This document shows positions 1 to 64,000 of a stretch of 64,000 bases of DNA, piece after piece. Under the pieces are notes generated by a model, which saw only the letters and a list, made by a program, of their open reading frames with translations, was not told the origin of the DNA and ran no database searches. Positions within the stretch are counted from its first letter, which is position 1. Each line of letters begins with the position of its first letter. Source of the stretch: Armatimonadetes bacterium Uphvl-Ar2 (lineage in GTDB: Bacteria > Armatimonadota > Fimbriimonadia > Fimbriimonadales > Fimbriimonadaceae); assembly GCA_002162095.1 (NCBI GenBank), contig CP021424.1, positions 744,001-808,000 of the forward strand, read 5' to 3'. Position numbers and translations under genes: made by a program.

Positions 1-1913
1 TGCAAGCTCTGATTCAAGCGGGCCAGCTTCCTGATGCCGCGTACCCGCCCATCCAGTGCGAGGCGCCGAAGCAACCGGACCACGGCGACCTCGCAGTGCC
101 TTTTGCCTTGGGGGCGGCGCGCTTTGCCGGCATGAACCCGCGTGCGCTGGCCGAACTCCTGGTCGAGCGCCTGCGCCAAAACCCGCTCATCGCTTCGGTG
201 GAGATTGCCGGGCCGGGGTTTGTCAACCTTCGCCTCTCGCCCACCGCCTACCAGCAAGCCCTGAACGCCGTTTTGAACTCCGCTGGCCAGAGCGTGCTGC
301 GTGACGCCGCGCACTTCGGTCGCCCCTCGTGTGAGCGACCCGAGCGCATCAACGTCGAGTTTGTGAGCGTGAACCCGAACGGCCCGATCACCATCGGGAG
401 CGGGCGCGGGGCGGCCTATGGTTCCGCCCTGTGCAACGTGCTGCAAGCCGCCGGCCACACGGTCCACCGCGAGTACTACATCAACGACGGCGTGAACAGC
501 GAGCAGATGCGCCAGTTCGCCCTCAGCGTCCGCGCGCTCAAGCTGGGCACCGAGTTCCCGGAGAAGGGCTACAAAGGCGATTACGTGCAGGCCGTGGCCG
601 ACCAGATCGAACCCCAAGGCGACCCCGACGTGATCTGGTGGCAACAGGAAGCCCAGGCCCTGATGCTGCAGCGCCAGCGCCGCGATCTGGAAACCTTCGG
701 CGTGGCCTTCGACACCTGGTTTAGCGAGCAAACGCTCCACGATTCGGGCCGCGTGCGGGCCTGCATTGACGAACTGGAAGCCAAGGGCATCGCCGATCGC
801 CAGCCCGTCCGCCGCTCCCTCAAGCTCGGCAAGAAGAGCGTGATCGAAGATGTGATCGTCGAAGATCAGCCGGTGGACGAAGATGACGCCGCCGGCAGCG
901 AGCCGACCGTGTGGCTGCGTTCCACCAAGCTGGGGGACGACAAGGACCGCGTGCTCCGCCGCAAGGATGGCCGCCTCACTTACATCGCCGGTGACGTGGC
1001 GTACCACGATGACAAGTTCAACCGCCCGGCCAACGCCGACCGCCTCATCACGGTGCTTGGCCCGGACCACCACGGGTTCATTGGTCGCCTCAATGCCGTC
1101 GTGGCGGCCATGCAAATGCCGCGCGTGGCCGCGAATGCCGAAGGCGAACCCCTAAGCGAGATTGATGCCAAGCGGTACACCAGCCCGGCCGAGCGCGACG
1201 CCTGCCAAGCCGCGGCCCAGGATGCCGAAAGCAAGCTGCTGGTGCAGATTTATCAGCTCGTGCGCTTTATGAAGGACGGCCAGCCCGCCCCCATGCGCAA
1301 GCGCGACGGCAACATCTACGCCATCAGCGACCTCATCGAGGAGATCGGCGCGCAGGCCGCCCCGCAGGCCGACCGCGAAGAGCAGGTTCGCATTGGGCGC
1401 GACGTGGCGCGGTTCTTCTACCTGATGCGCCACCACGACACCACGTTCGACTTTGACCTCGACCTGGCCGCCCGCCAGAGCGACGAGAACCCGGTGTTCT
1501 ATGTGCAATACGCCCACGCGCGCATCGAGCAGGTGCTTCGCCGCGCCCGCGAGGAAGCCAGCTCCCTCTACCCGGACAGCAACGCCGTAAACGGAGGTCT
1601 GACAGCCGCTGCCCGCGACCTGCACGAGCGGGAAAAACAGCTTCTGCTGCAAGTGTGCGCGCTGCCGGACGAAGTGGCCCTGGCCGCCGAAGACGGGGCG
1701 GTGAACCGCCTGACGAACTACGCGATGGAACTCGCCCGGGCGTACCACGGGTTCTATGACACCTGCCGGGTGATCGACACCGACGCCCCCGAGGTCTCGC
1801 AACAGCGTTTGGCCCTGTGCGTGGCGGCCCGGACGGCCCTGCAAGGCGTGCTGGAGTTGCTAGGCGTAAGTGCCCCGCTCCGAATGGATCGGCCCGCCGC
1901 GCCGTCGGAATGA
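1..1913 (+). CDS. argS: Arginyl-tRNA synthetase, 5' end cut by window
   Basis: This cytosolic enzyme charges tRNA-Arg with arginine using ATP. The frame is open from base 3, so the gene begins before the window. The conserved N-terminal segment PKQPDHGDLAVPFAL is read upstream of the first in-window GTG at 96, so that codon is internal. The catalytic Rossmann fold follows (REYYINDG), then the typical segment RFFYLMRHHDTTFDFDLDLA with SDENPVFYVQYAHARI and the DALR anticodon-binding C-terminus. The usual HxGH signature reads TIGS at 390-401, and the KMSK position reads PMRK at 1290-1301. The rest matches bacterial ArgRS well. A hypothetical gene follows after 7 nt. Confidence 0.95.
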   Translation, partial: QALIQAGQLPDAAYPPIQCEAPKQPDHGDLAVPFALGAARFAGMNPRALAELLVERLRQNPLIASVEIAGPGFVNLRLSPTAYQQALNAVLNSAGQSVLRDAAHFGRPSCERPERINVEFVSVNPNGPITIGSGRGAAYGSALCNVLQAAGHTVHREYYINDGVNSEQMRQFALSVRALKLGTEFPEKGYKGDYVQAVADQIEPQGDPDVIWWQQEAQALMLQRQRRDLETFGVAFDTWFSEQTLHDSGRVRACIDELEAKGIADRQPVRRSLKLGKKSVIEDVIVEDQPVDEDDAAGSEPTVWLRSTKLGDDKDRVLRRKDGRLTYIAGDVAYHDDKFNRPANADRLITVLGPDHHGFIGRLNAVVAAMQMPRVAANAEGEPLSEIDAKRYTSPAERDACQAAAQDAESKLLVQIYQLVRFMKDGQPAPMRKRDGNIYAISDLIEEIGAQAAPQADREEQVRIGRDVARFFYLMRHHDTTFDFDLDLAARQSDENPVFYVQYAHARIEQVLRRAREEASSLYPDSNAVNGGLTAAARDLHEREKQLLLQVCALPDEVALAAEDGAVNRLTNYAMELARAYHGFYDTCRVIDTDAPEVSQQRLALCVAARTALQGVLELLGVSAPLRMDRPAAPSE

Positions 1914-1920
1914 CAGCACC

Positions 1921-2802
1921 ATGCACTTCGACCGCCGCCATCTAGAAGCCGGCCCGATGCGGATCGTGGCGGTCCACCCGCACTGGCGGCCCCACGACCT
2001 GCACACCCTGCAGGACCTGGTGGCATCGCTGGCCGAACTCGGCAAGACCCTCGGCGAGCGCGGCTGGGCCACCGCTCGCGACCTGTGGGTGTTCCCCGCT
2101 GATGGCGGCGAGTTTCTCTACGGTCTCAACGAATGGGCGGCCACCATGCGCGCCCCCACCTGGCACCGCGCGATGAGCCTGGGCTTGCTGGACGAGAAGA
2201 TTTGGAAATGGGCCGCGCCCCTCTGGCGAGGCGCCCCCGTGGGCTGGAAGCACGCCGTGGGCCTGGAATACCGCCGCGCCAAGGCCCCCGAGGTGGCGCT
2301 TTCCTATCACACCGCGTTTGCGGGAATGTCGCAGGCGTTCGGGGTGACCGTGGTCGGCCCGAGCCTGGCACTCCCCGTAGTGGGCGAAAGCGAAGAAGGA
2401 TGGAAAATCGACAAGCGCGCCCCGTTCAAGCGGGTGGCCGGGGTATTCAGCCTCGGCAAGCTGGTGAAGACGGCCAGCCAAGCCTCGCTCGCCCTTGATG
2501 ATGAGGCCTGGCAGATCATCCCCGGTGAGGGCTCGGCCACCTGGACGGCCTCCGAGGGCGACGAGCTCCACTCCTACTCGGTCGCCCTGGGCAACGACCC
2601 CGCTCCCAAGCACGCCACGGTGGTGCGCCTCGCCCGCACCCGCGAGCCGGCTTCCCTGCCCGTCGGCACCGAGGTGCGCCTGGAATGGGGCGGCAATCTA
2701 TGGGATTGGCCCAGCGGCGGCAGCGTGCGCGCGCAGGATGCAGCCGGCAAATGGCACCGCGAAATCACGCCCGAAGGTCTGGCCATTGCGTTTGGCACCT
2801 AA
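1921..2802 (+). CDS. Hypothetical protein downstream of argS
   Basis: This 293-aa protein belongs to no family I recognise. The open frame extends upstream into argS, but ATG 1921 lies 7 nt after the argS stop. ATG 1957 (MRIVAVHPHW) is an alternative start. There is no signal peptide or membrane segment. The sequence is rich in Trp and Pro with mixed charge, and contains HPHWRPHDLHTL near the start and SYHTAFAGMSQAFG in the middle. Codon use matches argS and hemW, so it is an ordinary resident gene, probably co-transcribed with argS. No function can be assigned. Confidence 0.75.
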   Translation: MHFDRRHLEAGPMRIVAVHPHWRPHDLHTLQDLVASLAELGKTLGERGWATARDLWVFPADGGEFLYGLNEWAATMRAPTWHRAMSLGLLDEKIWKWAAPLWRGAPVGWKHAVGLEYRRAKAPEVALSYHTAFAGMSQAFGVTVVGPSLALPVVGESEEGWKIDKRAPFKRVAGVFSLGKLVKTASQASLALDDEAWQIIPGEGSATWTASEGDELHSYSVALGNDPAPKHATVVRLARTREPASLPVGTEVRLEWGGNLWDWPSGGSVRAQDAAGKWHREITPEGLAIAFGT

Positions 2803-2829
2803 ATTGAGGCGTAGAACAGGCAAGGCACC

Positions 2830-3000
2830 ATGAAGATGAAGATGATATGGGGTGGCGGGCTCGGCGTGCTGCTCGGCTACGGCTACCACCTGTGGATGGC
2901 CAGCATGAAGACCAACTGTATTTCGTGCCAAGTTTCGGCCGTGCCCATGGTGGCGGGGCTCATCTTTGGCCTGCTGGCCGCCGGGACGAGCCGCCCGTAA
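2830..3000 (+). CDS. Small 56-aa membrane protein
   Basis: This short gene reads MKMKMIWGGGLGVLLGYGY at its start, then a Cys pair (NCISCQ), then a second hydrophobic stretch (VAGLIFGLLAAG). It therefore has two short transmembrane segments joined by a Cys-containing loop. A weak ribosome site (AGGCAAGG) precedes ATG 2830, and hemW starts 36 nt after the stop. The layout resembles small DUF6132/YtxH-like membrane proteins, but the match is by general pattern only. Its position in a co-directional run of genes and its clean hydrophobic profile support it as real. Confidence 0.55.
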   Translation: MKMKMIWGGGLGVLLGYGYHLWMASMKTNCISCQVSAVPMVAGLIFGLLAAGTSRP

Positions 3001-3035
3001 GCGGCCCCGAGTTTCCTGCCAAACTCGAAGGTGCC

Positions 3036-4139
3036 ATGAGCGGACCGGTCGCGATTTACATCCACGTGCCGTTCTGCCCCAGCAAGTGCGGGTACTGCGA
3101 CTTCAACAGCTTCGCGATGACCGGCCCGATCCAGGGCGAAACCGTGGACGCGATGGAGCACGAAATCCGCACCTCGCCCCACGCGGGTCGCCCGGCCAAA
3201 ACCATCTTCTTCGGGGGCGGCACGCCCACCTATCTGGAGGCTTCGCAGCTCGCCCGTTTGCTCCAGGCCGTGCTGGACACCCACCCCGCCGGCGCCGAGA
3301 CCGAGATCACGACCGAGAGCAACCCCGGCACGGTCACCTTGGAGAAGCTGGGGGCGCTAAGACAGGCCGGGTTTAACCGCCTCAGCCTGGGCGCACAGAG
3401 CTTTGCCACCCAAGACCTGGTGCAACTGGGGCGCGTGCACGGAGTCGCTGAGATCGCCGAGGCCGTCACCGCTGCCCGCCAGGCCGGATTCGAGAACCTC
3501 AACCTTGACCTGATGTTCGGGCTGCCGGGGCAGAACCTCGCCCGCTGGCGTAACAACCTCGACCAAGCCCTGGCCCTGCACCCGGACCACCTCAGCCTCT
3601 ACGGCCTCACCATCGAGCCCAATACGAGGTTCTTCCGCTACTTCCAGCGCGGCTGGCTGGACCTGCCCGCCGAGGACACGATGGTGGCGATGTACGAAGA
3701 AGCCGTGGCCCGCATGACGGCGGCGGGTCTGGAACCCTACGAAATCAGCAACTTCGCCCGCCCCGGCCGCCGCTGCCAGCACAACCTGGCCTACTGGCGC
3801 GCCGAGGAGTACATTGGTTACGGGCCGGGGGCCGTGGGGCGCATCGGCACCCGCCGGGGCACCAATCTCAAGCACCCCGCGCGTTACGTGGAGGCGGTGC
3901 GGGCCGGTGAGCCGCTGTGGCTTGAAGAAGAAGAACTGAGCCACGACGACCTGCGGCTGGAGCGCATCATGCTCGGCATCCGCATCGAAGAAGGCCTGGA
4001 CCTCGCGGCCGTACCGCTCAGCGACACCGCCATTGCTTCGGTCACCGAGCCCGGGTGGGCCACCACCGAGGGGGATCGCCTCCGCCTCACCCCCGCCGGG
4101 CGGCATTTTGCGTCCGAAGTTGCCGTTCGGCTTGCGTAG
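3036..4139 (+). CDS. hemW: HemW-like radical SAM protein
   Basis: This 367-aa protein is a heme chaperone of the coproporphyrinogen III oxidase-like radical SAM family. The 4Fe-4S motif CPSKCGYC lies near the N-terminus (Cys14, Cys18, Cys21), followed by FFGGGTPTYL, ITTESNPGT, LSLGAQSF and the NLDLMFGLPGQ segment typical of HemW. ATG 3036 has GAAGG a few bases upstream; the frame is open further upstream but overlaps the small membrane gene. HemW proteins bind heme and deliver it to respiratory proteins rather than acting as the oxidase HemN. The CxxxCxxC ligands are intact. Confidence 0.93.
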   Translation: MSGPVAIYIHVPFCPSKCGYCDFNSFAMTGPIQGETVDAMEHEIRTSPHAGRPAKTIFFGGGTPTYLEASQLARLLQAVLDTHPAGAETEITTESNPGTVTLEKLGALRQAGFNRLSLGAQSFATQDLVQLGRVHGVAEIAEAVTAARQAGFENLNLDLMFGLPGQNLARWRNNLDQALALHPDHLSLYGLTIEPNTRFFRYFQRGWLDLPAEDTMVAMYEEAVARMTAAGLEPYEISNFARPGRRCQHNLAYWRAEEYIGYGPGAVGRIGTRRGTNLKHPARYVEAVRAGEPLWLEEEELSHDDLRLERIMLGIRIEEGLDLAAVPLSDTAIASVTEPGWATTEGDRLRLTPAGRHFASEVAVRLA

Positions 4140-4166
4140 TTCGACCAGGGTCGGCAAAATGAACCC

Positions 4167-5666
4167 ATGCGCATGTGGATGCTGGATGTGGCGCGCGAGC
4201 AGTGCGTCACCCGCGAGCACCTGTTCCGATACGCCACCGAGACCCTAGACGCGGGCTACGACGCCCTGGGGCTGTACCTGGAACACCGTTTCGCCTACCC
4301 CAGCACCCCCTGGAGCCACGGCACCGGCGTCCTAACCCCGGAAACCATCCGGGCCGTGCGCAGCGAGTTCCCCAGCCTGCGCCTGGTGCCGTTTGTGAAC
4401 CTCCTCGGGCACGTGGAAGGGTTCCTCTACACCGAGCCTGGCCACCGCTGGGCCGAAGAAGAAATGAAGGGTCTGCAGGCGTGCCCGAGCAACCCGGACT
4501 TTGTGCGCTTTGCTGAGGGCATCCTCGATGACACCCTGGCCATCTTCGATGACGAATGGGTGCACATCGGTGGGGATGAAACCGCGCAACTGGGCAAATG
4601 CCCGACCTGCCAAGCCCGCGTGGACGCCCACCCCGGCGACGGCAAGGCCGCGCTCTACTCCGAACACTTCGGGCCGCTGGCTGCGCGCGTGGTGCAGGCC
4701 GGGCGGACCCCCGCCGTGTGGGGCGACATGTTCCTAGAGCACCCCGATGCCCTGGCCGCCATGCCCCGCGAGACGGTGCTGTTCGACTGGCAATACTTCA
4801 ACGGCGTGGCCGAAACGGCCGCCCGGCTGGGCGCGCACGGCCACCGGGTGGTGGGCTGCCCTGCACTGCACGTTTACAACGCGGCCTGGATGCACCTGGG
4901 CCCGAGCGACGAGAACATCCGCCAGGTGGCCCGCGATGTGCAAGCCCTGAACCTGGAAGGCGTGTGCCTGACCACCTGGGAGACCACGATGTTCAGCAGC
5001 TACGACACGCTTTTGCCGGCAGTGCGGGCGGCGCGGGCAATCATGGATGACCCCGAGGGGGCCCCGAGCTTGCTATCGGCTTACGATTCCGAGTGGGCGA
5101 ACCTGATGGGGGTGGCACTTAATGAACTCGGTGGGGTGTGGGGGCACAGCCGCCACCGCCACAAGTTGAAGTCGCGGATGTTCCTTTATGCCGACCCGTT
5201 CCTGGCCGGCCAGCACCACGCAGAGGAGATCTGCGGGCCGATGGGCGACCAAGCGCTGGCACTTGTTGAGCGCGCCTTTGCCGCCACCGACGATGAAGCC
5301 GAGAAGGGCGTGGCCCTGGCCTGCCGCAGCATGATCGAGTTTGTGCGGATGGCGCACGTGGCGCGGTTGCTCTACGCCGAAGGGCAAACCGAGCGGGCGG
5401 TGAGCGCTCTGGCCCCCACGCGGTATCTGTTCGAGACGCTGGAGCGGACGGCGAAGCGGACGCACGAGCGCATCGGCGGGAGCCTAGCCGACATCGAGCG
5501 GGCGCGGCGGGCCAAAGCGCACGTGGAGACGGTGATCCAGCGGATTCGGCAGTACGGGGATGGGTCGCTGGGCTACGTCCCGGCGTGGAACGTGCTGACC
5601 CACCCCAACTTTATGCCGCACGACCAGGCGAGCTGGTGGATTGTGAATTCTTGGGGTCGCCCGTGA
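4167..5666 (+). CDS. GH20-like beta-N-acetylhexosaminidase, cytoplasmic
   Basis: This 499-aa protein has a glycoside hydrolase family 20 TIM barrel. The key signature WVHIGGDET carries the substrate-assisted catalytic Asp-Glu pair (about residues 137-138) and is followed by a CPTC pair. It has no signal peptide and no GH20b N-terminal domain, so it is shorter at the N-terminus than the secreted GH20 at 39469 and probably acts on intracellular GlcNAc-containing fragments. The C-terminal third is helical and charged. Its last 127 or so codons are duplicated almost exactly at 7414-7796. It converges on the A-family gene at 5680 with a 13-nt gap. Confidence 0.82.
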   Translation: MRMWMLDVAREQCVTREHLFRYATETLDAGYDALGLYLEHRFAYPSTPWSHGTGVLTPETIRAVRSEFPSLRLVPFVNLLGHVEGFLYTEPGHRWAEEEMKGLQACPSNPDFVRFAEGILDDTLAIFDDEWVHIGGDETAQLGKCPTCQARVDAHPGDGKAALYSEHFGPLAARVVQAGRTPAVWGDMFLEHPDALAAMPRETVLFDWQYFNGVAETAARLGAHGHRVVGCPALHVYNAAWMHLGPSDENIRQVARDVQALNLEGVCLTTWETTMFSSYDTLLPAVRAARAIMDDPEGAPSLLSAYDSEWANLMGVALNELGGVWGHSRHRHKLKSRMFLYADPFLAGQHHAEEICGPMGDQALALVERAFAATDDEAEKGVALACRSMIEFVRMAHVARLLYAEGQTERAVSALAPTRYLFETLERTAKRTHERIGGSLADIERARRAKAHVETVIQRIRQYGDGSLGYVPAWNVLTHPNFMPHDQASWWIVNSWGRP

Positions 5667-5679
5667 GAGATCCTCGGGT

Positions 5680-6831
5680 TTAGCCAGGTCTAATGATTCG
5701 CATCAATTTGCCTGTATGCCCGGACCACATTTGCCCTCCTGGCATCGGAGTAACCCAATCCTCTCCACAGTCGGCGTACAGCATGAGAGTTCCCGTCAGG
5801 CTCTCTTCCACTGTAAGATCCCGCCAAACGGGGCCGAATCGCCTCGCAATGATGGGAACGTTCATAAGTTCTGCCCGCGTGAACTTCGCCCTGCCATCGT
5901 CGCCAATTCGCTCCGCAAGTTCTTGCGGGAAGCCCTCTTCCATCAAGCCCTTGATGACCAATTCCCGATAGGTTTTCGCGGCATCCTTGACAATCGTGCG
6001 GCGGTCCTGAACGAAGAACGGTATCGTATCGAGAACTTCGCGCATTCCTTCCAAGATTTCTGTAGTCGTGAACTTGCCTTTCAAGAAGACTTTGGGTTCT
6101 CCGAGCCGCGCATCGTAGCGGCACGTGTATCCCATTCCGGAGATAATGGCAATCACTTGCTGGACGGTCAACAACCGACCTTCGCCAAAATCCAGTGACT
6201 TTGGAAGCTCCTCAGTTGTGGTCTTCGGCGTCATCCACCCTGCTTGGCCAGATGGTCGTACACTTGACTGTCGATTATCCTTCTCAGGAATCGTAAAGAT
6301 TGTTCGATCTTCTCCTTGATCAAGAATGGTAATCCTAGCTTTGATAAAAAGTGGAACATCCTTTCGGTCTTGAACGGCCTGATTCACGCTTGGGTTGATC
6401 CGAGTAACAGACAAGATTAATTCGTGTTCCTCTGCCGAAAGCTGCTGAAAGCTTAGACCCTTAAACAACGCGTCCGACCGAGTCCGGACGAAATCCCACA
6501 GTCCGGCCCCTTCCCCGACTGCCATCAAAGAAGGTACGTCTTTACGCCGCGCCAGAACATCCGCGCGGCCCACCACCACATGGCGGCGCAACGACATCTG
6601 GGCGACTTCGGCCAGGCTTTCCGCCCGGATCGTCCCGTCCTCAGCCGTACTGACATCGGACGGATACCAGTTGTGAGCATCAAGAATCAATGGTCCTGGG
6701 TGGGCAACCCACAGCTCACGCAGTTCATCCTGATTAAGTGTGGAGCCAGGGTCAACTGGGGTGGCCGGCTGGGCCATGCTCTGACAACAAAGCATGGCCG
6801 CCAGAATCGGCATCAACGATGACGCTCGCAT
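5680..6831 (-). CDS. Family A secreted protein A1
   Basis: This 383-aa exported protein of unknown function is one of four paralogues here. The frame is open upstream to 6870, but ATG 6831 (MRASSLMPILAAMLCCQSMAQ) begins a clean signal peptide 11 nt after the B1 stop. The mature protein has three conserved blocks: HPGPLILDAHNW; VGRADVLARR; and LDFGEGRLL followed by RYDARLGEPKVFLKGKF. The third block resembles the small STN/N-domain found before secretin and TonB-receptor barrels; that assignment is inference. The mature part is about 95% identical to A2 at 7810-8988. GC is clearly lower than in the GH20 gene next to it. It is probably translated with B1 as an operon. Confidence 0.8.
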   Translation of the reverse strand: MRASSLMPILAAMLCCQSMAQPATPVDPGSTLNQDELRELWVAHPGPLILDAHNWYPSDVSTAEDGTIRAESLAEVAQMSLRRHVVVGRADVLARRKDVPSLMAVGEGAGLWDFVRTRSDALFKGLSFQQLSAEEHELILSVTRINPSVNQAVQDRKDVPLFIKARITILDQGEDRTIFTIPEKDNRQSSVRPSGQAGWMTPKTTTEELPKSLDFGEGRLLTVQQVIAIISGMGYTCRYDARLGEPKVFLKGKFTTTEILEGMREVLDTIPFFVQDRRTIVKDAAKTYRELVIKGLMEEGFPQELAERIGDDGRAKFTRAELMNVPIIARRFGPVWRDLTVEESLTGTLMLYADCGEDWVTPMPGGQMWSGHTGKLMRIIRPG

Positions 6832-6842
6832 GGCTTCGAAGC

Positions 6843-7313
6843 TTACTCTCCCGCGCCAGTGATACTGCATGGGTCTACTTCGATGTGGTGCGTTAGGTAG
6901 TTGTACGGCAATGTCACACTTTGCTCGTATGGTGTCGTTGGCAACAACGTCGGCATACTCGGATAAGGGTGATCGCTGTTTTGGAGAAAGAAGTACACGG
7001 TCCCATAGAAGCCGATCCCGTAATCGTACTCAAAGGTTTTCGGCTCAGTGTTAAAGTTCGTCGAGTACGTCATCGCCGGGAGCGGTGATTGGGTCGTGTA
7101 CTTACCTGGCGTTCCCGTTTGCCATCGTTGCCATGACCCAAAGATCGGAGTCACGGTATGGGAAACGGTACCCCGACCTGAGCAGCCGCTGAACGGCTTC
7201 GATCCGATGTAAATCTTCCAGGGAATCCTCTCGTCGTCAATTGGGTTGTACGTCTGAGCAAAGGCACAGCTCAGAATGGAAAGGGTCCCGATCGCTACTA
7301 ATGCAAGTCGCAT
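6843..7313 (-). CDS. Family B secreted protein B1
   Basis: This 156-aa protein has a clear signal peptide (MRLALVAIGTLSILSCAFAQ). The mature part is rich in Tyr, Pro, Thr and aromatic residues, with YNPIDDERIPWKIYIGSKPF near the start and GIGFYGTVYFFLQN in the second half. Two Cys residues in the first half-loop and tail (SGCSG and DPCSI) match those of paralogue B2 at 13862-14347, suggesting one disulfide. It is the first gene of a B1-A1 pair. The predicted -10 box lies 6 nt before the ATG with no ribosome site, so the mRNA may be leaderless. The function is unknown. Confidence 0.75.
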   Translation of the reverse strand: MRLALVAIGTLSILSCAFAQTYNPIDDERIPWKIYIGSKPFSGCSGRGTVSHTVTPIFGSWQRWQTGTPGKYTTQSPLPAMTYSTNFNTEPKTFEYDYGIGFYGTVYFFLQNSDHPYPSMPTLLPTTPYEQSVTLPYNYLTHHIEVDPCSITGAGE

Positions 7314-7319
7314 AAAGGA

Positions 7320-7349
7320 ACGCTACCCCCCCCACCTCAGGCGTGTCAA
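7320..7349 (-). promoter_or_regulatory. Promoter of B1-A1 with G8 spacer tract
   Basis: On the minus strand there is a perfect TTGACA (7344-7349), an 18-nt spacer ending in eight G (7326-7333), then TAGCGT (7320-7325) and 6 nt to the ATG at 7313. The same arrangement occurs upstream of B2. The G run lies directly against the -10 box, where a change in its length would change promoter spacing. Confidence 0.6.
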
Positions 7350-7413
7350 GGTCTGCGCGAAAATCTTAACAAAAAAGTTGCCCCGCGACCAATTTGAACC
7401 TAAATCTACTTTC

Positions 7414-7796
7414 CCACCGACGATGAAGCCGAGAAGGGCGTGGCCCTGGCCTGCCGAAGCATGGTCGAGTTTGTGCGGATGGCGCACTTGGCGCACCTGC
7501 TTTACGCCGAGGGGCAAACCGAGCGGGCGGTGAGCGCTCTGGCCCCCACGCGGTATCTGTTTGAGACGCTGGAGCGGACGGCGAAGCGGACGCACGAGCG
7601 CATCGGCGGGAGCCTAGCCGACATCGAGCGGGCGCGGCGGGCCAAAGCGCACGTGGAGACGGTGATCCAGCGGATTCGGCAGTACGGGGATGGGTCGCTG
7701 GGCTACGTCCCGGCGTGGAACGTGCTGACCCACCCCAACTTTATGCCGCACGACCAGGCGAGCTGGTGGATTGTCAACGCTTGGGGTCGCCCGTGA
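7414..7796 (+). pseudogene. Duplicated 3' fragment of the GH20 gene
   Basis: This fragment matches 5284-5666 almost base for base and keeps the reading frame to the TGA, but it lacks the catalytic barrel and any upstream start region. It encodes only the last 127 or so residues. Differences from copy 1 cluster in its first half (for example AHLAHLLYAEG against AHVARLLYAEG). It is joined directly to the remnant of the reductase gene tail. It is a by-product of the tandem duplication, not a functional enzyme; an in-frame GTG at 7440 could at most give a short product. Confidence 0.85.
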
Positions 7797-7809
7797 GACA
7801 ATCTCGGGT

Positions 7810-8988
7810 TTAGCCAGGTCTAATGATTCGCATCAATATGCCTGTATGCCCGGACCACATTTGCCCGCCTGGCATTGGGGTAACCCAATCCTCTCCGCAA
7901 TCGGCGTAAAGCATGAGAGTTCCCGTCAGGCTCTCTTCCACTGTAAGATCCTGCCAAACGGGGCCGAATCGCCTCGCGATAATGGGAACGTTCATAAGTT
8001 CTGCTCGCGTAAACTTCGCCCTGCCATCGTCGCCAATGCGCTCCGCAAGTTCTTGAGGGAAACCCTCTTCCATCAAGCCCTTGATGACCAATTCCCGATA
8101 GGTTTTCGTGGCATCCTTGACAATCGCACGGCGGTCCTGAACGAAGAACGGAATCGTATCAAGAACCTCGCGCATTCCCTCCAAGATTTCCGTAGTCGTG
8201 AACTTACCTTTCAAGAAAACTTTGGGTTCTCCGAGCCGCGCGTCGTAGCGGCACGTGTATCCCATTCCGGAGAGAATGGCTACAATCTGTTGAACGGACA
8301 ATAACCGACCTTCGCCGAAATCCAGTGACTTTGGAAGCTCCTCAGTAGTTGTCTTCGGCGTCATCCACTCTGCTTGTCCAGATGGTCGTATACTTGGCTG
8401 CCGATTATCCTTCTCAGGAATCGTAAAGAATGTCCGATCTTCTCCCTGATCAAGAATCGTAATTCTGGCCTTAATGAAGAGAGGAACATCCTTCCGGTCT
8501 TGAACGGCCTGATTCACACTAGCGTTGGTCCGTGTGACAGACAAGATTAACTCGTGCTCGTCCGCCGTAAGCTGCTGAAAGCTTAGACCCTTAAACAACG
8601 CGTCCGACCGAGTCCGGACGAAATCCCACAGTCCGGCCCCTTCCCCGACTGCCATCAAGGAAGGTACGTCCTTCCGTCTCGCCAAAACATCCGCGCGGCC
8701 CACCACCACATGGCGGCGCAGCGACATCTGGGCGACTTCCGCCAGGCTTTCCGCCCGGATCGTCCCGTCCTCCGCTGTGCTGACATCGGACGGATACCAG
8801 TTATGCGCATCGAGAATCAGTGGCCCTGGGTGGGCAACCCAAAGCTCGCGCAGTTCATCCTGATTGAGTGTGGATCCGGTATCAACAGGGGTGGACGACT
8901 GACTCTGCGATCTTGCTGATTGACCGAGGGAAACCCCGAAAAGGCAGCAACAAAATGCAATCAGGTAGGTGATACGTAAGATCGACAT
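7810..8988 (-). CDS. Family A secreted protein A2
   Basis: This 392-aa exported paralogue of A1 has about 17 substitutions in roughly 350 mature residues. ATG 8988 follows TTGGAGTCTGGAA, a good ribosome site, and gives the signal peptide MSILRITYLIAFCCCLFGVS. The frame stays open to 9030, but the longer start has no such site. All family blocks are present: HPGPLILDAHNW, VGRADVLARR, LDFGEGRLL, RYDARLGEPKVFLKG and FFVQDRR. Its signal peptide and upstream region are unrelated to those of A1, and it has no B partner, so it probably uses a different promoter. The function is unknown. Confidence 0.8.
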   Translation of the reverse strand: MSILRITYLIAFCCCLFGVSLGQSARSQSQSSTPVDTGSTLNQDELRELWVAHPGPLILDAHNWYPSDVSTAEDGTIRAESLAEVAQMSLRRHVVVGRADVLARRKDVPSLMAVGEGAGLWDFVRTRSDALFKGLSFQQLTADEHELILSVTRTNASVNQAVQDRKDVPLFIKARITILDQGEDRTFFTIPEKDNRQPSIRPSGQAEWMTPKTTTEELPKSLDFGEGRLLSVQQIVAILSGMGYTCRYDARLGEPKVFLKGKFTTTEILEGMREVLDTIPFFVQDRRAIVKDATKTYRELVIKGLMEEGFPQELAERIGDDGRAKFTRAELMNVPIIARRFGPVWQDLTVEESLTGTLMLYADCGEDWVTPMPGGQMWSGHTGILMRIIRPG

Positions 8989-9083
8989 TTCCAGACTCCA
9001 ACGAGTTGGCAGTCTAGCACTATCCAACACGCTCTCGGCAAGCTCAATTCAGACAAAAATCTTGGCCAGCGACCAATTTGAAC

Positions 9084-10091
9084 CTAAGTCGGCTTTCCCA
9101 CCGACGACAAATCCATGTCGCTGCTGTGCCCGGGGAACAGCTTCGCGTTCGGGTCCAGGTGCTGCTTGGCCACGCACACCGCGGTAGCCGCTTCGCCCAC
9201 CCCCGTCGCGATCAGTTTTATCTTCCCTTCAAACGTGCAGACATCCCCCACCGCAAACACCCCCGGTAGGTTGGTGCGATACAGATGATCCACCTCAATC
9301 TGGTTCTTGGTGATCGTCATCCCCCAATCCTTGAGCGGCCCCAGGGACGACTTAAACCCGATATTCACAATCACTTGATCGCACGCCACATCCTCAAAGC
9401 TCTTCTCGGTGGTGTGTTGCAGCGTCACCCCGGTCAGGGCTCCCGGCGCCCCGTGCAGCGCCGTCACTTGCTGCCACAGCAAGAACTCGATCCCCAAATT
9501 CTGCGCCGCCCGCACGCTCTCTTCGTGCGCGCGGAACTGGTCGCGCCGGTGCACCAGCCGCACCCGCTGCGCCACGGGGTGCAGGGCCAGCGCCCAGTCG
9601 AAGGCGCTATCCCCGCCCCCCACAATCAGCACATCCCGGTCGCGGAACGTCTCCAGGCTCCGCACGCCGTAGTACACGCCCTGGTTCTCCCAGTCCGCTT
9701 CACCTTCCAGGCCAATCCGAGTCGGAGAAAAAGCCCCCGCCCCCGCCGCCACGATGATGGTGCGGGTAGGCAGAGCCACGCCCGAGGTGGTGGTGATGAC
9801 ATACCCCTCCTCATCCGCCGCCAGGTGGTCGGCCGTCTCGCCCAGCACCAGGTCGGGGTGGAACTGCGTCCCCTGCTGAATCAAATCGCGCGCCAAATCC
9901 TTGGCCAGCACGGCCGGGAACCCCGGCATATCGTAAACGTACTTCTCCGGGTAGAGCGCGGTGAGCTGCCCGCCCAGTTCGGGCAAGCTATCCAGAATCC
10001 GCACCGACATCCCGCGCAGCCCGGCGTAGAAGGCGGCAAACAGGCCGGTGGGGCCGCCCCCAATGATCGTGACGTCCACTCGATCGTGCAT
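9084..10091 (-). CDS. Ferredoxin-NADP reductase, type 2 (TrxB-like flavoprotein)
   Basis: This 335-aa flavoprotein transfers electrons between NADPH and ferredoxin or flavodoxin. It has two nucleotide-binding Rossmann motifs: IIGGGPTGLFAA near the N-terminus for FAD and VLIVGGGDSAFDWA mid-protein for NADPH. The C-terminal FAD segment reads GVFAVGDVCTFEGKIKLIATGVGEA. It lacks the CxxC redox centre of thioredoxin reductase, which places it in the YumC/type 2 FNR group. The frame opens at a TTG (10100), but ATG 10091 gives the canonical N-terminus. Its last codons lie inside the word shared with the duplication remnant at 7386-7413. Confidence 0.9.
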   Translation of the reverse strand: MHDRVDVTIIGGGPTGLFAAFYAGLRGMSVRILDSLPELGGQLTALYPEKYVYDMPGFPAVLAKDLARDLIQQGTQFHPDLVLGETADHLAADEEGYVITTTSGVALPTRTIIVAAGAGAFSPTRIGLEGEADWENQGVYYGVRSLETFRDRDVLIVGGGDSAFDWALALHPVAQRVRLVHRRDQFRAHEESVRAAQNLGIEFLLWQQVTALHGAPGALTGVTLQHTTEKSFEDVACDQVIVNIGFKSSLGPLKDWGMTITKNQIEVDHLYRTNLPGVFAVGDVCTFEGKIKLIATGVGEAATAVCVAKQHLDPNAKLFPGHSSDMDLSSVGKPT

Positions 10092-10163
10092 CCCTCTCAA
10101 TTTACGCCCCCGCGCGGTTCCCCCGTCCGACCCAGGGGGCCATCGGCCTTGCCCGCAGGCAAC

Positions 10164-10196
10164 AAAAAGCCCCCGCTCCAGCGTTGGAGCGAGGGC
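10164..10196 (-). terminator. Rho-independent terminator after the PrsA-like gene
   Basis: On the minus strand a GC-rich hairpin (CGCTCCA paired with TGGAGCG, extended by CCC/GGG) is followed by TTTTTG. It lies 32 bases past the stop of the lipoprotein gene at 10228. Confidence 0.8.
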
Positions 10197-10227
10197 GAGG
10201 AGAACCAGGGGAGAGCCAATCGGCGGG

Positions 10228-11259
10228 TTAATTGCCGGCGGTAGTGCCGGTCTTGGCTTCTTGTTCCTTCAGCGCTTCGCCGAAGGTTTCCATGAAGCGT
10301 TCCCACATGCCCTTCAGGTAGCTCTTGTCCACGGTGACCGTGCTGTCCTTCAGGCGCTTGGCGATGCGGTCGTTGAGGTCCACCGCCTGGGCGCCCTGAG
10401 CCTTGGCGAGGTCGCGGCGGATGCGCTCGCGGCGCTCCTTGGTGATCTCGATCTTGCTCTCTTGGGTGCGGCGTTCCACCAGGTACTTCACCTGTTCGTT
10501 GTCGGCCAGCTTGATCCAGGCGGTGGCGCGGCCCGGAGCCGTGGTGGTCAGGCCCGTATAGAGCGTGCGCACCACCGGGGCGGCCACCTGCGCCTTCATG
10601 GCGGTCAGGTTCAGTTCGCTGCGGCTGGGCACGTTCTGGGGGTTCACTTCGCGGGCCACGTCGGTGAAGTTGCGGCCTTGGCTCAGAAGGTTGTCGGCGC
10701 GCTGCTTGCTGCGCTCATCACGCACCACAATCTGCACCACTTCGGCCATCGCAGGCTTCAGGAACGCGTTGGGGCTGTCCTTAATGAACTTGTCCACTTG
10801 CTGGTCGCTGATCTTGATGCCTTCGGTCAGCAGGTGCTCTTGGGCCAGGTCCACACGGATGGACTGGCGGATCTGCTCCATGGTCAGGCCACGGGCCTGC
10901 AGGTTCTTTACGTAGCCCGGGTTGATCTTTTCGAGCGTGGCGATTTCGGCCTGCACGGCGGTGTCGTCCAGCTTGAAGCCCTTGTCTCGCGCCATCTGAA
11001 TGATGAGCTTTTGCGTGACGAGGTCTTGCAAGGCCTGGAAGGCGATGGTGTTGGCCACAGGGACCTCAAGCTGTCGGTTGTCCACCACCACGCGGACGGT
11101 GGGCTTCGTCTCGATGTGCTTGATGAACTCTTCCATGGTGATGGGGTCACCGTTCACGGTCGCAAGGGTTTCTTCTCCCCGGTTGCAACCGGTGAGGGCC
11201 AGGGCCGCCAGAGCGGCGGCGGTCCAAAGTCCATACTTTCCAAACATAATGCTATTCAT
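10228..11259 (-). CDS. PrsA/SurA-like peptidyl-prolyl isomerase lipoprotein
   Basis: This 343-aa protein has a lipoprotein signal ending in the lipobox LALTGC, so it should be anchored to a membrane facing the periplasm. The frame extends upstream to 11373, but ATG 11259 (MNSIMFGKYGLW) starts the signal and is preceded by GGGAG. After the lipobox, TLATVNGDPITMEEF is the typical SurA/PrsA N-terminal entry, followed by a helical chaperone region. A degenerate parvulin domain (VVQIVVRDERSKQRADNLL, then GRNFTDVAREVNPQNVP) and a charged helical tail follow. It probably assists folding of exported proteins. The isomerase motif is weak, so a pure chaperone is possible. Confidence 0.82.
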   Translation of the reverse strand: MNSIMFGKYGLWTAAALAALALTGCNRGEETLATVNGDPITMEEFIKHIETKPTVRVVVDNRQLEVPVANTIAFQALQDLVTQKLIIQMARDKGFKLDDTAVQAEIATLEKINPGYVKNLQARGLTMEQIRQSIRVDLAQEHLLTEGIKISDQQVDKFIKDSPNAFLKPAMAEVVQIVVRDERSKQRADNLLSQGRNFTDVAREVNPQNVPSRSELNLTAMKAQVAAPVVRTLYTGLTTTAPGRATAWIKLADNEQVKYLVERRTQESKIEITKERRERIRRDLAKAQGAQAVDLNDRIAKRLKDSTVTVDKSYLKGMWERFMETFGEALKEQEAKTGTTAGN

Positions 11260-11399
11260 GGCTCCCGCAAGGGGGTGAGCGGAGATCGCTCCACTCGTCA
11301 CAACACATTTGGCGCAAAGTTCGTGCCAGATGGGCCGGACCCTGGTAAGGATACCGGGATTCGGCGGGCCCATTGGGCGTACGGGAGGCTAGGGCGAAG

Positions 11400-12602
11400 C
11401 TACGGCGCCGGAAGGCCGTGACCTAGCGCACCTTGGCTCACAGTTATCCCATCTGCCCGCAAAGAACTCCAAATGAAGCCTGGATCACACCAGAATCGAA
11501 GCCCAACTTCCATCCGAATCACTTGGTCAGCCTCCCTTTCCTCGCTGCTCATTCTCGCCTTAAGCGGCTCAACCTCGCGAAACTCTTTCTTCGTAGCCAC
11601 GATTTCGTAAACCATCGTGGCCGTCGGCAATTCGAGCCGCTCCGCCAGAGATGGGGGGAATCCCCTTTTGATCAATGCCGCGACCAACATTTCCCGGTAT
11701 CTGGCCGGCATATGGTTCCTTTGGGCGCGCAGGTCTTGGGCAGACATGGGAATGGTTTGCAACACCTCCCTCAATGACTCCAAAATTTCGCCGACTTCAA
11801 AAACACCCTTCACGAAGATCGGAGAGCCCTCGATTCGCGCATCGTAGCGAACGGAGTATCCGAGCTCAGCCACACGTCCGATCAGTTCACGAGTCGTCAA
11901 CATCTCGCCGCCGCCAAAATCGAGGGTAAGAGCCTCCGGCTGAGGAACGGCACGCGGTGCTGCCCATGCAGGATTACCCGTGGGCGCGTTTACGACTGCT
12001 TCATGAATCCGAAATCCTCCGACCGAGCGTAACTGACCATTCTCCATCCAAGACATGCTCGCACCGAGCACCATGGGGGCGGTTGAATTGTTCCGAAGTG
12101 CGTGAAGAAAGGCGGGCGATGAGAATCCCACATCGGTCCACAATTCACGCTCGTCGGCCGTGAACTGATTGAGGGGCAGCCCTTCGAGCAAAGCGTCAAA
12201 GCGCTGACTGGCAAAAGCGTAAAGGGAGTGGGGTCGGCCCATGCGCAAGGAGGGGCTGACTTCGAGCCGCCGGGCGAACACATCGGCTCGCCCCACCTGG
12301 ATGTATCGCCGCTTCCCGGCCTGGGCTATCACTTTGAGGTCCGGCTCCCGAATCACTCGGTCACCATCCATCACGGTTTCGTTAGGGAGCCAGTCATTGG
12401 CGTCCACCATCAGCGGACCGGGGTGCAGGGACCACTCTTGTTTGACCCGGGCGATAACATCGCGGGCAAACTCACCTTCCTCCTGAGCGCTTGACTGGGC
12501 CATGCCGAGAGACGGAACGAGCCCGGTAAGAACAATGGTCGCCAAAAACGCGATCCGCTGGTAAGCGTGGTGTCGAGTCATCACCCCTTCCCCAAAAGGC
12601 AT
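11400..12602 (-). CDS. Family A secreted protein A3
   Basis: This exported protein of about 400 aa is a diverged paralogue of A1 and A2. It keeps HPGPLMVDANDW, VGRADVFARR, LDFGGGEML and RYDARIEGSPIFVKGVF, followed by EILESLREVLQTIP. ATG 12602 follows TTTGGAGTCAGA, very like the site before A2; the internal ATG 12581 (MTRHHAYQRIAFLATIVL) would give a shorter, more typical signal peptide and also has a purine-rich stretch upstream. It lies 83 nt downstream of A4 on the same strand, probably in one transcript B2-A4-A3. GC is lower than in the genes flanking the region. The function is unknown. Confidence 0.75.
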   Translation of the reverse strand: MPFGEGVMTRHHAYQRIAFLATIVLTGLVPSLGMAQSSAQEEGEFARDVIARVKQEWSLHPGPLMVDANDWLPNETVMDGDRVIREPDLKVIAQAGKRRYIQVGRADVFARRLEVSPSLRMGRPHSLYAFASQRFDALLEGLPLNQFTADERELWTDVGFSSPAFLHALRNNSTAPMVLGASMSWMENGQLRSVGGFRIHEAVVNAPTGNPAWAAPRAVPQPEALTLDFGGGEMLTTRELIGRVAELGYSVRYDARIEGSPIFVKGVFEVGEILESLREVLQTIPMSAQDLRAQRNHMPARYREMLVAALIKRGFPPSLAERLELPTATMVYEIVATKKEFREVEPLKARMSSEEREADQVIRMEVGLRFWCDPGFIWSSLRADGITVSQGALGHGLPAP

Positions 12603-12685
12603 TCTGACTCCAAAGACGACGAGAAGCGAACCGAAGTTACAGGTGGCTTCGATCTACCTACGACTCCGGCGGCTCCAAGACAGCT

Positions 12686-13858
12686 CTATCCAGGAGTAAC
12701 GATGAGCTGGAAGACGCCCCTAACTCCCTGTTGAATGCCCGTGTATGGCGACGTTGAAACCCAGGTCTCCTCAGTATCCATGTGAAGCATGATTTTGACC
12801 GACACATTCAAACGCTCGTTGCGATTACCCCACCTTGCTTCATAGCCTTGCTTCATTCGAGGAAAGCTCATGAGTTCCTGCATCGTAGCCTTCAAGGTCC
12901 CATCATTCTCAATCCGCTCACACAGGGCGGGCGGGAAGCCGTGTTCCTCCAGCAGACTCTTTGCCATGTCGCGGTAGGTGGCCTGAGCAGTCCCTGCCAC
13001 ATTTCTACGATCCTGAACAAACAAGGGGATCGTTTGGGCAACCTCAGCAAGGGACTGCAATAGCTCTTGCACCTCAAATGTGCCTTTCAAAAAGAGCTTT
13101 GATTCAGCGAGGCGGGCATCGTAACGCACGACAAAACCTCTTTCATTGAGCATCGAAGCCAAGAGGCGAATGGAGATGAGCCGTCCATCACCAAAATCAA
13201 TCGCTTCGCTGCTTTGGACACCAAGCGGCCTTTCACTGGCCCACGTCGGACGGCCAGCTGGCATTTCCGAGTTCTTGCGAATCGGGCTTGAAGTACTGAA
13301 TCGCAGCGCTTCTTCGCCGAGAGAACTTGTCCAAACCAGATAGGGGAATAGCTTGAATTCGCCTTCTCCCCGATTCAGGATCCTACGCTGGGCGGAAGGC
13401 ACTTGAGCCGTCGTGCTCGCTAGCATTTCAACTTCTTCCGCACTCAACTCCTTTAGCGGCATTCCCTTCTTGAGCAGAGGGGCACGTGCAACGACAAAAT
13501 CCCATATCGAACCTATGCGACCGGCTTGGCGCCACGCACTTGCGTCAATGAGTCGGGCAAACACGTCCGCCCGCCCAATGCGCTTCCAGCGTCGGTTCTC
13601 AACTTGCGCGATTTTCGCCAGGTCCGGCTCGCATATACGCTGCTCCGAATCACTCATCGATTCCGGGCCGACCCAGTTCAATGCATCAAGCATTAAAGGC
13701 CCGGGGTGGTACTCCCACTGCTTTTTGAGTACAGCAATCGGGATGTATCCCAGGTCAGATTGAGATGGGGAACCGCCGGGTTCCTGTAATGTTCCCCTGG
13801 CAACCCCTGCAGCACCAAATGCAAGGAGTAGCGGAACAATAACTGACTTCCTTGTCAC
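12686..13858 (-). CDS. Family A secreted protein A4
   Basis: This 390-aa exported paralogue starts at a GTG (13858) preceded by GAGGAG at ideal spacing; that ribosome site sits in the last codons of B2, only 3 nt from the B2 stop, so the two are translationally coupled. The signal peptide is MTRKSVIVPLLLAFGAAGVA. The family blocks are HPGPLMLDALNW, IGRADVFARL, IDFGDGRLIS and RYDARLAESKLFLKGTF, then QTIPLFVQDRR. It is clearly diverged from A1/A2 outside these blocks. The function is unknown. Confidence 0.78.
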   Translation of the reverse strand: MTRKSVIVPLLLAFGAAGVARGTLQEPGGSPSQSDLGYIPIAVLKKQWEYHPGPLMLDALNWVGPESMSDSEQRICEPDLAKIAQVENRRWKRIGRADVFARLIDASAWRQAGRIGSIWDFVVARAPLLKKGMPLKELSAEEVEMLASTTAQVPSAQRRILNRGEGEFKLFPYLVWTSSLGEEALRFSTSSPIRKNSEMPAGRPTWASERPLGVQSSEAIDFGDGRLISIRLLASMLNERGFVVRYDARLAESKLFLKGTFEVQELLQSLAEVAQTIPLFVQDRRNVAGTAQATYRDMAKSLLEEHGFPPALCERIENDGTLKATMQELMSFPRMKQGYEARWGNRNERLNVSVKIMLHMDTEETWVSTSPYTGIQQGVRGVFQLIVTPG

Positions 13859-13861
13859 GTC

Positions 13862-14347
13862 TTACTCCTCAGCCGGTGGCGTGCCACCACAGCGGTTGAA
13901 AGTCATTTCGAACTCGGGCGTATTGTAGTCCATTGCCAGACTGCTCTGAGGCGTGCCCCCGACAAGAGGAGGCACAGATGTTGGGCCATAGACGTTGTTC
14001 TTCAGGTAGACGTACATGGTCCCGTAAAAGCCAACTCCTGTTGGTTTCCCCCAATTACGGATGACGAAGTCCTGTTGGAAGTTGTAAAAGATGTAAGGCC
14101 AGGGCCAAGTTGTGGGCATTGTACCGGGAGTATTGTTTTCCCACCTCGTCCACGATTTGTAGTGGATCGCTGATAGCACCGTCACCTGCGGACCCTGACA
14201 TCCGGTGTAGGGAGTAGATCCGATGTACATATACCAGGGCACGATCTGGTCATCTAATGGATGCCATTGAGCCGAAGCCACGGCTGGCACCGATGCAAGG
14301 GCAATTGCAGCAATAGTTGTACTTAGATTCCAAGCCTTACTGAGCAT
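13862..14347 (-). CDS. Family B secreted protein B2
   Basis: This 161-aa exported paralogue of B1 has a signal peptide ending near VPAVASAQ. It shares HPLDDQIVPWYMYIGSTPY, the central aromatic region, GVGFYGTMYVYLKN and the two Cys positions (TGCQG and NRCGG) with B1. It is the first gene of B2-A4-A3. The intergenic stretch from the sigma-factor stop (14401) to this start is only 53 nt and contains the conserved G8 promoter. No ribosome site precedes the ATG. The function is unknown; pairing with an A gene twice in the window suggests the two products work together. Confidence 0.75.
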   Translation of the reverse strand: MLSKAWNLSTTIAAIALASVPAVASAQWHPLDDQIVPWYMYIGSTPYTGCQGPQVTVLSAIHYKSWTRWENNTPGTMPTTWPWPYIFYNFQQDFVIRNWGKPTGVGFYGTMYVYLKNNVYGPTSVPPLVGGTPQSSLAMDYNTPEFEMTFNRCGGTPPAEE

Positions 14348-14353
14348 ATGACG

Positions 14354-14383
14354 ATGCTACCCCCCCCGGCAAGGTTGTGTCAA
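14354..14383 (-). promoter_or_regulatory. Promoter of B2-A4-A3 with G8 spacer tract
   Basis: On the minus strand a perfect TTGACA (14378-14383) is followed by an 18-nt spacer ending in eight G (14360-14367), then TAGCAT (14354-14359) and 6 nt to the ATG at 14347. The layout is identical to the B1 promoter. Upstream, both also share CAAAAAAGTT on the plus strand. Confidence 0.6.
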
Positions 14384-14400
14384 GCCTTTCGCAAAAAAGT

Positions 14401-15186
14401 TTACGCCACTTGCGGGATGCCTTGCTCGCGCATGAACGTGCGCAGGCGGCTCATGGCCTGGGTGTGCAGCTGGTACACGCGGCTTTCGCTCACCCCCAGC
14501 ACGTTCCCAATTTCTTTAAAGGTCAGCCCTTCAAAGTAATAAAGCGACACCACCAGGCGCTCGCGCTCCGGCAGTTTGTCCACGCCGGCGGCCAGGATGC
14601 GCTTGAGATCGCGGCCTTCCACTTCGTCTTCCGGCGAAGCATCCTCGTCCACGATCATCTCGATGAGGTGGAGGCTGTCTTCACCTTCGCCGCCGCTCCC
14701 CCCAATCACGTCGTCCAGGCTAAAGACATTGGTGCGTCCGGCCCGCACTTGCAGGTCCATCACTTCCTGCTCGCTCAGTTCCAGTGCATCGGCTAGCTCC
14801 CGGCGGGTGGGCGGGCGGTTGAGTTCGGTTTCCAGGCGCTGGTTGGCGCGCTCCAGGGCCTTCAGCTTCTCGCGGATGCTGCGGGGCACCCAGTCCTCGT
14901 CGCGCATCATTTCTAGGATGGCGCCACGAATCAAAGCGATGGCGTAGGTTTCAAACTTGACATCCCGGCTGGGATCGTACTGGTCCACGCTCTTGATGAG
15001 CCCAATCACACCGGCCGAAATCAGGTCATCCCGGTCCATGCCCCCCGGGGTGTTGGCCACTAAACGGCCCGCCGTGATCTTGACCAAGTAGGAGTAGTTG
15101 TCAATCAGGTCAAGACGAGCCTGCTCCTCTTTGTAGACTTTGTGGCGGATCCAAGCGCGTTGGATGGTGGCAGGAGACATGGGCAT
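14401..15186 (-). CDS. RNA polymerase sigma factor, FliA/WhiG type
   Basis: This 261-aa sigma-70 family factor of group 3 directs RNA polymerase to a specialised promoter set. Region 2 reads NYSYLVKITAGRLVANTPGGMDRDDLISAGVIGLIKSV in outline, with FETYAIALIRGAI for the -10 contact. Region 3 is LNRPPTRRELADALELS, and region 4 ends with the helix-turn-helix LTFKEIGNVLGVSESRVYQLHTQAMSRL. An acidic insert (GGSGGEGEDS) lies between regions 3 and 4, as is usual in FliA/WhiG. No flagellar genes are nearby, so its regulon is unknown. It lies directly upstream of the B2 operon on the same strand. Confidence 0.9.
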   Translation of the reverse strand: MPMSPATIQRAWIRHKVYKEEQARLDLIDNYSYLVKITAGRLVANTPGGMDRDDLISAGVIGLIKSVDQYDPSRDVKFETYAIALIRGAILEMMRDEDWVPRSIREKLKALERANQRLETELNRPPTRRELADALELSEQEVMDLQVRAGRTNVFSLDDVIGGSGGEGEDSLHLIEMIVDEDASPEDEVEGRDLKRILAAGVDKLPERERLVVSLYYFEGLTFKEIGNVLGVSESRVYQLHTQAMSRLRTFMREQGIPQVA

Positions 15187-15241
15187 GATGATCGAAAACC
15201 TAAAACTGACCTAATCGGAGTCTATCCTAATTCCAAGACGG

Positions 15242-15523
15242 CTATGCCGCCTTTGCGGTCGCAGGTTCCTCCGCAGATTCTTTGTCGGCCCCGTTCTCGT
15301 CCTCATTTTCCTCGTCTCTGAAATGGCGGACCGGCAACTGGAAGAAGGCGTTCCACAAGTGTCCCAGCACCAATCCCGCGAAATACGCGATGGCAGCGCG
15401 CTGCAAGAGGGCGAGGGACTCGGCACCCGAAAGAACGCCCGTGGCAAGGACCACGAGGGCGAGAATTCCGGCGACGATGGAAGGTTGAGGCAAGAGACGT
15501 AGGCTCCGATGAACTGAATCCAA
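15242..15523 (-). CDS. Small two-helix membrane protein
   Basis: This 93-aa protein has two hydrophobic helices (VAGILALVVLATGVLSG and AIAYFAGLVLGHLWNAFF) and a charged tail (DEENEDENGADKESAEEP). TTG 15523 is the start: AAGGA lies at good spacing before it and no ATG is available in frame. It sits between the MBL-fold gene and the sigma factor, all on the minus strand. No family is recognised. A role beside the sigma factor, such as membrane sensing, would be speculation. Confidence 0.65.
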   Translation of the reverse strand: MDSVHRSLRLLPQPSIVAGILALVVLATGVLSGAESLALLQRAAIAYFAGLVLGHLWNAFFQLPVRHFRDEENEDENGADKESAEEPATAKAA

Positions 15524-15599
15524 AGACTATCCTTGGCACATCCCCCGCAAACTTGAGGGGAAGCCTGACTTTTTTTGTTAGGTTTTTGAACTTGCGCCC

Positions 15600-16364
15600 C
15601 TAAAGTCGGATGCGAAGTCCATCGTAGGCCAGTCGCAGGTGCGACGGGAGCCCGGCTTCCACCGGCGCGTGGTCGTAATCGTCACACAGATGCGTGAAGT
15701 AGGTGATGCGCGGCGCCAGGCGCTCCGCCCACTCCACCGCGCGGTCCCAATGGAAGTGGTTGGGGTGCGGCCGGTAGCGCACGGCATCCAGCACCAGCGT
15801 GTCCAGGCTTTCAAACAGCGGGAGCGCCTCCTCCGGGATGTCGCTCAGGTCGGTGGCGTAGCAGAAGTCGTTGACGCGCACCACCAGGCAGCGCACCGGC
15901 CCGTGCGGCACGTAGGCGGTGCGGATGGTGAGCCCCCCGAGTTCGAGCGTGCTCGTCACCTCGCGCAGGTCAAACCGGGGCACAAAGATGCCCGGCGGAA
16001 ACTGGCCGAAGGCATACGGGAACACCCGGCGGATGTCGTCTTGGTGTTCCAGGGCGGCGTAGACCGGCATATCGGCCCCAGTCTTGAGGCAGAACGCCCG
16101 CAGGTCGTCCATCCCCATAATGTGGTCGGCGTGGGTGTGCGTGATGAGCACCGCCGCCAGGTCTTGTACGCCCTCACGCAGCAGTTGGAGGCGCATTTCC
16201 GGGCTGCAATCAATCAGCACGTTGCCCTCAGGGCCTTGCAACAGGCACGAGGCGCGGGTGCGGTGGTTGCGGGGGTCGGCTAAGAATTCCGGCGGGTAGG
16301 TGCGCCCTAAAGTGGGGACCCCGTTGCTGGTGCCCGAACCCAGAATGATGGCGGTGGGCGCCAT
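15600..16364 (-). CDS. MBL-fold metal-dependent hydrolase (PhnP-like)
   Basis: This 254-aa metallo-beta-lactamase-fold hydrolase has the metal-binding motif HTHADH (LITHTHADHIMGMDDLRAF), preceded by GSGTSNGVPTLG and followed by late ligands in YVPHGPVRC and ATDLSDIP. The overall pattern is that of PhnP-type cyclic phosphodiesterases and related proteins often annotated as MBL fold metallo-hydrolases. It lacks a signal peptide and acts in the cytoplasm. It follows the hypothetical gene at 16371 with a 6-nt gap, so the two are co-transcribed. The substrate cannot be read from sequence. Confidence 0.85.
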   Translation of the reverse strand: MAPTAIILGSGTSNGVPTLGRTYPPEFLADPRNHRTRASCLLQGPEGNVLIDCSPEMRLQLLREGVQDLAAVLITHTHADHIMGMDDLRAFCLKTGADMPVYAALEHQDDIRRVFPYAFGQFPPGIFVPRFDLREVTSTLELGGLTIRTAYVPHGPVRCLVVRVNDFCYATDLSDIPEEALPLFESLDTLVLDAVRYRPHPNHFHWDRAVEWAERLAPRITYFTHLCDDYDHAPVEAGLPSHLRLAYDGLRIRL

Positions 16365-16370
16365 GCTGCC

Positions 16371-16979
16371 TTAACCCTGGAAGGTGCGCTCGAGAACCTT
16401 GACGGCCACCAGCGTGCTGGGCAGTTCCGTGTATTGGCTGATGCGCTCCAGGCACCGGGCGTACTGCCGCTCAGCAAAGTCATCGGCCACGGGGGTCTTG
16501 CTCAGAGCTTCGGCCACCAGGTCAATGGCTTCCATAAAGAACTGGGCGCGGTTTTGCGGCAACGACCGGTTGGGCGTGGCGGCAAACTTGCGACTGAGCT
16601 GCTCGTACACCGAATCCCAGCTGGTGCCGGCGGCCACTTCGGCGCGGGCGCGGGCCACGGCTTGTTCTTGCAGGCGGCGCTTTTCGGCATCGCGGCGCTT
16701 CTCGGTTTCCCAGTCGGCGGCCTCAGTGCCTTCAATGACGCGCAGGTTGACCTTGGCATTCAGGCGGATACCCACCTCTTGCTCGATCAAACGCTTGGTT
16801 TGCGGCAGGCGAAGGTGACCGGCTAACTCTTGGTCGCGGTACGGAACGCCGACCACGAAGTTGCCATCTTCGTACTTGATGGCCACGCTGACGTTCAGGG
16901 CCGTCCAGACCCCGACCCCGGTGACTCCGTCCTTGATGGCCGGGAGCGCCTCGGACCAAACTTCTGCAACGTCGACCAT
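16371..16979 (-). CDS. Hypothetical cytoplasmic protein
   Basis: This 202-aa protein starts at ATG 16979 (MVDVAEVWSEALPAIKDG); the longer open frame upstream runs into non-coding sequence. The N-terminal half has an alpha-beta pattern (NVSVAIKYEDGNFVVGVPY, then LIEQEVGIRLNAKVNLRVI) that faintly recalls the DnaA N-terminal domain or the tail of DNA polymerase III tau. A long charged helix follows (ETEKRRDAEKRRLQEQAVARARAEV). The C-terminal part is helical. No firm family is recognised. A TAGAAT sequence 8 nt before the ATG could be a -10 element. Confidence 0.7.
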   Translation of the reverse strand: MVDVAEVWSEALPAIKDGVTGVGVWTALNVSVAIKYEDGNFVVGVPYRDQELAGHLRLPQTKRLIEQEVGIRLNAKVNLRVIEGTEAADWETEKRRDAEKRRLQEQAVARARAEVAAGTSWDSVYEQLSRKFAATPNRSLPQNRAQFFMEAIDLVAEALSKTPVADDFAERQYARCLERISQYTELPSTLVAVKVLERTFQG

Positions 16980-17065
16980 CTGCCCGTATTCTATCCTAGG
17001 GCAGTGCAAATGTGCTTGGTTCCCCGGCCCCGCGAGTCCGGAGAACTGCACACTTTTTGCAAGTA

Positions 17066-18811
17066 TCAGGATCGATTGCCGACGGGCTGAATCACATCGC
17101 CCACGCCAAAGGCGCGGCGGATGTCTTGCAGTACCACCTTCACGCGCTGGCCCACCAAGTCTTCGGCGCCCAGGAGTTCGACGAAGTAGCCTCCGTCGGT
17201 CCAGCCGATGACCTTGCCGGTGGATTCCACCGCGCTGCGGCGCACCGTGCATTCCAGCACTTGCGCCCGGCGGAAGCCCATGAAGTAGCGGTCGAATTCT
17301 TCGATCGTGCCGCCCTCGATGTGATATTCCTCAATGCCGATGTCGTGGTTGGCGCGGATGTAGAGGCCGCGCTGGAGTTCGTGCTCCATCTCCTCGATAA
17401 CTTCCCCATCCGCTCCGATGAGAGCCTCAACCACCGCCGGGTGGCACACGATGTGGAACGCGTTGCCCGGTTCATTCAGGCGGCGGCGCATATCTCGCTC
17501 AATCCACAGGCCCACGGTGTCGCTGCTGGCGATGCGGCCTCGGCCGTTGCAAAGCGGGCAGAGCGAGGTGATGGCCTCGGTGACGCTTTCGCCGGTGCGC
17601 TTGCGGGTGATTTCCACCAGGCCGAGCGAACTGATCTTGCCGACGCGAGTGCGGGCGCGGTCACGGGCCAATTGCTTGGTGAAGTAATCCAGCAGACGCT
17701 TCTGAGCATCGGCTTCCTCCATGTCAATGAAGTCGATCACGATGATCCCGCCCATGTCGCGCAGGCGCAGTTGGCGGCACACTTCGCGGGCCGCTTCCAT
17801 GTTCGTGCTCAGGATCGTCTCGTTGAGCGAGTGCGAACCCACCTGCTTGCCGGTGTTCACGTCAATCGCGGTGAGGGCTTCGGTTTCGTCGACCACCAGG
17901 TAGCCGCCGGACTTGAGCCACACCTTGTGCAGTAACAGGCGGTCGAGGTCCTTTTCGATGCCGTAGTGGTCGAAAATCGGTTCTTCCTGATCGTAAAGCG
18001 TGATCTTGCCACGCAGGGCCGGCACCACCATGCCCGCCACCAGGCTGACCTTTTCGTACTCTTCGGGGTCATCAATGACCAAGCGGTCAATCTCGTCGCC
18101 GAATACGTCTCGAATCGTGCGATAAAGCAGGGTTTGGTCGCGGTGCACCACGGCGGGGGCGCGGAGGCGCTTGGCCGATTCCAGGGTCTGCGCCCAGAGC
18201 TGCTGCAGAAACTGCACGTCAGCCAGAAGTTCTTCGGCGGTGCGGCCTTCACACTCCGTACGCATGATGAGCCCAAAGCCGGCAGGGGTGATCTTCTCGC
18301 CGATGCGGCGAAGGCGCTCACGCTCCTTGCGGTCTTCTAGCTTGCGGCTCACGCCCACTTGGCTGTGCTCGGGCATCAGCACCACGTAGCGGCCGGGGAG
18401 CGAAATACGGGTGGTGACACGGGCACCCTTGGTGCCGCGCGGACCCTTGGTCACCTGCACCATCAGCTCTTGGCCGGGCTTGATGAGTTCCTTGATCTTG
18501 CGGCGGCGAAGTTCGCTGCGACGCACGCTGGCCGGGCTGTTGTCGTTGATGTCGTCCGGCATGATGTCGGCGACGTAGAGGAACGCGTTGCGCTCCAGGC
18601 CGATGTCCACGAAGGCGGCGTCCATGCCCGGAAGCACGTTCTGCACCACACCCTTGAAGATGCTGCCAACGACGCGCTCTTCGCGCTCAACCCGATACTC
18701 GACCAGGTCTCGGTCCTCCAGCACCGCGATCCTCGTTTCGCGACTGGAGACATTGACGATAATTTGAATCTGTCCGGGCCCACGCACCGAGGGTGTGCTG
18801 GAGCCACGCAT
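17066..18811 (-). CDS. rng: Ribonuclease E/G family endoribonuclease
   Basis: This 581-aa single-strand-specific endoribonuclease acts in RNA processing and decay. ATG 18811 has AAGGA five bases upstream; the open frame before it is not part of the gene. The protein has an S1-type RNA-binding region with insertion (REERVVGSIFKGVVQNVLPGM, then the long KELIKPGQELMVQV segment). The catalytic core carries both metal-binding Asp segments (AIDVNTGK and VIDFIDM), and the Zn-link Cys pair is CPLCNGRG. It has no long scaffold tail, so it is RNase G-like. It runs divergent from the lipoprotein gene at 18980. Confidence 0.93.
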   Translation of the reverse strand: MRGSSTPSVRGPGQIQIIVNVSSRETRIAVLEDRDLVEYRVEREERVVGSIFKGVVQNVLPGMDAAFVDIGLERNAFLYVADIMPDDINDNSPASVRRSELRRRKIKELIKPGQELMVQVTKGPRGTKGARVTTRISLPGRYVVLMPEHSQVGVSRKLEDRKERERLRRIGEKITPAGFGLIMRTECEGRTAEELLADVQFLQQLWAQTLESAKRLRAPAVVHRDQTLLYRTIRDVFGDEIDRLVIDDPEEYEKVSLVAGMVVPALRGKITLYDQEEPIFDHYGIEKDLDRLLLHKVWLKSGGYLVVDETEALTAIDVNTGKQVGSHSLNETILSTNMEAAREVCRQLRLRDMGGIIVIDFIDMEEADAQKRLLDYFTKQLARDRARTRVGKISSLGLVEITRKRTGESVTEAITSLCPLCNGRGRIASSDTVGLWIERDMRRRLNEPGNAFHIVCHPAVVEALIGADGEVIEEMEHELQRGLYIRANHDIGIEEYHIEGGTIEEFDRYFMGFRRAQVLECTVRRSAVESTGKVIGWTDGGYFVELLGAEDLVGQRVKVVLQDIRRAFGVGDVIQPVGNRS

Positions 18812-18979
18812 TGACTTCCTTGCCAAAATCTGCCTCGTTCGGTGGTCGGGCGCGGGGATAAGGTCAGTGTCCCCGATCCGTTCCTTCCGAATCCGGACCC
18901 TATTGTACCGGCGAACCATCTTCTGCACTAGACCCGTCCCCTGGGGTACGGTTGGCAAACCTTTGCGAGGCTTTTGAAG

Positions 18980-20524
18980 ATGAAACGAGGATTTTTGATC
19001 AAGGTCGTGATTGGTCTCATGATCGCCTTCTTGCTGGGCTGCGGTGGTGGAGGCGGTGGCGTGGCCACGACGGGCACCACGAGCGGCACCACGAGTGGCA
19101 CGACGTCCGGGACCACTTCGGGCACGACTTCAGGAACCACGTCGGGCACGACCAGTGGCTCCACCAGCGGCGGCACCGGATTCGCGTCCGCGTTCTTGAG
19201 CGATGACGGCACGTCCCGCAACCTGAGCGACGGCTTCTCCCGCGTGTGGACTTCGGTCGTCAAGATTGAACTGAAAAATAGCACCGACGGAAGTGCGGTG
19301 CTATTCGACAACCCGCTGGGCGAAACGGTGGACCTCAAGGTTCTCAACAATGGCTCGGTGGCGCAGTTCGTCAACCTGGCCCGCCGCAGCGTGGCCTTTG
19401 GCACCTACAACTCGCTCGAAGTCACCTTCGGTCGCGACCTGATGGTGTTCCCCTTTGGTAGCCAGAACGGCGAAGCGGCGGTTTACGCCTCCGGCTTCAA
19501 CAGCGGCACCGACTTCAGCAAGGTGACGGTGAACCTCACGACGCCGGTGACGGTGAACGCTACCAACCCGAACGTGACGGTGCAGTTCCGCCTGCGCGGC
19601 TGGACCCGCACGGGCAACCAAGTCACGCCGGAAATTGGTCTCGGCACCGATAGCAACTTCAACTCGGGCACCTTGCACCGCGAGTGGGAGTACGAAGGCA
19701 CCATTTCCAACCTGGCGGGCACGGCCCCCAACCGCACGTTCACGCTGACCGATGCGGATGGTTCGCAGTTCAGCGTGGCGACCAGCTCCACTACCAAGAT
19801 CTTCCGTGAAGACGGCGTGGCCGGGGGCACCCTGGCCAACGGCATCAAGGTGAAGGCGCGCGGCGCGTTCAACCCGACTACCAGCACCACCGTGGCCGCC
19901 AGCATCGAGATTGATGACAACGTGGCGGACAACCACAACACGGAAGTCGGTGGCCAGCCGCTCTCCCCGGATGAAGTGACCGGTAAGTTCACGCTCGTCA
20001 TTGAAGAGTGGGAAAGTGAACTCGGATTCCCGTCGCAAGACGCCGTGGAAATCCAAACCACGGGCACGACCAAGTACCAGAACGCGCAGGGCCAAATCAT
20101 TGACAAGGCCACGGCGTTCCAACTGCTGGTCGGCGCGGGTGCCGACGCTTTCGTGAAGGTGAAGGGCAACTACGACCGCGCGAACAACCGCGTAACGGCG
20201 ACGGAAGTCGAGTTCGAGAGCGATTCCGGTCTTGGCGACGACGCCTTCGCGATCGGCACGGTCAAGGCTGTGAACCGCAACGCCAAGGAGTTCACGATCA
20301 CGATCCAGCAAGCCAGCGGCTTCCAGTTCACGGTGGGTGATGACCTGGTCATCAAGACCGACGCGAACACGGATTTCGCTGACATCTTCGGCTCCCCGCT
20401 CAGCGAGACCGCCTACTACAACGCCCTGCAAAGCGGCATTGGCGTGGCCAGCGTGTTCGCGGAAGGCGAAATCGAGAACGGCAAGCTGAAGGCGCGCTAC
20501 GCCGACTTGGACACGGGCGGCTAG
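18980..20524 (+). CDS. Repeat-bearing lipoprotein with DUF4382- and DUF5666-like domains
   Basis: This 514-aa surface or periplasmic lipoprotein has the signal MKRGFLIKVVIGLMIAFLLGC, so Cys21 is the lipidated residue. A Gly run and about seven TTSG tetrapeptides (from about residue 33) form a flexible, Thr/Ser-rich linker. The next domain (VWTSVVKIELKNSTDG, then VDLKVLNNGS) is DUF4382-like. It is followed by beta-rich repeats such as TISNLAGTAPNRTFTLTDADG and GTVKAVNRNAKEFTITIQ, which look like DUF5666. Such proteins occur in many environmental bacteria without known function. It has its own promoter region and a short gap to the FmdB gene. Confidence 0.8.
   Translation: MKRGFLIKVVIGLMIAFLLGCGGGGGGVATTGTTSGTTSGTTSGTTSGTTSGTTSGTTSGSTSGGTGFASAFLSDDGTSRNLSDGFSRVWTSVVKIELKNSTDGSAVLFDNPLGETVDLKVLNNGSVAQFVNLARRSVAFGTYNSLEVTFGRDLMVFPFGSQNGEAAVYASGFNSGTDFSKVTVNLTTPVTVNATNPNVTVQFRLRGWTRTGNQVTPEIGLGTDSNFNSGTLHREWEYEGTISNLAGTAPNRTFTLTDADGSQFSVATSSTTKIFREDGVAGGTLANGIKVKARGAFNPTTSTTVAASIEIDDNVADNHNTEVGGQPLSPDEVTGKFTLVIEEWESELGFPSQDAVEIQTTGTTKYQNAQGQIIDKATAFQLLVGAGADAFVKVKGNYDRANNRVTATEVEFESDSGLGDDAFAIGTVKAVNRNAKEFTITIQQASGFQFTVGDDLVIKTDANTDFADIFGSPLSETAYYNALQSGIGVASVFAEGEIENGKLKARYADLDTGG
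19067..19171 (+). repeat. 12-base repeats encoding TTSG units
   Basis: A run of about eight imperfect 12-base units (consensus ACCACGTCGGGC) encodes Thr-Thr-Ser-Gly repeats just after the lipid anchor. Third-base variation between units shows the repeat is not very recent. Confidence 0.85.
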
Positions 20525-20582
20525 TCCCCCTCTCCACTCGCCCCCGAGGGCAAACGAGGCACCCGACCGGTATTCTGGTCGG

Positions 20583-20918
20583 GTGCCCATTTTTGAATAT
20601 GACTGTCGGTCTTGCCGCCGAAAAGTCACGCTCCTGATGGGTATGGTCAGTCAGCCGGATGAAGAGGTGTGTCCGCACTGCGGGAGCCGCGACCTGGCCA
20701 AGCGGATGAGCCGATTCCGGCAAGGTCGCACCGAGGAAGACCGACTGGACGAGATGGCTGATCGGCTGGACCGCGTGGGCGACCCCGACTCGGGCACCGA
20801 GATGCGGCGACTGGCCCGCGAACTGGGCCACGCCCTCGATGAGGATGCGGCCGACGAACTAGAAGAGATGTACGAACAAGACGTAGTCGCCCACGAGGGG
20901 GACACACCGAATGGCTAA
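20583..20918 (+). CDS. FmdB-type zinc ribbon protein
   Basis: This 111-aa protein starts at a GTG (20583) that gives the canonical FmdB N-terminus MPIFEYDCRSCRRKVTLL. Two Cys pairs (CRSC and CPHC) form a zinc ribbon. The remainder is an acidic helical tail (ELGHALDEDAADELEEMYEQD), longer than in minimal FmdB proteins. Its stop overlaps the thymidine kinase start by 8 bases, so the two are translated together. The exact role of FmdB proteins is not established. Confidence 0.85.
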   Translation: MPIFEYDCRSCRRKVTLLMGMVSQPDEEVCPHCGSRDLAKRMSRFRQGRTEEDRLDEMADRLDRVGDPDSGTEMRRLARELGHALDEDAADELEEMYEQDVVAHEGDTPNG

Positions 20919-21522
20919 GGCCAAGAACCGCGCCGGGCGGCTGACCGTCGTGTGCGGCAGTATGTACGCGGGCAAGTCCGAAGAACTCATCCGCCGCACC
21001 CGCCGCGAGGTCATCGCTAGGCGCAACGTGCAAGTGTTCAAGCCCGTGATTGACGACCGCTACCATGCCGAACGCGTGGTGACGCACATGGGAGTTCACC
21101 ACGAAGCCGTGCCCGTGGCCAATGTCGCCGAGATGTACGAACGCCTGAACCCCGACGTGGACTTTGTGGGCGTAGAAGAGGCGCAATTCTTTGACCGAGC
21201 CCTAGTGGATATGGCCATTGCGCTCACCGATGCAGGCGTGGACGTGGTGCTGGCCGGACTGGACCAAGATTTTCGCCGTCGCCCCTTTGGCCCCATGGCT
21301 GAGTTGCTCGCCATCGCCGATGAAGTGGTCAAGCTCCGCGCGATTTGCATGAAGTGCGGCGACACCGCCAGCCACACCTATCGCATGATCGACGGTCGCC
21401 CGGCGCACGTGGACGACCCGGTGGTGCTGATTGGGGCCACCGAAGCCTACGAGGCTCGTTGCCGCAAGTGCTTTAAGCTGCGGGGCGAACCGAAGACTAA
21501 GTTCGCTTGGCCCCGACGCTAG
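20911..21522 (+). CDS. tdk: Thymidine kinase (type II)
   Basis: This 203-aa enzyme phosphorylates thymidine to dTMP in the salvage pathway. The P-loop is GSMYAGKSEE near the N-terminus, the Mg-binding segment is FVGVEEAQFFD and the DQDFRRRPFGP loop follows. The zinc site uses CMKCG and CRKCF. The lasso contains SHTYRMIDG. Length and motif spacing are normal for the family. It overlaps the FmdB gene by 8 nt and converges on the gene at 21532. Confidence 0.95.
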   Translation: MAKAKNRAGRLTVVCGSMYAGKSEELIRRTRREVIARRNVQVFKPVIDDRYHAERVVTHMGVHHEAVPVANVAEMYERLNPDVDFVGVEEAQFFDRALVDMAIALTDAGVDVVLAGLDQDFRRRPFGPMAELLAIADEVVKLRAICMKCGDTASHTYRMIDGRPAHVDDPVVLIGATEAYEARCRKCFKLRGEPKTKFAWPRR

Positions 21523-21531
21523 CTTGGCCCG

Positions 21532-22206
21532 TTACGGGGCGACCGGCGTGATCTTCAGGGTCAGGTCCAGCCGGTTGCCCGCCACGGGGGCTTGCTTCAT
21601 TTCCAACTCGGCCTTTAGCTGCATGCCCGTCACCGGGTCCAGCCAAATCTTGCCCTTTACGCTAGCCGGGAATTCGCCGTCTTGCTCGGTCCCTTCCAGG
21701 CTCACCACGTTGGCGTCCGTTTCACCCACCTTTTCCGTGCCTTCGTACTTGAAATTGATCTTGAGGGCGGGCAGGTTCTTGGTGGCGTCACCCCGGTCGT
21801 CGTACTCCCAGGTCGCCCCAACATCCTTGGCGTCGGCCGGGAACACCACGTTGCTCAGGCGGGCCAGGCGCACGGCATCGGCGTCGGCCATCTCGCCCGT
21901 CAGATCCTTCACCTCGCCGTTGGGGGCAAACAGCGTGAAGCTGGGGCCGACTTCCGGGCCTTCCAGTTCCTGACCGTTGTATTCGATCTTGCCTTCTTCC
22001 TGGGTGGATTGAACGCTAAACGTGCCGTCCGCATTCACCTCGCGGACCTCATCCACACCCTTGGCGCGGAAAATCAGCGGCTCCCCGGCAAAGTCGGCAT
22101 TCATCTCGACTTGGTAAGCCTGCTTCTGCCCAACTTCTGGCACCCGCTTCAGGGTCACGGGCGCCACGGTGGCCCCGGCTAAGAATGCGAAGAGAAACGC
22201 CCGCAT
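21532..22206 (-). CDS. Hypothetical secreted protein
   Basis: This 224-aa protein has a short signal peptide (MRAFLFAFLAGATVAP) and a beta-rich mature part with repeated acidic turns, for example ADFAGEPLIFRAKGVDEV and GKIWLDPVTGMQLKAELEM. The pattern (polymer-like strands ending with a statement on a reference state) resembles DUF6263-type periplasmic proteins, but this is a loose match. It is divergent from the HAD hydrolase with a 61-nt gap. The function is unknown. Confidence 0.7.
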   Translation of the reverse strand: MRAFLFAFLAGATVAPVTLKRVPEVGQKQAYQVEMNADFAGEPLIFRAKGVDEVREVNADGTFSVQSTQEEGKIEYNGQELEGPEVGPSFTLFAPNGEVKDLTGEMADADAVRLARLSNVVFPADAKDVGATWEYDDRGDATKNLPALKINFKYEGTEKVGETDANVVSLEGTEQDGEFPASVKGKIWLDPVTGMQLKAELEMKQAPVAGNRLDLTLKITPVAP

Positions 22207-22267
22207 GGTCAGGTGATAGACGACCCAGACCCGCCGAATGTTGCGGCCGGGGCGGTATCAAAGGCCC

Positions 22268-22984
22268 ATGCCGCCGCTCACAAGCCCGCAGGTCATTTCC
22301 TTCGACTGCGCCCAAACCCTGCTGTGGGTGGACTGGGATCCGGTGCGACTTGCCTGCCAAAGTGCCACTGACATGGGGTTTGGAGGCGACAGCCGCGCCG
22401 CCGAGATTTACGGACGGTTGCTGAAGACCCGGTGGGCGGAGTACCTAACCCTGAACGAAGCAGCCGACGAAGACGCCACGGATGCCTGGTGGGCCCGGCT
22501 CGGTCAAGATTGGGTGAGCGAGGTGGGCTGGCCGGAGGATGCGGCCTCCATCATTGCTCAGCGGGCCACCGCCAAACTGTACGGCCCGAATGCGGACGTC
22601 TTCGGCCTCTTCCCCGATACCCTGCCCACCCTGCAAGCACTGAAGGAGCGCGGAGTGCGCATGGCGGTGGTGAGCAACTGGGATATCAGCCTGGACCGCA
22701 CCCTGCGCGCCTTTGGCATTGACCAGTTCTTTGAGGTCACCGTGGCCAGCATGGTCGTGAACTCTGAGAAGCCCGATGCCGGCATCTTCCAGCACGCCCT
22801 CGGGCGGCTCGGGGTGGAGTCCGCCGATGTGTGGCACGTCGGCGATGACGCCGTGGCCGACGCCCAGGGTGCGCGCCAGGTGGGTATGCACAGCCTGCTC
22901 ATTGACCGCGAGTACGCCGGCGACAGCCCCTATGTGATCTCGTCGTTGAGCACGATTCTTGACCACCTCGACGCATGCAACTAA
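22268..22984 (+). CDS. HAD-superfamily hydrolase
   Basis: This 238-aa HAD phosphatase-like protein has motif II VVSNWD (usual S/T followed by N), motif III Lys in NSEKPDAGIF and motif IV VGDDAVADAQGA. In the motif I region the normal DxDGTL reads SFDCAQTLLWVDWD, so the nucleophile Asp is present but the second Asp is replaced by Ala. ATG 22268 has AAGG just upstream. It overlaps queA by 10 nt. The group resembles HDHD3/YjjG-like hydrolases; the substrate is unknown. Confidence 0.85.
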   Translation: MPPLTSPQVISFDCAQTLLWVDWDPVRLACQSATDMGFGGDSRAAEIYGRLLKTRWAEYLTLNEAADEDATDAWWARLGQDWVSEVGWPEDAASIIAQRATAKLYGPNADVFGLFPDTLPTLQALKERGVRMAVVSNWDISLDRTLRAFGIDQFFEVTVASMVVNSEKPDAGIFQHALGRLGVESADVWHVGDDAVADAQGARQVGMHSLLIDREYAGDSPYVISSLSTILDHLDACN

Positions 22985-24003
22985 CCGATCTCCACTTCGA
23001 CCTTCCGGAGCACTTGATCGCCCAGACGCCTCTTGAGGACCGGGCGGCTTCGCGCCTGCTCGTGGTGAACCGGGAAACCAGCGCCATTCGGCATTTGCAG
23101 TTCCGAGATGTGGTGGAGTTGCTCCACCCCGGCGACGTGCTGGTGATGAACAACACCCGCGTGACGGCGCTGCGGTTGTTCGGCCATCGCCCGTCGGGCG
23201 GCCAGGTCGAGCTGTTGCTTTTGGTGGATGAAGGCGGCGGGCAGTTTGTGGCGCTTGCCCGTCCCGGTAAGCGCCTCAAGCCGGGGGCGATCGTGGACTT
23301 TGATGCCGGCCTGCAAGCCGAGATCCTTGCTGACCTGGGAGAGGGTCGCAAGCGGGTGCGCCTGATCGCGCCGGGTTCCTTGGCCGATGCGCTTGAGCAC
23401 GTGGGACGCGTCCCGTTGCCGCCTTACATCAAGGAAGAACTCCAAGCCCCCGAGCGCTACCAAACCGTTTACGCCAAACGTGCCGGGAGCAGTGCGGCCC
23501 CCACGGCGGGGCTCCACTTCACGCCCGAGATTCTCGAGGCCCTGCGGGCCAAAGGCGTTGTCACGGCGGAAGTCACGCTGGATGTCGGCATCGACACTTT
23601 CCGACCCGTAGCCGTCGAGAATTTGAAAGACCATGTGATGCACGGGGAGCGATGCGAAATCAGCGCAGAAACGGCCGACCTCATCAATCACCGCACGGGG
23701 CGGCTCATCGCTGTTGGCACCACTTCCTGCCGGACACTAGAATCCATGGCCGATGGCCCGGGAAGGGTCCGTGCCGGTGAAACCGTGACCCAAATTTTCA
23801 TCACTCCGGACAACCCCCCGCAAGTCGTGGATGGCATGTTCACCAACTTCCACATGCCCGGCACCACCATGCTGGCCATGGTCGCCAGTTTCATTGGTCT
23901 CAATGGTTTCCGGTCAAGTTACCGGGATGCCGTGAGTCATCAGTACCGGTTTCTCTCGTTTGGAGACTCAATGTTCATTGAACCGGCGCCCCGGGGTGTA
24001 TAG
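22975..24003 (+). CDS. queA: tRNA preQ1 ribosyltransferase-isomerase QueA
   Basis: This 342-aa enzyme uses S-adenosylmethionine to convert preQ1 in tRNA to epoxyqueuosine. Recognisable segments are FDLPEHLIAQTPLEDRAASRLLV, VLVMNNTRVTALRL, LPPYIKEELQAPERYQTVYA, SAAPTAGLHFT and the C-terminal FHMPGTTMLAMVASFIG. Its length is normal for the family. It begins inside the end of the HAD gene and ends 16 nt before the HTH gene, all co-directional. No other queuosine genes are in the window. Confidence 0.95.
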   Translation: MQLTDLHFDLPEHLIAQTPLEDRAASRLLVVNRETSAIRHLQFRDVVELLHPGDVLVMNNTRVTALRLFGHRPSGGQVELLLLVDEGGGQFVALARPGKRLKPGAIVDFDAGLQAEILADLGEGRKRVRLIAPGSLADALEHVGRVPLPPYIKEELQAPERYQTVYAKRAGSSAAPTAGLHFTPEILEALRAKGVVTAEVTLDVGIDTFRPVAVENLKDHVMHGERCEISAETADLINHRTGRLIAVGTTSCRTLESMADGPGRVRAGETVTQIFITPDNPPQVVDGMFTNFHMPGTTMLAMVASFIGLNGFRSSYRDAVSHQYRFLSFGDSMFIEPAPRGV

Positions 24004-24019
24004 TCCTCTGTTGCCAAAC

Positions 24020-24535
24020 ATGCCAGGAACGAAAGAAATCGACCCGGTGTCGTACATCGAAAACGCTTTTCTCGACAAGCCCGTCAAGACGACGCGCCGC
24101 AGCAAGAAGGTCGCCGAGGACGACGCCAAGGGCGACGTCCGTTTCCGGAAGACCAGCCTGCGCGCCCCCCGTCCGCGACGAAGCCGCGAGGCCACCCCGC
24201 AGGACCCGGTGCTGGACAACGAACTGCGCGAGTATCTGCAGGCTCTGCCGAACCAGATCGACTTCCTCGGCTCGTTCTTCTCGGACGACGTCACGGCCAA
24301 CTACTACACGGGCGACTTCAAGGAAACCCGCGCGCAACTGATTCGACGCCTGCTCGATCCGGAGCTTACTCTGGAGCAAGTCAGCCGCCTGCTGGGCGTG
24401 TGCCCGGCCACGGTGCGCCGCTACACCAACCGCGAATGGCTGGAGCACCACCGTACCAAGGGTGGTCAGCGCCGATTCCGCCTGAGCGGTGTCATTCGAT
24501 TCGTTGAAAATCACGGACGACATCCGGAACTCTAA
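24020..24535 (+). CDS. Helix-turn-helix DNA-binding protein (MerR/excisionase-like)
   Basis: This 171-aa protein starts at ATG 24020 (MPGTKEIDPVSYIENAF); the frame is open further upstream but overlaps queA. The first half is basic and low in complexity (TTRRSKKVAEDD, then RAPRPRRSRE). The C-terminal part has a winged HTH of the MerR/Xis type: LTLEQVSRLLGVCPATVRRYTN followed by KGGQRRFRLSGVIRF. No ligand or dimer domain follows. A similar HTH layout occurs in the pilus operon at 59422. Its targets are unknown. Confidence 0.8.
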   Translation: MPGTKEIDPVSYIENAFLDKPVKTTRRSKKVAEDDAKGDVRFRKTSLRAPRPRRSREATPQDPVLDNELREYLQALPNQIDFLGSFFSDDVTANYYTGDFKETRAQLIRRLLDPELTLEQVSRLLGVCPATVRRYTNREWLEHHRTKGGQRRFRLSGVIRFVENHGRHPEL

Positions 24536-25697
24536 CGCGGCCACTCGACCCCTGCGCGTGGCGGTTTTTTCCGACAGCGCGCTCCCGGTACTGAATGGCG
24601 TCAGCGTAAGCGTAGCGACCCTGGTAAGCGAACTCCGCAACCAGGGTCACTTCGTCTCGCTCTTTACAAGCCACTATCCGGGCTATGAAGAGGACGATCC
24701 GGCCACCGAGCGCTTCCAATCGCTAATGGTGGACATGTTCCCTAACTATCCCTTCGCGCGCCCACCGTTTAACATCTTGCGCGAACGGTTCCGGCAGGGT
24801 CATTTCGATCTTGTCCACACGCATACGCCCTTCACCCTGGGGGTCGTGGGCAAACGGTGGGGGCAAACCGAAGGCGTGCCCGTGGTCAGCACGTACCACA
24901 CCCACTACGACCGTTACACCCACTACGTGCCGGTGGTGCCCGAAGAGGTCACCCGCCGCGTGCTAGCCCTGCACACCCGCAACTACTATCACAAGGTCAA
25001 CGCGGTGATCACGCCCAGCGAGCCCAGCCGCGAGTGGCTGATGGACCAAGGCGTTACCCGACCAATTCACGTGATTCCGACCGGCATCCCGGAACCCCGC
25101 CACCACGACCGTCGCGAAATGCGCACCGGCTTTGGCTGGCAACCCGATGAATTCGTGGTGCTCTTTGTCGGGCGGCTAGCCCAAGAGAAAAACATTGCCA
25201 TCCTTATTCGCGCCTTCGCGCAAATCGCGAAGGGAGCGCGGGCGCGGCTGGTCTTGGTGGGCGATGGCCCCGACCGAGAAGAGTTGCAGGCCCTCACCAA
25301 GAAGCTCAAAATTACTGACCGGGTCGAGTTCCGGGGCTTTGTCCCGCGCGAACACGTGGACTCGTATTACGCCGGGGCGGACGCGTTTGGCTTCCCCAGC
25401 GACACCGAAACCCAGGGCCTGGTGGTGGCAGAGGCCATGAGTTACGGACTGCCAGTGGTGGTGGCCGAAGGCGGCGGGGCGAGCCAAGCCGTGCAGCCGT
25501 TCCACTCCGGATTTGTGGTGCCCAGCACGGTGGACGCCTTTGCTAAGGGCCTCAAGACTTTGATGCAAGACCCGGTGCTGCGGCGCGAATGGGGGCAGCA
25601 CGCACGAAAACTTTCCTTGGAATTGACGGTGCCACGCATGACAGAAAGCATCCTCTCGGTGTATCGTCAATCCATCCATGACGTCCAAGCATCCTAA
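24489..25697 (+). CDS. Glycosyltransferase family 4 (GT-B)
   Basis: This protein of about 400 aa has a GT-B fold. The N-terminal acceptor domain begins RVAVFSDSALPVLNGVSVSV and includes HTHTPFTLGVVGK and STYHTHYDRYTHYV. The donor domain has VVLFVGRLAQEKNI, LVLVGDGPDREEL and the EX7E motif in FPSDTETQGLVVAEAM. The pattern is close to diacylglycerol glucosyltransferases and PimB-like enzymes, so a membrane glycolipid product is likely. The GTG at 24489 overlaps the HTH gene by 47 nt; in-frame TTG 24504 or a later start is possible because no clear ribosome site is visible. Confidence 0.88.
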   Translation: MSFDSLKITDDIRNSNAATRPLRVAVFSDSALPVLNGVSVSVATLVSELRNQGHFVSLFTSHYPGYEEDDPATERFQSLMVDMFPNYPFARPPFNILRERFRQGHFDLVHTHTPFTLGVVGKRWGQTEGVPVVSTYHTHYDRYTHYVPVVPEEVTRRVLALHTRNYYHKVNAVITPSEPSREWLMDQGVTRPIHVIPTGIPEPRHHDRREMRTGFGWQPDEFVVLFVGRLAQEKNIAILIRAFAQIAKGARARLVLVGDGPDREELQALTKKLKITDRVEFRGFVPREHVDSYYAGADAFGFPSDTETQGLVVAEAMSYGLPVVVAEGGGASQAVQPFHSGFVVPSTVDAFAKGLKTLMQDPVLRREWGQHARKLSLELTVPRMTESILSVYRQSIHDVQAS

Positions 25698-26622
25698 TCG
25701 GTCCGGATTGGTGGGCTTTGCCCTGCTGGTGGCCGCCCTCACCTTGGTCCGCATTGGATACGGCGTGATGACGGTGCCCCAAAGCGCGGTGGTGCCCCTC
25801 CAAATCCTGAGCGCGATCATCTTCATCGTCGGCCCGATCTACGCCATCAAGGCCGGGTCCTCGCACGCATGGAAACCCGCCCACGCCTGGGCCATTTTCT
25901 TGCTGGGCGTCGGCATCCACGCGGGGTGCGGGGTCTCGCTCGCGCGGTTCCTTCCCGAGTTTGGGCTGGGCACCGTCATCGTTCAGTCCCTGGGGCAGGC
26001 CGGTTTGCTGGCGTGGTGTCTCGGGCTCGGGGCGATCGTCGCTGGCTTGCTTAAGGACAAGAACCTGATGTTGCCGGTGGCCTTCTTCCTGGCCGGGTTT
26101 GATATGTTCCTAGTGTTCAACCCGACGGCCATCACGGCCCAGATCGTGACGAGCCGCCCGCAGGTGTTCCAGAGCGTCGCCGCCACCATCCCGAACGCGG
26201 TTTCGGAGAGAGTGAGCGAGGGCATGTCGGTGGTGCCCATGGCGTTTGTCGGCCCTGCTGACCTGTTCATCTCAGCGGTGTTCTTTGTGTGCCTCTACCG
26301 ATTTGGCATGCGCACCAAAGAGACGGGACGCTGGCTGGCCGTGGCGCTGGTGGGCTACCTCATTCTGGTTTTGGCCCCGCTCGGCCTCAACATGCTGCCC
26401 GCGCTGGTGCCGATTGGCGCGACGGTGCTGATCGTGAACTGGCGCGAATGGAAGCTGAATGCCGAAGAAAAGCAGGCCACGATCGGGGTGGCGTGCATCG
26501 CGCTGGCCCTGGCTAGTTACGGGCTGTATCGGCGATTGAACACACCGCCCGTTGCGCCCGGGCCGTCATCGGACGTCCCAGTAACTTCAGAATCGGCTCC
26601 GACGCCTGCGCCAACGCCTTAG
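25678..26622 (+). CDS. Polytopic membrane protein
   Basis: This 314-aa protein has about eight predicted transmembrane helices (for example VGFALLVAALTLVRIGYGV, LSAIIFIVGPIYAI, LISAVFFVCLYRFG and YLILVLAPLGLNML) and a short Pro/Ser/Thr-rich cytoplasmic tail. It overlaps the glycosyltransferase by 20 nt, which suggests a functional link in glycolipid synthesis or export. Its last 110 bases overlap the 3' end of the HMG-CoA lyase gene on the other strand. No family is recognised. Confidence 0.75.
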   Translation: MTSKHPNRSGLVGFALLVAALTLVRIGYGVMTVPQSAVVPLQILSAIIFIVGPIYAIKAGSSHAWKPAHAWAIFLLGVGIHAGCGVSLARFLPEFGLGTVIVQSLGQAGLLAWCLGLGAIVAGLLKDKNLMLPVAFFLAGFDMFLVFNPTAITAQIVTSRPQVFQSVAATIPNAVSERVSEGMSVVPMAFVGPADLFISAVFFVCLYRFGMRTKETGRWLAVALVGYLILVLAPLGLNMLPALVPIGATVLIVNWREWKLNAEEKQATIGVACIALALASYGLYRRLNTPPVAPGPSSDVPVTSESAPTPAPTP

Positions 26623-27424
26623 CGTCCACCCCGGTACTCAATCCGCTGCGCTCGGCAAAGTAGACCAAGTCGTCGGTGGCCAGATTGCCGCCTGCGCCGG
26701 GAGCGTAGGGGCATCCGCCCAGGCCAGCCGCGCTTGCATCAAAAATGCGATAGCCCTGTGCCACGCACGCCGCCACATTGGCGATGGCGGTGCCGCGCGT
26801 ATCGTGGAAGTGCCACGCCACCTTCTCCTTGGGCACGTGGGCAATGGCCTCGGCTACATGCTCGACCTCGCTCGGCACAGCCACCCCGATCGTCTCGCCC
26901 AGGCTGACTTCGTCCACACCCATGGTTAGTAACGCATCCACCACGTTCTTAACCTGCTCCGGCGCGATGCGACCCGCGTAAGGGCATTCAACGATGGTGC
27001 TGACGTAACCCCGCACCCATCCACCGGGCCGTTGCTGCCGGAACGTCTCCACCATCGCGCGGAAGCCCGCCAGCGACTCCTCAATGCTCATGTTGAGGTT
27101 CTTCTGCACAAAGGCCTCGCTGGCAGCGGTGAACACAGCTATCCGCTCTACACCCACTTCCAGGGCGCGGTCCAACCCCCGAGCGTTCGGCACCAAGGCA
27201 CTGTAATGGCCGCCATCGGCGGGGAGCTGCGGCCAAAGTTCGGCGGCATCGCCCAGCTGCGGCACCCACTTGGGCGAGACAAAGCTCGTGACTTCAATGT
27301 CTTGCAATCCCGCCGCTCTCAGGGACCGGATGAAATCAAGCTTGGCCTCGGTGGGGATGGGGATAGCCTCGTTTTGCAGGCCGTCGCGCGGCCCCACTTC
27401 AACAATCCGCAGGAAATCACTCAT
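26513..27424 (-). CDS. Hydroxymethylglutaryl-CoA lyase
   Basis: This 303-aa DRE-TIM aldolase cleaves HMG-CoA to acetyl-CoA and acetoacetate in leucine breakdown. The hallmark motifs are VEVGPRDGLQNE at the N-terminus, VTSFVSPKWVPQLGD, VSLGETIGVAVPSEV, WHFHDTRGTAIANV and the catalytic Cys loop GLGGCPYAPGAGGNLATDDLVY. All metal and catalytic residues seen in the family are present. It is the last gene of a four-gene minus-strand operon and overlaps the biotin carrier by 8 nt. Confidence 0.94.
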   Translation of the reverse strand: MSDFLRIVEVGPRDGLQNEAIPIPTEAKLDFIRSLRAAGLQDIEVTSFVSPKWVPQLGDAAELWPQLPADGGHYSALVPNARGLDRALEVGVERIAVFTAASEAFVQKNLNMSIEESLAGFRAMVETFRQQRPGGWVRGYVSTIVECPYAGRIAPEQVKNVVDALLTMGVDEVSLGETIGVAVPSEVEHVAEAIAHVPKEKVAWHFHDTRGTAIANVAACVAQGYRIFDASAAGLGGCPYAPGAGGNLATDDLVYFAERSGLSTGVDAKALAQASEPILKLLGRPMTARAQRAVCSIADTARN

Positions 27425-27860
27425 GGGACGGGGCTTCTACAATCAACAGGACGTCGCCCTCGGCAACCTTATCCCCGATGGCCACCCGAACGTCCTTCAC
27501 CACGCCGTCAAACGGGGCCACCACGGGTTGCTGCATCTTCATGGCCTCCATCACGGCCAGCCGATCGCCTTTCTCCACCTGTTGCCCAACCGTGGCGGTG
27601 ACATCGACCACCTGCCCCGGCAGCGGAGCCTTGAGCACGCCCGAGGCATCTCCTGCTTCTTCGCCCCGATGCCGCACCTGGGGCTCGACCTTGTAGGTGT
27701 GGCCCTTGTAGCTCACGTACACCGTGCGGCCATCGCGGGCGACCAAAGCCGACTGCGTGCCGTGGGCGGTGCGGACCAGAAGCCGGTCTTCCAGCCGGGT
27801 GACGGTCACATCGGCGGGGGCACTCAGTTCCGCATCTTGCCCATTCACTCGTACTTTCAA
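27417..27860 (-). CDS. Biotin carboxyl carrier protein (acyl-CoA carboxylase subunit)
   Basis: This 147-aa protein carries biotin on the Lys of VMEAMKMQQ near the C-terminus, inside a standard biotinyl domain (APLPGQVVDVTATVGQQVEKGD before it, PFDGVVKDVRVAIGDKVAEGDVL after it). The N-terminal half is a beta domain like that fused to carboxylase alpha subunits. The start is TTG 27860: GGAGG lies 7 nt upstream, and the TTGA overlaps the stop of the preceding gene. The longer open frame to 27983 is an artefact. With HMG-CoA lyase next to it, a methylcrotonyl-CoA type carboxylase is the likely context, but no carboxylase subunits are in the window. Confidence 0.88.
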   Translation of the reverse strand: MKVRVNGQDAELSAPADVTVTRLEDRLLVRTAHGTQSALVARDGRTVYVSYKGHTYKVEPQVRHRGEEAGDASGVLKAPLPGQVVDVTATVGQQVEKGDRLAVMEAMKMQQPVVAPFDGVVKDVRVAIGDKVAEGDVLLIVEAPSHE

Positions 27861-28573
27861 ACTTTTGCCTCCGTTCGGTTTTCCATCCGGGTGCTCGCCC
27901 GGCTTACAAATTCGCGGAACAACGCCTGCGTCGCGGCATCGTCGGGGGTGCGCTCGGGGTGCCACTGCACGCCCATCCACCACCGGTCGGTCGTGTCCGC
28001 CACGCCCTCAATCGTGCCGTCGGCCGCGTATGCCATCACGGTCAGCCCTTCGCCCACGCGGTTTACGGCTTGGTGGTGATAGCTCTTGCCCTGCACCGTT
28101 TCACCCACAATAGAGGCCAGCGGAGTGCCGGGCACAATGGTGAGCGTCTCCAGCGTTCCACCCCGGTGCCGGTCGTGGCCCACCACATCCGGGAGGTGCT
28201 GGTGCAGGCTGCCCCCGCGCACCACATTCATGATTTGGCTGCCGAAGCAGATCCCCAGCACCGGCATGTCGGCGGGCAGGGTCTCCAGCAGGGCGCGCTC
28301 AAAATTCACGCGCTCGGGGCGTTCTTCCGAGACCTCGGGGTGCGTCGGTTCGCCCCACCAGGCGCTCGGTAGGTCATCACCGCCCGTAATCAGCCAGCCA
28401 TCGGCCAGATCGAAGTAATCGCGCGGTGCGGCCAGCGGCGGCACCACAAAGGGCAATCCCCCGGCGGCTAGGATGCAATCCAGGTACCCCCGATTGACAA
28501 AGATGCGCTCCCGGGGGCCCTCGGCGAACTCCTTGAACTCCAGGCCCGATGCAATGCCAATCCGGGGTTTCAT
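27857..28573 (-). CDS. Class I glutamine amidotransferase, PuuD-like (peptidase C26)
   Basis: This 238-aa amidohydrolase is of the gamma-glutamyl-gamma-aminobutyrate hydrolase type. The nucleophile elbow is VLGICFGSQIMNV with the catalytic Cys, and the His-Glu pair is in VQWHPERT. The N-terminal pattern RIGIASGLEF with DGWLITGGDDL is typical of the C26 group. It sits between the E2 gene (17-nt gap) and the biotin carrier (4-nt overlap). Its role in this catabolic operon is not obvious; removal of a glutamyl group from an amine intermediate is one option. Confidence 0.85.
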   Translation of the reverse strand: MKPRIGIASGLEFKEFAEGPRERIFVNRGYLDCILAAGGLPFVVPPLAAPRDYFDLADGWLITGGDDLPSAWWGEPTHPEVSEERPERVNFERALLETLPADMPVLGICFGSQIMNVVRGGSLHQHLPDVVGHDRHRGGTLETLTIVPGTPLASIVGETVQGKSYHHQAVNRVGEGLTVMAYAADGTIEGVADTTDRWWMGVQWHPERTPDDAATQALFREFVSRASTRMENRTEAKV

Positions 28574-28590
28574 TTGCCTTCTCGCAGAAC

Positions 28591-30105
28591 TTACTTGGCC
28601 CAGTCCAGCACGGCTTCAAGCTCGTTCTTGATCGCGTTCAAGAACTCCGCCCCGCCCACGCCGTTGATCAGCCGGTGGTCAATCGTGATGCCCACGTTCA
28701 CGCAGCGCTGGAGCTTAATCTCCGGCCCGTCGTTGGCCAGGCCGTTGTACGGCTCACCCAGGAAGATCGTCGCCACGCCCGGCGGCACCACCACGGCCAT
28801 CGCCTCGCGAATGTTGTACGCCTGCATGTTGGTCAGGCTCACCGTTACCCCTTCGTGGGCTTGGTCGCGGCCGTCGCGGGCCTGGTTGATGCTGTCGCGG
28901 GCTTGGCCAGCGAAGCTCTTCCAGTCCAGCGTGTCGGCGTTGTCCACCACCGCCACCACCAGTTCGTCACCAGGCAGAGCCACGGCAATGCCGAGGTTCA
29001 CGTGGTCGTAGGTGCGCACGGTGTGGTCACCCACTAGCGTGCTGCGGCTAATCGGGTGCTGGGCGGCGGCGCGGGCCACCGCGTAGGCAAAGTAGGTGAA
29101 GGCGCTGGGCGCGAACTCGTCGCCGCGAGCCTTGATTTCGGCGCGCAGGGATTCCAGCGGACCCCAATTGGCCACCACGCTCATCATGCCGGGCACCACC
29201 AGTTGGTTGCCGCGCTGCAGGCGGCTAGCCAGAATGCGCTGCTTGCCTTCGAACGGCTTCTCTTGGTACTTGCGGTTGCCCTGGTTGGCACTGGCACTCG
29301 CGGTGGGCGCGGCGCTCGGCGCACCCCCGGCCAGGAAGGCGTCCACATCCGCCGGCATCAGCGGCTTGCCGGTCACCGGCAGGGCTTCAATCTGGTCGTC
29401 GCTCAGGCCCTTAGCCTTGGCGTGGGCGCGGGTGCGGGGCGGCACATCGCGGCGGCGGGCACCGCCCGTTGCGGCGGCGGGGGCGGCACTCGGGGCAGCG
29501 GCAATGGTAGCGGGAGCGGGGGCATGACCCACGGGGGCATCGCTCACCACTTCGTCGGTGGTCATCACCAGCACTTCGGCGCCGATGGGCAAAACTTGAT
29601 CTTCTTCGGCCAGCCAGCGCACCAGCGTGCCCGCGTGCGGGGACTCCACGTCCATCACCGCCTTGTCGGTTTCCATCTGGTAGATGGCTTCGTCGCGGCG
29701 GATGGTGTCGCCGGGCTGCTTCAGCTTCTTCACCAGGCGGGCTTCTTGCAGGCCTTCACCAATCATCGGAATGCGCAAGTGAATCTCGTTCGCCGCCGAA
29801 GAAGTGGCGGGTGCCGCCGGGGCTTCCGGGGTCGCGGCGACGGGGGCGGCACTGGCGCCGGTTCCGGCCACATCCAGCAATCCCACCTGCTCGCCGATGG
29901 GTAATACGTCGTCCACCTTCGCCGTCCAGGCCACCAGGGTGCCTTCAAACGGAGACTCGACGTCCATCACGGCCTTGTCCGTCTCCATCTGGTAGATCGG
30001 TTCGTCTCGCTTCACAAAGTCGCCGGGCTGCTTCAAAAACGCGACCACACGGGCCTCTTGCAGCCCTTCACCGATCATGGGAATGCGAAGTGATTCTTGC
30101 GCCAT
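28591..30105 (-). CDS. 2-oxoacid dehydrogenase E2 (dihydrolipoamide acyltransferase)
   Basis: This 504-aa protein is the core acyltransferase of a pyruvate or branched-chain 2-oxoacid dehydrogenase complex. It has two lipoyl domains, each with the lipoylated Lys in METDKAVMDVESP. Ala/Pro-rich linkers and a peripheral-subunit-binding domain follow (PPRTRAHAKAKGLSDDQIEAL). The C-terminal catalytic domain ends in ITIDHRLINGVGGAEFLNAI. The active-site His is present; the usual Asp of HRxxDG is Asn, which also occurs in known active E2p enzymes. E1 and E3 are not adjacent. The downstream genes favour branched-chain acid use. Confidence 0.92.
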   Translation of the reverse strand: MAQESLRIPMIGEGLQEARVVAFLKQPGDFVKRDEPIYQMETDKAVMDVESPFEGTLVAWTAKVDDVLPIGEQVGLLDVAGTGASAAPVAATPEAPAAPATSSAANEIHLRIPMIGEGLQEARLVKKLKQPGDTIRRDEAIYQMETDKAVMDVESPHAGTLVRWLAEEDQVLPIGAEVLVMTTDEVVSDAPVGHAPAPATIAAAPSAAPAAATGGARRRDVPPRTRAHAKAKGLSDDQIEALPVTGKPLMPADVDAFLAGGAPSAAPTASASANQGNRKYQEKPFEGKQRILASRLQRGNQLVVPGMMSVVANWGPLESLRAEIKARGDEFAPSAFTYFAYAVARAAAQHPISRSTLVGDHTVRTYDHVNLGIAVALPGDELVVAVVDNADTLDWKSFAGQARDSINQARDGRDQAHEGVTVSLTNMQAYNIREAMAVVVPPGVATIFLGEPYNGLANDGPEIKLQRCVNVGITIDHRLINGVGGAEFLNAIKNELEAVLDWAK

Positions 30106-30298
30106 ACGGAGTACCTGAGCGTTAGTTTGGCACGAGGCCCCGGCCTAACCCAAGGCTCCCCGAGAAACAGGACCCGAACCTTAGGGCCTGACTTCGGATA
30201 TCATTCACCTGCCGCGGTTCGGTAACGCTTCCCTCTGACCCACCGGCAGGCCAATCTGGGCGCACTTTGGTGCCGCCCGAAAAGGAGACTCAACTCCA

Positions 30299-30730
30299 AT
30301 GGCAAAGAAAATCACGAACATCATCAAGCTGAATATCCCCGCCGGTAAGGGCACGCCCTCGCCGCCAGTTGGTCCTGCTCTCGGTCAAGCCGGGATCAAC
30401 ATGATGGAATTCCTTAAGCGTTACAATGAGCAGACCCAAGAGAAGATGGGCTTCGTTCTCCCCGTGACCATCACGGTTTACGAAGACAAGTCCTACTCCT
30501 TCATCGTCAAGCAGCCCCTGACTACCGACCTTATCAAGCGCGAGATTGGTTTGGATCGAGGTAGCCAGAAGCCGGGCCGCGAACGCGCCGGAACCATCAA
30601 CCGCGACCAGCTGCGCGCCGTCGCGAAGCTGAAGATGGTGGACTACAACACCAACGATGAAGAAATGGCCATGCGCATCGTGGCCGGCTCGGCCCGCTCG
30701 ATGGGCCTTGATGTGGACTGGGACAACTAA
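30299..30730 (+). CDS. rplK: Ribosomal protein L11
   Basis: This 143-aa protein belongs to the large-subunit GTPase-associated centre. It has the typical IIKLNIPAGKGTPSPPVGPALGQAGINMMEF N-terminal domain in outline and the C-terminal rRNA-binding domain ending MAMRIVAGSARSMGL. AAGGAG lies 11 nt before ATG 30299. It is unusual that rplA, rplJ and rplL do not follow; a terminator hairpin comes directly after. The C-terminal domain differs noticeably from common L11 sequences, so it may be either the sole L11 at a displaced locus or a second copy. Confidence 0.93.
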   Translation: MAKKITNIIKLNIPAGKGTPSPPVGPALGQAGINMMEFLKRYNEQTQEKMGFVLPVTITVYEDKSYSFIVKQPLTTDLIKREIGLDRGSQKPGRERAGTINRDQLRAVAKLKMVDYNTNDEEMAMRIVAGSARSMGLDVDWDN

Positions 30731-30770
30731 TCGCCCCGCGGCGATCGTCCTGATCTAAGCATCGACCTGC

Positions 30771-30805
30771 AAACGACCCACAATTCATGCAACTGTGGGT
30801 CGTTT
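30771..30805 (+). terminator. Hairpin terminator after rplK
   Basis: A perfect 12-bp stem (AAACGACCCACA with its complement) encloses an 11-nt loop 41 bases after the rplK stop. It is followed by CATTCG rather than a long T run. The stem's own TTT end and its position support termination. Confidence 0.7.
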
Positions 30806-30833
30806 CATTCGTCACACACTGAGAGAAACCGGA

Positions 30834-31412
30834 ATGAAAAGCTTTTGCGTCGCCTCTTTGAGCATGATGCTCATGGCGTTCGCCTCGGCCCAAGCCAATA
30901 CGGAGGTTGGCGCTGGCCCTACCGCTGCCGGGCAGTCCATTGCGGATGCCTTGATGTCGGCTTCCGGTGCCGATGCGGCATTTGTGGCCGCCGGTCTTCT
31001 CAAGCGCGACTCGGGTTCGCTTACCGAAGTCCTGAACTACCCCACGGATACTCTGGCCGTGGTCAAGCTCAGCGGGGCTGAACTCAAGTCCGCCTTGGAA
31101 CGCTCTGTGGCGCTCTCGCCCTCGGCGAACCCGGCGTTCTTGGATGTGGCGGGCCTCACAATTTCTTACAACCCCTCGGCGGCCAGTGAATCGCGGATTC
31201 GCTCGGTCATGGTCGGAGGGGCACCTCTGGATCCGCGCGGTAGCTACCGCGTGGCCATGCCGAGCAACCTCGCCCGGGGAGGCCTGGGCTACTTCCTCAA
31301 TTGGGATAGCTCTGCCATCGAAGTCAACGTGCGGGCGGTGAACCTGGTGGACATCCTGCGCGGCAAGACCTCGGAGAACTCAGCCCCCCGCTGGACCGTC
31401 GTCGGCAACTAA
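30834..31412 (+). CDS. Secreted stand-alone 5'-nucleotidase C-terminal domain
   Basis: This 192-aa protein has the signal peptide MKSFCVASLSMMLMAFASAQA. The mature part matches only the C-terminal substrate-specificity domain of bacterial 5'-nucleotidases/UshA-like enzymes: LNYPTDTLAVVKLSGAELKSALE, then LDVAGLTISYNPSAASESRI and the G-x-PLDPRGSYRVAMPSNLARGGLGYF segment. The metallophosphatase domain that normally precedes it is absent here and upstream, so it is not expected to hydrolyse nucleotides by itself. ATG 30834 follows GAGAGAAACCGGA. Its role is unclear; it may bind nucleosides or peptides in the periplasm. Confidence 0.8.
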   Translation: MKSFCVASLSMMLMAFASAQANTEVGAGPTAAGQSIADALMSASGADAAFVAAGLLKRDSGSLTEVLNYPTDTLAVVKLSGAELKSALERSVALSPSANPAFLDVAGLTISYNPSAASESRIRSVMVGGAPLDPRGSYRVAMPSNLARGGLGYFLNWDSSAIEVNVRAVNLVDILRGKTSENSAPRWTVVGN

Positions 31413-31476
31413 CCGGCTCCACTTTTTTGCCCGTTCACCGGCACCATCTCGCGCGCATAGCGTAGAGTGATGGCAT

Positions 31477-32139
31477 ATGATGACGCCGTTTGACTGGCAA
31501 GAGGCGATGGGCCAGCGCGCCCAGTACGTGGCCGGCCGACTTTCGGGAGCCATTCCTGTCCTTGCCGTGAGCTGCGCCGATGGCATCGTCCTCGCGACCT
31601 TCTCCCGCGTCCAGCCGAAGGTGTACGAAATCTACGACGAACTCGTCTTTGCCGCCATTGGCCAATCGGCCGACGTGGAGCAGATGCGAGTGGCCGCCAT
31701 CGAGTTTGTCCACCGCGAAGGCTATCAGCGCAGCAAGCGAGACGTGAGCATTCAGCGCGTGGTGCAAACCATGAGCATGCCGATGAAAAACGCCTTCAAC
31801 GACTACCGAGGTGCGCCCCTGGTGGCCAAATGCCTGTATGCGGAGGTGCGCGAGACGCCCGCCGATGACATGTACTACGTGATGGATTACGACGGCGACT
31901 ATCTGCCGGACCGTCGCGGGGCGGTCCTCACCGGCCTCACCGAACCCGATGCCGAACTCGACGCTCTCGTCAATGATTTGAAGTGGGCTGAGTCTAGCCA
32001 CGAAGAAACAGTGGCCGGGTTGCGACCCGTCTTGGAAGTCCGCGCCGAGCGTGCCTTGGAGAACGACGGCGAGATCCAGTTTGAAGCGGCGCTGATCCGA
32101 CGCGGGGGAAGCCGCCGCCGAAGGTTCTACCGCCTCTAA
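31477..32139 (+). CDS. Proteasome alpha-type subunit homologue
   Basis: This 220-aa protein resembles bacterial PrcA, the outer-ring alpha subunit of the 20S proteasome. The N-terminus is MTPFDWQEAMGQRAQYVAGR, like the PrcA opening helix. Strand-loop features follow: AVSCADGIVLATFSR, KVYEIYDELVFAAIGQSADVEQMR, GYQRSKRDVSIQRVV and YYVMDYDGDYLPDRRGAVLTGL. No N-terminal Thr nucleophile is exposed, as expected for an alpha-type subunit. No prcB, pup, pafA or mpa gene is adjacent. Either ATG 31477 or 31480 can be the start. Another Ntn-fold role is possible. Confidence 0.78.
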   Translation: MMTPFDWQEAMGQRAQYVAGRLSGAIPVLAVSCADGIVLATFSRVQPKVYEIYDELVFAAIGQSADVEQMRVAAIEFVHREGYQRSKRDVSIQRVVQTMSMPMKNAFNDYRGAPLVAKCLYAEVRETPADDMYYVMDYDGDYLPDRRGAVLTGLTEPDAELDALVNDLKWAESSHEETVAGLRPVLEVRAERALENDGEIQFEAALIRRGGSRRRRFYRL

Positions 32140-32162
32140 CGCTCTGGCGTAGAACTGAGGGT

Positions 32163-33164
32163 ATGCCGATGACGCTTGCCCTCATGGCCGCCCTCGCGCC
32201 CGTCCTCACCTCTTCGCCCGTCCGCGTGGATGCCGACGACCCGGCGCTGTGGATCCACCCTTCGGACGCCGCCAAGTCCCTTGTGGTCGGCACGGACAAG
32301 GACGACACCAACGGCGCCCTGCACGTGTGGGACATGAACGGCAAGGAAATCGGCCGCTTTACGGGCCTGAAAGGGCCGAACAACGTGGACGTGCAGCAGG
32401 GCTTCCGCGTTACCGGCGGCAGCATGGACCTGGTGGTGACCACCGAGCGCCACGCGGGACGGCTACGCATCTTCCGCATCTCCGTGGATGGCAAGCTGTT
32501 GGATGTCTCGGGCATCACCCCCGTTTTTGAAGGCGAAACCGGTGGAGCCGGGGAGCCGATGGGCATTGCCCTCTATCGCCGCCCGGACAACGGCCAGGTC
32601 TACGCCTTCGTCGGTCGCAAGACCGGGCCGCGCACCGAGCACCTGCACATGTACCGCCTGGTGCGGCGCGGCGACCTGATTGACGCCGAGTTCGTGCGCG
32701 CCCTCGGTGAGTTCAGCGGCAATGAAATTGAGGCATTGGTGGTGGACGACGAAGCCGGGGTGCTTTACGCTGCTGAAGAAGAAGTAGGCATCCGCGCCTA
32801 CCCGGCCAGCCCGGACCGTGAGCCCAAGTTGCTGGCGTTCTTTGCCCGCACGGGCTACCAAGGCGACCGCGAAGGTCTGGCCGTGGTGAACACGCCCCGG
32901 GGCCGGTTCTTGCTGAGCACGGACCAGACTCCCACAACCTCGAGACTGTTCGTCTACAAGGTCGGCACGATTGCGAGTTGGATCACACCGGAGTTCCGAG
33001 GGGTGGTGCCGATGATGGCGGACAGCACCGACGGCATTGAGGCGATCTGGCGGCCGCTCGGCCCCAAGTTCCCGAACGGGGTGGTGCTGATGATGGACAG
33101 CACGCCGAAGCGCTTTGCCTACTTCGACACCAAGGCCGTACTGGCCGGCGCGGGCATCTACTAA
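32163..33164 (+). CDS. Beta-propeller phytase (3-phytase)
   Basis: This 333-aa protein of the BPP phytase family releases phosphate from phytate with Ca ions. Conserved features include [27 protein letters not shown] in outline at the start, [41 protein letters not shown], and [12 protein letters not shown] short hydrophobic N-terminus ([14 protein letters not shown]) could be an export signal. The end overlaps the mnmG stop by 4 bases on the opposite strand. It is probably a phosphate-scavenging enzyme. Confidence 0.9.
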
Positions 33165-35080
33165 GCGCGGTTTGTGGGGGCGGCACTCGCCCCCAACTTG
33201 CCCTGGACGTAGCCAATCAGCAGCGCAACGTCGGTGGGGCGCACCCCCGGAATGCGGGCGGCTTGGCCGATGCTGAGCGGACGTACCCGGGAGAACTTCT
33301 CCGTGCTCTCGTAGCTCAGGCCCTTCACGGTGCTGAAGTCGAAATCAATCGGGATGGCAAGGTGGTCCAGGCGGCGGGCTTGTTCGGCTTCGTCCGTCTG
33401 GCGGCGCAGATAGCCGCTATACACCGCCTCAATCTCCAGCTGTTGGCGCACCTGGCCGGCCACCGTGCCAATGGGGCCGTCCGGTACGTCCGGGCGCTCC
33501 ATACCGATGGCATCCAGCAAGGTGAAGAGCATCCCAAAGCTCATGTTGGGCCTCTTAAGAAGGTCCAGCAGTGAGGCACGCCCCCTGATGGCACTCATCT
33601 CCAGGCGTTCCAGGGTCGCGTTCTCCCGCTCAAAGACGTAGGTTTCCGCCAGGTTTTGGCGGGTCTGGGCCAGCAACTCACCCTTGCGGGCAAAGCGCTC
33701 TTGTCGCTCCGGAGAGGCCAATCCGAGTTCGATGGCCAGCGGCGTCAGGCGCAGGTCGGCGTTGTCGTGGCGCAGCAACAGGCGATGTTCGGCACGGGCC
33801 GTGAGCATGCGGTAGGGGTCCTCCACGCCCTTGGTCACCAGGTCATCCACCATCACGCCGATGAAGCTGTTGTCGCGCGCGAAAGTCACCGGCGCTTCAC
33901 CTCGGGCGTACTGACCGGCATTGATACCCGCCACCAAGCCTTGCCCGGCCGCTTCTTCGTAGCCGCTGGTGCCGTTGAGTTGCCCGGCCAAGAACAGCCC
34001 CGGCACTTCCTTGCTCATCAGGGTGGGATAGAGCTGGAGCGGGTCGGCCATGTCGTACTCCACCGCGTAGCCCGGGCGCAGCATGTGCACGTCCTCCAGG
34101 CCCGGAATGGTGCGCAGCGCCGCCAGTTGCACATCCGCCGGCATGCTAGTGCTGAATCCCTGGACGTAGGTGCTTTCCCCATTCCACTCCTCCACTTCCA
34201 GGAAAATCGGGTGGGAGTCCTTGTCGGCAAATCGCACCACCTTGTCCTCCACGCTCGGACAGTAACGCGGGCCCACGCCCTCAATCTGGCCGCTGAACAT
34301 GGCACTCTGGTGCAGGTTCTCGCTCAGGATGCGGTGGGTGTCCGGGTTGGTGGCCGTCTGCCAGGTGGGCAGCAGCTCGTGCTGAGGATAGAACTCGTCG
34401 TGCAAGAACGAGAGCGGCCCCGCCTCGGGCTCGCTGGGCATCACGCCCGTGCGATCCAAGTGGATGCTGCTCAAGGCAATACGCGGCGTAGTGCCGGTCT
34501 TAAATCGCCGCAGCCGCACGCCGTTGGCCACCAGGAATCCACTGAGGCCCTGCACGGCCCGGTCCCCTTCGCGGGCGGCGACGGTCTTCTGCGCGCCCTC
34601 GTGGCAGAGGCCATTCAGGAACGTACCGGTGGTCAGCACCACGGCACGGGTTGAAATTTGCTCCCCGTCCACGATCACGCCGGTGACGCCGTGGTCGTCG
34701 GTGGTCACCGTTTCGACTTGGCCTTCGATCAGCGTGAGCCCCGGCTGCTCGGCCAGCACCCGACGCATCATGCGCGGGTATTCGATCTTGCAGACCTGCG
34801 CCCGGGTGGTTTGCACCGCCGGACCCTTGCCCGTGCCCACGCGGCGCGTGTGGGTGAGCGTGTAGTCCGTCGTTACCGCCATCTGCCCGCCCAGGGCGTC
34901 CACTTCGCGGGCGATATGGCCCTTGGCCGGGCCGCCAATGCTGCAGTTGCACGGCAGGTGCCCGATGCGGTCGAGGCGGAGGGTGACGCACGCGGTGGCC
35001 AAGCCGCGCCGGGCACAGGCCAGCGCCGCTTCGATTCCGGCATGACCGGCCCCAACCACCACGACATCAAATCGGTTCAA
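33161..35080 (-). CDS. mnmG: tRNA uridine-5-carboxymethylaminomethyl modification enzyme MnmG
   Basis: This 639-aa FAD enzyme works with MnmE to modify U34 of certain tRNAs. The N-terminal FAD motif is [15 protein letters not shown], followed by [24 protein letters not shown], the [15 protein letters not shown] segment, [20 protein letters not shown] and [18 protein letters not shown], all classic. The helical C-terminus ends in a short basic tail. The start is a TTG at 35080, which gives the family-typical N-terminus. MnmE is not in this window. Confidence 0.96.
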
Positions 35081-35160
35081 TTGAAGTCAATTTTACCGCT
35101 GGTAACCTCCATCGGTCCCGCCAAGGGAACCGCATGCGCCCGGCGAACGCAGGAGGAATC

Positions 35161-35892
35161 ATGACAACGACACGCGTTGCCCTCATCACGGGGGCCAACA
35201 AAGGCATCGGGCTGGAGACGGCCCGCCAACTCGCCCGCCAGGGAGTGCATGTGCTCATCGGGGCGCGAGATGAAGCGCGCGGCCAAGCGGCCGTGCAGCA
35301 ACTTGCCGGCGAGGGACTGACCACCGAATTAATCCACGTGGACATGAACGAGGCCACCACGTTCCGGTCCGCCGCTAGTACGATTGAGGCGAAGTTCGGG
35401 CGGCTTGACATCCTGGTGAACAACGCCGCCGTGATGGAAGAGAGCCGGGGCGTCCTCCCCTCTCAGATCACCCCGGAAATGTGGCGCAGCACCTTTGAGG
35501 TTAACGTTTTCGGTCTGATTGAGCTGACGAACACGCTTCTTCCCCTCATCCGCAAGAGTGAAGCGGGGCGCATTGTCAACCTCTCAAGCATCCTGGGCAG
35601 CACGACGCTGCACGCCGACCCGGCCAGCCCGATTTTCGACACCAAGGTCACGGCGTACGACGTGAGCAAGGCGGCGGTGAACTCGTGGACGGTCCACCTG
35701 GCCTGGGAACTCAAGGACACGGCCATCAAGGTTTTTGCCGCCCACCCGGGCTGGGTAAAGACCGACATGGGCGGCGACATGGCCCCGATGGAGATCCCGG
35801 ATGGTGCCGTCACCTCGGTGGCCCTCGCGCTGGCCGACCCCAGCACGCCCAGCGGCACCTTCACCCACAAGGGCGAAACCCTGCCTTGGTAA
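35161..35892 (+). CDS. Short-chain dehydrogenase/reductase
   Basis: This 243-aa classical SDR has the NAD(P) motif TGANKGIGLE, LVNNAAV, catalytic Ser in NLSSILGS, and Tyr-Lys in YDVSKAAVNS. The pattern (TGANKGIG, PGWVKTDMGG) resembles carbonyl reductase-like SDRs. ATG 35161 is preceded by a near-perfect ribosome site GCAGGAGGAATC, so expression may be high. It is a single gene closed by the terminator at 35915. The substrate is unknown. Confidence 0.9.
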   Translation: MTTTRVALITGANKGIGLETARQLARQGVHVLIGARDEARGQAAVQQLAGEGLTTELIHVDMNEATTFRSAASTIEAKFGRLDILVNNAAVMEESRGVLPSQITPEMWRSTFEVNVFGLIELTNTLLPLIRKSEAGRIVNLSSILGSTTLHADPASPIFDTKVTAYDVSKAAVNSWTVHLAWELKDTAIKVFAAHPGWVKTDMGGDMAPMEIPDGAVTSVALALADPSTPSGTFTHKGETLPW

Positions 35893-35914
35893 TCACCTCA
35901 TAGTAAACAAAAAG

Positions 35915-35947
35915 AAACCCCGGGAACTCCTCTGCTCCCGGGGTTTT
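35915..35947. terminator. Bidirectional terminator between SDR and mscL
   Basis: An 11-bp stem AAACCCCGGGA with complement TCCCGGGGTTT encloses a 10-nt loop, with an A-rich flank on the left and TTTTG on the right. It can stop transcription of the SDR gene on the plus strand and of mscL on the minus strand. Confidence 0.88.
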
Positions 35948-35966
35948 GTCTTGGGTCGGTGCGGCC

Positions 35967-36392
35967 TTAGCCTTGCTTGTTGGCCAGGAGGTCGCGGATT
36001 TCGGTGAGGAGCTTTTCCTCGGCCGGCGGTTCGGCCGGGGCAGCCGGTTCTTCGGCCTTCTTGAACTTGTTCATCGCCTTGACGATCAGGAACAGAGCAA
36101 AGGCAGTGAGCAGGAACTTGATCAACGAATTCATGAAGAGACCGTAGCGGATGGCAATCGCGCCGGCTTCCTTCACTTCGGCCACCGAAGCGTACGGGCC
36201 GGGCGTGGCACCTTCCTTCAGCACCAGGAATAGATTGCTGAAGTCGCCGGAAAAAAGCAACCCAAGCAACGGACTAATGAGGTCATCTACAAGCGAGGAC
36301 ACCACGGCACCGGTGACGGCACCCAAGATCACACCAATGGCGAGATCAAGCATGTTGCCCTTGAGGGCAAACTCGCGAAACTCTTTCAACAT
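35967..36392 (-). CDS. mscL: Large-conductance mechanosensitive channel
   Basis: This 141-aa inner-membrane channel opens under membrane tension to release solutes. The N-terminal amphipathic helix and TM1 read [22 protein letters not shown] in outline, TM2 is the segment [20 protein letters not shown], and the cytoplasmic tail helix is [15 protein letters not shown] after an Ala/Pro/Glu-rich linker. GGAGG lies 9 nt before ATG 36392. Length and topology are typical. Confidence 0.95.
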
Positions 36393-36431
36393 AGAAGTTG
36401 GCCTCCCCCATATCAGGGGTGGCCCATTCTA

Positions 36432-37424
36432 TCACGGTTGCACGCGCAAATAGTTGTCGCGTAATTCATCGAGCGTGGCCGTTGCCACCCCCAGCTTGCC
36501 GACCACAATCGAGGCCGCGCGCATAGCCAACTGGCTGGCCGTTTTGAGGTCAGCTCCGGCCCGCAAAGCCATCGTGAGGGTGGAAATGGTGGTGTCGCCC
36601 GCCCCCGCTACGTCGTAAACCTCCACCGGCACCGCCGGCACCACGAGAGGATCCTGATCGTGCGAGAACGCGCTCATTCCCCGTCCGCCTTGCGTGATGA
36701 CCAAGGTACGAACATCCAATATGGAACGCAGTTCGGGGCCGTGCTTGCGAACATCGGGCTCCATGGCGAGGCGAGCCGTGCCCGCCACTTGCTCTGCTTC
36801 AATTTGGTTGAGGGTGACCAGGTCCGCGCCCGCAAAGGCATGCACTTGCCCGGGCTTGGCATTCACGGCCACAAAACAGCCTTGCTCACGCTGGGCCGTG
36901 GCCGTCCGGGCAATGCGTGGGGTCACCAACCCCTTGGCGTAATCCGAAATCAGGATCACATCGTGCTGAGGACCGAAAGCTTCGATCTGCTGGCAGATTT
37001 CCGCTTCGGCCGCCGGGCTGATGGGTTGCTTGTTCTCGCGGTCAATGCGCATCACCTGGCGGTGGTGGCTCATCACCCGCGACTTGACCGTGGTGGGGCG
37101 CCCCGCATCCACGACCAAACCCTCGGTGTCGGCACCTTGTTCGCGCAGGGCGTTCCGCAGTTGCTCGCCGGGGGCATCGTCGCCGATGACGCCCAGCACG
37201 CGCACTCGAGCCCCCAATGCCGCGAGATTGTGCACCACATTAGCGGCCCCACCCGGCACGGAGGTCTCGCGCTCGACTTCGACCACCATTACCGGGGCCT
37301 CGGGGGAAATGCGGGAGGCGTGACCCCAAAGGTACACATCCAGCATCAGGTCGCCCACAACAAGGACCTTGAGTTCCGTCATCCGGTCGAGGACCGTGAG
37401 GGTGGTGTGCGCGACTTGAGCCAC
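36432..37424 (-). CDS. D-glycero-beta-D-manno-heptose-7-phosphate kinase (HldE N-domain type)
   Basis: This 330-aa PfkB-family kinase adds the 1-phosphate in ADP-heptose synthesis. It has the family entry KVLVVGDLMLDVYLWGHASRISPEAPV in outline, GGAANVVHNLAALGA, and the ATP-binding/catalytic VYDVAGAGDTTIS. GTG 37424 is chosen because it gives the typical helix before KVLVVGD; the longer open frame crosses the preceding gene. In many Gram-negatives this domain is fused to the nucleotidyltransferase; here the two halves are separate adjacent genes in reversed order. Confidence 0.9.
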   Translation of the reverse strand: MAQVAHTTLTVLDRMTELKVLVVGDLMLDVYLWGHASRISPEAPVMVVEVERETSVPGGAANVVHNLAALGARVRVLGVIGDDAPGEQLRNALREQGADTEGLVVDAGRPTTVKSRVMSHHRQVMRIDRENKQPISPAAEAEICQQIEAFGPQHDVILISDYAKGLVTPRIARTATAQREQGCFVAVNAKPGQVHAFAGADLVTLNQIEAEQVAGTARLAMEPDVRKHGPELRSILDVRTLVITQGGRGMSAFSHDQDPLVVPAVPVEVYDVAGAGDTTISTLTMALRAGADLKTASQLAMRAASIVVGKLGVATATLDELRDNYLRVQP

Positions 37425-37437
37425 GAGATGGTCTTCG

Positions 37438-37854
37438 TTATACCGAGCCGTCGTCCTGCAATGCCGTGACAAGCCCCGTGGTGGAGTAGCCCGCATGGTA
37501 CGAAAGGATGACCACTTGGCCCCCGTAAGCCTGCACAATGGCGGCTTCGGGCAGGTCCTCGGGACGGTAATCCCCTCCCTTGACATGCACATCCGGCCGG
37601 AGCCGCTCAATGAGGGCGCAGGGGTCGGGTTCCTCGAAAATCACCACCTCATCCACGCAGCGTAGGGCCAGGAGCATCTCCCGCCGCGCTTCTTGGGAGT
37701 TGATGGGACGATTTGGACCTTTGAGTGCGCGCACGCTGGCATCGCTGTTGAGGCCCACGATGAGGCGGTCGCCCAGCGCGCGGGCTTCGGTGAGGTACCG
37801 CACGTGGCCGACGTGCAGGATGTCGAAACACCCGTTGGTGAAGACGGTCTTCAC
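37438..37854 (-). CDS. D-glycero-beta-D-manno-heptose 1-phosphate adenylyltransferase (RfaE2)
   Basis: This 138-aa enzyme of the cytidylyltransferase-like fold makes ADP-heptose from heptose 1-phosphate. The nucleotide motif is [17 protein letters not shown] (HVGH), followed by [20 protein letters not shown] and HVKGGDY, and it ends with GYSTTGLV (the STT signature). The start is GTG 37854, overlapping the glycosyltransferase stop by 4 nt. It lies in the operon gmhA - glycosyltransferase - this gene - heptose kinase. Confidence 0.93.
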
Positions 37855-38842
37855 TTCGCCCCCCCGCGCAGACGGTCGTATACGTCGGCGTACTGGCGGC
37901 TCACCCGCTCCGGCTGGAACCGTTCCACGTTGGCAAAGCCTCGATCAATCAACCGGTCTCGCAAAACGGCATCATCCAAGAGTTGCTGCACGCACCCCCG
38001 CAGGCTGGCGGTGTCCTCGGGGTCGGCGTAGAGCGCCGCATCCGCCCCCACCTCGGGCATGGGGGCTCGGTTGCTGGTGATGACGGGCCGCCCCACTTGT
38101 TGCGCCTCAATGATCGGCATCCCAAAGCCCTCAAAGAGCGACGCAAACATCACGGCATCGGCCTCGACGTAGCGGTCGCGCATTTCGGCATCGCTCAGGC
38201 CCTTCTCCCAAATCATCTCGACCCCGGCCCGTTGGGCGGCGGTTTCGACATCCTCGGTGCGGTCGCCGACGAGGTTCACCACCACCGGGAGCCCGGCCAG
38301 GGCCTCGATCTGACGCGCTCGGTTCTTGTTCCAAAAACTGCCCTGGATGAGGATGCGCACCTTGTCCTGCGGCCAAGCCTTGGGCTCGCGGGGCAAGCCC
38401 GGGGTGAGTGGGTTGAGGATGACCTGTACGCGGTCCGGAGCGCACCCGGCGTACTGAACAATGTCATCCCGGCTCGCGCTGGAAATCGCGGTCACGGCTC
38501 CCGCCGCCCGCACCGGCCGCACAAACCAGAAGTACCGGAAGATCGTGCGCTTGAGGCCGCTGAGCTTCTTGATATTGGTGCAGTCGTGGATGGTGAGCAC
38601 CGAAGGCACCCGGAGCGCCGGCACCACATAGTGAATGTCGCCCGTCACGTGAGCGATGTCCGCCTGAATCCGGGCGGCAGCCTGCATGTTCGCGCGCATG
38701 CCGTCGGGCCGCACGCGGGGCTGGGGGCCTCCCACCGTTGGGCCTCGTACCCCGGCGGGAGGTGGTCCATGACCGTTTCGAACACCCGCTCGATGCTAAA
38801 TCGGCGCAGGGCCGCGCTACGGAAGAGGTACGAAATGGTCAT
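37851..38842 (-). pseudogene. Family 4 glycosyltransferase with 1-base frameshift
   Basis: The start ATG 38842 overlaps the gmhA stop by 4 nt and reads MTISYLFRSAALRRFSIERVF, a typical N-terminus for this type. After WEAP the frame is lost at the C run on the minus strand (38723-38727). The remainder continues in another frame with GMRANMQAAARIQADIAHVTGDIHYV, then the donor domain (ILIQGSFWNKNRARQIEAL, ASLFEGFGMPIIEAQQVG). One extra base in the C run would restore a 330-aa protein. All else is intact, including the EX7E-type motif, so this is either a very recent mutation or a consensus error. In the heptose operon it is likely to act on LPS or surface glycan. Confidence 0.8.
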
Positions 38843-39411
38843 GGCTCAAGCCTGGTTTCCACGGCTTCGATGAGGGCGTGCAGCGCCAGCATGTGAAGCT
38901 CCTGGATCCGGTCTGCGGTGTTTCCGGGCACGATATGCGCCAAATCGCAGAGGGTCCGGAGAGCGCCACCGCCCCGGCCCAAAAGGGCGACCACGCGCAT
39001 GCCTTGGTTTCGCCCCGCCACGGCGGCCTTGACCAAATTGGGCGATTGCCCGCTGGTACTGAGAAGCAAGAGGACATCCCCTGGCCGGCCGAACGCCTGC
39101 ACCGGACGCGCAAATACATCCTCGAACCCAAAGTCGTTGCCCACACAAGTGAGGTGCGCGGGCTCGGCGAGGGCCATCACGGGGTAGGGGCGGCGGTTCT
39201 CGCGGAAGCGGCCGGTCCATTCCTCGGCAAAGTGCACGGCATCCGCCAGGCTGCCCCCATTCCCGGCCACGAGGATTTTGTGGCCGGCCTGCAGGCACTC
39301 AGCAAAGGCCTCGGCGATGGCCGTGAGTTCCTCCAGAGTAGCCGGATCGGCCCGCCACGCCTGCAAGAGCGCTTCCGCGTCCGCGAAGGCTTGCGCCAGG
39401 TGCCGTTTCAT
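38839..39411 (-). CDS. gmhA: Sedoheptulose-7-phosphate isomerase (GmhA)
   Basis: This 190-aa SIS-domain isomerase is the first step from sedoheptulose 7-phosphate to ADP-heptose for LPS inner core. Key segments are ILVAGNGGSLADAVHFAEEWTGRF, LSTSGQSPNLVKAAVAGR and DRIQELHMLALHALIEAVE. It is the first gene of the minus-strand heptose operon and diverges from the secreted GH20 gene with a 57-nt gap. The phosphatase gmhB and epimerase hldD are not in the window. Confidence 0.93.
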   Translation of the reverse strand: MKRHLAQAFADAEALLQAWRADPATLEELTAIAEAFAECLQAGHKILVAGNGGSLADAVHFAEEWTGRFRENRRPYPVMALAEPAHLTCVGNDFGFEDVFARPVQAFGRPGDVLLLLSTSGQSPNLVKAAVAGRNQGMRVVALLGRGGGALRTLCDLAHIVPGNTADRIQELHMLALHALIEAVETRLEP

Positions 39412-39468
39412 GCGTTCGGGTTTACCAGTTACGAGCGCGAAGGTGCGGTAAGGTCACGCCCACTTCTC

Positions 39469-41571
39469 ATGTTCCGGTGGCTTGGTTTTCTTTTGGTGGG
39501 GTTGTGCGCGGTGGCGAGCGCCCAGGAACTTCTGCCCACGCCGCAGGAGATGACGCGCACCCGGCAGATTGCGCCCGTGAGCGTGCGCCTGAACGTGAAC
39601 TCCACGGATTTTCCGGTGCAAACCCAGGCGTTTCGGCAGGATTGGTCGGTGGCCAGCGCGGCGGGTGCGCCGCAGCTCATCTTGATGAAAGACCCGACGT
39701 TGCCCGAAGAGGGCTATCGCATCGAGTTCGGCGGAACCATTGAAGTACGAGCAAGCACCCCCACGGGGGCGGCCTGGGGACTGCAGACCCTTGGCCAGAT
39801 GTTGGCCTCGGGCACCAAATCGGCCGTGGTGACTGACGCCCCCGATACACCCTTCCGGTGCGTGATGATTGACGTCGCCCGCCGCTACCACAGCATCTCC
39901 ACGCTCAAACGATTGGTGCGTTGGGCCGCGCTGGGCAAGGTCCGCTTCATTCAACTTCACCTCACCGACGACCAGAACTGGATGCTGCCGAGCACCGTCG
40001 TCCCCGGGATCGACAAGCTCAACACTCACCAGCGGCCCGCCTATACCCGGGCTGAATTGGAGGAACTCCAGGCGTTCGCTACCGCGCGCGGCGTCACCCT
40101 CATCCCCGAAGTTGAGTTCCCCGGCCACGCCGCCATCCTCTGCAAGTACGACCCGGCCAAGTACCGGCTGGCGGGGTCAGCGTCCGAGAACTGCATCAAC
40201 TTTGGCTCCGAAGCGGTGCGGAAGACCTGCCGGGACATCCTCGCCGAAACCGCCGCCATCTTCAAGGATTCGCCTTACATCCACTTCGGGGGTGACGAAG
40301 CGTGGTACCCCGACGCGGACAAGGACCCCCAGTTCCGCACGGCGATGGACCGGCTTGGCCCCGGGGCCGACGCCAACCGGGTCTTCATTGACTTTGTGGG
40401 GGACATGGCCCAAGAAGTGGTGAAGCAGGGCAAAACCCCGCTGGTGTGGGAGGGATTCCCGCGATCCGACTTTGCCAAGGAGAGGATCCCGGCGGAGACG
40501 GTTGTCATCGCCTGGGAAAATCACTACTACCCCGCCACTCAGCTTGTGGAGGACGGCTTCAAGGTCATCAATGCCGGTTGGGACCCTTACTATGTGGTCA
40601 ACCACTACCCTTGGGATGCCTACACTCTGGTGCCGCTGGCACGACTCTACAACCACGACCCGGACGTATTCGGCATCGTGGCGTGGAACGACCCCGCGCT
40701 GAGTGCGGCGAAGATCGGGCCGGGGCTGTACGGTTCGCTCATGCCCTGGTGGGAGGGCCACGAATGGAACACCTTGGCCGTGATGCCGGAGCGCATTCTG
40801 GCCTTTGGGTGCCGCTTGTGGAACCGGGAGTGCGAAAGTGGCTACTTGGGCTTCCGGCGCCGGGCGCGGCACTGGCTGGGCACCGTAGCCCGGGCTTCGC
40901 AACCCTTCGAATTGGTGATTGAGGGGACTCGGGCAGAGAACCCCGAGCAATTCACCGCCCATTCCCGGGTGTCGGCGAAGTCGGAGGCGGGCTTCCATTT
41001 TGCGTACCGCACCGACACTCTCGTGCCCACCCGCGCGGATATCCGAGATTTCGTAACCCTCGACCAGAGCGGAGTTGTGACGGTGCAGGCCTTTCGGGAT
41101 GGCATTCCCGTGGGAGAAGCCGCCTTCGTGCGCTTGAACAAGGTGACGGAAGTGCCGAACCTGGCCCGGGGAGCCAAGGCGTGGAGTTCCGCCCCCACTG
41201 ACCCCCAATTCGCTGCCGACCTGGTGACGGACGGGGTGGCGGATGACATCGGCTCCTTTTGGATGTGCTACCCCTTGCCCGCCGACCTTACGGTCGATTT
41301 GGGGCGGGCGGTGGAGGCCCGGCGCGTGGAGATCGTCGCCTTCTACGCCGCCGGGAGTGCGCTGCAGTACCGAGTCCAAGTCAGCGCCGATGGCTTGACT
41401 TGGGAAGAAGTGGCGGACGCTTCCGCGAACACGACCGGCGCCAAGGCTGAGGGATACGTTCACCGGTTCAGCCCGCGCCCGGTGCGGTATGTGAGGGTGC
41501 AGGCCCTGCGTTCGCTCCAGCACCCCAGCACGATGCCTCGCATCCACGAGATTCGGTTGTTCAACGACTGA
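39469..41571 (+). CDS. Secreted GH20 beta-N-acetylhexosaminidase with discoidin-like domain
   Basis: This 700-aa exported enzyme removes terminal GlcNAc/GalNAc from glycans or chitin fragments. It has the signal peptide MFRWLGFLLVGLCAVASAQ, then a GH20b zincin-like N-domain (LPTPQEMTRTR to GAAWGLQTLGQML). The GH20 barrel starts FRCVMIDVARRYHS and carries the catalytic pair in YIHFGGDEAW (about D276-E277). A beta linker and a C-terminal F5/8 type C/CBM32-like domain (ADLTVDLGRAVEARRVEIV, VRYVRVQALRSL) follow. The long open frame upstream of 39469 is antisense to gmhA and is not coding. Confidence 0.92.
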   Translation: MFRWLGFLLVGLCAVASAQELLPTPQEMTRTRQIAPVSVRLNVNSTDFPVQTQAFRQDWSVASAAGAPQLILMKDPTLPEEGYRIEFGGTIEVRASTPTGAAWGLQTLGQMLASGTKSAVVTDAPDTPFRCVMIDVARRYHSISTLKRLVRWAALGKVRFIQLHLTDDQNWMLPSTVVPGIDKLNTHQRPAYTRAELEELQAFATARGVTLIPEVEFPGHAAILCKYDPAKYRLAGSASENCINFGSEAVRKTCRDILAETAAIFKDSPYIHFGGDEAWYPDADKDPQFRTAMDRLGPGADANRVFIDFVGDMAQEVVKQGKTPLVWEGFPRSDFAKERIPAETVVIAWENHYYPATQLVEDGFKVINAGWDPYYVVNHYPWDAYTLVPLARLYNHDPDVFGIVAWNDPALSAAKIGPGLYGSLMPWWEGHEWNTLAVMPERILAFGCRLWNRECESGYLGFRRRARHWLGTVARASQPFELVIEGTRAENPEQFTAHSRVSAKSEAGFHFAYRTDTLVPTRADIRDFVTLDQSGVVTVQAFRDGIPVGEAAFVRLNKVTEVPNLARGAKAWSSAPTDPQFAADLVTDGVADDIGSFWMCYPLPADLTVDLGRAVEARRVEIVAFYAAGSALQYRVQVSADGLTWEEVADASANTTGAKAEGYVHRFSPRPVRYVRVQALRSLQHPSTMPRIHEIRLFND

Positions 41572-41573
41572 AA

Positions 41574-41594
41574 TCAGGCACAGCACGGCCTGCA
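41574..41594 (+). repeat. Direct repeat, left copy, beside the nuclease-helicase island
   Basis: This 21-base word TCAGGCACAGCACGGCCTGC plus one base lies directly after the GH20 stop. It matches 43725-43745 at all but about three positions, in the same orientation. The two copies flank a single low-GC gene. Confidence 0.6.
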
Positions 41595-41694
41595 ACGGCC
41601 CTTGCAAGCAACCGGAATCCAGTTGTCTAGACCTGTATTCATTCAATCAGAACATGACTTGACTTCAGCTGTGCAATAGTTGTGGTAATCCGAG

Positions 41695-43722
41695 ATGCTC
41701 GATGATCGAACACTTCAAATAAAATCTGATCTGCTGTCGGGAAGAGCTTACTATTCCGCGAGAATTGGAGATTTCCTCGAATCAACTGAAAGCGAAATCC
41801 TATCTTCGCTCGTACGATCGTCTTCCTTCGCCGTCGAGCAGACCCAGCGTGATGCTTGGCTGATGCAGATTGAAGTCATGCGCTCTTCCCTTCGAGACGC
41901 TGATAAGCACGGACTCGTCGCATTTGAGTTTTATGTGCCACGCATGGGCAAACGCATTGACGTGCTGGTCGTTGCTGGAAGCGTGGTTCACGTAATCGAG
42001 TTCAAAGTCGGGGACGCCACATACAGCTCCGATGCACTTACACAGGTCTTCGATTATGCGTTAGACATGAAAAACTTCCACAGTACGTCTCACGCGGTCA
42101 CGGTCGCTCCCATTCTTGTAGCCACTCTCGCTCCGGCAGCCGAGATTGTTCCGACCATTACTCGGGACTACGACGGGGTTGTTCGCCCATTGAAAGCAAA
42201 TGGCACATCACTGGCCGAAGTCATGCAGTTCGTTGAGAGATGCTCAGATGGGCCGACAATCGATGCCGAGGTATGGGCAGCGGGCAGCTATAAACCAACT
42301 CCCACGATCATTGAGGCTGCCAAAGCACTCTATAATGGGCACGGCGTTGAAGATATAACTCGCCGGGAAGCCGCGGCGATCAACTTGTCTCAGACATCTC
42401 GGAAGGTAGAAGAGATCATCCATGGTGCCCGTAAGAACAAGCACAAGGCTATTTGCTTCGTGACAGGGGTGCCAGGCGCTGGGAAAACTCTTGTGGGTCT
42501 CGACATTGCGAACAAGCACTTCGATCCAACCAGTGACTTGTACAGCGTATTCCTTTCGGGAAACGGACCCCTTGTGGCCATCCTTTGCGAGGCTCTTGCA
42601 CGAGATAAGGTTGATCGGTCGAAGGAAATAGGTACATCACTTAAGGTAGGGCAAGCTCGCAGCGAGGTGAAGTCGTTTGTCCAGAATGTCCACCACTTCC
42701 GGGATGAGTGCATCCGTGATAGTGACAAGCCTCCTGTGGAGCACGTAGCGCTCTTTGACGAAGCTCAGCGCGCCTGGAATCAGGAACAGACCTCATCTTT
42801 CATGCGGCGCAAAAAGGGCAACTCAAACTTCACGATGTCAGAACCTGCATTCTTAATTTCCTGTATGGACCGGCACGACGATTGGGCCGTAATCGTGTGT
42901 CTTGTAGGCGGAGGGCAAGAAATCAACACTGGAGAAGCAGGAATTGGTGAGTGGTTGAGAGCCATTCGATCGGATTTCCCTGACTGGCATGTTCACCTCT
43001 CGCCAAACCTCCACGACTCAGAATACGAGGCGGGATCTACCCTCGATCTTCTCAGTAGTCATGCCCATGTTCATACCCACGAGAGCCTTCACTTATCAGT
43101 GTCAATGCGCTCATTTCGGGCCGAGCACGTCTCAAGTTGGGTCAAAGCGATGCTCGATGCTGACGTCGATGCTGCCCGTACGGCATGGTCTCGAATCCAT
43201 GTCAAGTATCCGATCTATCTGACCAGAGACTTGAACGCAGCCAAGAGTTGGGTTCGAGCGTGTGCCCGAGGCTCTGAGCGATACGGCATCGTTGTGTCAT
43301 CCCAAGCACAAAGGCTCAAGCCAGAGGGGATTGATGTTCGTTATGACATTGACCCCGTGCACTGGTTCCTGCACCCGAGAGAAGACGTTCGTAGTTCGTA
43401 CTACTTGGAGGATGCTGCAACCGAGTTTGATGTGCAGGGCCTCGAACTTGACTGGACTTGTGTCGTCTGGGACGGCGATCTCCGATTCGGCTCCGACGGT
43501 TGGGAGCACTGGAATTTCAAAGGGCCACGCTGGCAAAGGGTCAAGACAGAGCCTCGACAAGCTTTCCTGAAAAATGCGTACCGGGTGTTGTTGACGCGAG
43601 CGCGCCAAGGAATGGTGATCGTAGTACCCCGAGGCAACCCTGACGATCCAACACGCGATCCGTCGATCTATGACGGGACGTATCAGTACCTCAAGGGACT
43701 CGGGCTTCGAGAGCTAGCCTAG
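41695..43722 (+). CDS. PD-(D/E)XK nuclease plus DUF2075 helicase-like protein
   Basis: This 675-aa protein probably combines nuclease and ATPase activity on DNA or RNA. The N-terminal domain has the nuclease signature RIDVLVVAGSVVHVIEFK (D89, E102, K104). The C-terminal superfamily 1-like part is DUF2075: Walker A GVPGAGKT (258-265), Walker B VALFDEAQR (D355-E356), then GGGQEINTGEAGIGEWLRAI, AATEFDVQGLELDW and YRVLLTRARQGMVIVVP. Such proteins are frequent in defence islands. GC is clearly lower than in both neighbours, it is a single gene, and near-identical repeats and a tRNA gene flank it. These signs suggest horizontal transfer. Confidence 0.85.
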   Translation: MLDDRTLQIKSDLLSGRAYYSARIGDFLESTESEILSSLVRSSSFAVEQTQRDAWLMQIEVMRSSLRDADKHGLVAFEFYVPRMGKRIDVLVVAGSVVHVIEFKVGDATYSSDALTQVFDYALDMKNFHSTSHAVTVAPILVATLAPAAEIVPTITRDYDGVVRPLKANGTSLAEVMQFVERCSDGPTIDAEVWAAGSYKPTPTIIEAAKALYNGHGVEDITRREAAAINLSQTSRKVEEIIHGARKNKHKAICFVTGVPGAGKTLVGLDIANKHFDPTSDLYSVFLSGNGPLVAILCEALARDKVDRSKEIGTSLKVGQARSEVKSFVQNVHHFRDECIRDSDKPPVEHVALFDEAQRAWNQEQTSSFMRRKKGNSNFTMSEPAFLISCMDRHDDWAVIVCLVGGGQEINTGEAGIGEWLRAIRSDFPDWHVHLSPNLHDSEYEAGSTLDLLSSHAHVHTHESLHLSVSMRSFRAEHVSSWVKAMLDADVDAARTAWSRIHVKYPIYLTRDLNAAKSWVRACARGSERYGIVVSSQAQRLKPEGIDVRYDIDPVHWFLHPREDVRSSYYLEDAATEFDVQGLELDWTCVVWDGDLRFGSDGWEHWNFKGPRWQRVKTEPRQAFLKNAYRVLLTRARQGMVIVVPRGNPDDPTRDPSIYDGTYQYLKGLGLRELA

Positions 43723-43724
43723 AT

Positions 43725-43745
43725 TCAGGCGCAGCACGTCCTGCG
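43725..43745 (+). repeat. Direct repeat, right copy, beside the nuclease-helicase island
   Basis: TCAGGCGCAGCACGTCCTGCG lies directly after the nuclease-helicase stop and matches the left copy at 41574. This copy is also a near-perfect palindrome (GGCGCAG with CTGCGCC), so it might also serve as a terminator hairpin. Confidence 0.6.
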
Positions 43746-43766
43746 CCGAGGTGGGAAAGGGGAAGG

Positions 43767-43843
<77 letters not shown>

Positions 43844-43980
43844 GCGAGCCGTCAATATACCCCACGCCCTGCAGGCCCATGAATCGGGTAGGCCCGTCAC
43901 ACGTCAGTACCCTCGGTAGACAAGGCAGGACTCACCTCGGTATTCTCACGGGTAAGTCTGCTTTGCGGACGAGACGACTT

Positions 43981-45603
43981 ATGCGGTGGACAACCCTTCT
44001 TCTTGGCCTCATGGCGGTCGGTGCGGCGCACGCGGACTTCGACGGCCCGGCTCCTCTCGCTTGGCGCTGGTCAGGCTCGACCTCCGTGGTCCCGAGCGGA
44101 TCGCCCATGATGGACGCCGACGTGATCTACGCGGCGGTCGGCAATCGCATGTATGCCATCAGCCGGGAAACGGGCGGGCAACTGTGGCGCTACCCGGCCG
44201 GGGCACCGATCCAGGCCAACTTCCGAACTGGTGCGCACATGAGCGGCAACATGATGGTGGCTGCCGCCGATAACCGCAACGTCTACGCCGTGGACCGCGT
44301 GACGGGCGCCGAAATGTGGGTTTACCAAAGCCCGTTTGGCATCCAGGGCACACCCCGCGTGGTGGGTAACTCCGTGGCCGTGCCGCTGGAAGGCGGGCGC
44401 ATGGTGGTCCTGAATGGCAGCACCGGGGCTGTCGATGGCGAAGCCTTTGACCTGCCGGGTGGCCACAGTGGCCAATTCGCGGTCGCGGGCAGCTCGCTGG
44501 TTTACGTTTCCGAAGCCGGTCAACTGACCTCCTTCGATCCGGGCAGCCGCCGCGTGGAGTGGCAGCAGCGACTCGAGCGCTTCTCGCGCACCACGCCGCC
44601 CGTGGTGCTCGAAGGCACGATCTACGTGAATTCCGGTTCATATGCCGTCGCCATCCGTTCCAGCAACGGCCGTGTGGCTTGGCAGAGCAATGTGGGTGAA
44701 GACCTCGTCTACTCCCCGGCCGTGAACGAAGACTATGTGGGCGTGGTCGCCGCTGATGGCACCATCCAGATTCTCAATCGAGACAACGGTCGCCCGGTAA
44801 CGGGTCCTAAGCTTCGCACGCAGCTTCCCCCGGCCACGTCGCCCTCCTTTGTGGGCAAGATGTTTATCACCAACGGCGTGAACGGCTCGGTCAACGTGAT
44901 TGACCCCGTCACGGAGCAACTGGTGTTCACCTATCGCATTCCGATGCCTCCGGTGACTACGGATCCGAACGCCCCGACCGGCCCGGGCGCAGGCCGTGGT
45001 GCCGGTGGTGGCGGCGGTAGCGGCGCCGGTGCTGGTGCGGGTGCAGGTGACGACGGTGGCCAAAACGCCGGCGGCAACAATGACGACGACGAAACCAAGG
45101 TGGACTACGTGGCCGCTTCCGGTCCGGCCATTGGCATGGGCGATTCGCTCATCGTCATGGCCCGCGACGGTAGCATCCTCAACTTCGACAAGAATCTGGG
45201 CATTGACCTCACGGCCCCGTTCGTGGAAATGCAATGGCCGGGTTCGGGCGAAGTCATCTGGGCACGCCCGCCGCTCAACTTCCTCTTCAACATCGCCGAC
45301 TTCGGCTCCGGTCTCAATGCGGCGAGCGTGAACGTGACCATTAATGGTCGCAAATACGAGCACGTACTGACGCCGGACGGACGCCTGTTCGTCGTCATTG
45401 GGAACTCGGCGCCGAACCCGCCGCTCGCGAACGGTCGCCAAGAAATCGTGGTCAGTGCCTCCGACTGGCTCGGCAACGAGATTAAGAAGACCTTCGTAGT
45501 AGTGGCGGACGTGAGCCTGGCCCCGCCGGGACCGAACCAAGGTGGCAACACTGGTCCGGGTGCGGGGGCTGGCGGTGGACGCGGCCGAGGTAGCGGCGGC
45601 TAA
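43981..45603 (+). CDS. BamB-like PQQ-repeat beta-propeller protein
   Basis: This 540-aa exported protein has the signal peptide MRWTTLLLGLMAVGAAHA; the frame is open upstream to 43879, but ATG 43981 starts the signal. The propeller blades show the repeat YAISRETGGQLWRYPAGAP, YAVDRVTGAEMWVYQS and VAIRSSNGRVAWQSNVGEDLVYSP. A Gly/Ala-rich, then Asp/Asn-rich linker (about nt 44980-45095) separates it from a beta domain (FVEMQWPGSGEVI, GRQEIVVSASDWLG) and a Gly-rich tail. BamB-type proteins scaffold outer-membrane assembly; a role in binding surface structures is equally possible. Confidence 0.82.
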   Translation: MRWTTLLLGLMAVGAAHADFDGPAPLAWRWSGSTSVVPSGSPMMDADVIYAAVGNRMYAISRETGGQLWRYPAGAPIQANFRTGAHMSGNMMVAAADNRNVYAVDRVTGAEMWVYQSPFGIQGTPRVVGNSVAVPLEGGRMVVLNGSTGAVDGEAFDLPGGHSGQFAVAGSSLVYVSEAGQLTSFDPGSRRVEWQQRLERFSRTTPPVVLEGTIYVNSGSYAVAIRSSNGRVAWQSNVGEDLVYSPAVNEDYVGVVAADGTIQILNRDNGRPVTGPKLRTQLPPATSPSFVGKMFITNGVNGSVNVIDPVTEQLVFTYRIPMPPVTTDPNAPTGPGAGRGAGGGGGSGAGAGAGAGDDGGQNAGGNNDDDETKVDYVAASGPAIGMGDSLIVMARDGSILNFDKNLGIDLTAPFVEMQWPGSGEVIWARPPLNFLFNIADFGSGLNAASVNVTINGRKYEHVLTPDGRLFVVIGNSAPNPPLANGRQEIVVSASDWLGNEIKKTFVVVADVSLAPPGPNQGGNTGPGAGAGGGRGRGSGG

Positions 45604-45638
45604 GTTCGCTCCGTCCTCAGACTCAAGAGAACAGAAAC

Positions 45639-46691
45639 TTGCTCCCGCCCTCCTTTTGGCAAGCCTTAGGGGTGGCGGGAGTTTCTCGTTATCTGGCGCA
45701 GTCCATCGTAGGCACCCTGCGCCAGGACCCGACATTGAACCCGCTCGCGACCCTGCGTGCCTGGCCTAACCTCCCCGCCGAGGCCCTCAAGCGGCTAAAC
45801 CAGGCCGATCTCAGCCTGGTTGATCGGGCCCTGGAACAAGGGGGCTGGATCTGGGAGCCGACCGATTATCCCGACAACCTGCGCGAGATGGAATCCCCAC
45901 CCCTCTGCCTCTTTGGGCGCGGTGATGCCTCCGCCCTCTCCACCCCGATGGTGGCCATTGTCGGCACGCGCAAGGCCAGCAGCTACGGCCTGGCGGTGGC
46001 CGAATTCTTTGGTAAAGGACTGGCCGAGCAAGGGTTCATAGTCCTGAGTGGCGGAGCCCTGGGGATCGATGCTCAAGCGCACAAAGGGGCACTAGCCGCC
46101 GGTGGGCGGACCGTGGCGGTGATGGGCACCGGCCCGGATGTGGCCTACCCCGCCGTGCACAAGGGCATGTTCGCGCAGATGGAGGCCAGCGGAGGCGCGC
46201 GGGTGAGCCCTTTCCCCTTCGGAACACCGTCGTTTCCATCCAATTTCCCCGCTCGGAACCCTCTCATTGCCGGGCTCGCCCAAGCGGTGGTTCTGGTCGA
46301 GGCACCCGCTCAATCTGGTGCCTTGCAAACGGTGGCGGCCGCGCTCGACTTGGGCCGCGACGTGTTTGTGGTACCCGGCCCCATCACGAGCCCGGCCTTC
46401 CGGGGCAGCCACGGGCTCATCCGCGACGGCGCGACCCTGGTGGAGCACCCGATGCAGGTGGTGGAAGCCCTGGGCGGAGGCATGATTCAGCCCCTGCCGC
46501 CAGAAGAAGGCGATGATCTCTCCGAAACCCAACAAGCCATCCTTGCCTGCCTCAACGGGGGACCCATGCTGACCGAGGCGATTGTGCGCCAAACTGGCCT
46601 CAGCGCTCCCTTGGTGCTGGCCGAGTTGACGATGATGGAACTAGACGGTATCGTCAAGAAGGGGAGGGATGGATACCAGCGAGGTCTCTAA
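45639..46691 (+). CDS. dprA: DNA processing protein DprA
   Basis: This 350-aa protein loads RecA on incoming single-stranded DNA during natural transformation. The Rossmann-like DprA core shows VAIVGTRKASSYGLAVAEFFGKGLAEQGF, LSGGALGIDAQAHKGAL, TVAVMGTGPDVAYPAVHK, FPARNPLIAGLAQAVVLVEA and SGALQTVAAALDLGRDVFVVPG. A C-terminal winged helix (LTEAIVRQTGLSAPLVLAELTMMELDG) is present. The start is the TTG at 45639. The type IV pilus operon in this window fits a naturally competent cell. Confidence 0.94.
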   Translation: MLPPSFWQALGVAGVSRYLAQSIVGTLRQDPTLNPLATLRAWPNLPAEALKRLNQADLSLVDRALEQGGWIWEPTDYPDNLREMESPPLCLFGRGDASALSTPMVAIVGTRKASSYGLAVAEFFGKGLAEQGFIVLSGGALGIDAQAHKGALAAGGRTVAVMGTGPDVAYPAVHKGMFAQMEASGGARVSPFPFGTPSFPSNFPARNPLIAGLAQAVVLVEAPAQSGALQTVAAALDLGRDVFVVPGPITSPAFRGSHGLIRDGATLVEHPMQVVEALGGGMIQPLPPEEGDDLSETQQAILACLNGGPMLTEAIVRQTGLSAPLVLAELTMMELDGIVKKGRDGYQRGL

Positions 46692-46700
46692 GAGCCGAAA

Positions 46701-47761
46701 ATGACAGGAATTTATGATGCGCTCGGGCCGGAAGGGCTCGCAACTTACGAGGTGAATTTCAAGGCCTCGCCGCCGGAGTTCACGCGCATCAGCAAGCCCC
46801 CCACGGCGCTCTTACTGCCTGGATTCGTGGACCTCCACATCCACGGCGGGTTCGGGGTGGACGTGATGGATGCCCAGCCGCCCGATTACGAACGCTGGCT
46901 GAACCGATTGGCCAAGTGCGGCTACGAAGCTCTGCTCCCCACCACCGTGACCGCCTCGGCGGACGACATCAAGCGTGCTTTGGCGAACCTACCCGCGCAT
47001 CCCATGATCAAGGGGTTCCACCTCGAGGGCCCGTTCATCAGTCCGGCCTACCCGGGCGCGCAGCCCAAATCGTCCATTGCCGCGCCGCCGGTCGGCGAGA
47101 GCGAATGGGATGAGATTCTCGATGACCCGCGCCTCCGACTGGTCACCCTGGCCCCGAGCTCCCCGGCGCGGTGGACCTCATTCTCCGGCTGCAAAAGCGG
47201 GGCGTGACCGTGAGCATGGGCCACACCGATGCCACCTACGAAGAAGCCCGGCAAGGCTTCGAGTTCGGGATGACGCACGCCACCCACACTTTTAACGCCA
47301 TGCGCGGCCTGCACCACCGGGAAGCCGGAGCCCTAGGCTACGCGCTGAGCAACGACGGCATGGCAACCGAGTTGATCTACGACCGCTTGCATGTGGCGCG
47401 CGAGGCGGCGGGATTATTGCTGAAGTACAAGCCGGAGGACAAGGTTCTGGCCGTCAGCGATGGCACCCGGGCCACGGGCATGCCCAACGGGGCCACCCTG
47501 CAGATGTGGGGCTACGAATGCATCATCACGCGGGGTTCGGTGCGGCTGGCCAACACCAATACATTGGCGGGGAGCGCAGTGAGCCTGCTGGAGTGCTTCC
47601 AGAATCTCGCCGAAGACTTTGGCCCCGAGGTGGCGATTCGAACCTGTTCCCTCAATCCTCGCCGGGCACTGGGGATGACCGAGCCGCCGCAGGTGTGGCT
47701 GGAATTTGACAGCGATTATCAGCTCATCCGACGGCGGGGCCCCGACGGCGAACTGCTCTAA
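46701..47761 (+). pseudogene. nagA: N-acetylglucosamine-6-phosphate deacetylase with 1-base frameshift
   Basis: The enzyme converts GlcNAc-6-P to GlcN-6-P. The first part (from ATG 46701) has the metal motif PGFVDLHIHGGFGVDVMD and FHLEGPFISP. The frame breaks near 47151-47165 (GCCCCGAGCTCCCC), where the first frame runs into a wrong tail and stops at 47207. The second part continues with VDLILRLQKRGVTVSMGHTDATYEEA, THTFNAMRGLHHREAGALG, VSDGTRATGMP and GSAVSLLECFQNL. One added base gives APELPGAVDL and a normal 353-aa protein. It lies next to dprA and in a region with GlcNAc-related glycosidases elsewhere in the window. Confidence 0.85.
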
Positions 47762-49464
47762 CCGACCATTCGGTTGAGGCGATCGTGAACGGCTTCCCAC
47801 TCGGGGGAGTTCGGGGGGCGCTGGATGAAGATCGCTTCATGGCCCGCGCAGTCGAGGCGTGCTAGCTCGCGGTACAGCCTTTGGGCGTAGGCTTGGGGCT
47901 CGTCGGGCATAGCCACTTGATGCGGCCCGTTCGTTGCGCTTCCAATGACCAAGCCCGGATGGGATGCGTCAAGCTGATCCACCAAATGGATGGGAGTCCG
48001 GGGGGCGTAGTGGCGTTTGCGGAGGCCGGGGCTGGCCTTTTCTTCCGCGTCGTTGGCCAGAATCGCGCCGACCACGGCTTCAATCTGGGCGCGGCTGATG
48101 GCCCCGGGTCGCAACAAACGCACGCCGTCGGGTGTGACTCTTACGACCGTGCTTTCAATGCCGAACTCCGTCGGCTCACCTTGCAGCACCGCCGCTGCGC
48201 GCCGGGTGAGCCGGGGCTCCAGGTCATCCAAAGCCGTGGGGCTGAGGCTCTCGCTCAGGTTGGCGCTGGGAGCCGCCAGGGGAAACTCGAGGTCCGCCAA
48301 GAGTGCCGGCAAAACCGGGTGGCGCGGGCACCGTACGGCCACCGAATCCAGCCCCGCCGTGGTGATGGCGGGCACGTGCGTCTGCTTGGGCAACACCATC
48401 GTCAGTGGCCCGGGCCAGAAGGCGTCCGCCAGCTTCTGCGCGAGGTCTGGCCACTCGGCGGCCAGGGATTGCGCCTGCGCCACGTCCCGCACGTGCACGA
48501 TGAGCGGGTTGTCCGCCGGGCGCCCCTTGGCCGCAAAGATCCGCGCCACCGCTTCCGGGTCGAGGGCATTGGCGGCCAGGCCGAATACCGTTTCGGTGGG
48601 CACCACCACCAGTTGGCCACGCTGCAGGTGGCCCTGGACCACCGCCCGGTATTCACCCGAGTAAGGAACCGGCTGCACGGCACAATGCATCGCCGCCACG
48701 GGCGGCTCACACCCCTCCCATTGGGCCAGCGCCAGCGCCGCCTGGTGGATGAGCATGGAGAGGCCATCTTGGGTCGCCCATCCGGCTTGATGAGCGGCTC
48801 GCAAGAAGGGCTGTGCCGCCGCGCCATAAACCAGATCATAAGCCAGCCCCGTCCCGACCCATTCCACCGGCAGAGTCTCCCCGGCGAGCCCCGCGCTGGT
48901 GGCGTTCACCACCAGGTCAAATCCTTCAGTCCTAAGGGTGTTCGCAACCCCCACGCCCAGGGCCTGCGCGGCCTCGGGACGCCGCGCCCACACCGTCACG
49001 TCCCACCCCGCTCTTTCCAGCGCCCGCACCACGGCCACGGCAGAGCCCCCCGCCCCCAGCACCAGTGCCCGGCCCACCGCCAACCCCGCCAGGCTGGCCA
49101 AGAACCCTGGCGCATCCGTGTTAGCCCCGTGCCGGGTGCGCAAATCAATGGTGTTCACCACGCCTACGCGGGCCGCCCACTCGTCGTGGCTTGGGCACCA
49201 CGCAAAGGCTTCCGCTTTGTGCGGCACGGTCACATTCACTCCCCGGTAGCCCAGCCGTTGCAAGTGGTCCAAAGCTGCGCCTACTTCACCAGAGGGAACT
49301 CGAATAGCCACATACGAGCGCTCTAAGCACAGCGCCGCATACGCCCAGGTGTGCAATCGAGGCGATAGCGAGTGCGCTACCGGATCGCCCAGCACCGCGT
49401 AATCCGCCGCCGGAGCCAAGCGCCAATCGTCTACGACGACCGCTTCGTATCGCGAAAGGTCCAC
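47758..49464 (-). CDS. AroE-Sua5 fusion: shikimate dehydrogenase plus threonylcarbamoyl-AMP synthase
   Basis: This single 568-aa frame joins two enzymes normally encoded apart. Residues up to about 260 form AroE (YAVLGDPVAHSLSPRLH, GYRGVNVTVPHKAEAF, NTDAPGFLASL, RALVLGAGGSAVAVVRAL and LVVNATSAGL), which reduces 3-dehydroshikimate. From about residue 285 it is Sua5/YrdC (GQLVVVPTETVFGLAANALDPEAVARIFAAKGRPADNPLIVHV in outline, then PGPLTMVLPK, FPLAAPSANLSESLSPT, ESTVVRV), which makes threonylcarbamoyl-AMP for tRNA t6A. The Sua5 linker GLRKRHYAPRTP and a C-terminal domain are present. Start GTG 49464 overlaps the upstream gene by 34 nt; a later start is possible. Confidence 0.9.
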   Translation of the reverse strand: MDLSRYEAVVVDDWRLAPAADYAVLGDPVAHSLSPRLHTWAYAALCLERSYVAIRVPSGEVGAALDHLQRLGYRGVNVTVPHKAEAFAWCPSHDEWAARVGVVNTIDLRTRHGANTDAPGFLASLAGLAVGRALVLGAGGSAVAVVRALERAGWDVTVWARRPEAAQALGVGVANTLRTEGFDLVVNATSAGLAGETLPVEWVGTGLAYDLVYGAAAQPFLRAAHQAGWATQDGLSMLIHQAALALAQWEGCEPPVAAMHCAVQPVPYSGEYRAVVQGHLQRGQLVVVPTETVFGLAANALDPEAVARIFAAKGRPADNPLIVHVRDVAQAQSLAAEWPDLAQKLADAFWPGPLTMVLPKQTHVPAITTAGLDSVAVRCPRHPVLPALLADLEFPLAAPSANLSESLSPTALDDLEPRLTRRAAAVLQGEPTEFGIESTVVRVTPDGVRLLRPGAISRAQIEAVVGAILANDAEEKASPGLRKRHYAPRTPIHLVDQLDASHPGLVIGSATNGPHQVAMPDEPQAYAQRLYRELARLDCAGHEAIFIQRPPNSPEWEAVHDRLNRMVG

Positions 49465-50528
49465 TGCCGCTGCCCGATAAAGTTCACAAACGCCGCCACG
49501 ATCATGCCGACAAACGAGGCCACCCAGAAAGCTTTCTGCGCCGAGCCGTGCACGGCAATCTTGACCGACGTGCTCACCACAAGGTTAACCACCATCGCCG
49601 CCAACGCCACGATGTAGAAGCGCGAAATCAGCTTGGCCTGCAGGGTGCGCTCGGCCACCCGGAACGTCCACTTGCTGTTCCAGTAATAGCCGTTGAAAAT
49701 CGCAATCAGCACCGGCAGAATCTTGAGCGGCGCGTAGGCTGCATCGCTCAGGGCCTTCTCGGTCGCCACCGCGCCGGGGTTCACCATGCCCAGCATCCAG
49801 GCCCCCACCACCTCGCTCAGTAGCTGACCGCCCCAGGTGGCCTTGTACATCAGCAGGTAGTGCAGTCCCCAGTCCAGAGCCGTGCTCGTCGCGCCCACGA
49901 TCCCAAACTTTAGGAACTCCTTCACCACTTGGTGCTTAAAGAGACCTTCGCGCTTCGGGGCCACCCCAAAGGCCACCGAAGGCTGAAAGTAGCGATAGAG
50001 GAACTTGCCCACTACCGACTCCACCATCCGGTTGACCTTGGTGCCAATGAACTCCTTCTTACTCATTGGTGCTACCCAGATCGCGTCGATCCCGGCCCGG
50101 TTGGCCCCTAGCACGTCGGTCATCAGCTGGTCACCCACCATCAGGGCTTCGTGCGGTTCGGCCTGGAATAAGCGCAGGGCTTGCACAAACATCCGGCGGC
50201 TCGGCTTGTTGCGCGCCCGCACGTGCTCAATCCCGAGGTCCCCGCAGATCTCCCGCAACCGGTCCATGCGGCTGGTGTTGCTCACCGCGCAAATCTTGTA
50301 GCCCAAGTCTTGCGCCCGCCGCAAGAACTCGCGTACTTCATCCGGCACCTCGTGGGTGCGCCACGGCACCACGGTGTTGTCCATGTCCAGCAACAGCACG
50401 CGCTTGCCGTGGCTGCGATACATCTCCAGGTCCAAATCCAGCAGGCTGGCGTGAGCGCTCAGCGGGGCAAAGCGCCGCAGGCCCTGTGGCATTGCCTCGC
50501 GGGCGTATTGACCCGGCTCGTGCCTCAT
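49431..50528 (-). CDS. YqeG-type HAD phosphatase fused to GtrA-like membrane domain
   Basis: This 365-aa protein begins with a YqeG family HAD-IIIA domain: LLLDMDNTVVPW (motif I), AVSNTSRMDRLRE (motif II), NKPSRRMF and VGDQLMTDVLGANRAG. A short basic linker then leads to a GtrA-like domain with four membrane helices (FLKFGIVGATSTALDWGLHYLL, KILPVLIAIFNGYYWNSKWTF, IVALAAMVVNLVVSTSV, VASFVGMIVAAFVNFIGQRQW). ATG 50528 overlaps the mltG stop in the correct mltG frame and has GCAGGAGG upstream. YqeG-type genes often neighbour aroE, as here. Confidence 0.88.
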   Translation of the reverse strand: MRHEPGQYAREAMPQGLRRFAPLSAHASLLDLDLEMYRSHGKRVLLLDMDNTVVPWRTHEVPDEVREFLRRAQDLGYKICAVSNTSRMDRLREICGDLGIEHVRARNKPSRRMFVQALRLFQAEPHEALMVGDQLMTDVLGANRAGIDAIWVAPMSKKEFIGTKVNRMVESVVGKFLYRYFQPSVAFGVAPKREGLFKHQVVKEFLKFGIVGATSTALDWGLHYLLMYKATWGGQLLSEVVGAWMLGMVNPGAVATEKALSDAAYAPLKILPVLIAIFNGYYWNSKWTFRVAERTLQAKLISRFYIVALAAMVVNLVVSTSVKIAVHGSAQKAFWVASFVGMIVAAFVNFIGQRQWTFRDTKRSS

Positions 50529-51528
50529 TCCGCCTCCTGCTTCTTGAACTCAGCTCGGTTCCGCACAATCGCCGCCTTATGCTCGGCGTAGGTGCTGGTA
50601 AAGGTGTGGCTGCGGTCCGGCCGCGCCACGTAGAACAGCCATGGGTGGGAAGCCGGGTTCATGGCCCCCTAATACTGGCCTCGCTGGGCGATCCGATCGG
50701 CCCGGGCGGCAAGCCTCGATTGAGATAGGTGTTGTACGGCGACTTCACCTTGCGGACCTGGCCCGGCCCCAGCACGCGCCACTTGCCTTCCGCGTACAGC
50801 ACCGTCGCGTCAATGTCGAGCGTCATCCCCTTCTTGATGCGATTCTCAATCACGCCGGCAATGATGGGGCGCTCCTTATCCAGGGCGGCCTCGAGCTCCA
50901 CCATGCTCGCAATGGTCAGCACGCGGTGCGGGTCCTTGGCCTCCTTCAGCAAGGGCCACGCCTTGCGTTCAAACGCTTTGAGTTGGCGGGCCACGACGTC
51001 CTTCGCGCCGATGAGCGGCGGCAAGTCGTAAGTGTCGGGATAGAGGTAGCCCTCCAGCGAGTCCTTAGGCAGCGGGAAATCCACCATGCCCTCAAAGAGT
51101 TCCGGCTGGTTGGCCAGAGTGATGTATTCGGCGGCCCCACACACGCCTTCCTTCTCCAAACGCTCGGCTACGCGGCTGATCCAGTGCCCTTCCGGGATGC
51201 GCACCATGCGCTGCACGGGCTTCTTGAGGGCGACGATGATCTGGTCCACCGTCATGCCCGGGGCCACTCGGTAAGTGCCGGGGGCAATGGGCTGGGGCGC
51301 ACCCTTCAGCCGTGCATAAACCCGGGCCGCGCGCCCATCGCGCACGATGCCTTGCTGTTCCAGGTCATGGAAGATGAGCGCGTGGCTGGCGGCGGTTTCA
51401 AAGCGTACGTACTTGCTCGGGCCGGTGGGCATCGGCCTGAGTGCCTGACCGGCGTAACCCACGGACCCCGCGCCAATGACGAGCGCGGCCAAGCCCACGA
51501 CGAGCAGAGCCTTGCCCTTCTTAGCCAT
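50525..51528 (-). pseudogene. mltG: Endolytic murein transglycosylase MltG with 1-base frameshift
   Basis: ATG 51528 (GGAGGT seven bases upstream) begins a membrane anchor (KALLVVGLAALVIGAGSVG) and LysM-like region, followed by the YceG core: LEGYLYPDTYDLPP, LTIASMVELEAALDKERPIIAGVIENR with the catalytic Glu, and NTYLNRGLPPGPIGSP. The frame is then lost at the G run of the minus strand (50665-50669), giving a false stop. One more G would continue as AMNPASHPWLFYVARPD, then HTFTSTYAEHKAAIVRNR, to a TGA overlapping the next gene's ATG. MltG cleaves nascent peptidoglycan strands, so loss would matter. Confidence 0.87.
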
Positions 51529-51943
51529 GCACGGCACCTCCCTGCCGAGCGTGCCACCGCTCCAGAATGCGGATCGCGGCCTCGCCATCCACCATCTTGC
51601 GGCGCTGCGAAGCCTTCAGGCCTGCCGCTTCCATCTCTCGTTCCGATTCAAAACTCGTCAGGGCTTCGTCCTCGTAATCCGTTTTTACGCCGCGCTCGGC
51701 CAGCCGGTCGCCCAGCATCCGCACAATGCGGCTCATCTTGGTCTCTTCGCCCGCGGCCAGAGGCAATCCCAGCACGGCCAGTTCGCACTCCTCCTTGCCC
51801 ATCCGCTTGGCGATCTCATCGGCGTCTAGCGCCAAAGTGCCACTGGCCAAAAGCGCCGGGCGGGCACTGGCAATGCCAAAGCGGGCGTCCATGACGGCCA
51901 GCCCGATGCGGGTCCCTCCAAAATCTACGCCCATCACCCTCAC
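51521..51943 (-). CDS. ruvX: Holliday junction resolvase-like RuvX (YqgF)
   Basis: This 140-aa RNase H-fold protein is implicated in pre-16S rRNA maturation and Holliday junction cleavage. It starts MRVMGVDFGGTRIGLAVMD (typical GVDxGxxRxGxA), followed by ELAVLGLPLAAGEETKMSRIV and the catalytic-site region DYEDEALTSFESEREM. The start is GTG 51943, overlapping the upstream stop by 4 nt; its end overlaps mltG by 8 nt. The ruvX-mltG pair is a common bacterial arrangement. Confidence 0.93.
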   Translation of the reverse strand: MRVMGVDFGGTRIGLAVMDARFGIASARPALLASGTLALDADEIAKRMGKEECELAVLGLPLAAGEETKMSRIVRMLGDRLAERGVKTDYEDEALTSFESEREMEAAGLKASQRRKMVDGEAAIRILERWHARQGGAVHG

Positions 51944-52701
51944 GCGCGGAACGCCTCGAGGATATGTCGGTGCAGGTCGGGGCTGGCGCTGATGGCTTCG
52001 TCGGCCAGCTCTTCATTCCCCTCAAAATCAGTAAACAAGCCGCCCGCTTCCCGGACGATCACGGCCATCGCGCTGATATCCCACCGCGCCACCACGGGGT
52101 CGATCATCGCGTCAATGCGCCCGGCTGCCACCATGGCGTGGCCATAGGCATCACCCCACGTGCGCGTGGCCAGCACCTGCGGCACGAGGTCAAGAAAACC
52201 TTCCATGCGCCCCTGCCCCAGCAAGCTGCGGTGGCCCCCACAGGCCAGCACGGCTCGGTTCAGTTCGCCTTGCGCCCGCACGCGGATCGGCACGCCGTCC
52301 CAGTACGCTCCGGCTCCGCGCTCTGCCCACACGGCTTGCCCCAGCGCGGGCAAGATGCACACCCCCAGCACCGGCTCCCCGGCCACTTCGTAACTCAGCA
52401 GGGTGCTGTAGAGCGGCACGCCGCTGATAAAGCTCTTCGTTCCATCAATCGGGTCGATCACCCAGCGGTCGTCGCTAGCACCGGTTAGGCCTTCTTCTTC
52501 GCCCAGCACCGTTTCCCCCGGATACCGCTGGGCAATGGCGCGGCGGATGATGGCCTCGGCCTCGCGGTCAGCCACCGTCACCGGGCTGTCGTCGTGCTTC
52601 CAGTCAATGGTTGCACCCGTTTGAAAATACGCCAGCGTGGATTTGGCGGCATCCCATGCCACATTGAGCGCAAATTCCAGCCGGGGCGACATCATGCGCA
52701 T
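51940..52701 (-). CDS. Inositol monophosphatase-family phosphatase (HisN-like)
   Basis: This 253-aa Mg-dependent phosphatase has GEEEG (metal-binding Glu), WVIDPIDGTKSFISGVPLYSTLL (the DPIDGT signature) and the C-terminal WDISAMAVIVREAGG. The overall pattern with KHDDSPVTVADREAEAIIRRAI is closest to histidinol-phosphatase/IMPase-like enzymes of the HisN group. It opens the minus-strand run hisN-like, ruvX, mltG, yqeG-gtrA, aroE-sua5. The true substrate (inositol phosphate, histidinol phosphate or other) is not determined by sequence. Confidence 0.88.
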   Translation of the reverse strand: MRMMSPRLEFALNVAWDAAKSTLAYFQTGATIDWKHDDSPVTVADREAEAIIRRAIAQRYPGETVLGEEEGLTGASDDRWVIDPIDGTKSFISGVPLYSTLLSYEVAGEPVLGVCILPALGQAVWAERGAGAYWDGVPIRVRAQGELNRAVLACGGHRSLLGQGRMEGFLDLVPQVLATRTWGDAYGHAMVAAGRIDAMIDPVVARWDISAMAVIVREAGGLFTDFEGNEELADEAISASPDLHRHILEAFRA

Positions 52702-52711
52702 AGTTTGAACG

Positions 52712-52747
52712 AAAAAGGCCCCCCGACCATTTAGCCGAGGGGCCTTT
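52712..52747 (-). terminator. Terminator after the fasciclin gene
   Basis: On the minus strand AAAGGCCCCTCGG pairs with CCGGGGGGCCTTT around a short loop (one imperfect position), followed by TTTTTC. It lies 14 nt past the fasciclin stop and just before the phosphatase gene of the same strand. Confidence 0.82.
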
Positions 52748-52760
52748 GAAGAATGCGCGC

Positions 52761-53393
52761 TTACTTAGCGGGCATCAGCACGGTGTCGATCACGTGGATC
52801 ACACCGTTCTTGGCGGCCACGTCGGCCTGCGACACGGTCGCATCACCGATCATGACCTTGTCGCCGTCGACCTTCACCGGGAACTTGCTACCCTGCAGGG
52901 TTTCGACTTCCGTGAGCTTCACGACGTCAGCCGCCATGACCTTACCGGCCACCACGTGGGCCTTCAGCACGTCACCGAGCTTGGCCTTGTCCGCCTTCAG
53001 GTCTTCCAGAGCCTTGGCGTCCACCTTGAGGAAGGCCGCATCGGTCGGCGCGAACACCGTGAACGGGCCATCGCCCTTCAGGGTTTCGACGAGACCGGCT
53101 TCGGTCAGCAGGGCCGCGAGCGTGCCGAACGAACCGTTGGCCACCGCTGTGTCCACGATGTCGCTGCCACCCATGGCGGTCTTGGCGGCATCACCAGCCG
53201 CAGCGGCGGCATCGCCCGCCTTCTCGGCCGCTTCACCGGCCTTTTCAGCACCAGCTTCGACGGCATCGCCCGCCTTGTCCATGGCGGCGTTAGCGCCTTC
53301 GCCCGCTTCCTTGCCGGCTTCCGCCGCACCTTGGCAACCGACGAGCGTAATGCCGAGGACGGCCGCCATCGCAATTCCAAACCATTTGTTCAT
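52761..53393 (-). CDS. Fasciclin (FAS1) domain lipoprotein
   Basis: This 210-aa lipoprotein has the lipobox in [10 protein letters not shown] long Ala/Lys/Glu/Gly helix follows, with an 11-residue-like periodicity ([20 protein letters not shown]). The C-terminal FAS1 domain shows [54 protein letters not shown] and [16 protein letters not shown]1 proteins mediate adhesion or matrix binding. It is a single gene between two terminators. Confidence 0.92.
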
Positions 53394-53513
53394 GTTTCGT
53401 AACCTTTCGCGATGCCGTTTCAGGCTCGCTAACGCTTACTATGGTGGGAGTTCCGGGATCGTTCGGCATTGTAGTGCACTAGTCCCGGGCCAATTGCCGC
53501 ATCCTCCGGGCAC

Positions 53514-53560
53514 AAAGCACCCCCACCACCCTGAAATCAAGGTGGGGGAGGGGGTGCTTT
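53514..53560 (-). terminator. Strong terminator after pilQ
   Basis: A long inverted repeat (AAAGCACCCCC with GGGGGTGCTTT, plus an inner CCACC/GGTGG) lies 20 nt past the pilQ stop. On the minus strand it ends with a short T run. Confidence 0.8.
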
Positions 53561-53579
53561 CATTTGGCCTTTTTCGACC

Positions 53580-56423
53580 CTACGGGTTGCCGCCGCCAGA
53601 GGTCGTGTAGTCCTTCATCGGGTCCGGCACGGCCGTCTCGTTGCGTCGCGGGCTGGCCGCATCGCCTCGGTTGTCCTCGTCCACCACCTTGGCGGTAAGG
53701 AAGAACACGATTTCCGTGCGTTCGCGGTTCGTTTCCGTGCGGCTGAAGAACAAGCGACCGATGATCGGCAGATCCTTGAGAATGGGAATCCCACTCACGG
53801 TCTTGCGGTCTTGGTCGATGATCAGACCACCGATGGCGATCGTCTCTCCGCTCTTCATGTTCACGAACATGCTGGTGCGTCGGTCACTGGTCTGCGGCAG
53901 CTGACCACCACCCGGAACCGGCAGGAACGAGGTGAGGATGCTGAAGTTCTGCTCCAGGTCCAGCGCAATCGCGCCCCCGGCTCCCACACGAGCCTTGATG
54001 TCGAACAGCGCACCCACTTCCAGTTCGTCGGTGATGACCGTCGTACCGCTCTGGCTGGCTTGGATCTGCTTGATGTAGCGGATCGTGTCACCCACGAACA
54101 GTCGCGTATTGCGGCCGTCGCTCACCAGGGCGTTCGGGCGGGCAATCAACTTGTTGCCGCCGGCCAGTTGGTCCAGCACGCCCAGGAAGTTGCTCGGTCC
54201 TTGGTTGAAGTTGAAGTTGCCGCTCACGGAGCCCGGCAGTGCCGATTGGCCGCCCGGGTTGTTGTTGAAGCGGATTTGGCTCAGTCGGCCACCGGTCAAG
54301 AGGTTCCAGTCCAGACCCATCTTGAAGGCGTCTTCCTTGCTCAGTTCCAGTACGCGGAGTTCCAGCGCGACTTGGCGCGGGGCCACGTCGATCAGCGCCA
54401 GGTAAGCCTTGGCCTGTTCGATCTGGTCCTGCGTGCCGCGCACCACCAGGCGCATCGGCTCGCGGCCAATCTGGCGTCGGAGTTCGGCTTCGCGGCTCGT
54501 ACCGCCACCACCACCTTGTCCAGCACCGCCTTGGCCTTGACCTTGACCCGCCGTTTGCGGATCTTCGGCCTTCTTGCCTTCATCTTCGCCCGTGATGCCC
54601 GGCGTCACGGGGTCGGGGACCACCGTCACGTGCAGACCGCGGATGCGGTTCTTCAGGTCAAACTCGGCCACCATCGGCTCGATGTACTTGAGTTCAAGCA
54701 CTTCGTAGCCGCGCTGGCTGTTGCTGGCATCGGCGACATAGTTGATGCCGACGGCGCCACAGAGTTGGCGGTCAAGCTCCGTCGCGAAGGCTTCGAGCTT
54801 CGCCACTTCCGACTTGGGGCCAATCATGAGCAGGATCTGCGTGGCCTGGTCCGCCTCGCTCAGCTCGCTCAGGGCCGTCTGCTGGATGCTGTAATCAGCT
54901 CGGCGCGGGTTATCGGCCAGCAGTCGTTCCAGCATCGTCTTGATGCGCTCGGTGTCTCCGCTTTGGATCGGGACGACCACGGTACCCAAGTCTTCGGCGC
55001 GCGAAACGCTGAACGAATTGGTGATGCGGTTATCGAGATCGCGGACGTACTTTTCGATCGAATCCAGGCGCGACTTGTCGCCCATGATCATCACGTAATA
55101 CACGCGTCCGGTCGGGGCCGCTTGCGGGGCGGCCTGCGGCGGGGCTACTTGGCCATCCGCTTGCTGCGCACCCGCGGCGCCATTGGCACCGGCCGGCGGA
55201 GCGGTCACCGGGGCGCCGCTCATCTGCGGGTCCGGCACCATCACGTCGTAGTAGCCGTCACGGCCATCCTGCGGGAAGGCCTTCAGCGTGGCTTCGCGAA
55301 TCTGCTTCGCATCGCCGCTCATCAGGTTCACCACGCGGGTTTCGTAGTTGTTCGACCGCTCCAGGATCTGGCGCATGGTGTCGTTCAACTCGCTCGCCGG
55401 GGTCACCACAAAGGTGGAGTCCACGCGGGCATAGCGCAAACCGGCCATGGCGGTGATGAAGCTCAGGGCTTCTTCCAGCGTAACCTTGGTCAGCGAAAGC
55501 GTAAGGTTCGTCGGGTTGCCCGCGCTACCGATCTTCGGCGACGTCACGATGTTGACGTCCGCTTGCAAGGCCAGGGCCTTCAGGATTTGCACGACATCGG
55601 TGTCCACAAAGTCCAGCGAGACTTGGCGCTGCATGCTGGCGTGGCCATTGCGGGCCGCCACCGTGTTCGATTGCACCACCTGAGCCGGCGTTTGAACCGG
55701 GAGCACCGGAGCTTCCACCGGCGTCACGGGTCGGAGCGGCCGGGTCGGCAGCGGCAAATCGCGCGGCGAGGGAATCGTCCGGATGGGTTCTTCCTTCTTC
55801 TCTTCCATCGGCGGCTTAGTTTCCCTCGCCTTGCTGTCAGCAGGCTTGGTTTCGGACGGAGGTATTTGAACCGGCGGGGTCGTGTCCGTAACCAGGTCAT
55901 TCACCATGTGCCCGAAGCTCGTGCGGCCGTCGGCCGTCACATCGCCTTGCGGACCCAAGCCTTGCGTCGCCGCCGGCGGCGCCACCAGGGCGTTCACGGC
56001 GTTCTGCTGCGTGCGCAGTGCCGTCAAGGCAGCCTTGTCGGTAGGCAGGTTGATGCGCACCACATAGGTGCCCTCTTCCTTGTCCACCCGGACCGGAGTT
56101 TCGCCGTTGTCCAGCTTGATGTGCACGCGCACCTTGGCCGGGCGGCTTGTAAACCAACCCCACTCGACGAAGGTGGCGTTGCCCGAAGTCAACGTCTCAC
56201 GCTTGGGGTCCAAGCCCAGATGGGCATCGAACTCGACGATATACGAAGTCCCACGCAGTATGCGTTGGGTGCGCGGAGTGCCGAGAGCGTCCCCCTTGAC
56301 ATACACCTCTAAGCCAGGGCCAAGCGGCTTGACCTCGACCTGAGTCAGACGAGCGGAGGATTGAGCCCACGCTCCCTGTGCAAGAAGCGCCACGGTCGCG
56401 CCAGTGATGAGTGTTCTTTTCAT
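53580..56423 (-). CDS. pilQ: Type IV pilus secretin PilQ
   Basis: This 947-aa outer-membrane channel serves pilus extrusion and DNA uptake. The signal peptide MKRTLITGATVALLAQGAWA precedes an AMIN-like domain (LTQVEVKPLGPGLEVYVKG). Proline-rich linkers follow, then N-domains (VSLDFVDTDVVQILKALALQADVNIVTSPKI in outline, LEEALSFITAMAGLRYARV). The secretin barrel shows VALELRVLELSKEDAFKMGLDW, ARPNALVSDGRNTRLFVGD and the C-terminal GETIAIGGLIIDQDRKTVSGIPILKDLPIIGRLF segment. The inserts are longer than in typical PilQ, with Gln/Ala- and Gly-rich stretches. It is the last gene of the operon and overlaps the PilP-like gene by 4 nt. Confidence 0.93.
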   Translation of the reverse strand: MKRTLITGATVALLAQGAWAQSSARLTQVEVKPLGPGLEVYVKGDALGTPRTQRILRGTSYIVEFDAHLGLDPKRETLTSGNATFVEWGWFTSRPAKVRVHIKLDNGETPVRVDKEEGTYVVRINLPTDKAALTALRTQQNAVNALVAPPAATQGLGPQGDVTADGRTSFGHMVNDLVTDTTPPVQIPPSETKPADSKARETKPPMEEKKEEPIRTIPSPRDLPLPTRPLRPVTPVEAPVLPVQTPAQVVQSNTVAARNGHASMQRQVSLDFVDTDVVQILKALALQADVNIVTSPKIGSAGNPTNLTLSLTKVTLEEALSFITAMAGLRYARVDSTFVVTPASELNDTMRQILERSNNYETRVVNLMSGDAKQIREATLKAFPQDGRDGYYDVMVPDPQMSGAPVTAPPAGANGAAGAQQADGQVAPPQAAPQAAPTGRVYYVMIMGDKSRLDSIEKYVRDLDNRITNSFSVSRAEDLGTVVVPIQSGDTERIKTMLERLLADNPRRADYSIQQTALSELSEADQATQILLMIGPKSEVAKLEAFATELDRQLCGAVGINYVADASNSQRGYEVLELKYIEPMVAEFDLKNRIRGLHVTVVPDPVTPGITGEDEGKKAEDPQTAGQGQGQGGAGQGGGGGTSREAELRRQIGREPMRLVVRGTQDQIEQAKAYLALIDVAPRQVALELRVLELSKEDAFKMGLDWNLLTGGRLSQIRFNNNPGGQSALPGSVSGNFNFNQGPSNFLGVLDQLAGGNKLIARPNALVSDGRNTRLFVGDTIRYIKQIQASQSGTTVITDELEVGALFDIKARVGAGGAIALDLEQNFSILTSFLPVPGGGQLPQTSDRRTSMFVNMKSGETIAIGGLIIDQDRKTVSGIPILKDLPIIGRLFFSRTETNRERTEIVFFLTAKVVDEDNRGDAASPRRNETAVPDPMKDYTTSGGGNP

Positions 56424-57100
56424 TGTCCTTGGCCCTCCAAGGTGAGGGTTTGTTCGCCGTCGCGGGTCTTCACGCGGACCTTGCCGCGCTCGATGCCCAC
56501 AACTTTGGTATCTGCGTCAACGTAACCACCGAGCGGAACAATCCGCTGGTTGCCCTGTGAATCTTTGAAAACGGCCATCGGTCGGTCGCCGGTGATGACG
56601 CCGCTCACGGCGTAACTCGGCCCGATGTTGGCGATCGGTCCCCCGCCCGCCGGCAGGCCATTGCCTCCGGTGGGGTCATACGGCGGAATCGCGCCCCCCA
56701 TCGAGGGCGGTCGGTATCCCGAGCCACCTCCCGACGATTGCGGGCGCGGCGAACTCGCCACATTCCCGCTCGGTCGAGCGGTCGGCGGCGGCGCCGTGGG
56801 CGGTACCACCTTGTTGTCGGGCAGCGGGTTCGAGATTCCGGCCGTCGAGAACGGGTCGCGCGGAGCCAGTGCCCCCCCCAGAACGGCGATCAACGCCTCC
56901 TGCTTGGCGCGCTCTTCCTCGGCCTTCTTCTCTTCCGGCGTCAGCTTCTTGCCTTCAGCCTTGTCCTCGTCGGCCGAATACGTTTCCGATGCGGTCGCCA
57001 CGGGGGCACTACCCTTCGGCATGAACTGGAAAGCCCCTACCCCGAGCAGCACCACCCCGAGAACGCTGACGACAATGGTTTTCGTCTTGTCGTTTTTCAT
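56420..57100 (-). CDS. PilP-like pilus alignment protein
   Basis: This 226-aa membrane-anchored periplasmic protein has one N-terminal helix (TIVVSVLGVVLLGVGAFQFM) and a Lys/Glu-rich coiled segment. A Pro/Gly/Ser-rich linker leads to a small beta domain (YAVSGVITGDRPMAVFKDSQGNQRIVPLGGYV in outline, then GKVRVKTRDGEQTLTL). Position between pilO and pilQ and this closing beta domain fit PilP, but it has a transmembrane anchor instead of a lipobox. Its start overlaps the pilO stop by 4 nt. Confidence 0.78.
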   Translation of the reverse strand: MKNDKTKTIVVSVLGVVLLGVGAFQFMPKGSAPVATASETYSADEDKAEGKKLTPEEKKAEEERAKQEALIAVLGGALAPRDPFSTAGISNPLPDNKVVPPTAPPPTARPSGNVASSPRPQSSGGGSGYRPPSMGGAIPPYDPTGGNGLPAGGGPIANIGPSYAVSGVITGDRPMAVFKDSQGNQRIVPLGGYVDADTKVVGIERGKVRVKTRDGEQTLTLEGQGQ

Positions 57101-57744
57101 TGGGTTCCTCCGGGAGTGGAGTTCATGGCCAGCGGCTTCGAAGCGGAATCCTCTTCCTTCTTCGCGCCCTGGTCCAGGCTAAAAACGTAGGCCTTGAGCC
57201 GAATCGTCGTCTCCAGCAAGCCCTGAGACTTGGAGACTTCGTCTTTCTTCGGCGTCAGCGAGATGGTGCGGACCGCAACCACCTTCGGGAACTCCTTCAG
57301 CGAGTTCACCATCGCCAGCACGTCGTCGTAACGACCCACGCCGGTGATGTCGATCTCGACTTCGGTGTACGCCTTCTTCTTCTTGCTTTCGGCGGCAGCG
57401 TCCTTCTTGTTCTTCGCCGGCACCGGCACCGGGCGCACGCCCGTCACCGAGATCCGGTTCAGTTTGCCCAGGGCTTCCAGCTCGCTCAGCATGGTCGGCA
57501 CGTAAGCTTCGGGCGGCACGCTCTTCTCCAGGTGGTTCAAGCGCACTTGGTACTCCTCCACCTCAGATTCGGTCTTCCGCAGCTCGTCTTCCACTTCCTT
57601 TTCCGTCGGCACTTCGGCCTGCAGGGTATGGAAGCGGGCCTCGGCCCCTTGCATCACATTGTATTGCCAGTAGGCGAACAAGCCACCCACCAATACGACC
57701 CCAATGGCCAGGAGGGCCATCGGCTGAATTGCGCCACGTTTCAT
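57097..57744 (-). CDS. pilO: Type IV pilus inner-membrane protein PilO
   Basis: This 215-aa protein has one N-terminal transmembrane helix (LLAIGVVLVGGLFAYWQYNV), a coiled coil (KEVEDELRKTESEVEEYQVRLNHLEKSV) and a ferredoxin-like C-terminal domain (YTEVEIDITGVGRYDDVLAMVNSLKEFPKVVAVRTISL in outline). PilN and PilO form the heterodimer linking PilM to the secretin. A basic Lys/Ala loop (AKNKKDAAAESKKKK) precedes the final domain. It overlaps both neighbours by 4 nt. Confidence 0.88.
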   Translation of the reverse strand: MKRGAIQPMALLAIGVVLVGGLFAYWQYNVMQGAEARFHTLQAEVPTEKEVEDELRKTESEVEEYQVRLNHLEKSVPPEAYVPTMLSELEALGKLNRISVTGVRPVPVPAKNKKDAAAESKKKKAYTEVEIDITGVGRYDDVLAMVNSLKEFPKVVAVRTISLTPKKDEVSKSQGLLETTIRLKAYVFSLDQGAKKEEDSASKPLAMNSTPGGTQ

Positions 57745-58337
57745 GCTTTCTCCTTGGCCTCGGTGGCCTTCTTCGGAGGTTCGGTGCCGGTCAACTGACC
57801 GTTCACTTCAAATTCAATGGCCGTGCCGCCTTCCACCACGCGCTCTTGCGTGAACTTCAGTTGCACGTTCTCCACGTCCTCGCTGGCGTCAATCCGCAGG
57901 ATCATCGCGCCCACCGCGTCTTGCGACACGCTACGTCCGTTGAAGAGCACCTGGATGCCCTTGGTCGGGTCAGACTGGCTGCACTTGAGGTTGGTCAAGG
58001 CCACCCCCGTCGGCGTATTCGTGGTGAGGTGCGCCATCAGGCGACTCCATCGCTCCGTATCCTTCTGCGCGGCTTCCAGCGTGGTCAAACGGGGTTGCAA
58101 TTCGGCAATCGCCTCCTTGTTCCGTTCCACCGCCGCCATCGCGTCCTTCAACTTTTCGCGTCGGGCTTCAAGCTGAGCGGACTGAATGGTGAAGCGCGCC
58201 GACTCGAACATGAAGTAGCCGCTTACGAGCGCCATCATGCCGGCGAGGCCCAGCGTGGTCATCACCATCATGCGCGACCGTTGTTCGCGCTGACGTTTCA
58301 GAACTCGCTGTTCGTAAATGAGGTTAATCGTAGGCAT
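57741..58337 (-). CDS. pilN: Type IV pilus assembly protein PilN
   Basis: This 198-aa inner-membrane protein starts with the short conserved cytoplasmic segment MPTINLIYEQRV, which binds PilM (usual INLLP). A single helix (MVMTTLGLAGMMALVSGYF) and a coiled coil (AQLEARREKLKDAMAAVERNKE) follow, then a ferredoxin-like periplasmic domain with GIQVLFNGRSVSQDAVGAMI. It lies between pilM (12-nt gap) and pilO (4-nt overlap). Confidence 0.87.
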   Translation of the reverse strand: MPTINLIYEQRVLKRQREQRSRMMVMTTLGLAGMMALVSGYFMFESARFTIQSAQLEARREKLKDAMAAVERNKEAIAELQPRLTTLEAAQKDTERWSRLMAHLTTNTPTGVALTNLKCSQSDPTKGIQVLFNGRSVSQDAVGAMILRIDASEDVENVQLKFTQERVVEGGTAIEFEVNGQLTGTEPPKKATEAKEKA

Positions 58338-58349
58338 GGTGTCTTCCCC

Positions 58350-59432
58350 TTAAGCCGCCCGCACGTGGGGACGCATCGCCAGGCCGCCGACCACCGCGAG
58401 CTCAATGCCCGTGGATTGGTTGTCGGCCGGGGCATGCACCACCTCGGCGTCGTAAATCCCGTGTCGGTCCACCGTCAGGCCCAACTTGTGCGCCATGTAT
58501 TCGGCCAGACCCGGCAGGTTCGCCCCGCCGCCCGCCAGCAACACGCGGGTGACCGGAGTCGGCGTGCCGTGTTCGGTTTGCTGAGATTGGTAGTAGTTGA
58601 GAGATCGTCGAATCTCTCGGATCAAGTCGTCCAGGTGCGGCTGGAGCACGCGCAGCGGCGGGCTCTCTTGCGCCTTCTGCTCGGCGATCAGCGCCCGCAG
58701 GTCGAGTTGCGACTTGCCGAGTTCGGCTTCCGCATCCTCAAGCTTAAAGTGCGACTTCAGCGCGTCCGTCAGCAGTTGCCCACCTTGGTTGATGGAGCGC
58801 GTCATGCCAAAGATGCCGCAGCTCACCACCGAGACGTTGGTGGTTTGCGCACCCACGTCCACCAAGGCAATCGTTTCCTCGTTGTACGGCCCAACGTTCG
58901 TTTCCACCAGCGAGCGGTACATCGCAAAGGCTTCGACGTCCACGATATCCACCTCCAGACCCGCGATTTGGCAGGCTTTCAGGCGGCTTTCCACGATATC
59001 ACGCGGGGCGGCCACAATCAGCACGTCCATCTGGCCATCCGCGGTCTCGCCCATGATCTCAAACTCGATGAACGAGTCTTCGATGCTGGACGGGACGTAG
59101 CGACTGGCTTCGAACTTGATGCTCTTGCGTAGCGTGGATTCGGGCATCTTGGGGATGCGCACGGTGCGCACGATGACCGAAGCGCCGGCAACCCCGACGA
59201 CCGCATTGGTCGCCGAGATCCGTTGCTCGCGCATCATCTGTCGCACGGCCAAACCGACCGCTTCCGGGTCGATGACCGAGCCATCCTTAATCGAATCCGT
59301 CGGGGTGCGGATGAACGCTGTGCGCGTCACCCGGTAGCCATTCCCGGCGCGTTCCATCTGCATGGCCTTGATGCCTTTGGCACCCAGGTCCAAGCCAATG
59401 TACGATTTCTTTCCGAACGTCTTAAGCGACAT
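58350..59432 (-). CDS. pilM: Type IV pilus actin-like ATPase PilM
   Basis: This 360-aa cytoplasmic actin-fold protein binds the PilN tail. Motifs are YIGLDLGAKGIKAMQM (phosphate 1), TIALVDVGAQTTNVSVV (phosphate 2) and VLLAGGGANLPGLAEYM (adenosine). The section KFEASRYVPSSIEDSFIEF is diagnostic for PilM. ATG 59432 follows GAGGATAAAC and overlaps the HTH gene by 11 nt; the longer open frame upstream lies inside that gene. Confidence 0.93.
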   Translation of the reverse strand: MSLKTFGKKSYIGLDLGAKGIKAMQMERAGNGYRVTRTAFIRTPTDSIKDGSVIDPEAVGLAVRQMMREQRISATNAVVGVAGASVIVRTVRIPKMPESTLRKSIKFEASRYVPSSIEDSFIEFEIMGETADGQMDVLIVAAPRDIVESRLKACQIAGLEVDIVDVEAFAMYRSLVETNVGPYNEETIALVDVGAQTTNVSVVSCGIFGMTRSINQGGQLLTDALKSHFKLEDAEAELGKSQLDLRALIAEQKAQESPPLRVLQPHLDDLIREIRRSLNYYQSQQTEHGTPTPVTRVLLAGGGANLPGLAEYMAHKLGLTVDRHGIYDAEVVHAPADNQSTGIELAVVGGLAMRPHVRAA

Positions 59433-59883
59433 GTTTATCCTCGAGTTGGGCCGAGCGCAGCGCCAGCCAATCGTCCAGGTTCGGCTTGGGGAATCTCCAC
59501 TTGCCGTCGATCTGAACGCCCGGAATCTCACCTTCCTCGGCCAGCTTTTGCAGCGTGGGCGCGGAGATGCGGAGATAACTGGCCGCTTCGCGGAGAGTCA
59601 TGACCGAGTGCTGGCCGGCCAGGATGGATTTCATCAAGTTGGCCATTTGCTCGGGGTTGAGAAACAGTTCGAGCCGAACTACGTTGCCCGTAGCTACCGA
59701 TGCGTGGAACTCTTCCGGCACGGCGGCAGGTTCCGGCACGGTCAACGAGACCGGCTGATCGTCTTGGACTTCCTTCGGAAGCGGGGCCGGGGGAGTCGGG
59801 GCCTTCACGGCCGGCTGAGGCTTACTCGCGGCCGCCGTCGGCTGGCCATGAGTGGCCGCGCGGATGGCATCGGCAAGATTCAT
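59422..59883 (-). CDS. Helix-turn-helix protein in the pilus operon
   Basis: This 153-aa protein has an unstructured Ala/Pro/Lys/Gln-rich N-terminal half and a C-terminal excisionase-type HTH: MTLREAASYLRISAPTLQKLAEEGEIPGVQIDGKWRFPKPNLDDWL. This is a MerR/Xis-like winged helix as in BldC-type regulators. It lies between the ATPase (4-nt overlap) and pilM (11-nt overlap), so it is made with the pilus parts. It may regulate the operon, or serve as a DNA or protein adaptor during assembly. Confidence 0.82.
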   Translation of the reverse strand: MNLADAIRAATHGQPTAAASKPQPAVKAPTPPAPLPKEVQDDQPVSLTVPEPAAVPEEFHASVATGNVVRLELFLNPEQMANLMKSILAGQHSVMTLREAASYLRISAPTLQKLAEEGEIPGVQIDGKWRFPKPNLDDWLALRSAQLEDKHVA

Positions 59884-60695
59884 GCCGCCTCACCTAAGTA
59901 GTCCTCAACGATTTCGTTGAGCAGGAAGCCGTCAATCATCTTCACCTTGCGGGCGGCACCCATCAGCAGGGCGTTGTCGGCCACTTGGCAGATGACACGC
60001 GGGGCGCCCTTGGCGACCTTGTGAATTTCGAACACGGCGTCCGGGGTGAACGGGCTCTTTTCGCCCGTATAGCCGGCCACGCGCAGACGGTGGAGAATCA
60101 TTTCACCGGTGTCGGTCACATCGAGAGGCTTCAAGACGTGACGGACGGCCAGGCGTTGCTCCAGTGCCGGCACCTTGTGCAGCTTTTCGCGCAGTTCGGA
60201 TTGGCCCAGAAGAATCAGGCTGATGAGGAACTGGTCGTTCATCTGGCAGTTCAGCAGCAGGCGGAGTTCTTCCAGCGTGGCGGCACTGCGGACCAGGTGG
60301 GCTTCGTCCACCATGACCACGACGCGGCGACCGCGATCGTAGTGTTCCAGCAGGGCCAGGTGCAGGCGTTGCACCAAAACTTGTCGGTTGCGCGAGGGGA
60401 TGCTGATATCCAGTTGCGACAGGATCTCCTGCATCATCTGGGTCGGCGTCAACAGCGGGTTGACGATGAGCACCATGTGGTAGAGCACCGGATCGAGCGT
60501 CTCGATCAGCTTGCGGCTAATCGTGGTCTTGCCTAATCCGATCTCGCCCGCTAGCATCGCCGCCCCCTTGTTTCGAGTAATCGCGTAGTGCAGCATCATG
60601 AGTGCGTCCTCATGGGCGCGGCTCATATAAAGGTATCTCGGGTCGGGCGTGAGCGCGAACGGCGACTCAACTAATCCCCAATACTGCTCGTACAT
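59880..60695 (-). CDS. ExeA/GspA-like AAA ATPase
   Basis: This 271-aa AAA ATPase has an N-terminal conserved segment MYEQYWGLVESPFALTPDPRYLY, the Walker A motif GEIGLGKTT (about residues 50-58), Walker B VVVMVDEAHLV and sensor residues in LLGQSELREKL. It ends after the AAA lid domain, without the peptidoglycan-binding domain of ExeA. Such ATPases accompany secretins and pilus genes. It is the first gene of the operon that continues with the HTH gene, pilM, N, O, P-like and Q. Confidence 0.87.
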   Translation of the reverse strand: MYEQYWGLVESPFALTPDPRYLYMSRAHEDALMMLHYAITRNKGAAMLAGEIGLGKTTISRKLIETLDPVLYHMVLIVNPLLTPTQMMQEILSQLDISIPSRNRQVLVQRLHLALLEHYDRGRRVVVMVDEAHLVRSAATLEELRLLLNCQMNDQFLISLILLGQSELREKLHKVPALEQRLAVRHVLKPLDVTDTGEMILHRLRVAGYTGEKSPFTPDAVFEIHKVAKGAPRVICQVADNALLMGAARKVKMIDGFLLNEIVEDYLGEAA

Positions 60696-60704
60696 GCATC
60701 GGCT

Positions 60705-60720
60705 CCGGGAGTGATCCCGG
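60705..60720 (-). promoter_or_regulatory. Hairpin overlapping the ribosome site of the ExeA-like gene
   Basis: On the minus strand CCGGGA, a 4-nt loop and TCCCGG form a hairpin whose 3' arm contains the start of CCCGGAG, the ribosome site 7 nt before ATG 60695. Pairing would hide the site. Confidence 0.4.
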
Positions 60721-60937
60721 TATTCCTATCGGGGAAACGGCGGCAAAACCTTAGAGTGATTCGTCATAGACTTGCCTTTCGTCCCCTCCCAGTCTCCGGT
60801 TCGGAGACCAGAGGCACCAGGGTTTCCAAGGCTCCCCTTTCCGAGTGGGCCGGTCGGATCGACCCGGTAGGGCCGCCGGGTCCTTTTCAGAACCCGCAAG
60901 ATTTCCGTGAAGAATCGGCTGGTACCGTGAGGAGATC

Positions 60938-62212
60938 ATGTTGCCTGGAGGTCGTCTGTTGCGTCACGCCGGCTTCCGGAATCTCTTCTGGGGGCAGGTG
61001 GTCAGCCAGTTGGGCGACGCCTTCTACTTCCTGGTCTTCATGTTCGTCATCGACCGAGAAACCAAGTCCCCGCTCTTTGTCGGCATCGTGATGGCGGCCC
61101 AGGCGCTGCCCTATCTGCTCCTGGCCCCGGCGGCCGGGGTGGCGGCGGATCGGTTCGATCGTCGCCGCATCCTGTTTGGTTTGGATATGGCGGCAGCGGC
61201 CCTCATGGGCGGACTGGCCGTGGCCATGGCCCTTGGCTTTGCGCCGGCACCTCTCTTCTTGGCGTGCTTTGCGTTTGTGCTGGCCTGCCTGAATGTCTTC
61301 TTTGCACCGGCCCGCTCGGCGGCGATTCCACGCCTAGTGCCCGCAGAGGAGTTCCAAGAAGCGCAGGGCCTGCTGCTGGCCACCCAGCAACTCACCATGC
61401 TCATCGGGGTGGGGCTGAGCGCAGGGGTGCTGGGCGTGGTGGAGCGCGTGAGCGGATCGAACTTCTTGCTCTACGCGGTAGTCATCAACGCCTTGTCGTT
61501 TGGCGTGTCGTCCATGTTCCTGTCGCGGCTGCCGTCCATCGTGCCGGAACGAGAATCGCACGAGGAGAAGCCTAAGTTCATCGAAGGGTGGCAGGCCATC
61601 CAGGCCGACCCGTTCATGCGGATCGGCTTGCCCATGCTCACCCTCATGAATCTGGTGTTCGCCGGGTTCTATCCGGTGTATCTGGAAACCAATCGCTCGT
61701 GGTTCGGGGGCCAGTTCTACACCGTCGCCATCATCGAATTCGCGTTCTTCGGGATGAGCATGCTGTGCAGCCTGTGGGTGGCCAAGCGGGCCGTGCAACG
61801 GGTGGGTTTGGCCTTTGTGGTGGGGCTGGCGGGCACCGGCCTGAGCGTGGCGGCCATGGCCGGCGGGCAGGTCTACCTCGTTTACGTGTTGCTGAACGTG
61901 GTGTGCGGCTTGTTCTTGCCTTGGGTCACCATCCCCATCAATACGTATATCGGCTTGGCCTTCCCCGATGCCGTGCGCGGCCGCGTGGCGGCGGTACTAG
62001 GTGCGACCCAGGTGGGGATTCAGCCGCTGGGGATGCTGGGGGTCAGCGCGGTGCTGGCCGCCGTGGGTTTGCAGAACGTGTACTTGGTCATCGGCCTGGT
62101 GTGCGCGATTCCGGCCTTGTTGATGCTCCTTTCCGGTCCGTTCCGGGCCAGCCGCATGCCCACCCCCGCGCAGGATGCGCTCAACGCACCCGAACCTGAA
62201 GCCCCAGCCTAA
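60938..62212 (+). CDS. MFS transporter
   Basis: This 424-aa permease has about 12 transmembrane helices. The N-terminal half opens with RHAGFRNLFWGQVVSQLGDAFYFLVFMFV, typical of the enterobactin/macrolide efflux-like MFS group (EntS/MefA), and includes GVAADRFDRRRIL (motif A). The C-terminal half repeats the arrangement with GLAFPDAVRGRVAAVLGA. GAGGAG lies 3 nt before ATG 60938. The substrate is unknown. It converges on the gene at 62209 with a 4-nt overlap. Confidence 0.9.
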   Translation: MLPGGRLLRHAGFRNLFWGQVVSQLGDAFYFLVFMFVIDRETKSPLFVGIVMAAQALPYLLLAPAAGVAADRFDRRRILFGLDMAAAALMGGLAVAMALGFAPAPLFLACFAFVLACLNVFFAPARSAAIPRLVPAEEFQEAQGLLLATQQLTMLIGVGLSAGVLGVVERVSGSNFLLYAVVINALSFGVSSMFLSRLPSIVPERESHEEKPKFIEGWQAIQADPFMRIGLPMLTLMNLVFAGFYPVYLETNRSWFGGQFYTVAIIEFAFFGMSMLCSLWVAKRAVQRVGLAFVVGLAGTGLSVAAMAGGQVYLVYVLLNVVCGLFLPWVTIPINTYIGLAFPDAVRGRVAAVLGATQVGIQPLGMLGVSAVLAAVGLQNVYLVIGLVCAIPALLMLLSGPFRASRMPTPAQDALNAPEPEAPA

Positions 62213-62733
62213 GCCGCGTAGAGCGGAATCTGCCGCGCCACCACTTGCAGGGCCCACACGAACTCGGGGAAGCCTTCACTCAGCTTGAGAAACGTGGGGG
62301 CCTCGGCATCGTGAGGCGGGTAATCGAACGAACCGACCACTGCGTAGCTGGCCGCGCCCTGGGATTGGTAGCTCAGCCGGAACGCCACATCCTCCACTTG
62401 CAACCGTTCCAGGTGCGGCGGATAAACCCCGCTCCAGAACAGGATGTAGTCCGCCAAGTGCTTGTGCACCGTGCGCTCTTGTTCAAACGATTGCGCGTTC
62501 AGGCGCACATCCCCGGCGGCAATCATCTCAATCACGCTTCGCAGGGGCTTGCCTTCTGCGTCGTGCAGGCCAAACATGCGGTCGGTTTGGGCAAATGCCG
62601 CCAGCAACCCGCCCAAATACGCGGTCACGTCGTCCATGCCGTGCGAAGCCACGTGCTGGGCAATCACCTCGCCCACCGCATCGGCAAAGAACTGCTGCAG
62701 GTCGTTGTGGTCCGGTCGTAAGATGTCACTCAT
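62209..62733 (-). CDS. Hypothetical cytoplasmic protein
   Basis: This 174-aa protein has no signal peptide or membrane helix. It has mixed alpha-beta content with DHNDLQQFFADAVGEVIAQHV at the start, YLGGLLAAFAQTDRMF in the middle and FRLSYQSQGAASYAVVGSFDY near the end. No family is recognised. The frame is intact and codon use matches its neighbours; it is a single gene convergent with the MFS transporter. Confidence 0.7.
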   Translation of the reverse strand: MSDILRPDHNDLQQFFADAVGEVIAQHVASHGMDDVTAYLGGLLAAFAQTDRMFGLHDAEGKPLRSVIEMIAAGDVRLNAQSFEQERTVHKHLADYILFWSGVYPPHLERLQVEDVAFRLSYQSQGAASYAVVGSFDYPPHDAEAPTFLKLSEGFPEFVWALQVVARQIPLYAA

Positions 62734-62868
62734 GGGTTCACCCTGAGATTCCGCTCTTGAATCTATTGGACGACCGAGGGCTTACCTGGAGTTCCGGGCA
62801 ACTCTTCCTACAAAAACCTGGAAACCGTGCGGTGAACGGAAAGCGTCTAAACTAAAGGAGGCGAAACC

Positions 62869-63729
62869 ATGATAAGCGATCCTTACGCCGCGCAATCTCG
62901 ACGACAGCGCACGGGCCTGATTGTAGGTGCGGTGCTGGCCGTTTTGGTGCTGGTGCTCGGGTCGCGGCAATTGGGGCTCAGCCAGGGCACGCAGGCGCCG
63001 GACTTCGGGGGCGGTTTGCAGGCCCGCTCGGCCGCGCCGCCGCCCATCACCGCCGAATCCTCCGCCCCTCCTCCGCCCTTGCTGACCGAGGCCGCCGAAC
63101 CCCCGCCCGAAGCCGCCCGCATGCCGGCGGATATCCGCGAGTGGCTGGAGCACCTGGAACGCATTGAGCGCCAACGCCAAGCGTTGGCCACCCAGCAGGT
63201 CAGCTCGGCCATGGTGAGTCTCACCATGCTGCAAGGGGCGGGTGCCACCCAACAGATTCTGGACGGGCTGCTGGACACCGGAGAAGAAGAACCGACGACG
63301 AACGAGCCTGCCAACCCCGCCGCCGAACTGCAAAAGGACAACCAGGATTACCAAGCGCAGTGGGCGCAGCTGATGGCGGACTTCCGCGCCCTGCCCCCAC
63401 CGCCCGCCTGCGTGCCGCTCCGTAACAGCTTCGACCAGACGCTGGGGCAGACGGAAATGATGATTGACGAGATCGTGGGGGCGATGGACAAAGCCGGCAG
63501 CGACCCGCAAGCCGCCCTGCGCGACCTCTTTGGCATGCGGGGCACCAGCGGAGGCCGGATTGATGCCGCCGCCGCCCAGAGCAACCGCAACCTGGATGAA
63601 GTGTGCCGCCCGTACGGCGTGCGGCCGTGGTTCCAGATTCAAACCGACAGCCAGGCCGGCATTCTGGGCAAGATGGGTGGCCTGCCGGATATTGGTGGTT
63701 TAGGCGGCGGGTTGGGCGGCGGGCTGTAA
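62869..63729 (+). CDS. Membrane-anchored hypothetical protein
   Basis: This 286-aa protein has one N-terminal transmembrane helix (GLIVGAVLAVLVLVLGS), a Pro/Ala/Glu-rich linker (SSAPPPPLLTEAAEPPPEA) and a helical middle part (MPADIREWLEHLERIERQRQAL). A Cys pair lies further on (PACVPLRN and DEVCRPYG), and the tail is glycine-rich (GGLGGGLGGGL). AAAGGAGG at good spacing precedes ATG 62869. The anchor-linker layout suggests a periplasmic function; no family is recognised. Confidence 0.75.
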   Translation: MISDPYAAQSRRQRTGLIVGAVLAVLVLVLGSRQLGLSQGTQAPDFGGGLQARSAAPPPITAESSAPPPPLLTEAAEPPPEAARMPADIREWLEHLERIERQRQALATQQVSSAMVSLTMLQGAGATQQILDGLLDTGEEEPTTNEPANPAAELQKDNQDYQAQWAQLMADFRALPPPPACVPLRNSFDQTLGQTEMMIDEIVGAMDKAGSDPQAALRDLFGMRGTSGGRIDAAAAQSNRNLDEVCRPYGVRPWFQIQTDSQAGILGKMGGLPDIGGLGGGLGGGL

Positions 63730-63799
63730 TCGCCCGGCGCGCATCGAGCATCGATCACGGGAGCGATTCGACGGGCTTCCGGGCATAATAGGGGTCACG

Positions 63800-64000
63800 A
63801 TGGAACGCAGAGAGTTCTTGAAGGGAGCCGCCGTGGCCGCCGGAGCCGGAATCTTGGGGGCAAGCGCCCTGGCCCAAACCAAGGGCAATGACGCCAACCG
63901 CAAGCGCGAAGAGCTTTTGCGTGTTCCCGCCCGCAAAGGCAAGTACATGGGTGGTTTTGCCGCCCCGGCCATGGACCGAATCCGCGTCGGCTTCATTGGC
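63800..64000 (+). CDS. Tat-exported Gfo/Idh/MocA oxidoreductase, 3' end outside window
   Basis: Only the first 67 codons are visible. A twin-arginine signal begins MERREFLKGAAVAAGAGILG, and the mature part reaches MDRIRVGFIG, which starts the NAD-binding Rossmann fold (GFIGxGxxG) of Gfo/Idh/MocA dehydrogenases. These Tat-dependent enzymes oxidise sugars or polyols in the periplasm with a carried cofactor. ATG 63800 is at the first in-frame position after a 70-nt gap with CATAAT at 63784-63789 as a possible -10 element. Confidence 0.82.
   Translation, partial: MERREFLKGAAVAAGAGILGASALAQTKGNDANRKREELLRVPARKGKYMGGFAAPAMDRIRVGFIG

Follow-up and report, generated by a model that had tools for sequence, protein, structure and literature searches.

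In the complete genome (2.63 Mb) of Armatimonadetes bacterium Uphvl-Ar2 there are two families of exported proteins, here called A and B, in which a small B gene recurrently comes directly before the larger A gene, the A genes are under purifying selection, and no other neighbour is conserved. The explanation that we favour, at a probability of about 0.45, is that A is an exported binding protein with two STN-like modules in tandem and B its small exported partner, which would be bound outside the cytoplasm.

The locus and its turnover

The window, i.e. the whole stretch of DNA that was analysed, comprises 64,000 nt of contig CP021424.1. As the first-pass annotation had proposed, four secreted A proteins and two secreted B proteins are encoded at 5680-14347; all six ORFs are in place and have signal-peptide-like N-termini, many of which end in AxA-Q or similar. 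From low to high coordinate the gene order is ArgS, hypothetical, HemW, GH20, A1, B1, GH20 3' fragment, A2, reductase, SurA/PrsA-like chaperone, A3, A4, B2 and sigma factor, where ArgS, HemW and the reductase are what we take these genes to be, partly from recognition. The features are:

4167-5666: gene with a GH20 domain (Pfam match 5e-15)
5680-6870, minus strand: A1, putative exported tandem-STN-like protein of 396 aa, likely start ATG 6870 or 6831
6843-7313, minus strand: B1, small exported protein of 156 aa, directly upstream of A1
about 7414-7796, plus strand: duplicated 3' fragment of the GH20-type gene, holding a 118-aa ORF (7440-7796)
7810-9030, minus strand: A2, duplicate of A1 (~95% aa identity), without B
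9084-10100: gene for a ferredoxin-NADP-reductase-like FAD protein (name partly by recognition)
10228-11373: gene for a SurA/PrsA-like chaperone
11400-12602, minus strand: A3, 400 aa, following A4 without a separate B
12686-13858, minus strand: A4, 390 aa, directly downstream of B2
13862-14347, minus strand: B2, small exported protein of 161 aa
14401-15186: sigma factor gene

The B gene directly precedes the A gene in both pairs, in line with the earlier description: the B1 and A1 ORFs share 28 nt if translation of A1 begins at 6870 (the other candidate ATG, at 6831, falls just past the B1 stop), and B2 and A4 are spaced by 3 nt. The low GC content noted earlier is also borne out, with values of 0.52-0.58 for the six A and B genes, 0.61-0.67 for the neighbouring genes and 0.626 for the window. 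A second low-GC stretch at 41000-44000 of the window contains a tRNA-Ile gene (43767-43843) and is possibly an rRNA operon. A1 has 36% identity to both A3 and A4, and the three sequence blocks reported as shared among the A proteins do recur, lying inside longer conserved regions; B1 and B2 are 34% identical and match each other directly (E 6e-22).

The segments 5284-6771 and 7414-8901 are 92.8% identical over 1489 bp, and at the junction the end of the reductase gene is present a second time (55-62 bp), with 7369-7423 repeating 9053-9107. A1 and A2 therefore arose by a tandem duplication whose endpoints lie within the GH20 and reductase genes, and the GH20 3' fragment is its by-product. The suggested local expansion thus holds in so far as A1 and A2 are duplicates, but it amounts to a plain tandem duplication ending in flanking genes. 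Where the two copies do not match, one contains B1 together with the signal peptide of A1 and the other just the differing signal peptide of A2, and since B1 is present in just one duplicate, B has been lost from, or gained by, one of them. The dN/dS of A1 versus A2 is 0.07, which indicates that both copies have been retained under selection.

Two congeners illustrate how rapidly the locus turns over. One of them (G001) has an orthologue of A3 with 94% identity in the expected place and a dN/dS of 0.20, versus 0.00-0.08 for six neighbours of A3, so that A3 evolves faster than its surroundings, yet is constrained. At the site of A1 and A2, the gap between the reductase and GH20 genes, the same genome has one A gene, closest to A4 (48% identity), while A4 and B2 are absent at the A3 site and both of its A genes are without B. 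The other congener (G002) has an empty site, with the reductase and GH20 genes directly abutting (10258-10261 of L161), and no A gene was found in it by profile search. As a separate observation, the ArgS ORF of G001 (L014:13050-15374, minus strand) includes an extra stretch of 130 aa that is absent from ArgS of the window (96-1913) and has 69.5% identity (E 4e-60) to the N-terminal portion of a PilB/GspE-like ATPase encoded next to it; this is either a domain insertion or an assembly artefact.

Distribution of A and its pairing with B

Profiles built from ten, and then 25, A proteins retrieved about 34 near-full-length A genes from about 17-19 of 255 Armatimonadota genomes, and the members are linked to each other by BLAST. 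Nearly all belong to the window's own family, Fimbriimonadaceae; the exceptions are G048, from another family of the same order, and G141, from another family of the phylum. Three additional A genes of the source genome are located at 2.01 and 2.02 Mb. No relatives of A were found in searches of phages, plasmids and viral contigs, nor did we find literature on either family in Fimbriimonas or Armatimonadetes. Judged by its sequences, A is a family of the Fimbriimonadaceae and Armatimonadota that is new here, and the original suggestion of a lineage-specific exported system is supported.

Recurrence of the B-A pairing in related genomes had been named as a check on the system, and the pairing does recur: 14 of the ~34 A loci, distributed over 12 genomes, two of which (G048 and G141) are outside Fimbriimonadaceae, have a small exported B-like gene immediately upstream of A. 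The B-like ORFs are 120-161 aa long and in most loci end at about -41 to +35 nt relative to A. The pairs outside the window proper or counted with it are as follows:

G028, G015, G007, G091, G004, G075, G076, G029, G048 and three loci of the source genome: B ending about -41 to +35 nt from A
G141: B 227 nt from A
G031 (L129 about 4250-4830): signal peptide and body of B in different frames near a G run

The break in the G031 frame represents a frameshift, a phase-variable tract or an assembly error. Of 29 A genes, 11 have a small exported ORF directly upstream, compared with 6 of 106 long genes of other kinds (Fisher p = 4e-5); one of the 11, in front of A at L016:9893-11143, seems to be spurious, and the counting rule did not pick up the pair of G028. 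No other gene family was found beside A in more than two genomes, which leaves B as the sole recurrent neighbour, and a larger conserved operon around A was rejected on this ground.

B varies so strongly that it escapes ordinary sequence searches: with BLAST and the first profile it was found only in the source genome and G028, and the remaining copies were recognised by inspecting the sequence upstream of each A gene. The B proteins are mostly cysteine-containing and rich in aromatic residues, with a Cys or CxC about 15-25 residues after the mature N-terminus, a central W/G, "YAKN"-like and "PYN" motifs in some, and a terminal Cys or an acidic/Gly tail. A leave-one-out profile test with 400 shuffles each supports homology for 7 of 13 B proteins (B2, G028, G015, G007, G091, G004 and G141; 0-0.75% of shuffles reaching the score). 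G048 (1.8% of shuffles) and B3 (4.5%) are borderline, and B1, G075, G076 and G029 are not significant, B1 still matching B2 directly.

The association is asymmetric. Co-occurrence is not strict: A2, A3 and the two A genes of G001 are among the majority of A genes with no B nearby, and A and B as obligate partners were accordingly rejected. With more than half of the A genes in this situation, A is able to function on its own or with a B encoded elsewhere, a point against the favoured explanation. An intact B away from A was not seen at E<1e-3 with a joint B profile in the 255 genomes, a profile that missed the G075 and G031 copies.

STN-like regions in A

Neither A nor B reaches the cut-off of any Pfam or NCBIfam model, and searches against Pfam, NCBIfam, PADLOC and PDB sequences, with single sequences and alignment members, gave matches at chance level only, those of STN type excepted. 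The statement that A and B have no known family therefore holds at the level of these models, but profile-profile comparison suggests that A is probably related to the STN/FecR_C/secretin-N0 fold, with two such modules per protein. In A1 they are placed as follows, with approximate limits:

6510-6740, minus strand: STN-like region 1, ~mature residues 10-86, with the HPGPL and GRADV blocks
6000-6190, minus strand: STN/FecR_C-like region 2, ~mature residues 193-256, including DFGEGRL, RYDARL and VFLKGKF

The comparison used hhalign with STN domains from the same genomes and FecR_C domains from the phylum as templates, and shuffled and reversed sequences as decoys. Region 1 scored 24-28 with the STN or STN+FecR_C template (decoy maximum 11-12) and 18.9 with FecR_C alone (decoy maximum 13.2). 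Region 2 scored ~21 with the FecR_C or combined templates (decoy maximum 15-16), and its score of 15 against STN alone is at the edge of the decoys (maximum 13-16). The hhalign probabilities for the STN-type matches of A are ~15-72%. When region 2 of 25 sequences was compared with Pfam, three of ten sub-threshold matches were of STN fold, namely FecR_C (E 0.0055), STN (0.24) and the secretin N0 domain T3S_SPI-1_N0 (0.26), where the FecR_C and STN matches concern the same place in the same A member. The STN cut-off of 28.4 bits (PF07660) was not reached, the best value being 11.7 bits in one A member, and the A proteins of the window gave no match to this model.

An AF2 model of A1 (pLDDT 73.5) has a secondary structure in agreement with an STN-type fold at both regions, with helix 13-19, strand 27-30, helix 49-58 and strands 61-66 and 69-74 in region 1, and strand 198-201, helix 202-211, strand 226-230 and helix 235-246 in region 2. 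A fold search of the whole A model against the PDB (Foldseek, VIA-align 2) gave no match, which does not exclude the fold; the model of B (pLDDT 41.6) is too low in confidence to use. The proposed architecture of A has STN-fold modules at the mature N-terminus and in the middle, a helical and beta part between them, and helices and a beta-rich C-terminus after the second.

STN domains of FecR/PupR and of transducers are periplasmic protein-protein binding modules, usually N-terminal to other domains, while PupR has a C-terminal one (PMC7186176). Region 1 of A resembles the STN domain (PF07660) of TonB-dependent transducers and secretins in its order of helices and strands, its profile similarity above decoys and its location at the mature N-terminus, but A is far below the Pfam cut-off, lacks a following beta-barrel and plug or secretin domain, and would have two copies in one stand-alone exported protein. 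The transducers have a plug and a 22-strand barrel, whereas A is ~400 aa long with no Pfam match. For region 2, FecR_C (PF16344), the periplasmic C-terminal STN subdomain of FecR/PupR, is the best fold-consistent sub-threshold match, above decoys; the weak match to secretin N0 (e.g. T3S_SPI-1_N0) is of the same fold class. FecR-type sigma regulators have a cytoplasmic anti-sigma domain and one membrane helix, while A begins with a signal peptide, and neither a match to an anti-sigma domain in A nor a recurrent sigma-factor or transducer gene beside A was found. The secretin pore domain PF00263 has no match in 25 A proteins, in contrast to the true secretin of the window (53580-56423, minus strand; Pfam Secretin 5e-31, Secretin_N and STN), the gene of which is not adjacent to the A genes. 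Adjacent ORF pairs of ~260 and ~540 aa, both STN-matching, were also observed at G000:C1:713191-714134 and in similar places in other genomes, and seem to represent a further stand-alone STN family in this group.

A possible partnership outside the cytoplasm

If the favoured explanation is correct, A and B would form a self-contained exported module of two proteins, expressed together from abutting or overlapping ORFs on one transcript. A would bind B outside the cytoplasm through its STN-like modules and would carry, display or sense it, with B as a variable ligand, cargo or effector. A surface or periplasmic location of both proteins is consistent with their predicted signal peptides and, for A, with the STN-like fold. 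That A is common without B and B unseen without A fits a carrier with its cargo or a receptor with its ligand, and equally a toxin with its immunity protein.

The last of these is one of the two main competitors: B would be a small exported antibacterial toxin or bacteriocin-like protein and A, likewise exported, its immunity protein or receptor, with orphan A genes serving as spare immunity. Like exported toxin-immunity pairs, A and B are two adjacent genes, B upstream, with orphan second genes, quick divergence and fast local turnover, and the observed asymmetry is the expected one. We nevertheless hold this to be quite unlikely, since A is large for an immunity protein and appears to carry modules of receptor type, no toxin or immunity domain was recognised in either protein, and PADLOC, searched with A only, gave no match above noise; the asymmetry itself is weakened by the limited reach of the B search, which missed two copies. 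It is also conceivable, but in our judgement unlikely, that A and B are co-expressed and exported for one process without touching each other, for example as independent envelope or matrix proteins. The many solitary A genes would be accommodated by such an arrangement, which explains less well why no solitary B was seen and why, across unrelated chromosomal sites, B alone has stayed next to A.

Two further possibilities concern the reality of the fold and of the function. Should the STN resemblance be spurious, as sub-threshold Pfam scores, moderate hhalign probabilities and the lack of a fold match might suggest, A would be a new fold and the pairing with B would still be real; this seems distinctly improbable to us, because two regions independently score above both kinds of decoy, shuffled and reversed, with the register that is expected, and the secondary structure of the A1 model agrees with STN. 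Finally, the reductase-GH20 and sigma-SurA gaps might be insertion hotspots of selfish or decaying genes, with A and B having no lasting function. Low GC, gain and loss among congeners and the duplicated gene fragment are what such hotspots would produce, but every A ORF in the window is intact, purifying selection is at work, and no phage, plasmid or viral-contig relative was found, so that we give this very little credence.

One may go further than the binding of B by A and speculate that the two families constitute a phylum-wide, hypervariable exported recognition system, in which A, as a tandem-STN receptor, and B, as a small and fast-changing ligand or effector, would mediate recognition of neighbours, signalling or competition. 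We regard this wider role as doubtful at present; to our knowledge, no system of this kind is known in Armatimonadota.

The A/B system is ordinary as a lineage-restricted exported family, and unusual in its hidden pairing and its putative tandem STN-like architecture. The envelope biology of Armatimonadota is little known, and A and B add to it two unnamed families whose gene order is conserved, a partnership that can be tested, and a probable connection with a known protein-binding fold, here in the unusual arrangement of two STN-like modules in a stand-alone exported protein. The B-A pair recurs at unrelated chromosomal sites, and it may be a new protein-recognition system.

Follow-up and report, generated by a model that had tools for sequence, protein, structure and literature searches.

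The window, a stretch of 64,000 nucleotides, belongs to the complete, single-contig genome (2,633,441 bp; G000) of a member of the Fimbriimonadaceae, phylum Armatimonadota. Two short genes on its minus strand, B1 (positions 6843 to 7313; 156 aa; without a Pfam family) and B2 (13862 to 14347; 161 aa), are paralogues of 34% identity whose products are predicted to be secreted, with clear predicted signal sequences ending AFA-Q in B1 and ASA-Q in B2. Both are followed on the same strand by genes for A proteins, which are about 400 aa long and are also predicted to be secreted. A1 (5680 to 6870; about 396 aa) lies directly after B1, its listed start overlapping the B1 end, and is probably cotranscribed with it. 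A4 (12686 to 13858; 390 aa) lies 3 nt downstream of B2 and is likewise probably cotranscribed, while A3 (11400 to 12602; 400 aa), 83 nt downstream of A4, may belong to the B2 operon as its third gene. The A3 orthologue in the sister species G001 (94% identity) is without B2 and A4 in front. A tandem segmental duplication of 93% identity over 1.49 kb (5284 to 6771 and 7414 to 8901) took in the end of a GH20 gene and A1/A2, and a GH20 remnant of 118 aa (7440 to 7796) sits between B1 and A2.

A Pfam search with the B and A proteins and ten other downstream proteins gave no usable match. No relative of the B proteins was detected among 61 relatives or by a peptide-pattern search of genome contigs, and B was absent from both sister species, G001 and G002. 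The predicted structure of B2 had a mean pLDDT of 42, too low for fold assignment; that of A1 had a mean pLDDT of 64, with a best PDB match no better than E 0.29. At the matching locus of G001 (L053, G001:C53), the flanking genes for a sigma factor and a glycoside hydrolase were 100% and 98% identical, respectively, B1, B2 and A4 were absent, and the A protein at the matching position had 34 to 48% identity to its counterparts. On this sequence comparison, the interval from 5680 to 14347 is a small hypervariable island of predicted secreted proteins. The B and A proteins are patchily distributed, fast-evolving and predicted to be secreted; they probably act at the cell surface or outside the cell, in contact with phages, predators, competitors or attachment partners.

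The promoter regions of B1 and B2 share an unusual arrangement, read here on the minus strand. Upstream of B1 the sequence is TTGACA-CGCCTGAGGT-GGGGGGGG-TAGCGT-TCCTTT-ATG (ATG, 7313 to 7311), in which a −35 box (TTGACA, 7344 to 7349) is separated by an 18-nt spacer, CGCCTGAGGT plus GGGGGGGG, from a −10 box (TAGCGT, 7320 to 7325); the spacer ends in a tract of eight G's (7326 to 7333), and the ATG lies 6 nt beyond the −10 box. Upstream of B2 the sequence is TTGACA-CAACCTTGCC-GGGGGGGG-TAGCAT-CGTCAT-ATG (ATG, 14347 to 14345), with the −35 box at 14378 to 14383, an 18-nt spacer (CAACCTTGCC plus GGGGGGGG) with a G8 tract at 14360 to 14367, the −10 box TAGCAT at 14354 to 14359 and the same 6 nt to the start codon. 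These elements were assigned from the sequence and, for the B1 tract, also from its recurrence across the family. Direct reading thus confirmed the layout given in the preliminary description, from TTGACA through the 18-nt spacer ending in G8 and TAGCGT or TAGCAT to the ATG 6 nt on, and all of its coordinates were correct. The boxes make up pairs of the sigma-70 type; the −35 boxes are perfect, the −10 boxes are imperfect, and both spacers are within 1 to 2 nt of the 17-nt optimum. The B1 transcript is probably leaderless. The TAGCGT hexamer was found in the same position in G008 (locus L156) and G099 (loci L169 and L186). Between B1 and B2, the tract and the spacing have been kept, and the remaining spacer and the proteins have diverged.

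A G8 tract alone proves nothing, because the window had no surplus of such tracts (3 observed versus 7.8 expected from shuffles, at a GC content of 62.6%). The full promoter pattern was present at two places in 2.63 Mb, B1 and B2, and its reversed control at none, which indicates that the position of the G8 tracts is not due to chance. It had been claimed that two independent copies made chance unlikely; the rejection of chance held, but the copies are not independent, since B1 and B2 are paralogues. No TTGAC..GGGGTANNNT promoter with a G4 to G7 tract was detected in the whole genome, and the pattern with at least four G's matched B1 and B2 only. The idea that promoters of this genome generally have a G-rich spacer was rejected, as TTGAC-N12-16-GGGGTANNNT was found only at B1 and B2. 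The proposal that leaderless promoters of the form TTGACA-N-TANNNT-N-ATG are common in the genome was also rejected (6 matches versus 1 in the control).

Only 11 G or C tracts of at least 8 nt were present in the whole genome, 8 upstream of genes and 3 within ORFs. Tracts of this length are depleted genome-wide, because the shuffled expectation for the window, when extrapolated, gives hundreds. The upstream location of 8 of the 11 had a binomial p of about 1e-6, given a genome that is 10% non-coding, with the reservation that several of the genes are paralogous and the independent events fewer. All eight upstream tracts precede predicted secreted proteins with a signal-like N terminus. The six outside the window comprise a C8 tract at 248069, upstream of the gene for a 119-aa predicted secreted protein; a G11 tract at 1731198 and a G8 tract at 1738813, each upstream of a gene for one of two paralogous proteins of about 440 aa; and G9, G10 and G8 tracts at 2302664, 2304368 and 2306111, each upstream of one of three paralogues in tandem whose products have about 185 aa.

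A palindrome, TATAGGTNTNNAGNCCTATA, was common to these six tracts. Six palindromes with no more than two mismatches were found in the whole genome, and all six lie 5 to 7 nt from a G or C tract of 8 to 11 nt. The sites of TATAGGTNNNNNNACCTATA are at 248044, 1731171, 1738786, 2302638, 2304342 and 2306085 (G000:C1; loci L049, L050 and L051), all upstream of predicted secreted proteins. As read from these positions, the palindrome plus tract is a second promoter class of six genes, in which the tract is placed between a putative operator and the core promoter, and the palindrome is probably an activator site. A copy of TATAGGTNNNNNNACCTATA with zero mismatches was observed in a sister species (locus L135). 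At a locus in G002 (L125; G002:C131, locus position 2621), a C13 tract was observed on the coding strand 39 nt before the start codon of a gene that is homologous (49%) to the poly-G genes at 1731218 and 1738839, with C replacing G.

The distribution of the first promoter type was examined by scanning 85 genomes of the family for TTGACA followed, after 0 to 12 nt, by at least eight G's, with the reversed pattern as a control. After overlaps were collapsed and the loci were read, about 36 distinct sites were counted in 20 of the 85 genomes compared to 1 for the control (p about 6e-10). The poly-C version of the scan gave a weaker signal, with about 9 sites versus 3 in the control. Where an ORF started within 70 nt, 29 of 30 sites were followed by a hydrophobic, signal peptide-like N terminus, as called by a simple hydrophobicity score, compared to 44 of 117 (38%) other ORFs in the same loci (Fisher p = 9e-10). 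A poly-G spacer promoter was also found close to three distant A-family loci (G004, G015 and G029). Most of the relatives are metagenome assemblies, in which a homopolymer length is a consensus; the pattern recurred in independent assemblies, among which G000 and G008 (Fimbriimonadaceae bacterium ACE_ARM1, CP075364.1) are single-contig genomes. One promoter of CP075364.1, TTGACA-AAGCAGTC-G9-TAGCGT-N7-ATG, is near to the B1 promoter and precedes an unrelated predicted secreted protein, and another has a 20-nt spacer with a G10 tract.

Several side observations were made at these loci. Duplicated predicted secreted proteins of about 374 to 416 aa with poly-G promoters were present in G028 (L167 and L183) and G099 (L169, L186 and L187). 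Those of G099 contain the stretches HVATHG and LDACHAG, which recall caspase-like peptidases; a Pfam search with the L169 protein gave no match. Two G17 tracts in G005 (L142 and L145) lie a few tens of nucleotides from contig ends; they are likely to be assembly breaks or artefacts and call for caution with tract counts in draft genomes.

The geometry of the family sites was variable. Tracts ranged from 8 to 15 G's and lay 0 to 11 nt after TTGACA and 0 to 5 nt before the −10 box. A −10 box was located at 24 sites, 15 to 23 nt from the −35 box with a mode of 17 to 18 nt, and a TANNNT box was absent from the tested stretch at 12 of the 36. The number of G's was hardly offset by the remaining spacer length (r = −0.25). 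Spacers of 15 to 23 nt with so little compensation would be expected of switching states and not of a fixed optimum, and the comparison of spacing in relatives that had been proposed as a check came out in favor of switching. The distance from the −10 box to the start codon was 6 to 7 nt at 14 of 23 sites, which suggests leaderless transcripts.

Differences in tract length were sought between near-identical promoters, for which the evidence comes from sister promoters in the phylum and from the second class, the close relatives being without B1 and B2. Two promoters in one genome of the phylum, identical at 119 of 120 flanking bases, had G11 and G12 tracts. The triplicated promoter of G000 carries G9, G10 and G8 tracts and its sister-species orthologue a G10 tract, with the 50 nt downstream being 90 to 100% identical.

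These data bear on the main alternative, that the poly-G tract is a selected but non-switching element, which would either stiffen the spacer or bind a regulator that recognizes G tracts. The tracts of B1 and B2 are both exactly G8 and in the same place, which counts against phase variation and for a fixed element, as do the marked bias towards G, rather than C, in coding-strand tracts and the equal lengths of some paralogous pairs (G8 in both L169 and L186 of G099 and in both L167 and L183 of G028). A fixed element is, however, hard to reconcile with variable tract lengths and positions, with spacers of 20 to 23 nt, which are poor for sigma-70, with near-identical promoters that differ by one or two G's or with the G002 homologue, in which C13 near the start replaces G. 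We regard this alternative as unlikely. Much less probable still is that the hexamers are not a working promoter, with transcripts starting at another site and the tract acting otherwise, for example within a longer transcript: the imperfect −10 boxes would allow for this, but the perfect TTGACA, the correct spacing and the short, leaderless-type distance to the start codon at the majority of the measured family sites argue against it. In a GC-rich genome, G-rich spacers might arise by chance or through assembly artefacts, as the unremarkable number of G8 tracts in the window, the many metagenome assemblies and the two contig-end tracts of G005 might suggest, but this explanation can be dismissed given the family-wide reversed-pattern control, the association with predicted secreted proteins and the recurrence in independent assemblies, both single-contig genomes among them.

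Phase variation, as put forward in the preliminary description, is supported by the family-wide recurrence, the signal-like products, the range of spacer lengths and the tract-length differences, and we consider it likely that the promoters of B1 and B2 are phase-variable (contingency loci). The features of the spacer type that were found are a tract of about eight or more nucleotides between the hexamers, spacing near 17 nt, a predicted surface or secreted product and, for sister promoters in the phylum and for the second class, copies that differ in length. Under phase variation, slipped-strand mispairing at replication would add or remove G's, at a rate that should be much above that of point mutation, and each slip would alter the distance between the −35 and −10 boxes. 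Eight G's is near the lower end of the tract lengths at which slippage is rapid. With G7 or G8 (a 17- or 18-nt spacer) the promoter would be active, and with G9 or G10 (19 or 20 nt) it would be weak or off. Cells that express B1-A1 or B2-A4(-A3) and cells that do not would then coexist in one population, with the two units switching independently. In the six genes of the second class, slippage would instead shift the spacing between activator and polymerase, as in Bordetella fim.

Beyond the family, the TTGACA plus poly-G pattern was detected in 59 of 291 genomes of the phylum. Among GTDB representatives the exact pattern (TTGACA-poly-G-TANNNT-ATG) was present in at least 116 stretches, 80 of which were read (loci L196 to L275) and came from many phyla; the matches listed included Planctomycetota, Omnitrophota, Saccharibacteria, Spirochaetota and Clostridia. 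A G9 tract was found in 44 and a G8 tract in 7 of these 80 among the matches listed; by chance, G8 is expected to be far commoner than G9. Type IV pilin-like N termini were encoded downstream at at least five stretches (L198, L214, L219, L235 and L263). The GTDB scan hints that many phyla have promoters with poly-G spacers, nine G's being the favored length. On balance, we lean towards a dispersed contingency-locus system in the Fimbriimonadaceae, and perhaps in many uncultured environmental bacteria, in which two kinds of poly-G-switched leaderless promoters, those with spacer tracts and those with a palindrome plus tract, would randomize a large and fast-turning-over repertoire of secreted orphans.

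Simple-sequence-repeat phase variation has been studied chiefly in pathogens, where it is attributed to immune evasion. This type of mechanism is already known; the lineage, the gene set, the family-wide spread, the link with secreted orphans and the palindrome-linked class appear to be unreported. A literature search, with subscription papers outside its scope, returned nothing for Armatimonadetes with phase variation or for Fimbriimonas with poly-G. If the interpretation is correct, family-wide poly-G promoters in free-living, mostly uncultured bacteria would make this a more general strategy, for which the likely drivers would be phages, predators or surface life. Furthermore, the promoter tract would serve as a sequence-only marker for exposed, fast-evolving proteins among thousands of unannotated orphans.

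Three known systems invite comparison. In the Bordetella promoters fim2, fim3 and fimX, a C-stretch near the conserved fim box alters transcription (PMC1891110). The second class resembles these in having an operator-like palindrome at a near-fixed distance from the tract, the mark of the fim type, and in the placement of the tract between the −10 box and a conserved upstream box, the palindrome here and the fim box in Bordetella; it differs in that the tracts here are mostly G and not C. To our knowledge the palindrome TATAGGTNNNNNNACCTATA is unrelated to the fim box, at which BvgA is the known activator. The porA gene of Neisseria meningitidis has a poly-G tract in the −35/−10 spacer, as described in PMC7864442, and the earlier comparison with porA was apt: both cases have a homopolymeric G tract in a sigma-70 spacer of a gene for a surface protein (predicted to be secreted here). 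However, porA is a single gene of a pathogen, whereas the tracts described here form a family-wide set in environmental Armatimonadota, are probably associated with leaderless transcripts and often touch the −10 box.

The poly-G promoters of Treponema pallidum (tp0126, tprE/G/J and tprL) have tracts of about 7 to 11 G's, and those of tprL vary from 7 to 11 within isolates and lie a few nucleotides from the transcript start (PMC7864442). In a reporter assay of a T. pallidum poly-G promoter, 8 G's outperformed 10 (PMC7864442). Treponema is a host-restricted pathogen, and the proteins are unrelated; furthermore, length variation and effects on expression were measured there, whereas the present comparison is of sequences alone. 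The likeness lies in a poly-G tract in the promoter of a gene for an outer-surface protein, B1 and B2 being predicted to be secreted. The closest match, closer than porA, is tp0126, in which the poly-G tract lies between the −35 and −10 boxes and transcription is best with a 17-nt spacer (PMC7864442).

Follow-up and report, generated by a model that had tools for sequence, protein, structure and literature searches.

PDC-S41 is already catalogued in PADLOC as a candidate single-gene phage defence family, and a literature search found no experiment on it. The means by which defence genes spread when no mobility gene is visible are left open, too, in the available part of a survey of E. coli defence islands (PMC10121019). 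Xer dif modules, as described in the accessible part of one source, have 28-bp sites with 11-bp Xer arms whose inner ends are ATAA ... TTAT (PMC12907356). Here we describe a lone PDC-S41 gene that lies between two copies of a 20-bp word in a member of the little-studied Fimbriimonadaceae (Armatimonadota), together with the matching locus of a congener. The two loci form a clean natural record of the site before and after one defence-type gene arrived, with base-exact junctions. As the family is a catalogued candidate, we take the locus as a clearly marked example of something known; were the unit shown to move, it would help to account for the spread of lone defence genes that have no mobility gene in sight.

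The insert, its repeats and the empty site

The host genome is a single contig of 2.63 Mb, and the window, the stretch of DNA analysed here, covers 64 kb. Comparison of the window with congener G001 delimited an insert of 2,151 bp (41574-43724), made up of the left repeat copy and the interior, which holds a single intact gene (675 aa) and is missing from the collinear locus of G001. The resident left neighbour, on the plus strand, encodes a GH20 hexosaminidase with an F5/8 type C domain (39460-41571; assigned by Pfam), the protein being 89% identical in G001. The left copy of the repeat (TCAGGCACAGCACGGCCTGC, 41574-41593, plus strand) lies 2 bases 3' of the GH20 stop codon and is followed by a leader of 45.5% GC (41594-41694, plus strand), in which a promoter scan found no sigma-70-like promoter; promoter and terminator scanning gave one match each, not above shuffles, and a repeat scan found no tandem repeats. 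The inserted gene (41695-43722, plus strand) is of PDC-S41 type, with a putative PD-(D/E)XK-type nuclease and a Schlafen-group-3 SF1 helicase. The right copy (TCAGGCGCAGCACGTCCTGC, 43725-43744, plus strand) lies 2 bases 3' of its stop codon. A resident tRNA-Ile (GAT; 43767-43843, minus strand) lies 22 bases past the right copy and adjoins the empty site in G001 too; beyond it is a resident gene for a PQQ/beta-propeller protein (43879-45603, plus strand). The first-pass annotation had described a low-GC single gene next to tRNA-Ile, and it was right on each point.

The same annotation had reported a near-identical word of 21 bases on both sides of the gene. The near-identity stands, and the length is corrected to 20 bases, of which 18 are identical. 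Only these two copies of the word were found in the window at up to 3 mismatches (0.06 expected) and in the whole genome at up to 2 mismatches. A looser word pattern hit four more genomic places with 2 mismatches, and the reversed control pattern one. Base shuffling of both 200-bp flanks, repeated 1000 times, never produced a match of 18/20. When real sequence was tiled as a control (615 tiles, the focal site and a duplicated gene at 5.2-6.8 kb being set aside from the count), one further tile (23200) also reached 18, so the pair by itself is not unique. It is the empty site, not the repeat pair alone, that settles the reality of the insertion. Other repetition was seen in the window: minus-strand paralogues of 396 and 406 aa at 5680-6870 and 7810-9030, 92.7% identical over 1,488 bp of DNA and the product of a gene duplication, and an approximately 207-bp sequence directly repeated, with 75% identity, at 29580-29786 and 29892-30097.

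G001 belongs to the same genus and is the nearest genome compared. Both flanks are collinear there, with one copy of the word and nothing between them, as the first-pass annotation had anticipated for a related genome. Homology to G001 extends up to 41593 on the left flank and begins at 43725 on the right, and the overlap of the two in G001 is exactly one word copy. Over its 20 positions this copy mismatches the left one at 2 and the right one at 4, and there are 2 mismatches between the left and right copies themselves. When the interior and one copy were removed, 11.9 kb (11,874 columns) aligned to G001 as one piece at 90.4% identity. No other large indels relative to G001 were seen in 14.5-34 kb (a comparison broken by contig ends) or in 36-50 kb. 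The insertion is real.

In the second congener, G002, the tRNA-Ile and the right flank are kept, and the left side is other sequence with a sulfatase-like gene (named by eye). Because the left neighbour differs there, G002 is no outgroup for the junction, and gain in the source genome, as against precise loss in G001, is likely rather than proved. A second tRNA-Ile-like call (5674-5748), possibly false, was noted near the true tRNA-Ile of G002 (L081, ~5650-6050). The empty-site finding was not repeated in two pairs from the same family: in G158 versus G019, 4.3 kb is replaced by 6.7 kb with no empty site, and in G150 versus G022 the locus is rearranged.

On the strand of the tRNA, the right copy and its outer flank pair perfectly over 7 bp to form a hairpin (43728-43747, minus strand; GGCGCAG-6 nt-CTGCGCC; -15.0 kcal/mol), between the insertion site and the tRNA-Ile. 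The hairpin is weaker at the G001 site (-10.7 kcal/mol), and is gone at the left copy, which takes a different fold (-8.5 kcal/mol). Possibly it terminates the tRNA-side transcript; it has no T-rich tail, and the terminator scan did not call it. The site does not fit a tRNA-targeting genomic island, as the repeat lies outside the tRNA gene (22 bases off) and the insert is without an integrase. In a tRNA scan of 16 distinct homologue loci, whose flanks were of unequal length, a tRNA lay within 1 kb at one (L104, tRNA-Met ~0.2 kb away); at L102 a tRNA-Leu was found ~4 kb from the homologue.

The inserted protein and its kin

The protein matches the PADLOC PDC-S41 profile (PDLC05014) with an E value of 3e-283 and 939 bits, over residues 17-674 of 675 and profile positions 3-653 of 657. 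Residues 251-645 match Pfam PF09848 (SLFN-g3_helicase; E 5.5e-79, 266.4 bits against a cut-off of 24), which we take to be the DUF2075 of the first-pass annotation. At E values up to 0.001 the only Pfam matches were PF09848 and AAA_22, with no nuclease family among them. NCBIfam held no family for the protein, and a sequence search of the PDB returned 3dnx alone (E 0.096).

The catalytic motif of PD-(D/E)XK enzymes is D...E-x-K plus Q..Y. Nuclease-type residues R87, D89, E102-x-K104, Q117 and Y121 are invariant in 11/11 aligned relatives, as are the helicase motifs (Walker A 258-265, DEAQ 355-358, LLTRAR 632-637) with the exception of A262 in Walker A. The alignment was made without the Ramlibacter sequence L031, whose reading has 3 stops. 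That PDC-S41 relative (L031, ~6001-7969) has in-frame stops and falls into two pieces, probably through breakage of the gene or sequencing error. An AlphaFold2 model built from 8 sequences was fair to mediocre (mean pLDDT 66.9, pTM 0.62). In this model (pLDDT 66.9), residues 13-183 superpose on Can2 (Z 8.2, rmsd 4.2, 141 aligned) and residues 30-182 on McrC in McrBC (Z 6.9, rmsd 4.7, 134 aligned), a Z score below 8 being one that may reflect a common arrangement. Residues 213-675 superpose on UvrD (Z 10.0, rmsd 5.0, 304 aligned), and the helicase part of the model on SLFN11 (Z 8.3, rmsd 5.4, 281 aligned); the top Foldseek row was SLFN14 (E 1.3e-4). Read from its motifs and the model, the N-terminus appears to be a PD-(D/E)XK-type nuclease. 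The nuclease-helicase pairing proposed in the first-pass annotation is in keeping with the invariant motifs and the PF09848 match.

Composition and phylogeny both mark the gene as foreign. Its GC content is 53.2% (insert 53.0%) against 62.6% for the window, and third-position GC is 56% as compared with 81% in the GH20 gene and 76% in the PQQ neighbour. The first-pass annotation had named as counter-evidence a gene in the same place in all relatives, or the lack of any empty site. The gene is instead absent from both congeners (G001, G002) and present in 5/61 relatives, its own genome counted, two of the five being weak or partial matches (G035, G036); across the phylum it was found in 17/291 genomes at E values up to 1e-60. 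The nearest kin are in Planctomycetota, namely L023 (72% identity) and L030 (76%, a partial piece), while full-length copies from the same family (L028, L091) are just 55-57% identical to the window protein. The 25-row tree places the window protein beside two Planctomycetota rows (support 100/99), apart from the same-family proteins; those relatives that came from genome contigs were found by exact peptide patterns, so the sample is uneven. The low GC, the absence from both congeners and the Planctomycetota kin together indicate horizontal acquisition from outside. We conclude that this is a horizontally acquired lone PDC-S41 gene.

Defence genes beside PDC-S41 relatives

Chosen neighbours, rather than all ORFs, were scanned with PADLOC at 9 homologue loci. 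Beside the homologue were found a type II helicase, REase, Vsr and PDC-S31 at L082 (MT836127), PDC-M60C at L026, HNH at L031, and a C5 methylase with a partial PDC-M33A at L102 (G158). None of the chosen neighbours had a PADLOC match at the other 5/9 loci (L023, L024, L103/L039, L104, L105), and no defence gene was seen adjoining the focal gene, whose neighbours were identified by Pfam only. Over part of its range PDC-S41 looks like a defence gene, and over the rest like a lone gene, which the focal copy also is. The defence link drawn by the first-pass annotation is borne out by the PDC-S41 match and by the restriction-modification genes that adjoin some relatives. Judged from sequence, the inserted enzyme is probably anti-phage.

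Between flanks ~97% identical in G158 and G019, PDC-S41 and a C5 methylase (L102, 5738-10068) stand opposite a type III restriction-modification system and RhuM (PDC-S05; L115, 2231-8920). Defence sets have been exchanged at one site in this pair of sister genomes. PDC-S41 is worth testing as a real defence enzyme because the set that contains it replaces a type III restriction system.

Two further loci were noted. Two Persicobacter plasmids of one strain (L083, CP012854.1; L084, CP012865.1) carry the same stretch of at least 3.3 kb (99.9% identity), in which two small unknown genes accompany a PDC-S41 relative; a gene for an rve/Mu-type transposase follows in one plasmid. In the focal genome, ~258 kb before the window (L079, G000:C1:482000-500000), PADLOC detected a DISARM-type set (DrmA, DrmB, DrmC, DrmMI). 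A PDC-S11 gene and a tyrosine integrase of 413 aa are nearby, and a second integrase lies ~23 kb on. The DrmA of this set had no match in G001 or G002, in a search run without a positive control. L079 looks like an integrated defence island.

Routes of arrival and comparison with known systems

We consider it fairly likely that a lone PDC-S41 gene from outside the lineage was integrated once, as a piece of 2,151 bp, and that its product is an enzyme protecting against phage or foreign nucleic acid. The piece would have entered at the 20-bp word, in a hairpin-forming stretch between the GH20 gene and the tRNA-Ile, and its integration would have left the word on both sides of the inserted gene. 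The cell could be defended in this way: the SF1 helicase part may load onto invading DNA (or RNA) and travel along it, and cutting of the invader, or of host nucleic acid to stop infection, may fall to the RecB/McrC/Can2-like nuclease part. Less certain is the manner of integration: a recombinase acting in trans may have made one crossover at the word, or microhomology may have driven an illegitimate recombination. In our judgement illegitimate integration weighs about as much as recombination in trans at the hairpin, and both weigh more than target duplication by a transposase since lost.

Several described elements were compared with the insert and rejected. A DDE-type insertion sequence does not agree with the lack of a transposase ORF and of terminal inverted repeats, the best end-to-end inverted match being 8/12. 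An Xer dif/pdif module was set aside as neither repeat copy contains ATAA or TTAT and there are no dif-like arms. The core words of attC sites are RYYYAAC and GTTRRRY. An integron gene cassette was dismissed because there are no attC cores at the right end and a pair-like word at 41559 falls within the GH20 gene.

The exact 20-bp boundaries and the empty site with one copy would suit a one-gene mobile cassette in which the word serves as attL/attR and the hairpin as recombinase site, with a tyrosine recombinase that belongs to the host, a phage or an ICE acting in trans. The word overlaps a palindromic hairpin adjoining a tRNA, and integrases favour places next to tRNA genes; the two copies differ at 2/20 positions, as crossed-over att sites may. 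The first-pass annotation had stated that no integrase is present, and the insert is indeed a single gene with no integrase or transposase ORF. The genome has four tyrosine recombinases, which count in favour of action in trans, none of them near the insert (the nearest ~276 kb away), and no serine resolvase-type recombinases. As a repeatable unit, the one-gene mobile cassette that the annotation had offered is not supported: a tRNA lies beside this site and within 1 kb at only 1/16 loci, and the 20-mer test, which at the focal locus gave 18/20 with 0/200 shuffles as high, found similar flanking repeats above shuffles at 0/15 other distinct homologue loci. That test left out the partial L030, L040 and L041, counted L101/L103 once as repeats of L028/L039, and at L027 covered the only 163 bases that lie downstream. 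The word, moreover, has no further close genomic copy and so gives no sign of a shared att site, the insertion is not inside the tRNA, dif-like arms are missing, and the 3 pattern matches among viral contigs included none confirmed as a relative. A cassette moved in trans is, on this evidence, doubtful. That PDC-S41 genes are a whole class of integrase-free single-gene defence cassettes, entering tRNA-adjacent hairpin sites via a borrowed recombinase with the 20-bp word as recombination site, we regard as highly unlikely.

Illegitimate or microhomology-mediated integration, with a word common to donor and host or duplicated in repair and no mobile unit at all, is consistent with the single-gene size, with the lack of a mobility gene and of terminal inverted repeats, and with relatives that have no conserved repeats; several homologues are lone genes amid household genes, with varying neighbours. 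Twenty bases are nevertheless long for chance microhomology and the boundaries are very clean, and we rate this route little higher than the cassette. A duplicated target sequence is also what a transposase, since lost or acting in trans, would leave, but 20 bp is unusually long for a target-site duplication, and the insert offers neither terminal inverted repeats (8/12 at best) nor a transposase ORF; we think this improbable. It is unlikely, too, that the gene is ancestral and that a precise deletion from one direct repeat to the other removed it from G001. Slippage between the repeats would leave one copy, and the copies differ at 2/20 positions where the flanks of the two genomes differ by ~10%, so that insertion and split could be of similar age. 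G002, however, is also without the gene, the closest kin are in another phylum, the GC content is not ameliorated, and an original insertion would still be required.

With respect to described proteins, the inserted protein matches PDC-S41 of PADLOC over its full length, and no difference in the protein was found; the flanking repeats and the empty site belong to the focal locus only. The helicase part matches the Schlafen group 3 helicases (PF09848; SLFN11, SLFN14) by profile and fold. The inserted protein differs from Schlafen proper in its predicted PD-(D/E)XK-type N-terminus, and the Schlafen core RNase domain is absent among its Pfam matches. The nuclease-helicase defence proteins Nhi and AbiO match weakly, at Walker A only (E 6e-5 to 9e-5), with no full-length relation. 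With respect to described loci, Xer dif modules and CALIN cassettes, in the accessible parts of their descriptions, likewise place a gene without its own recombinase between short repeats (PMC12907356, PMC11389934); unlike theirs, the focal repeat is without AT-rich Xer arms and without attC cores. The E. coli defence islands, in the available part of that survey, resemble the focal locus in that a defence-type insert is present or absent between core genes and its mobility is unclear, whereas here the insert is a single gene, with no integrase and with clean 20-bp repeats (PMC10121019).
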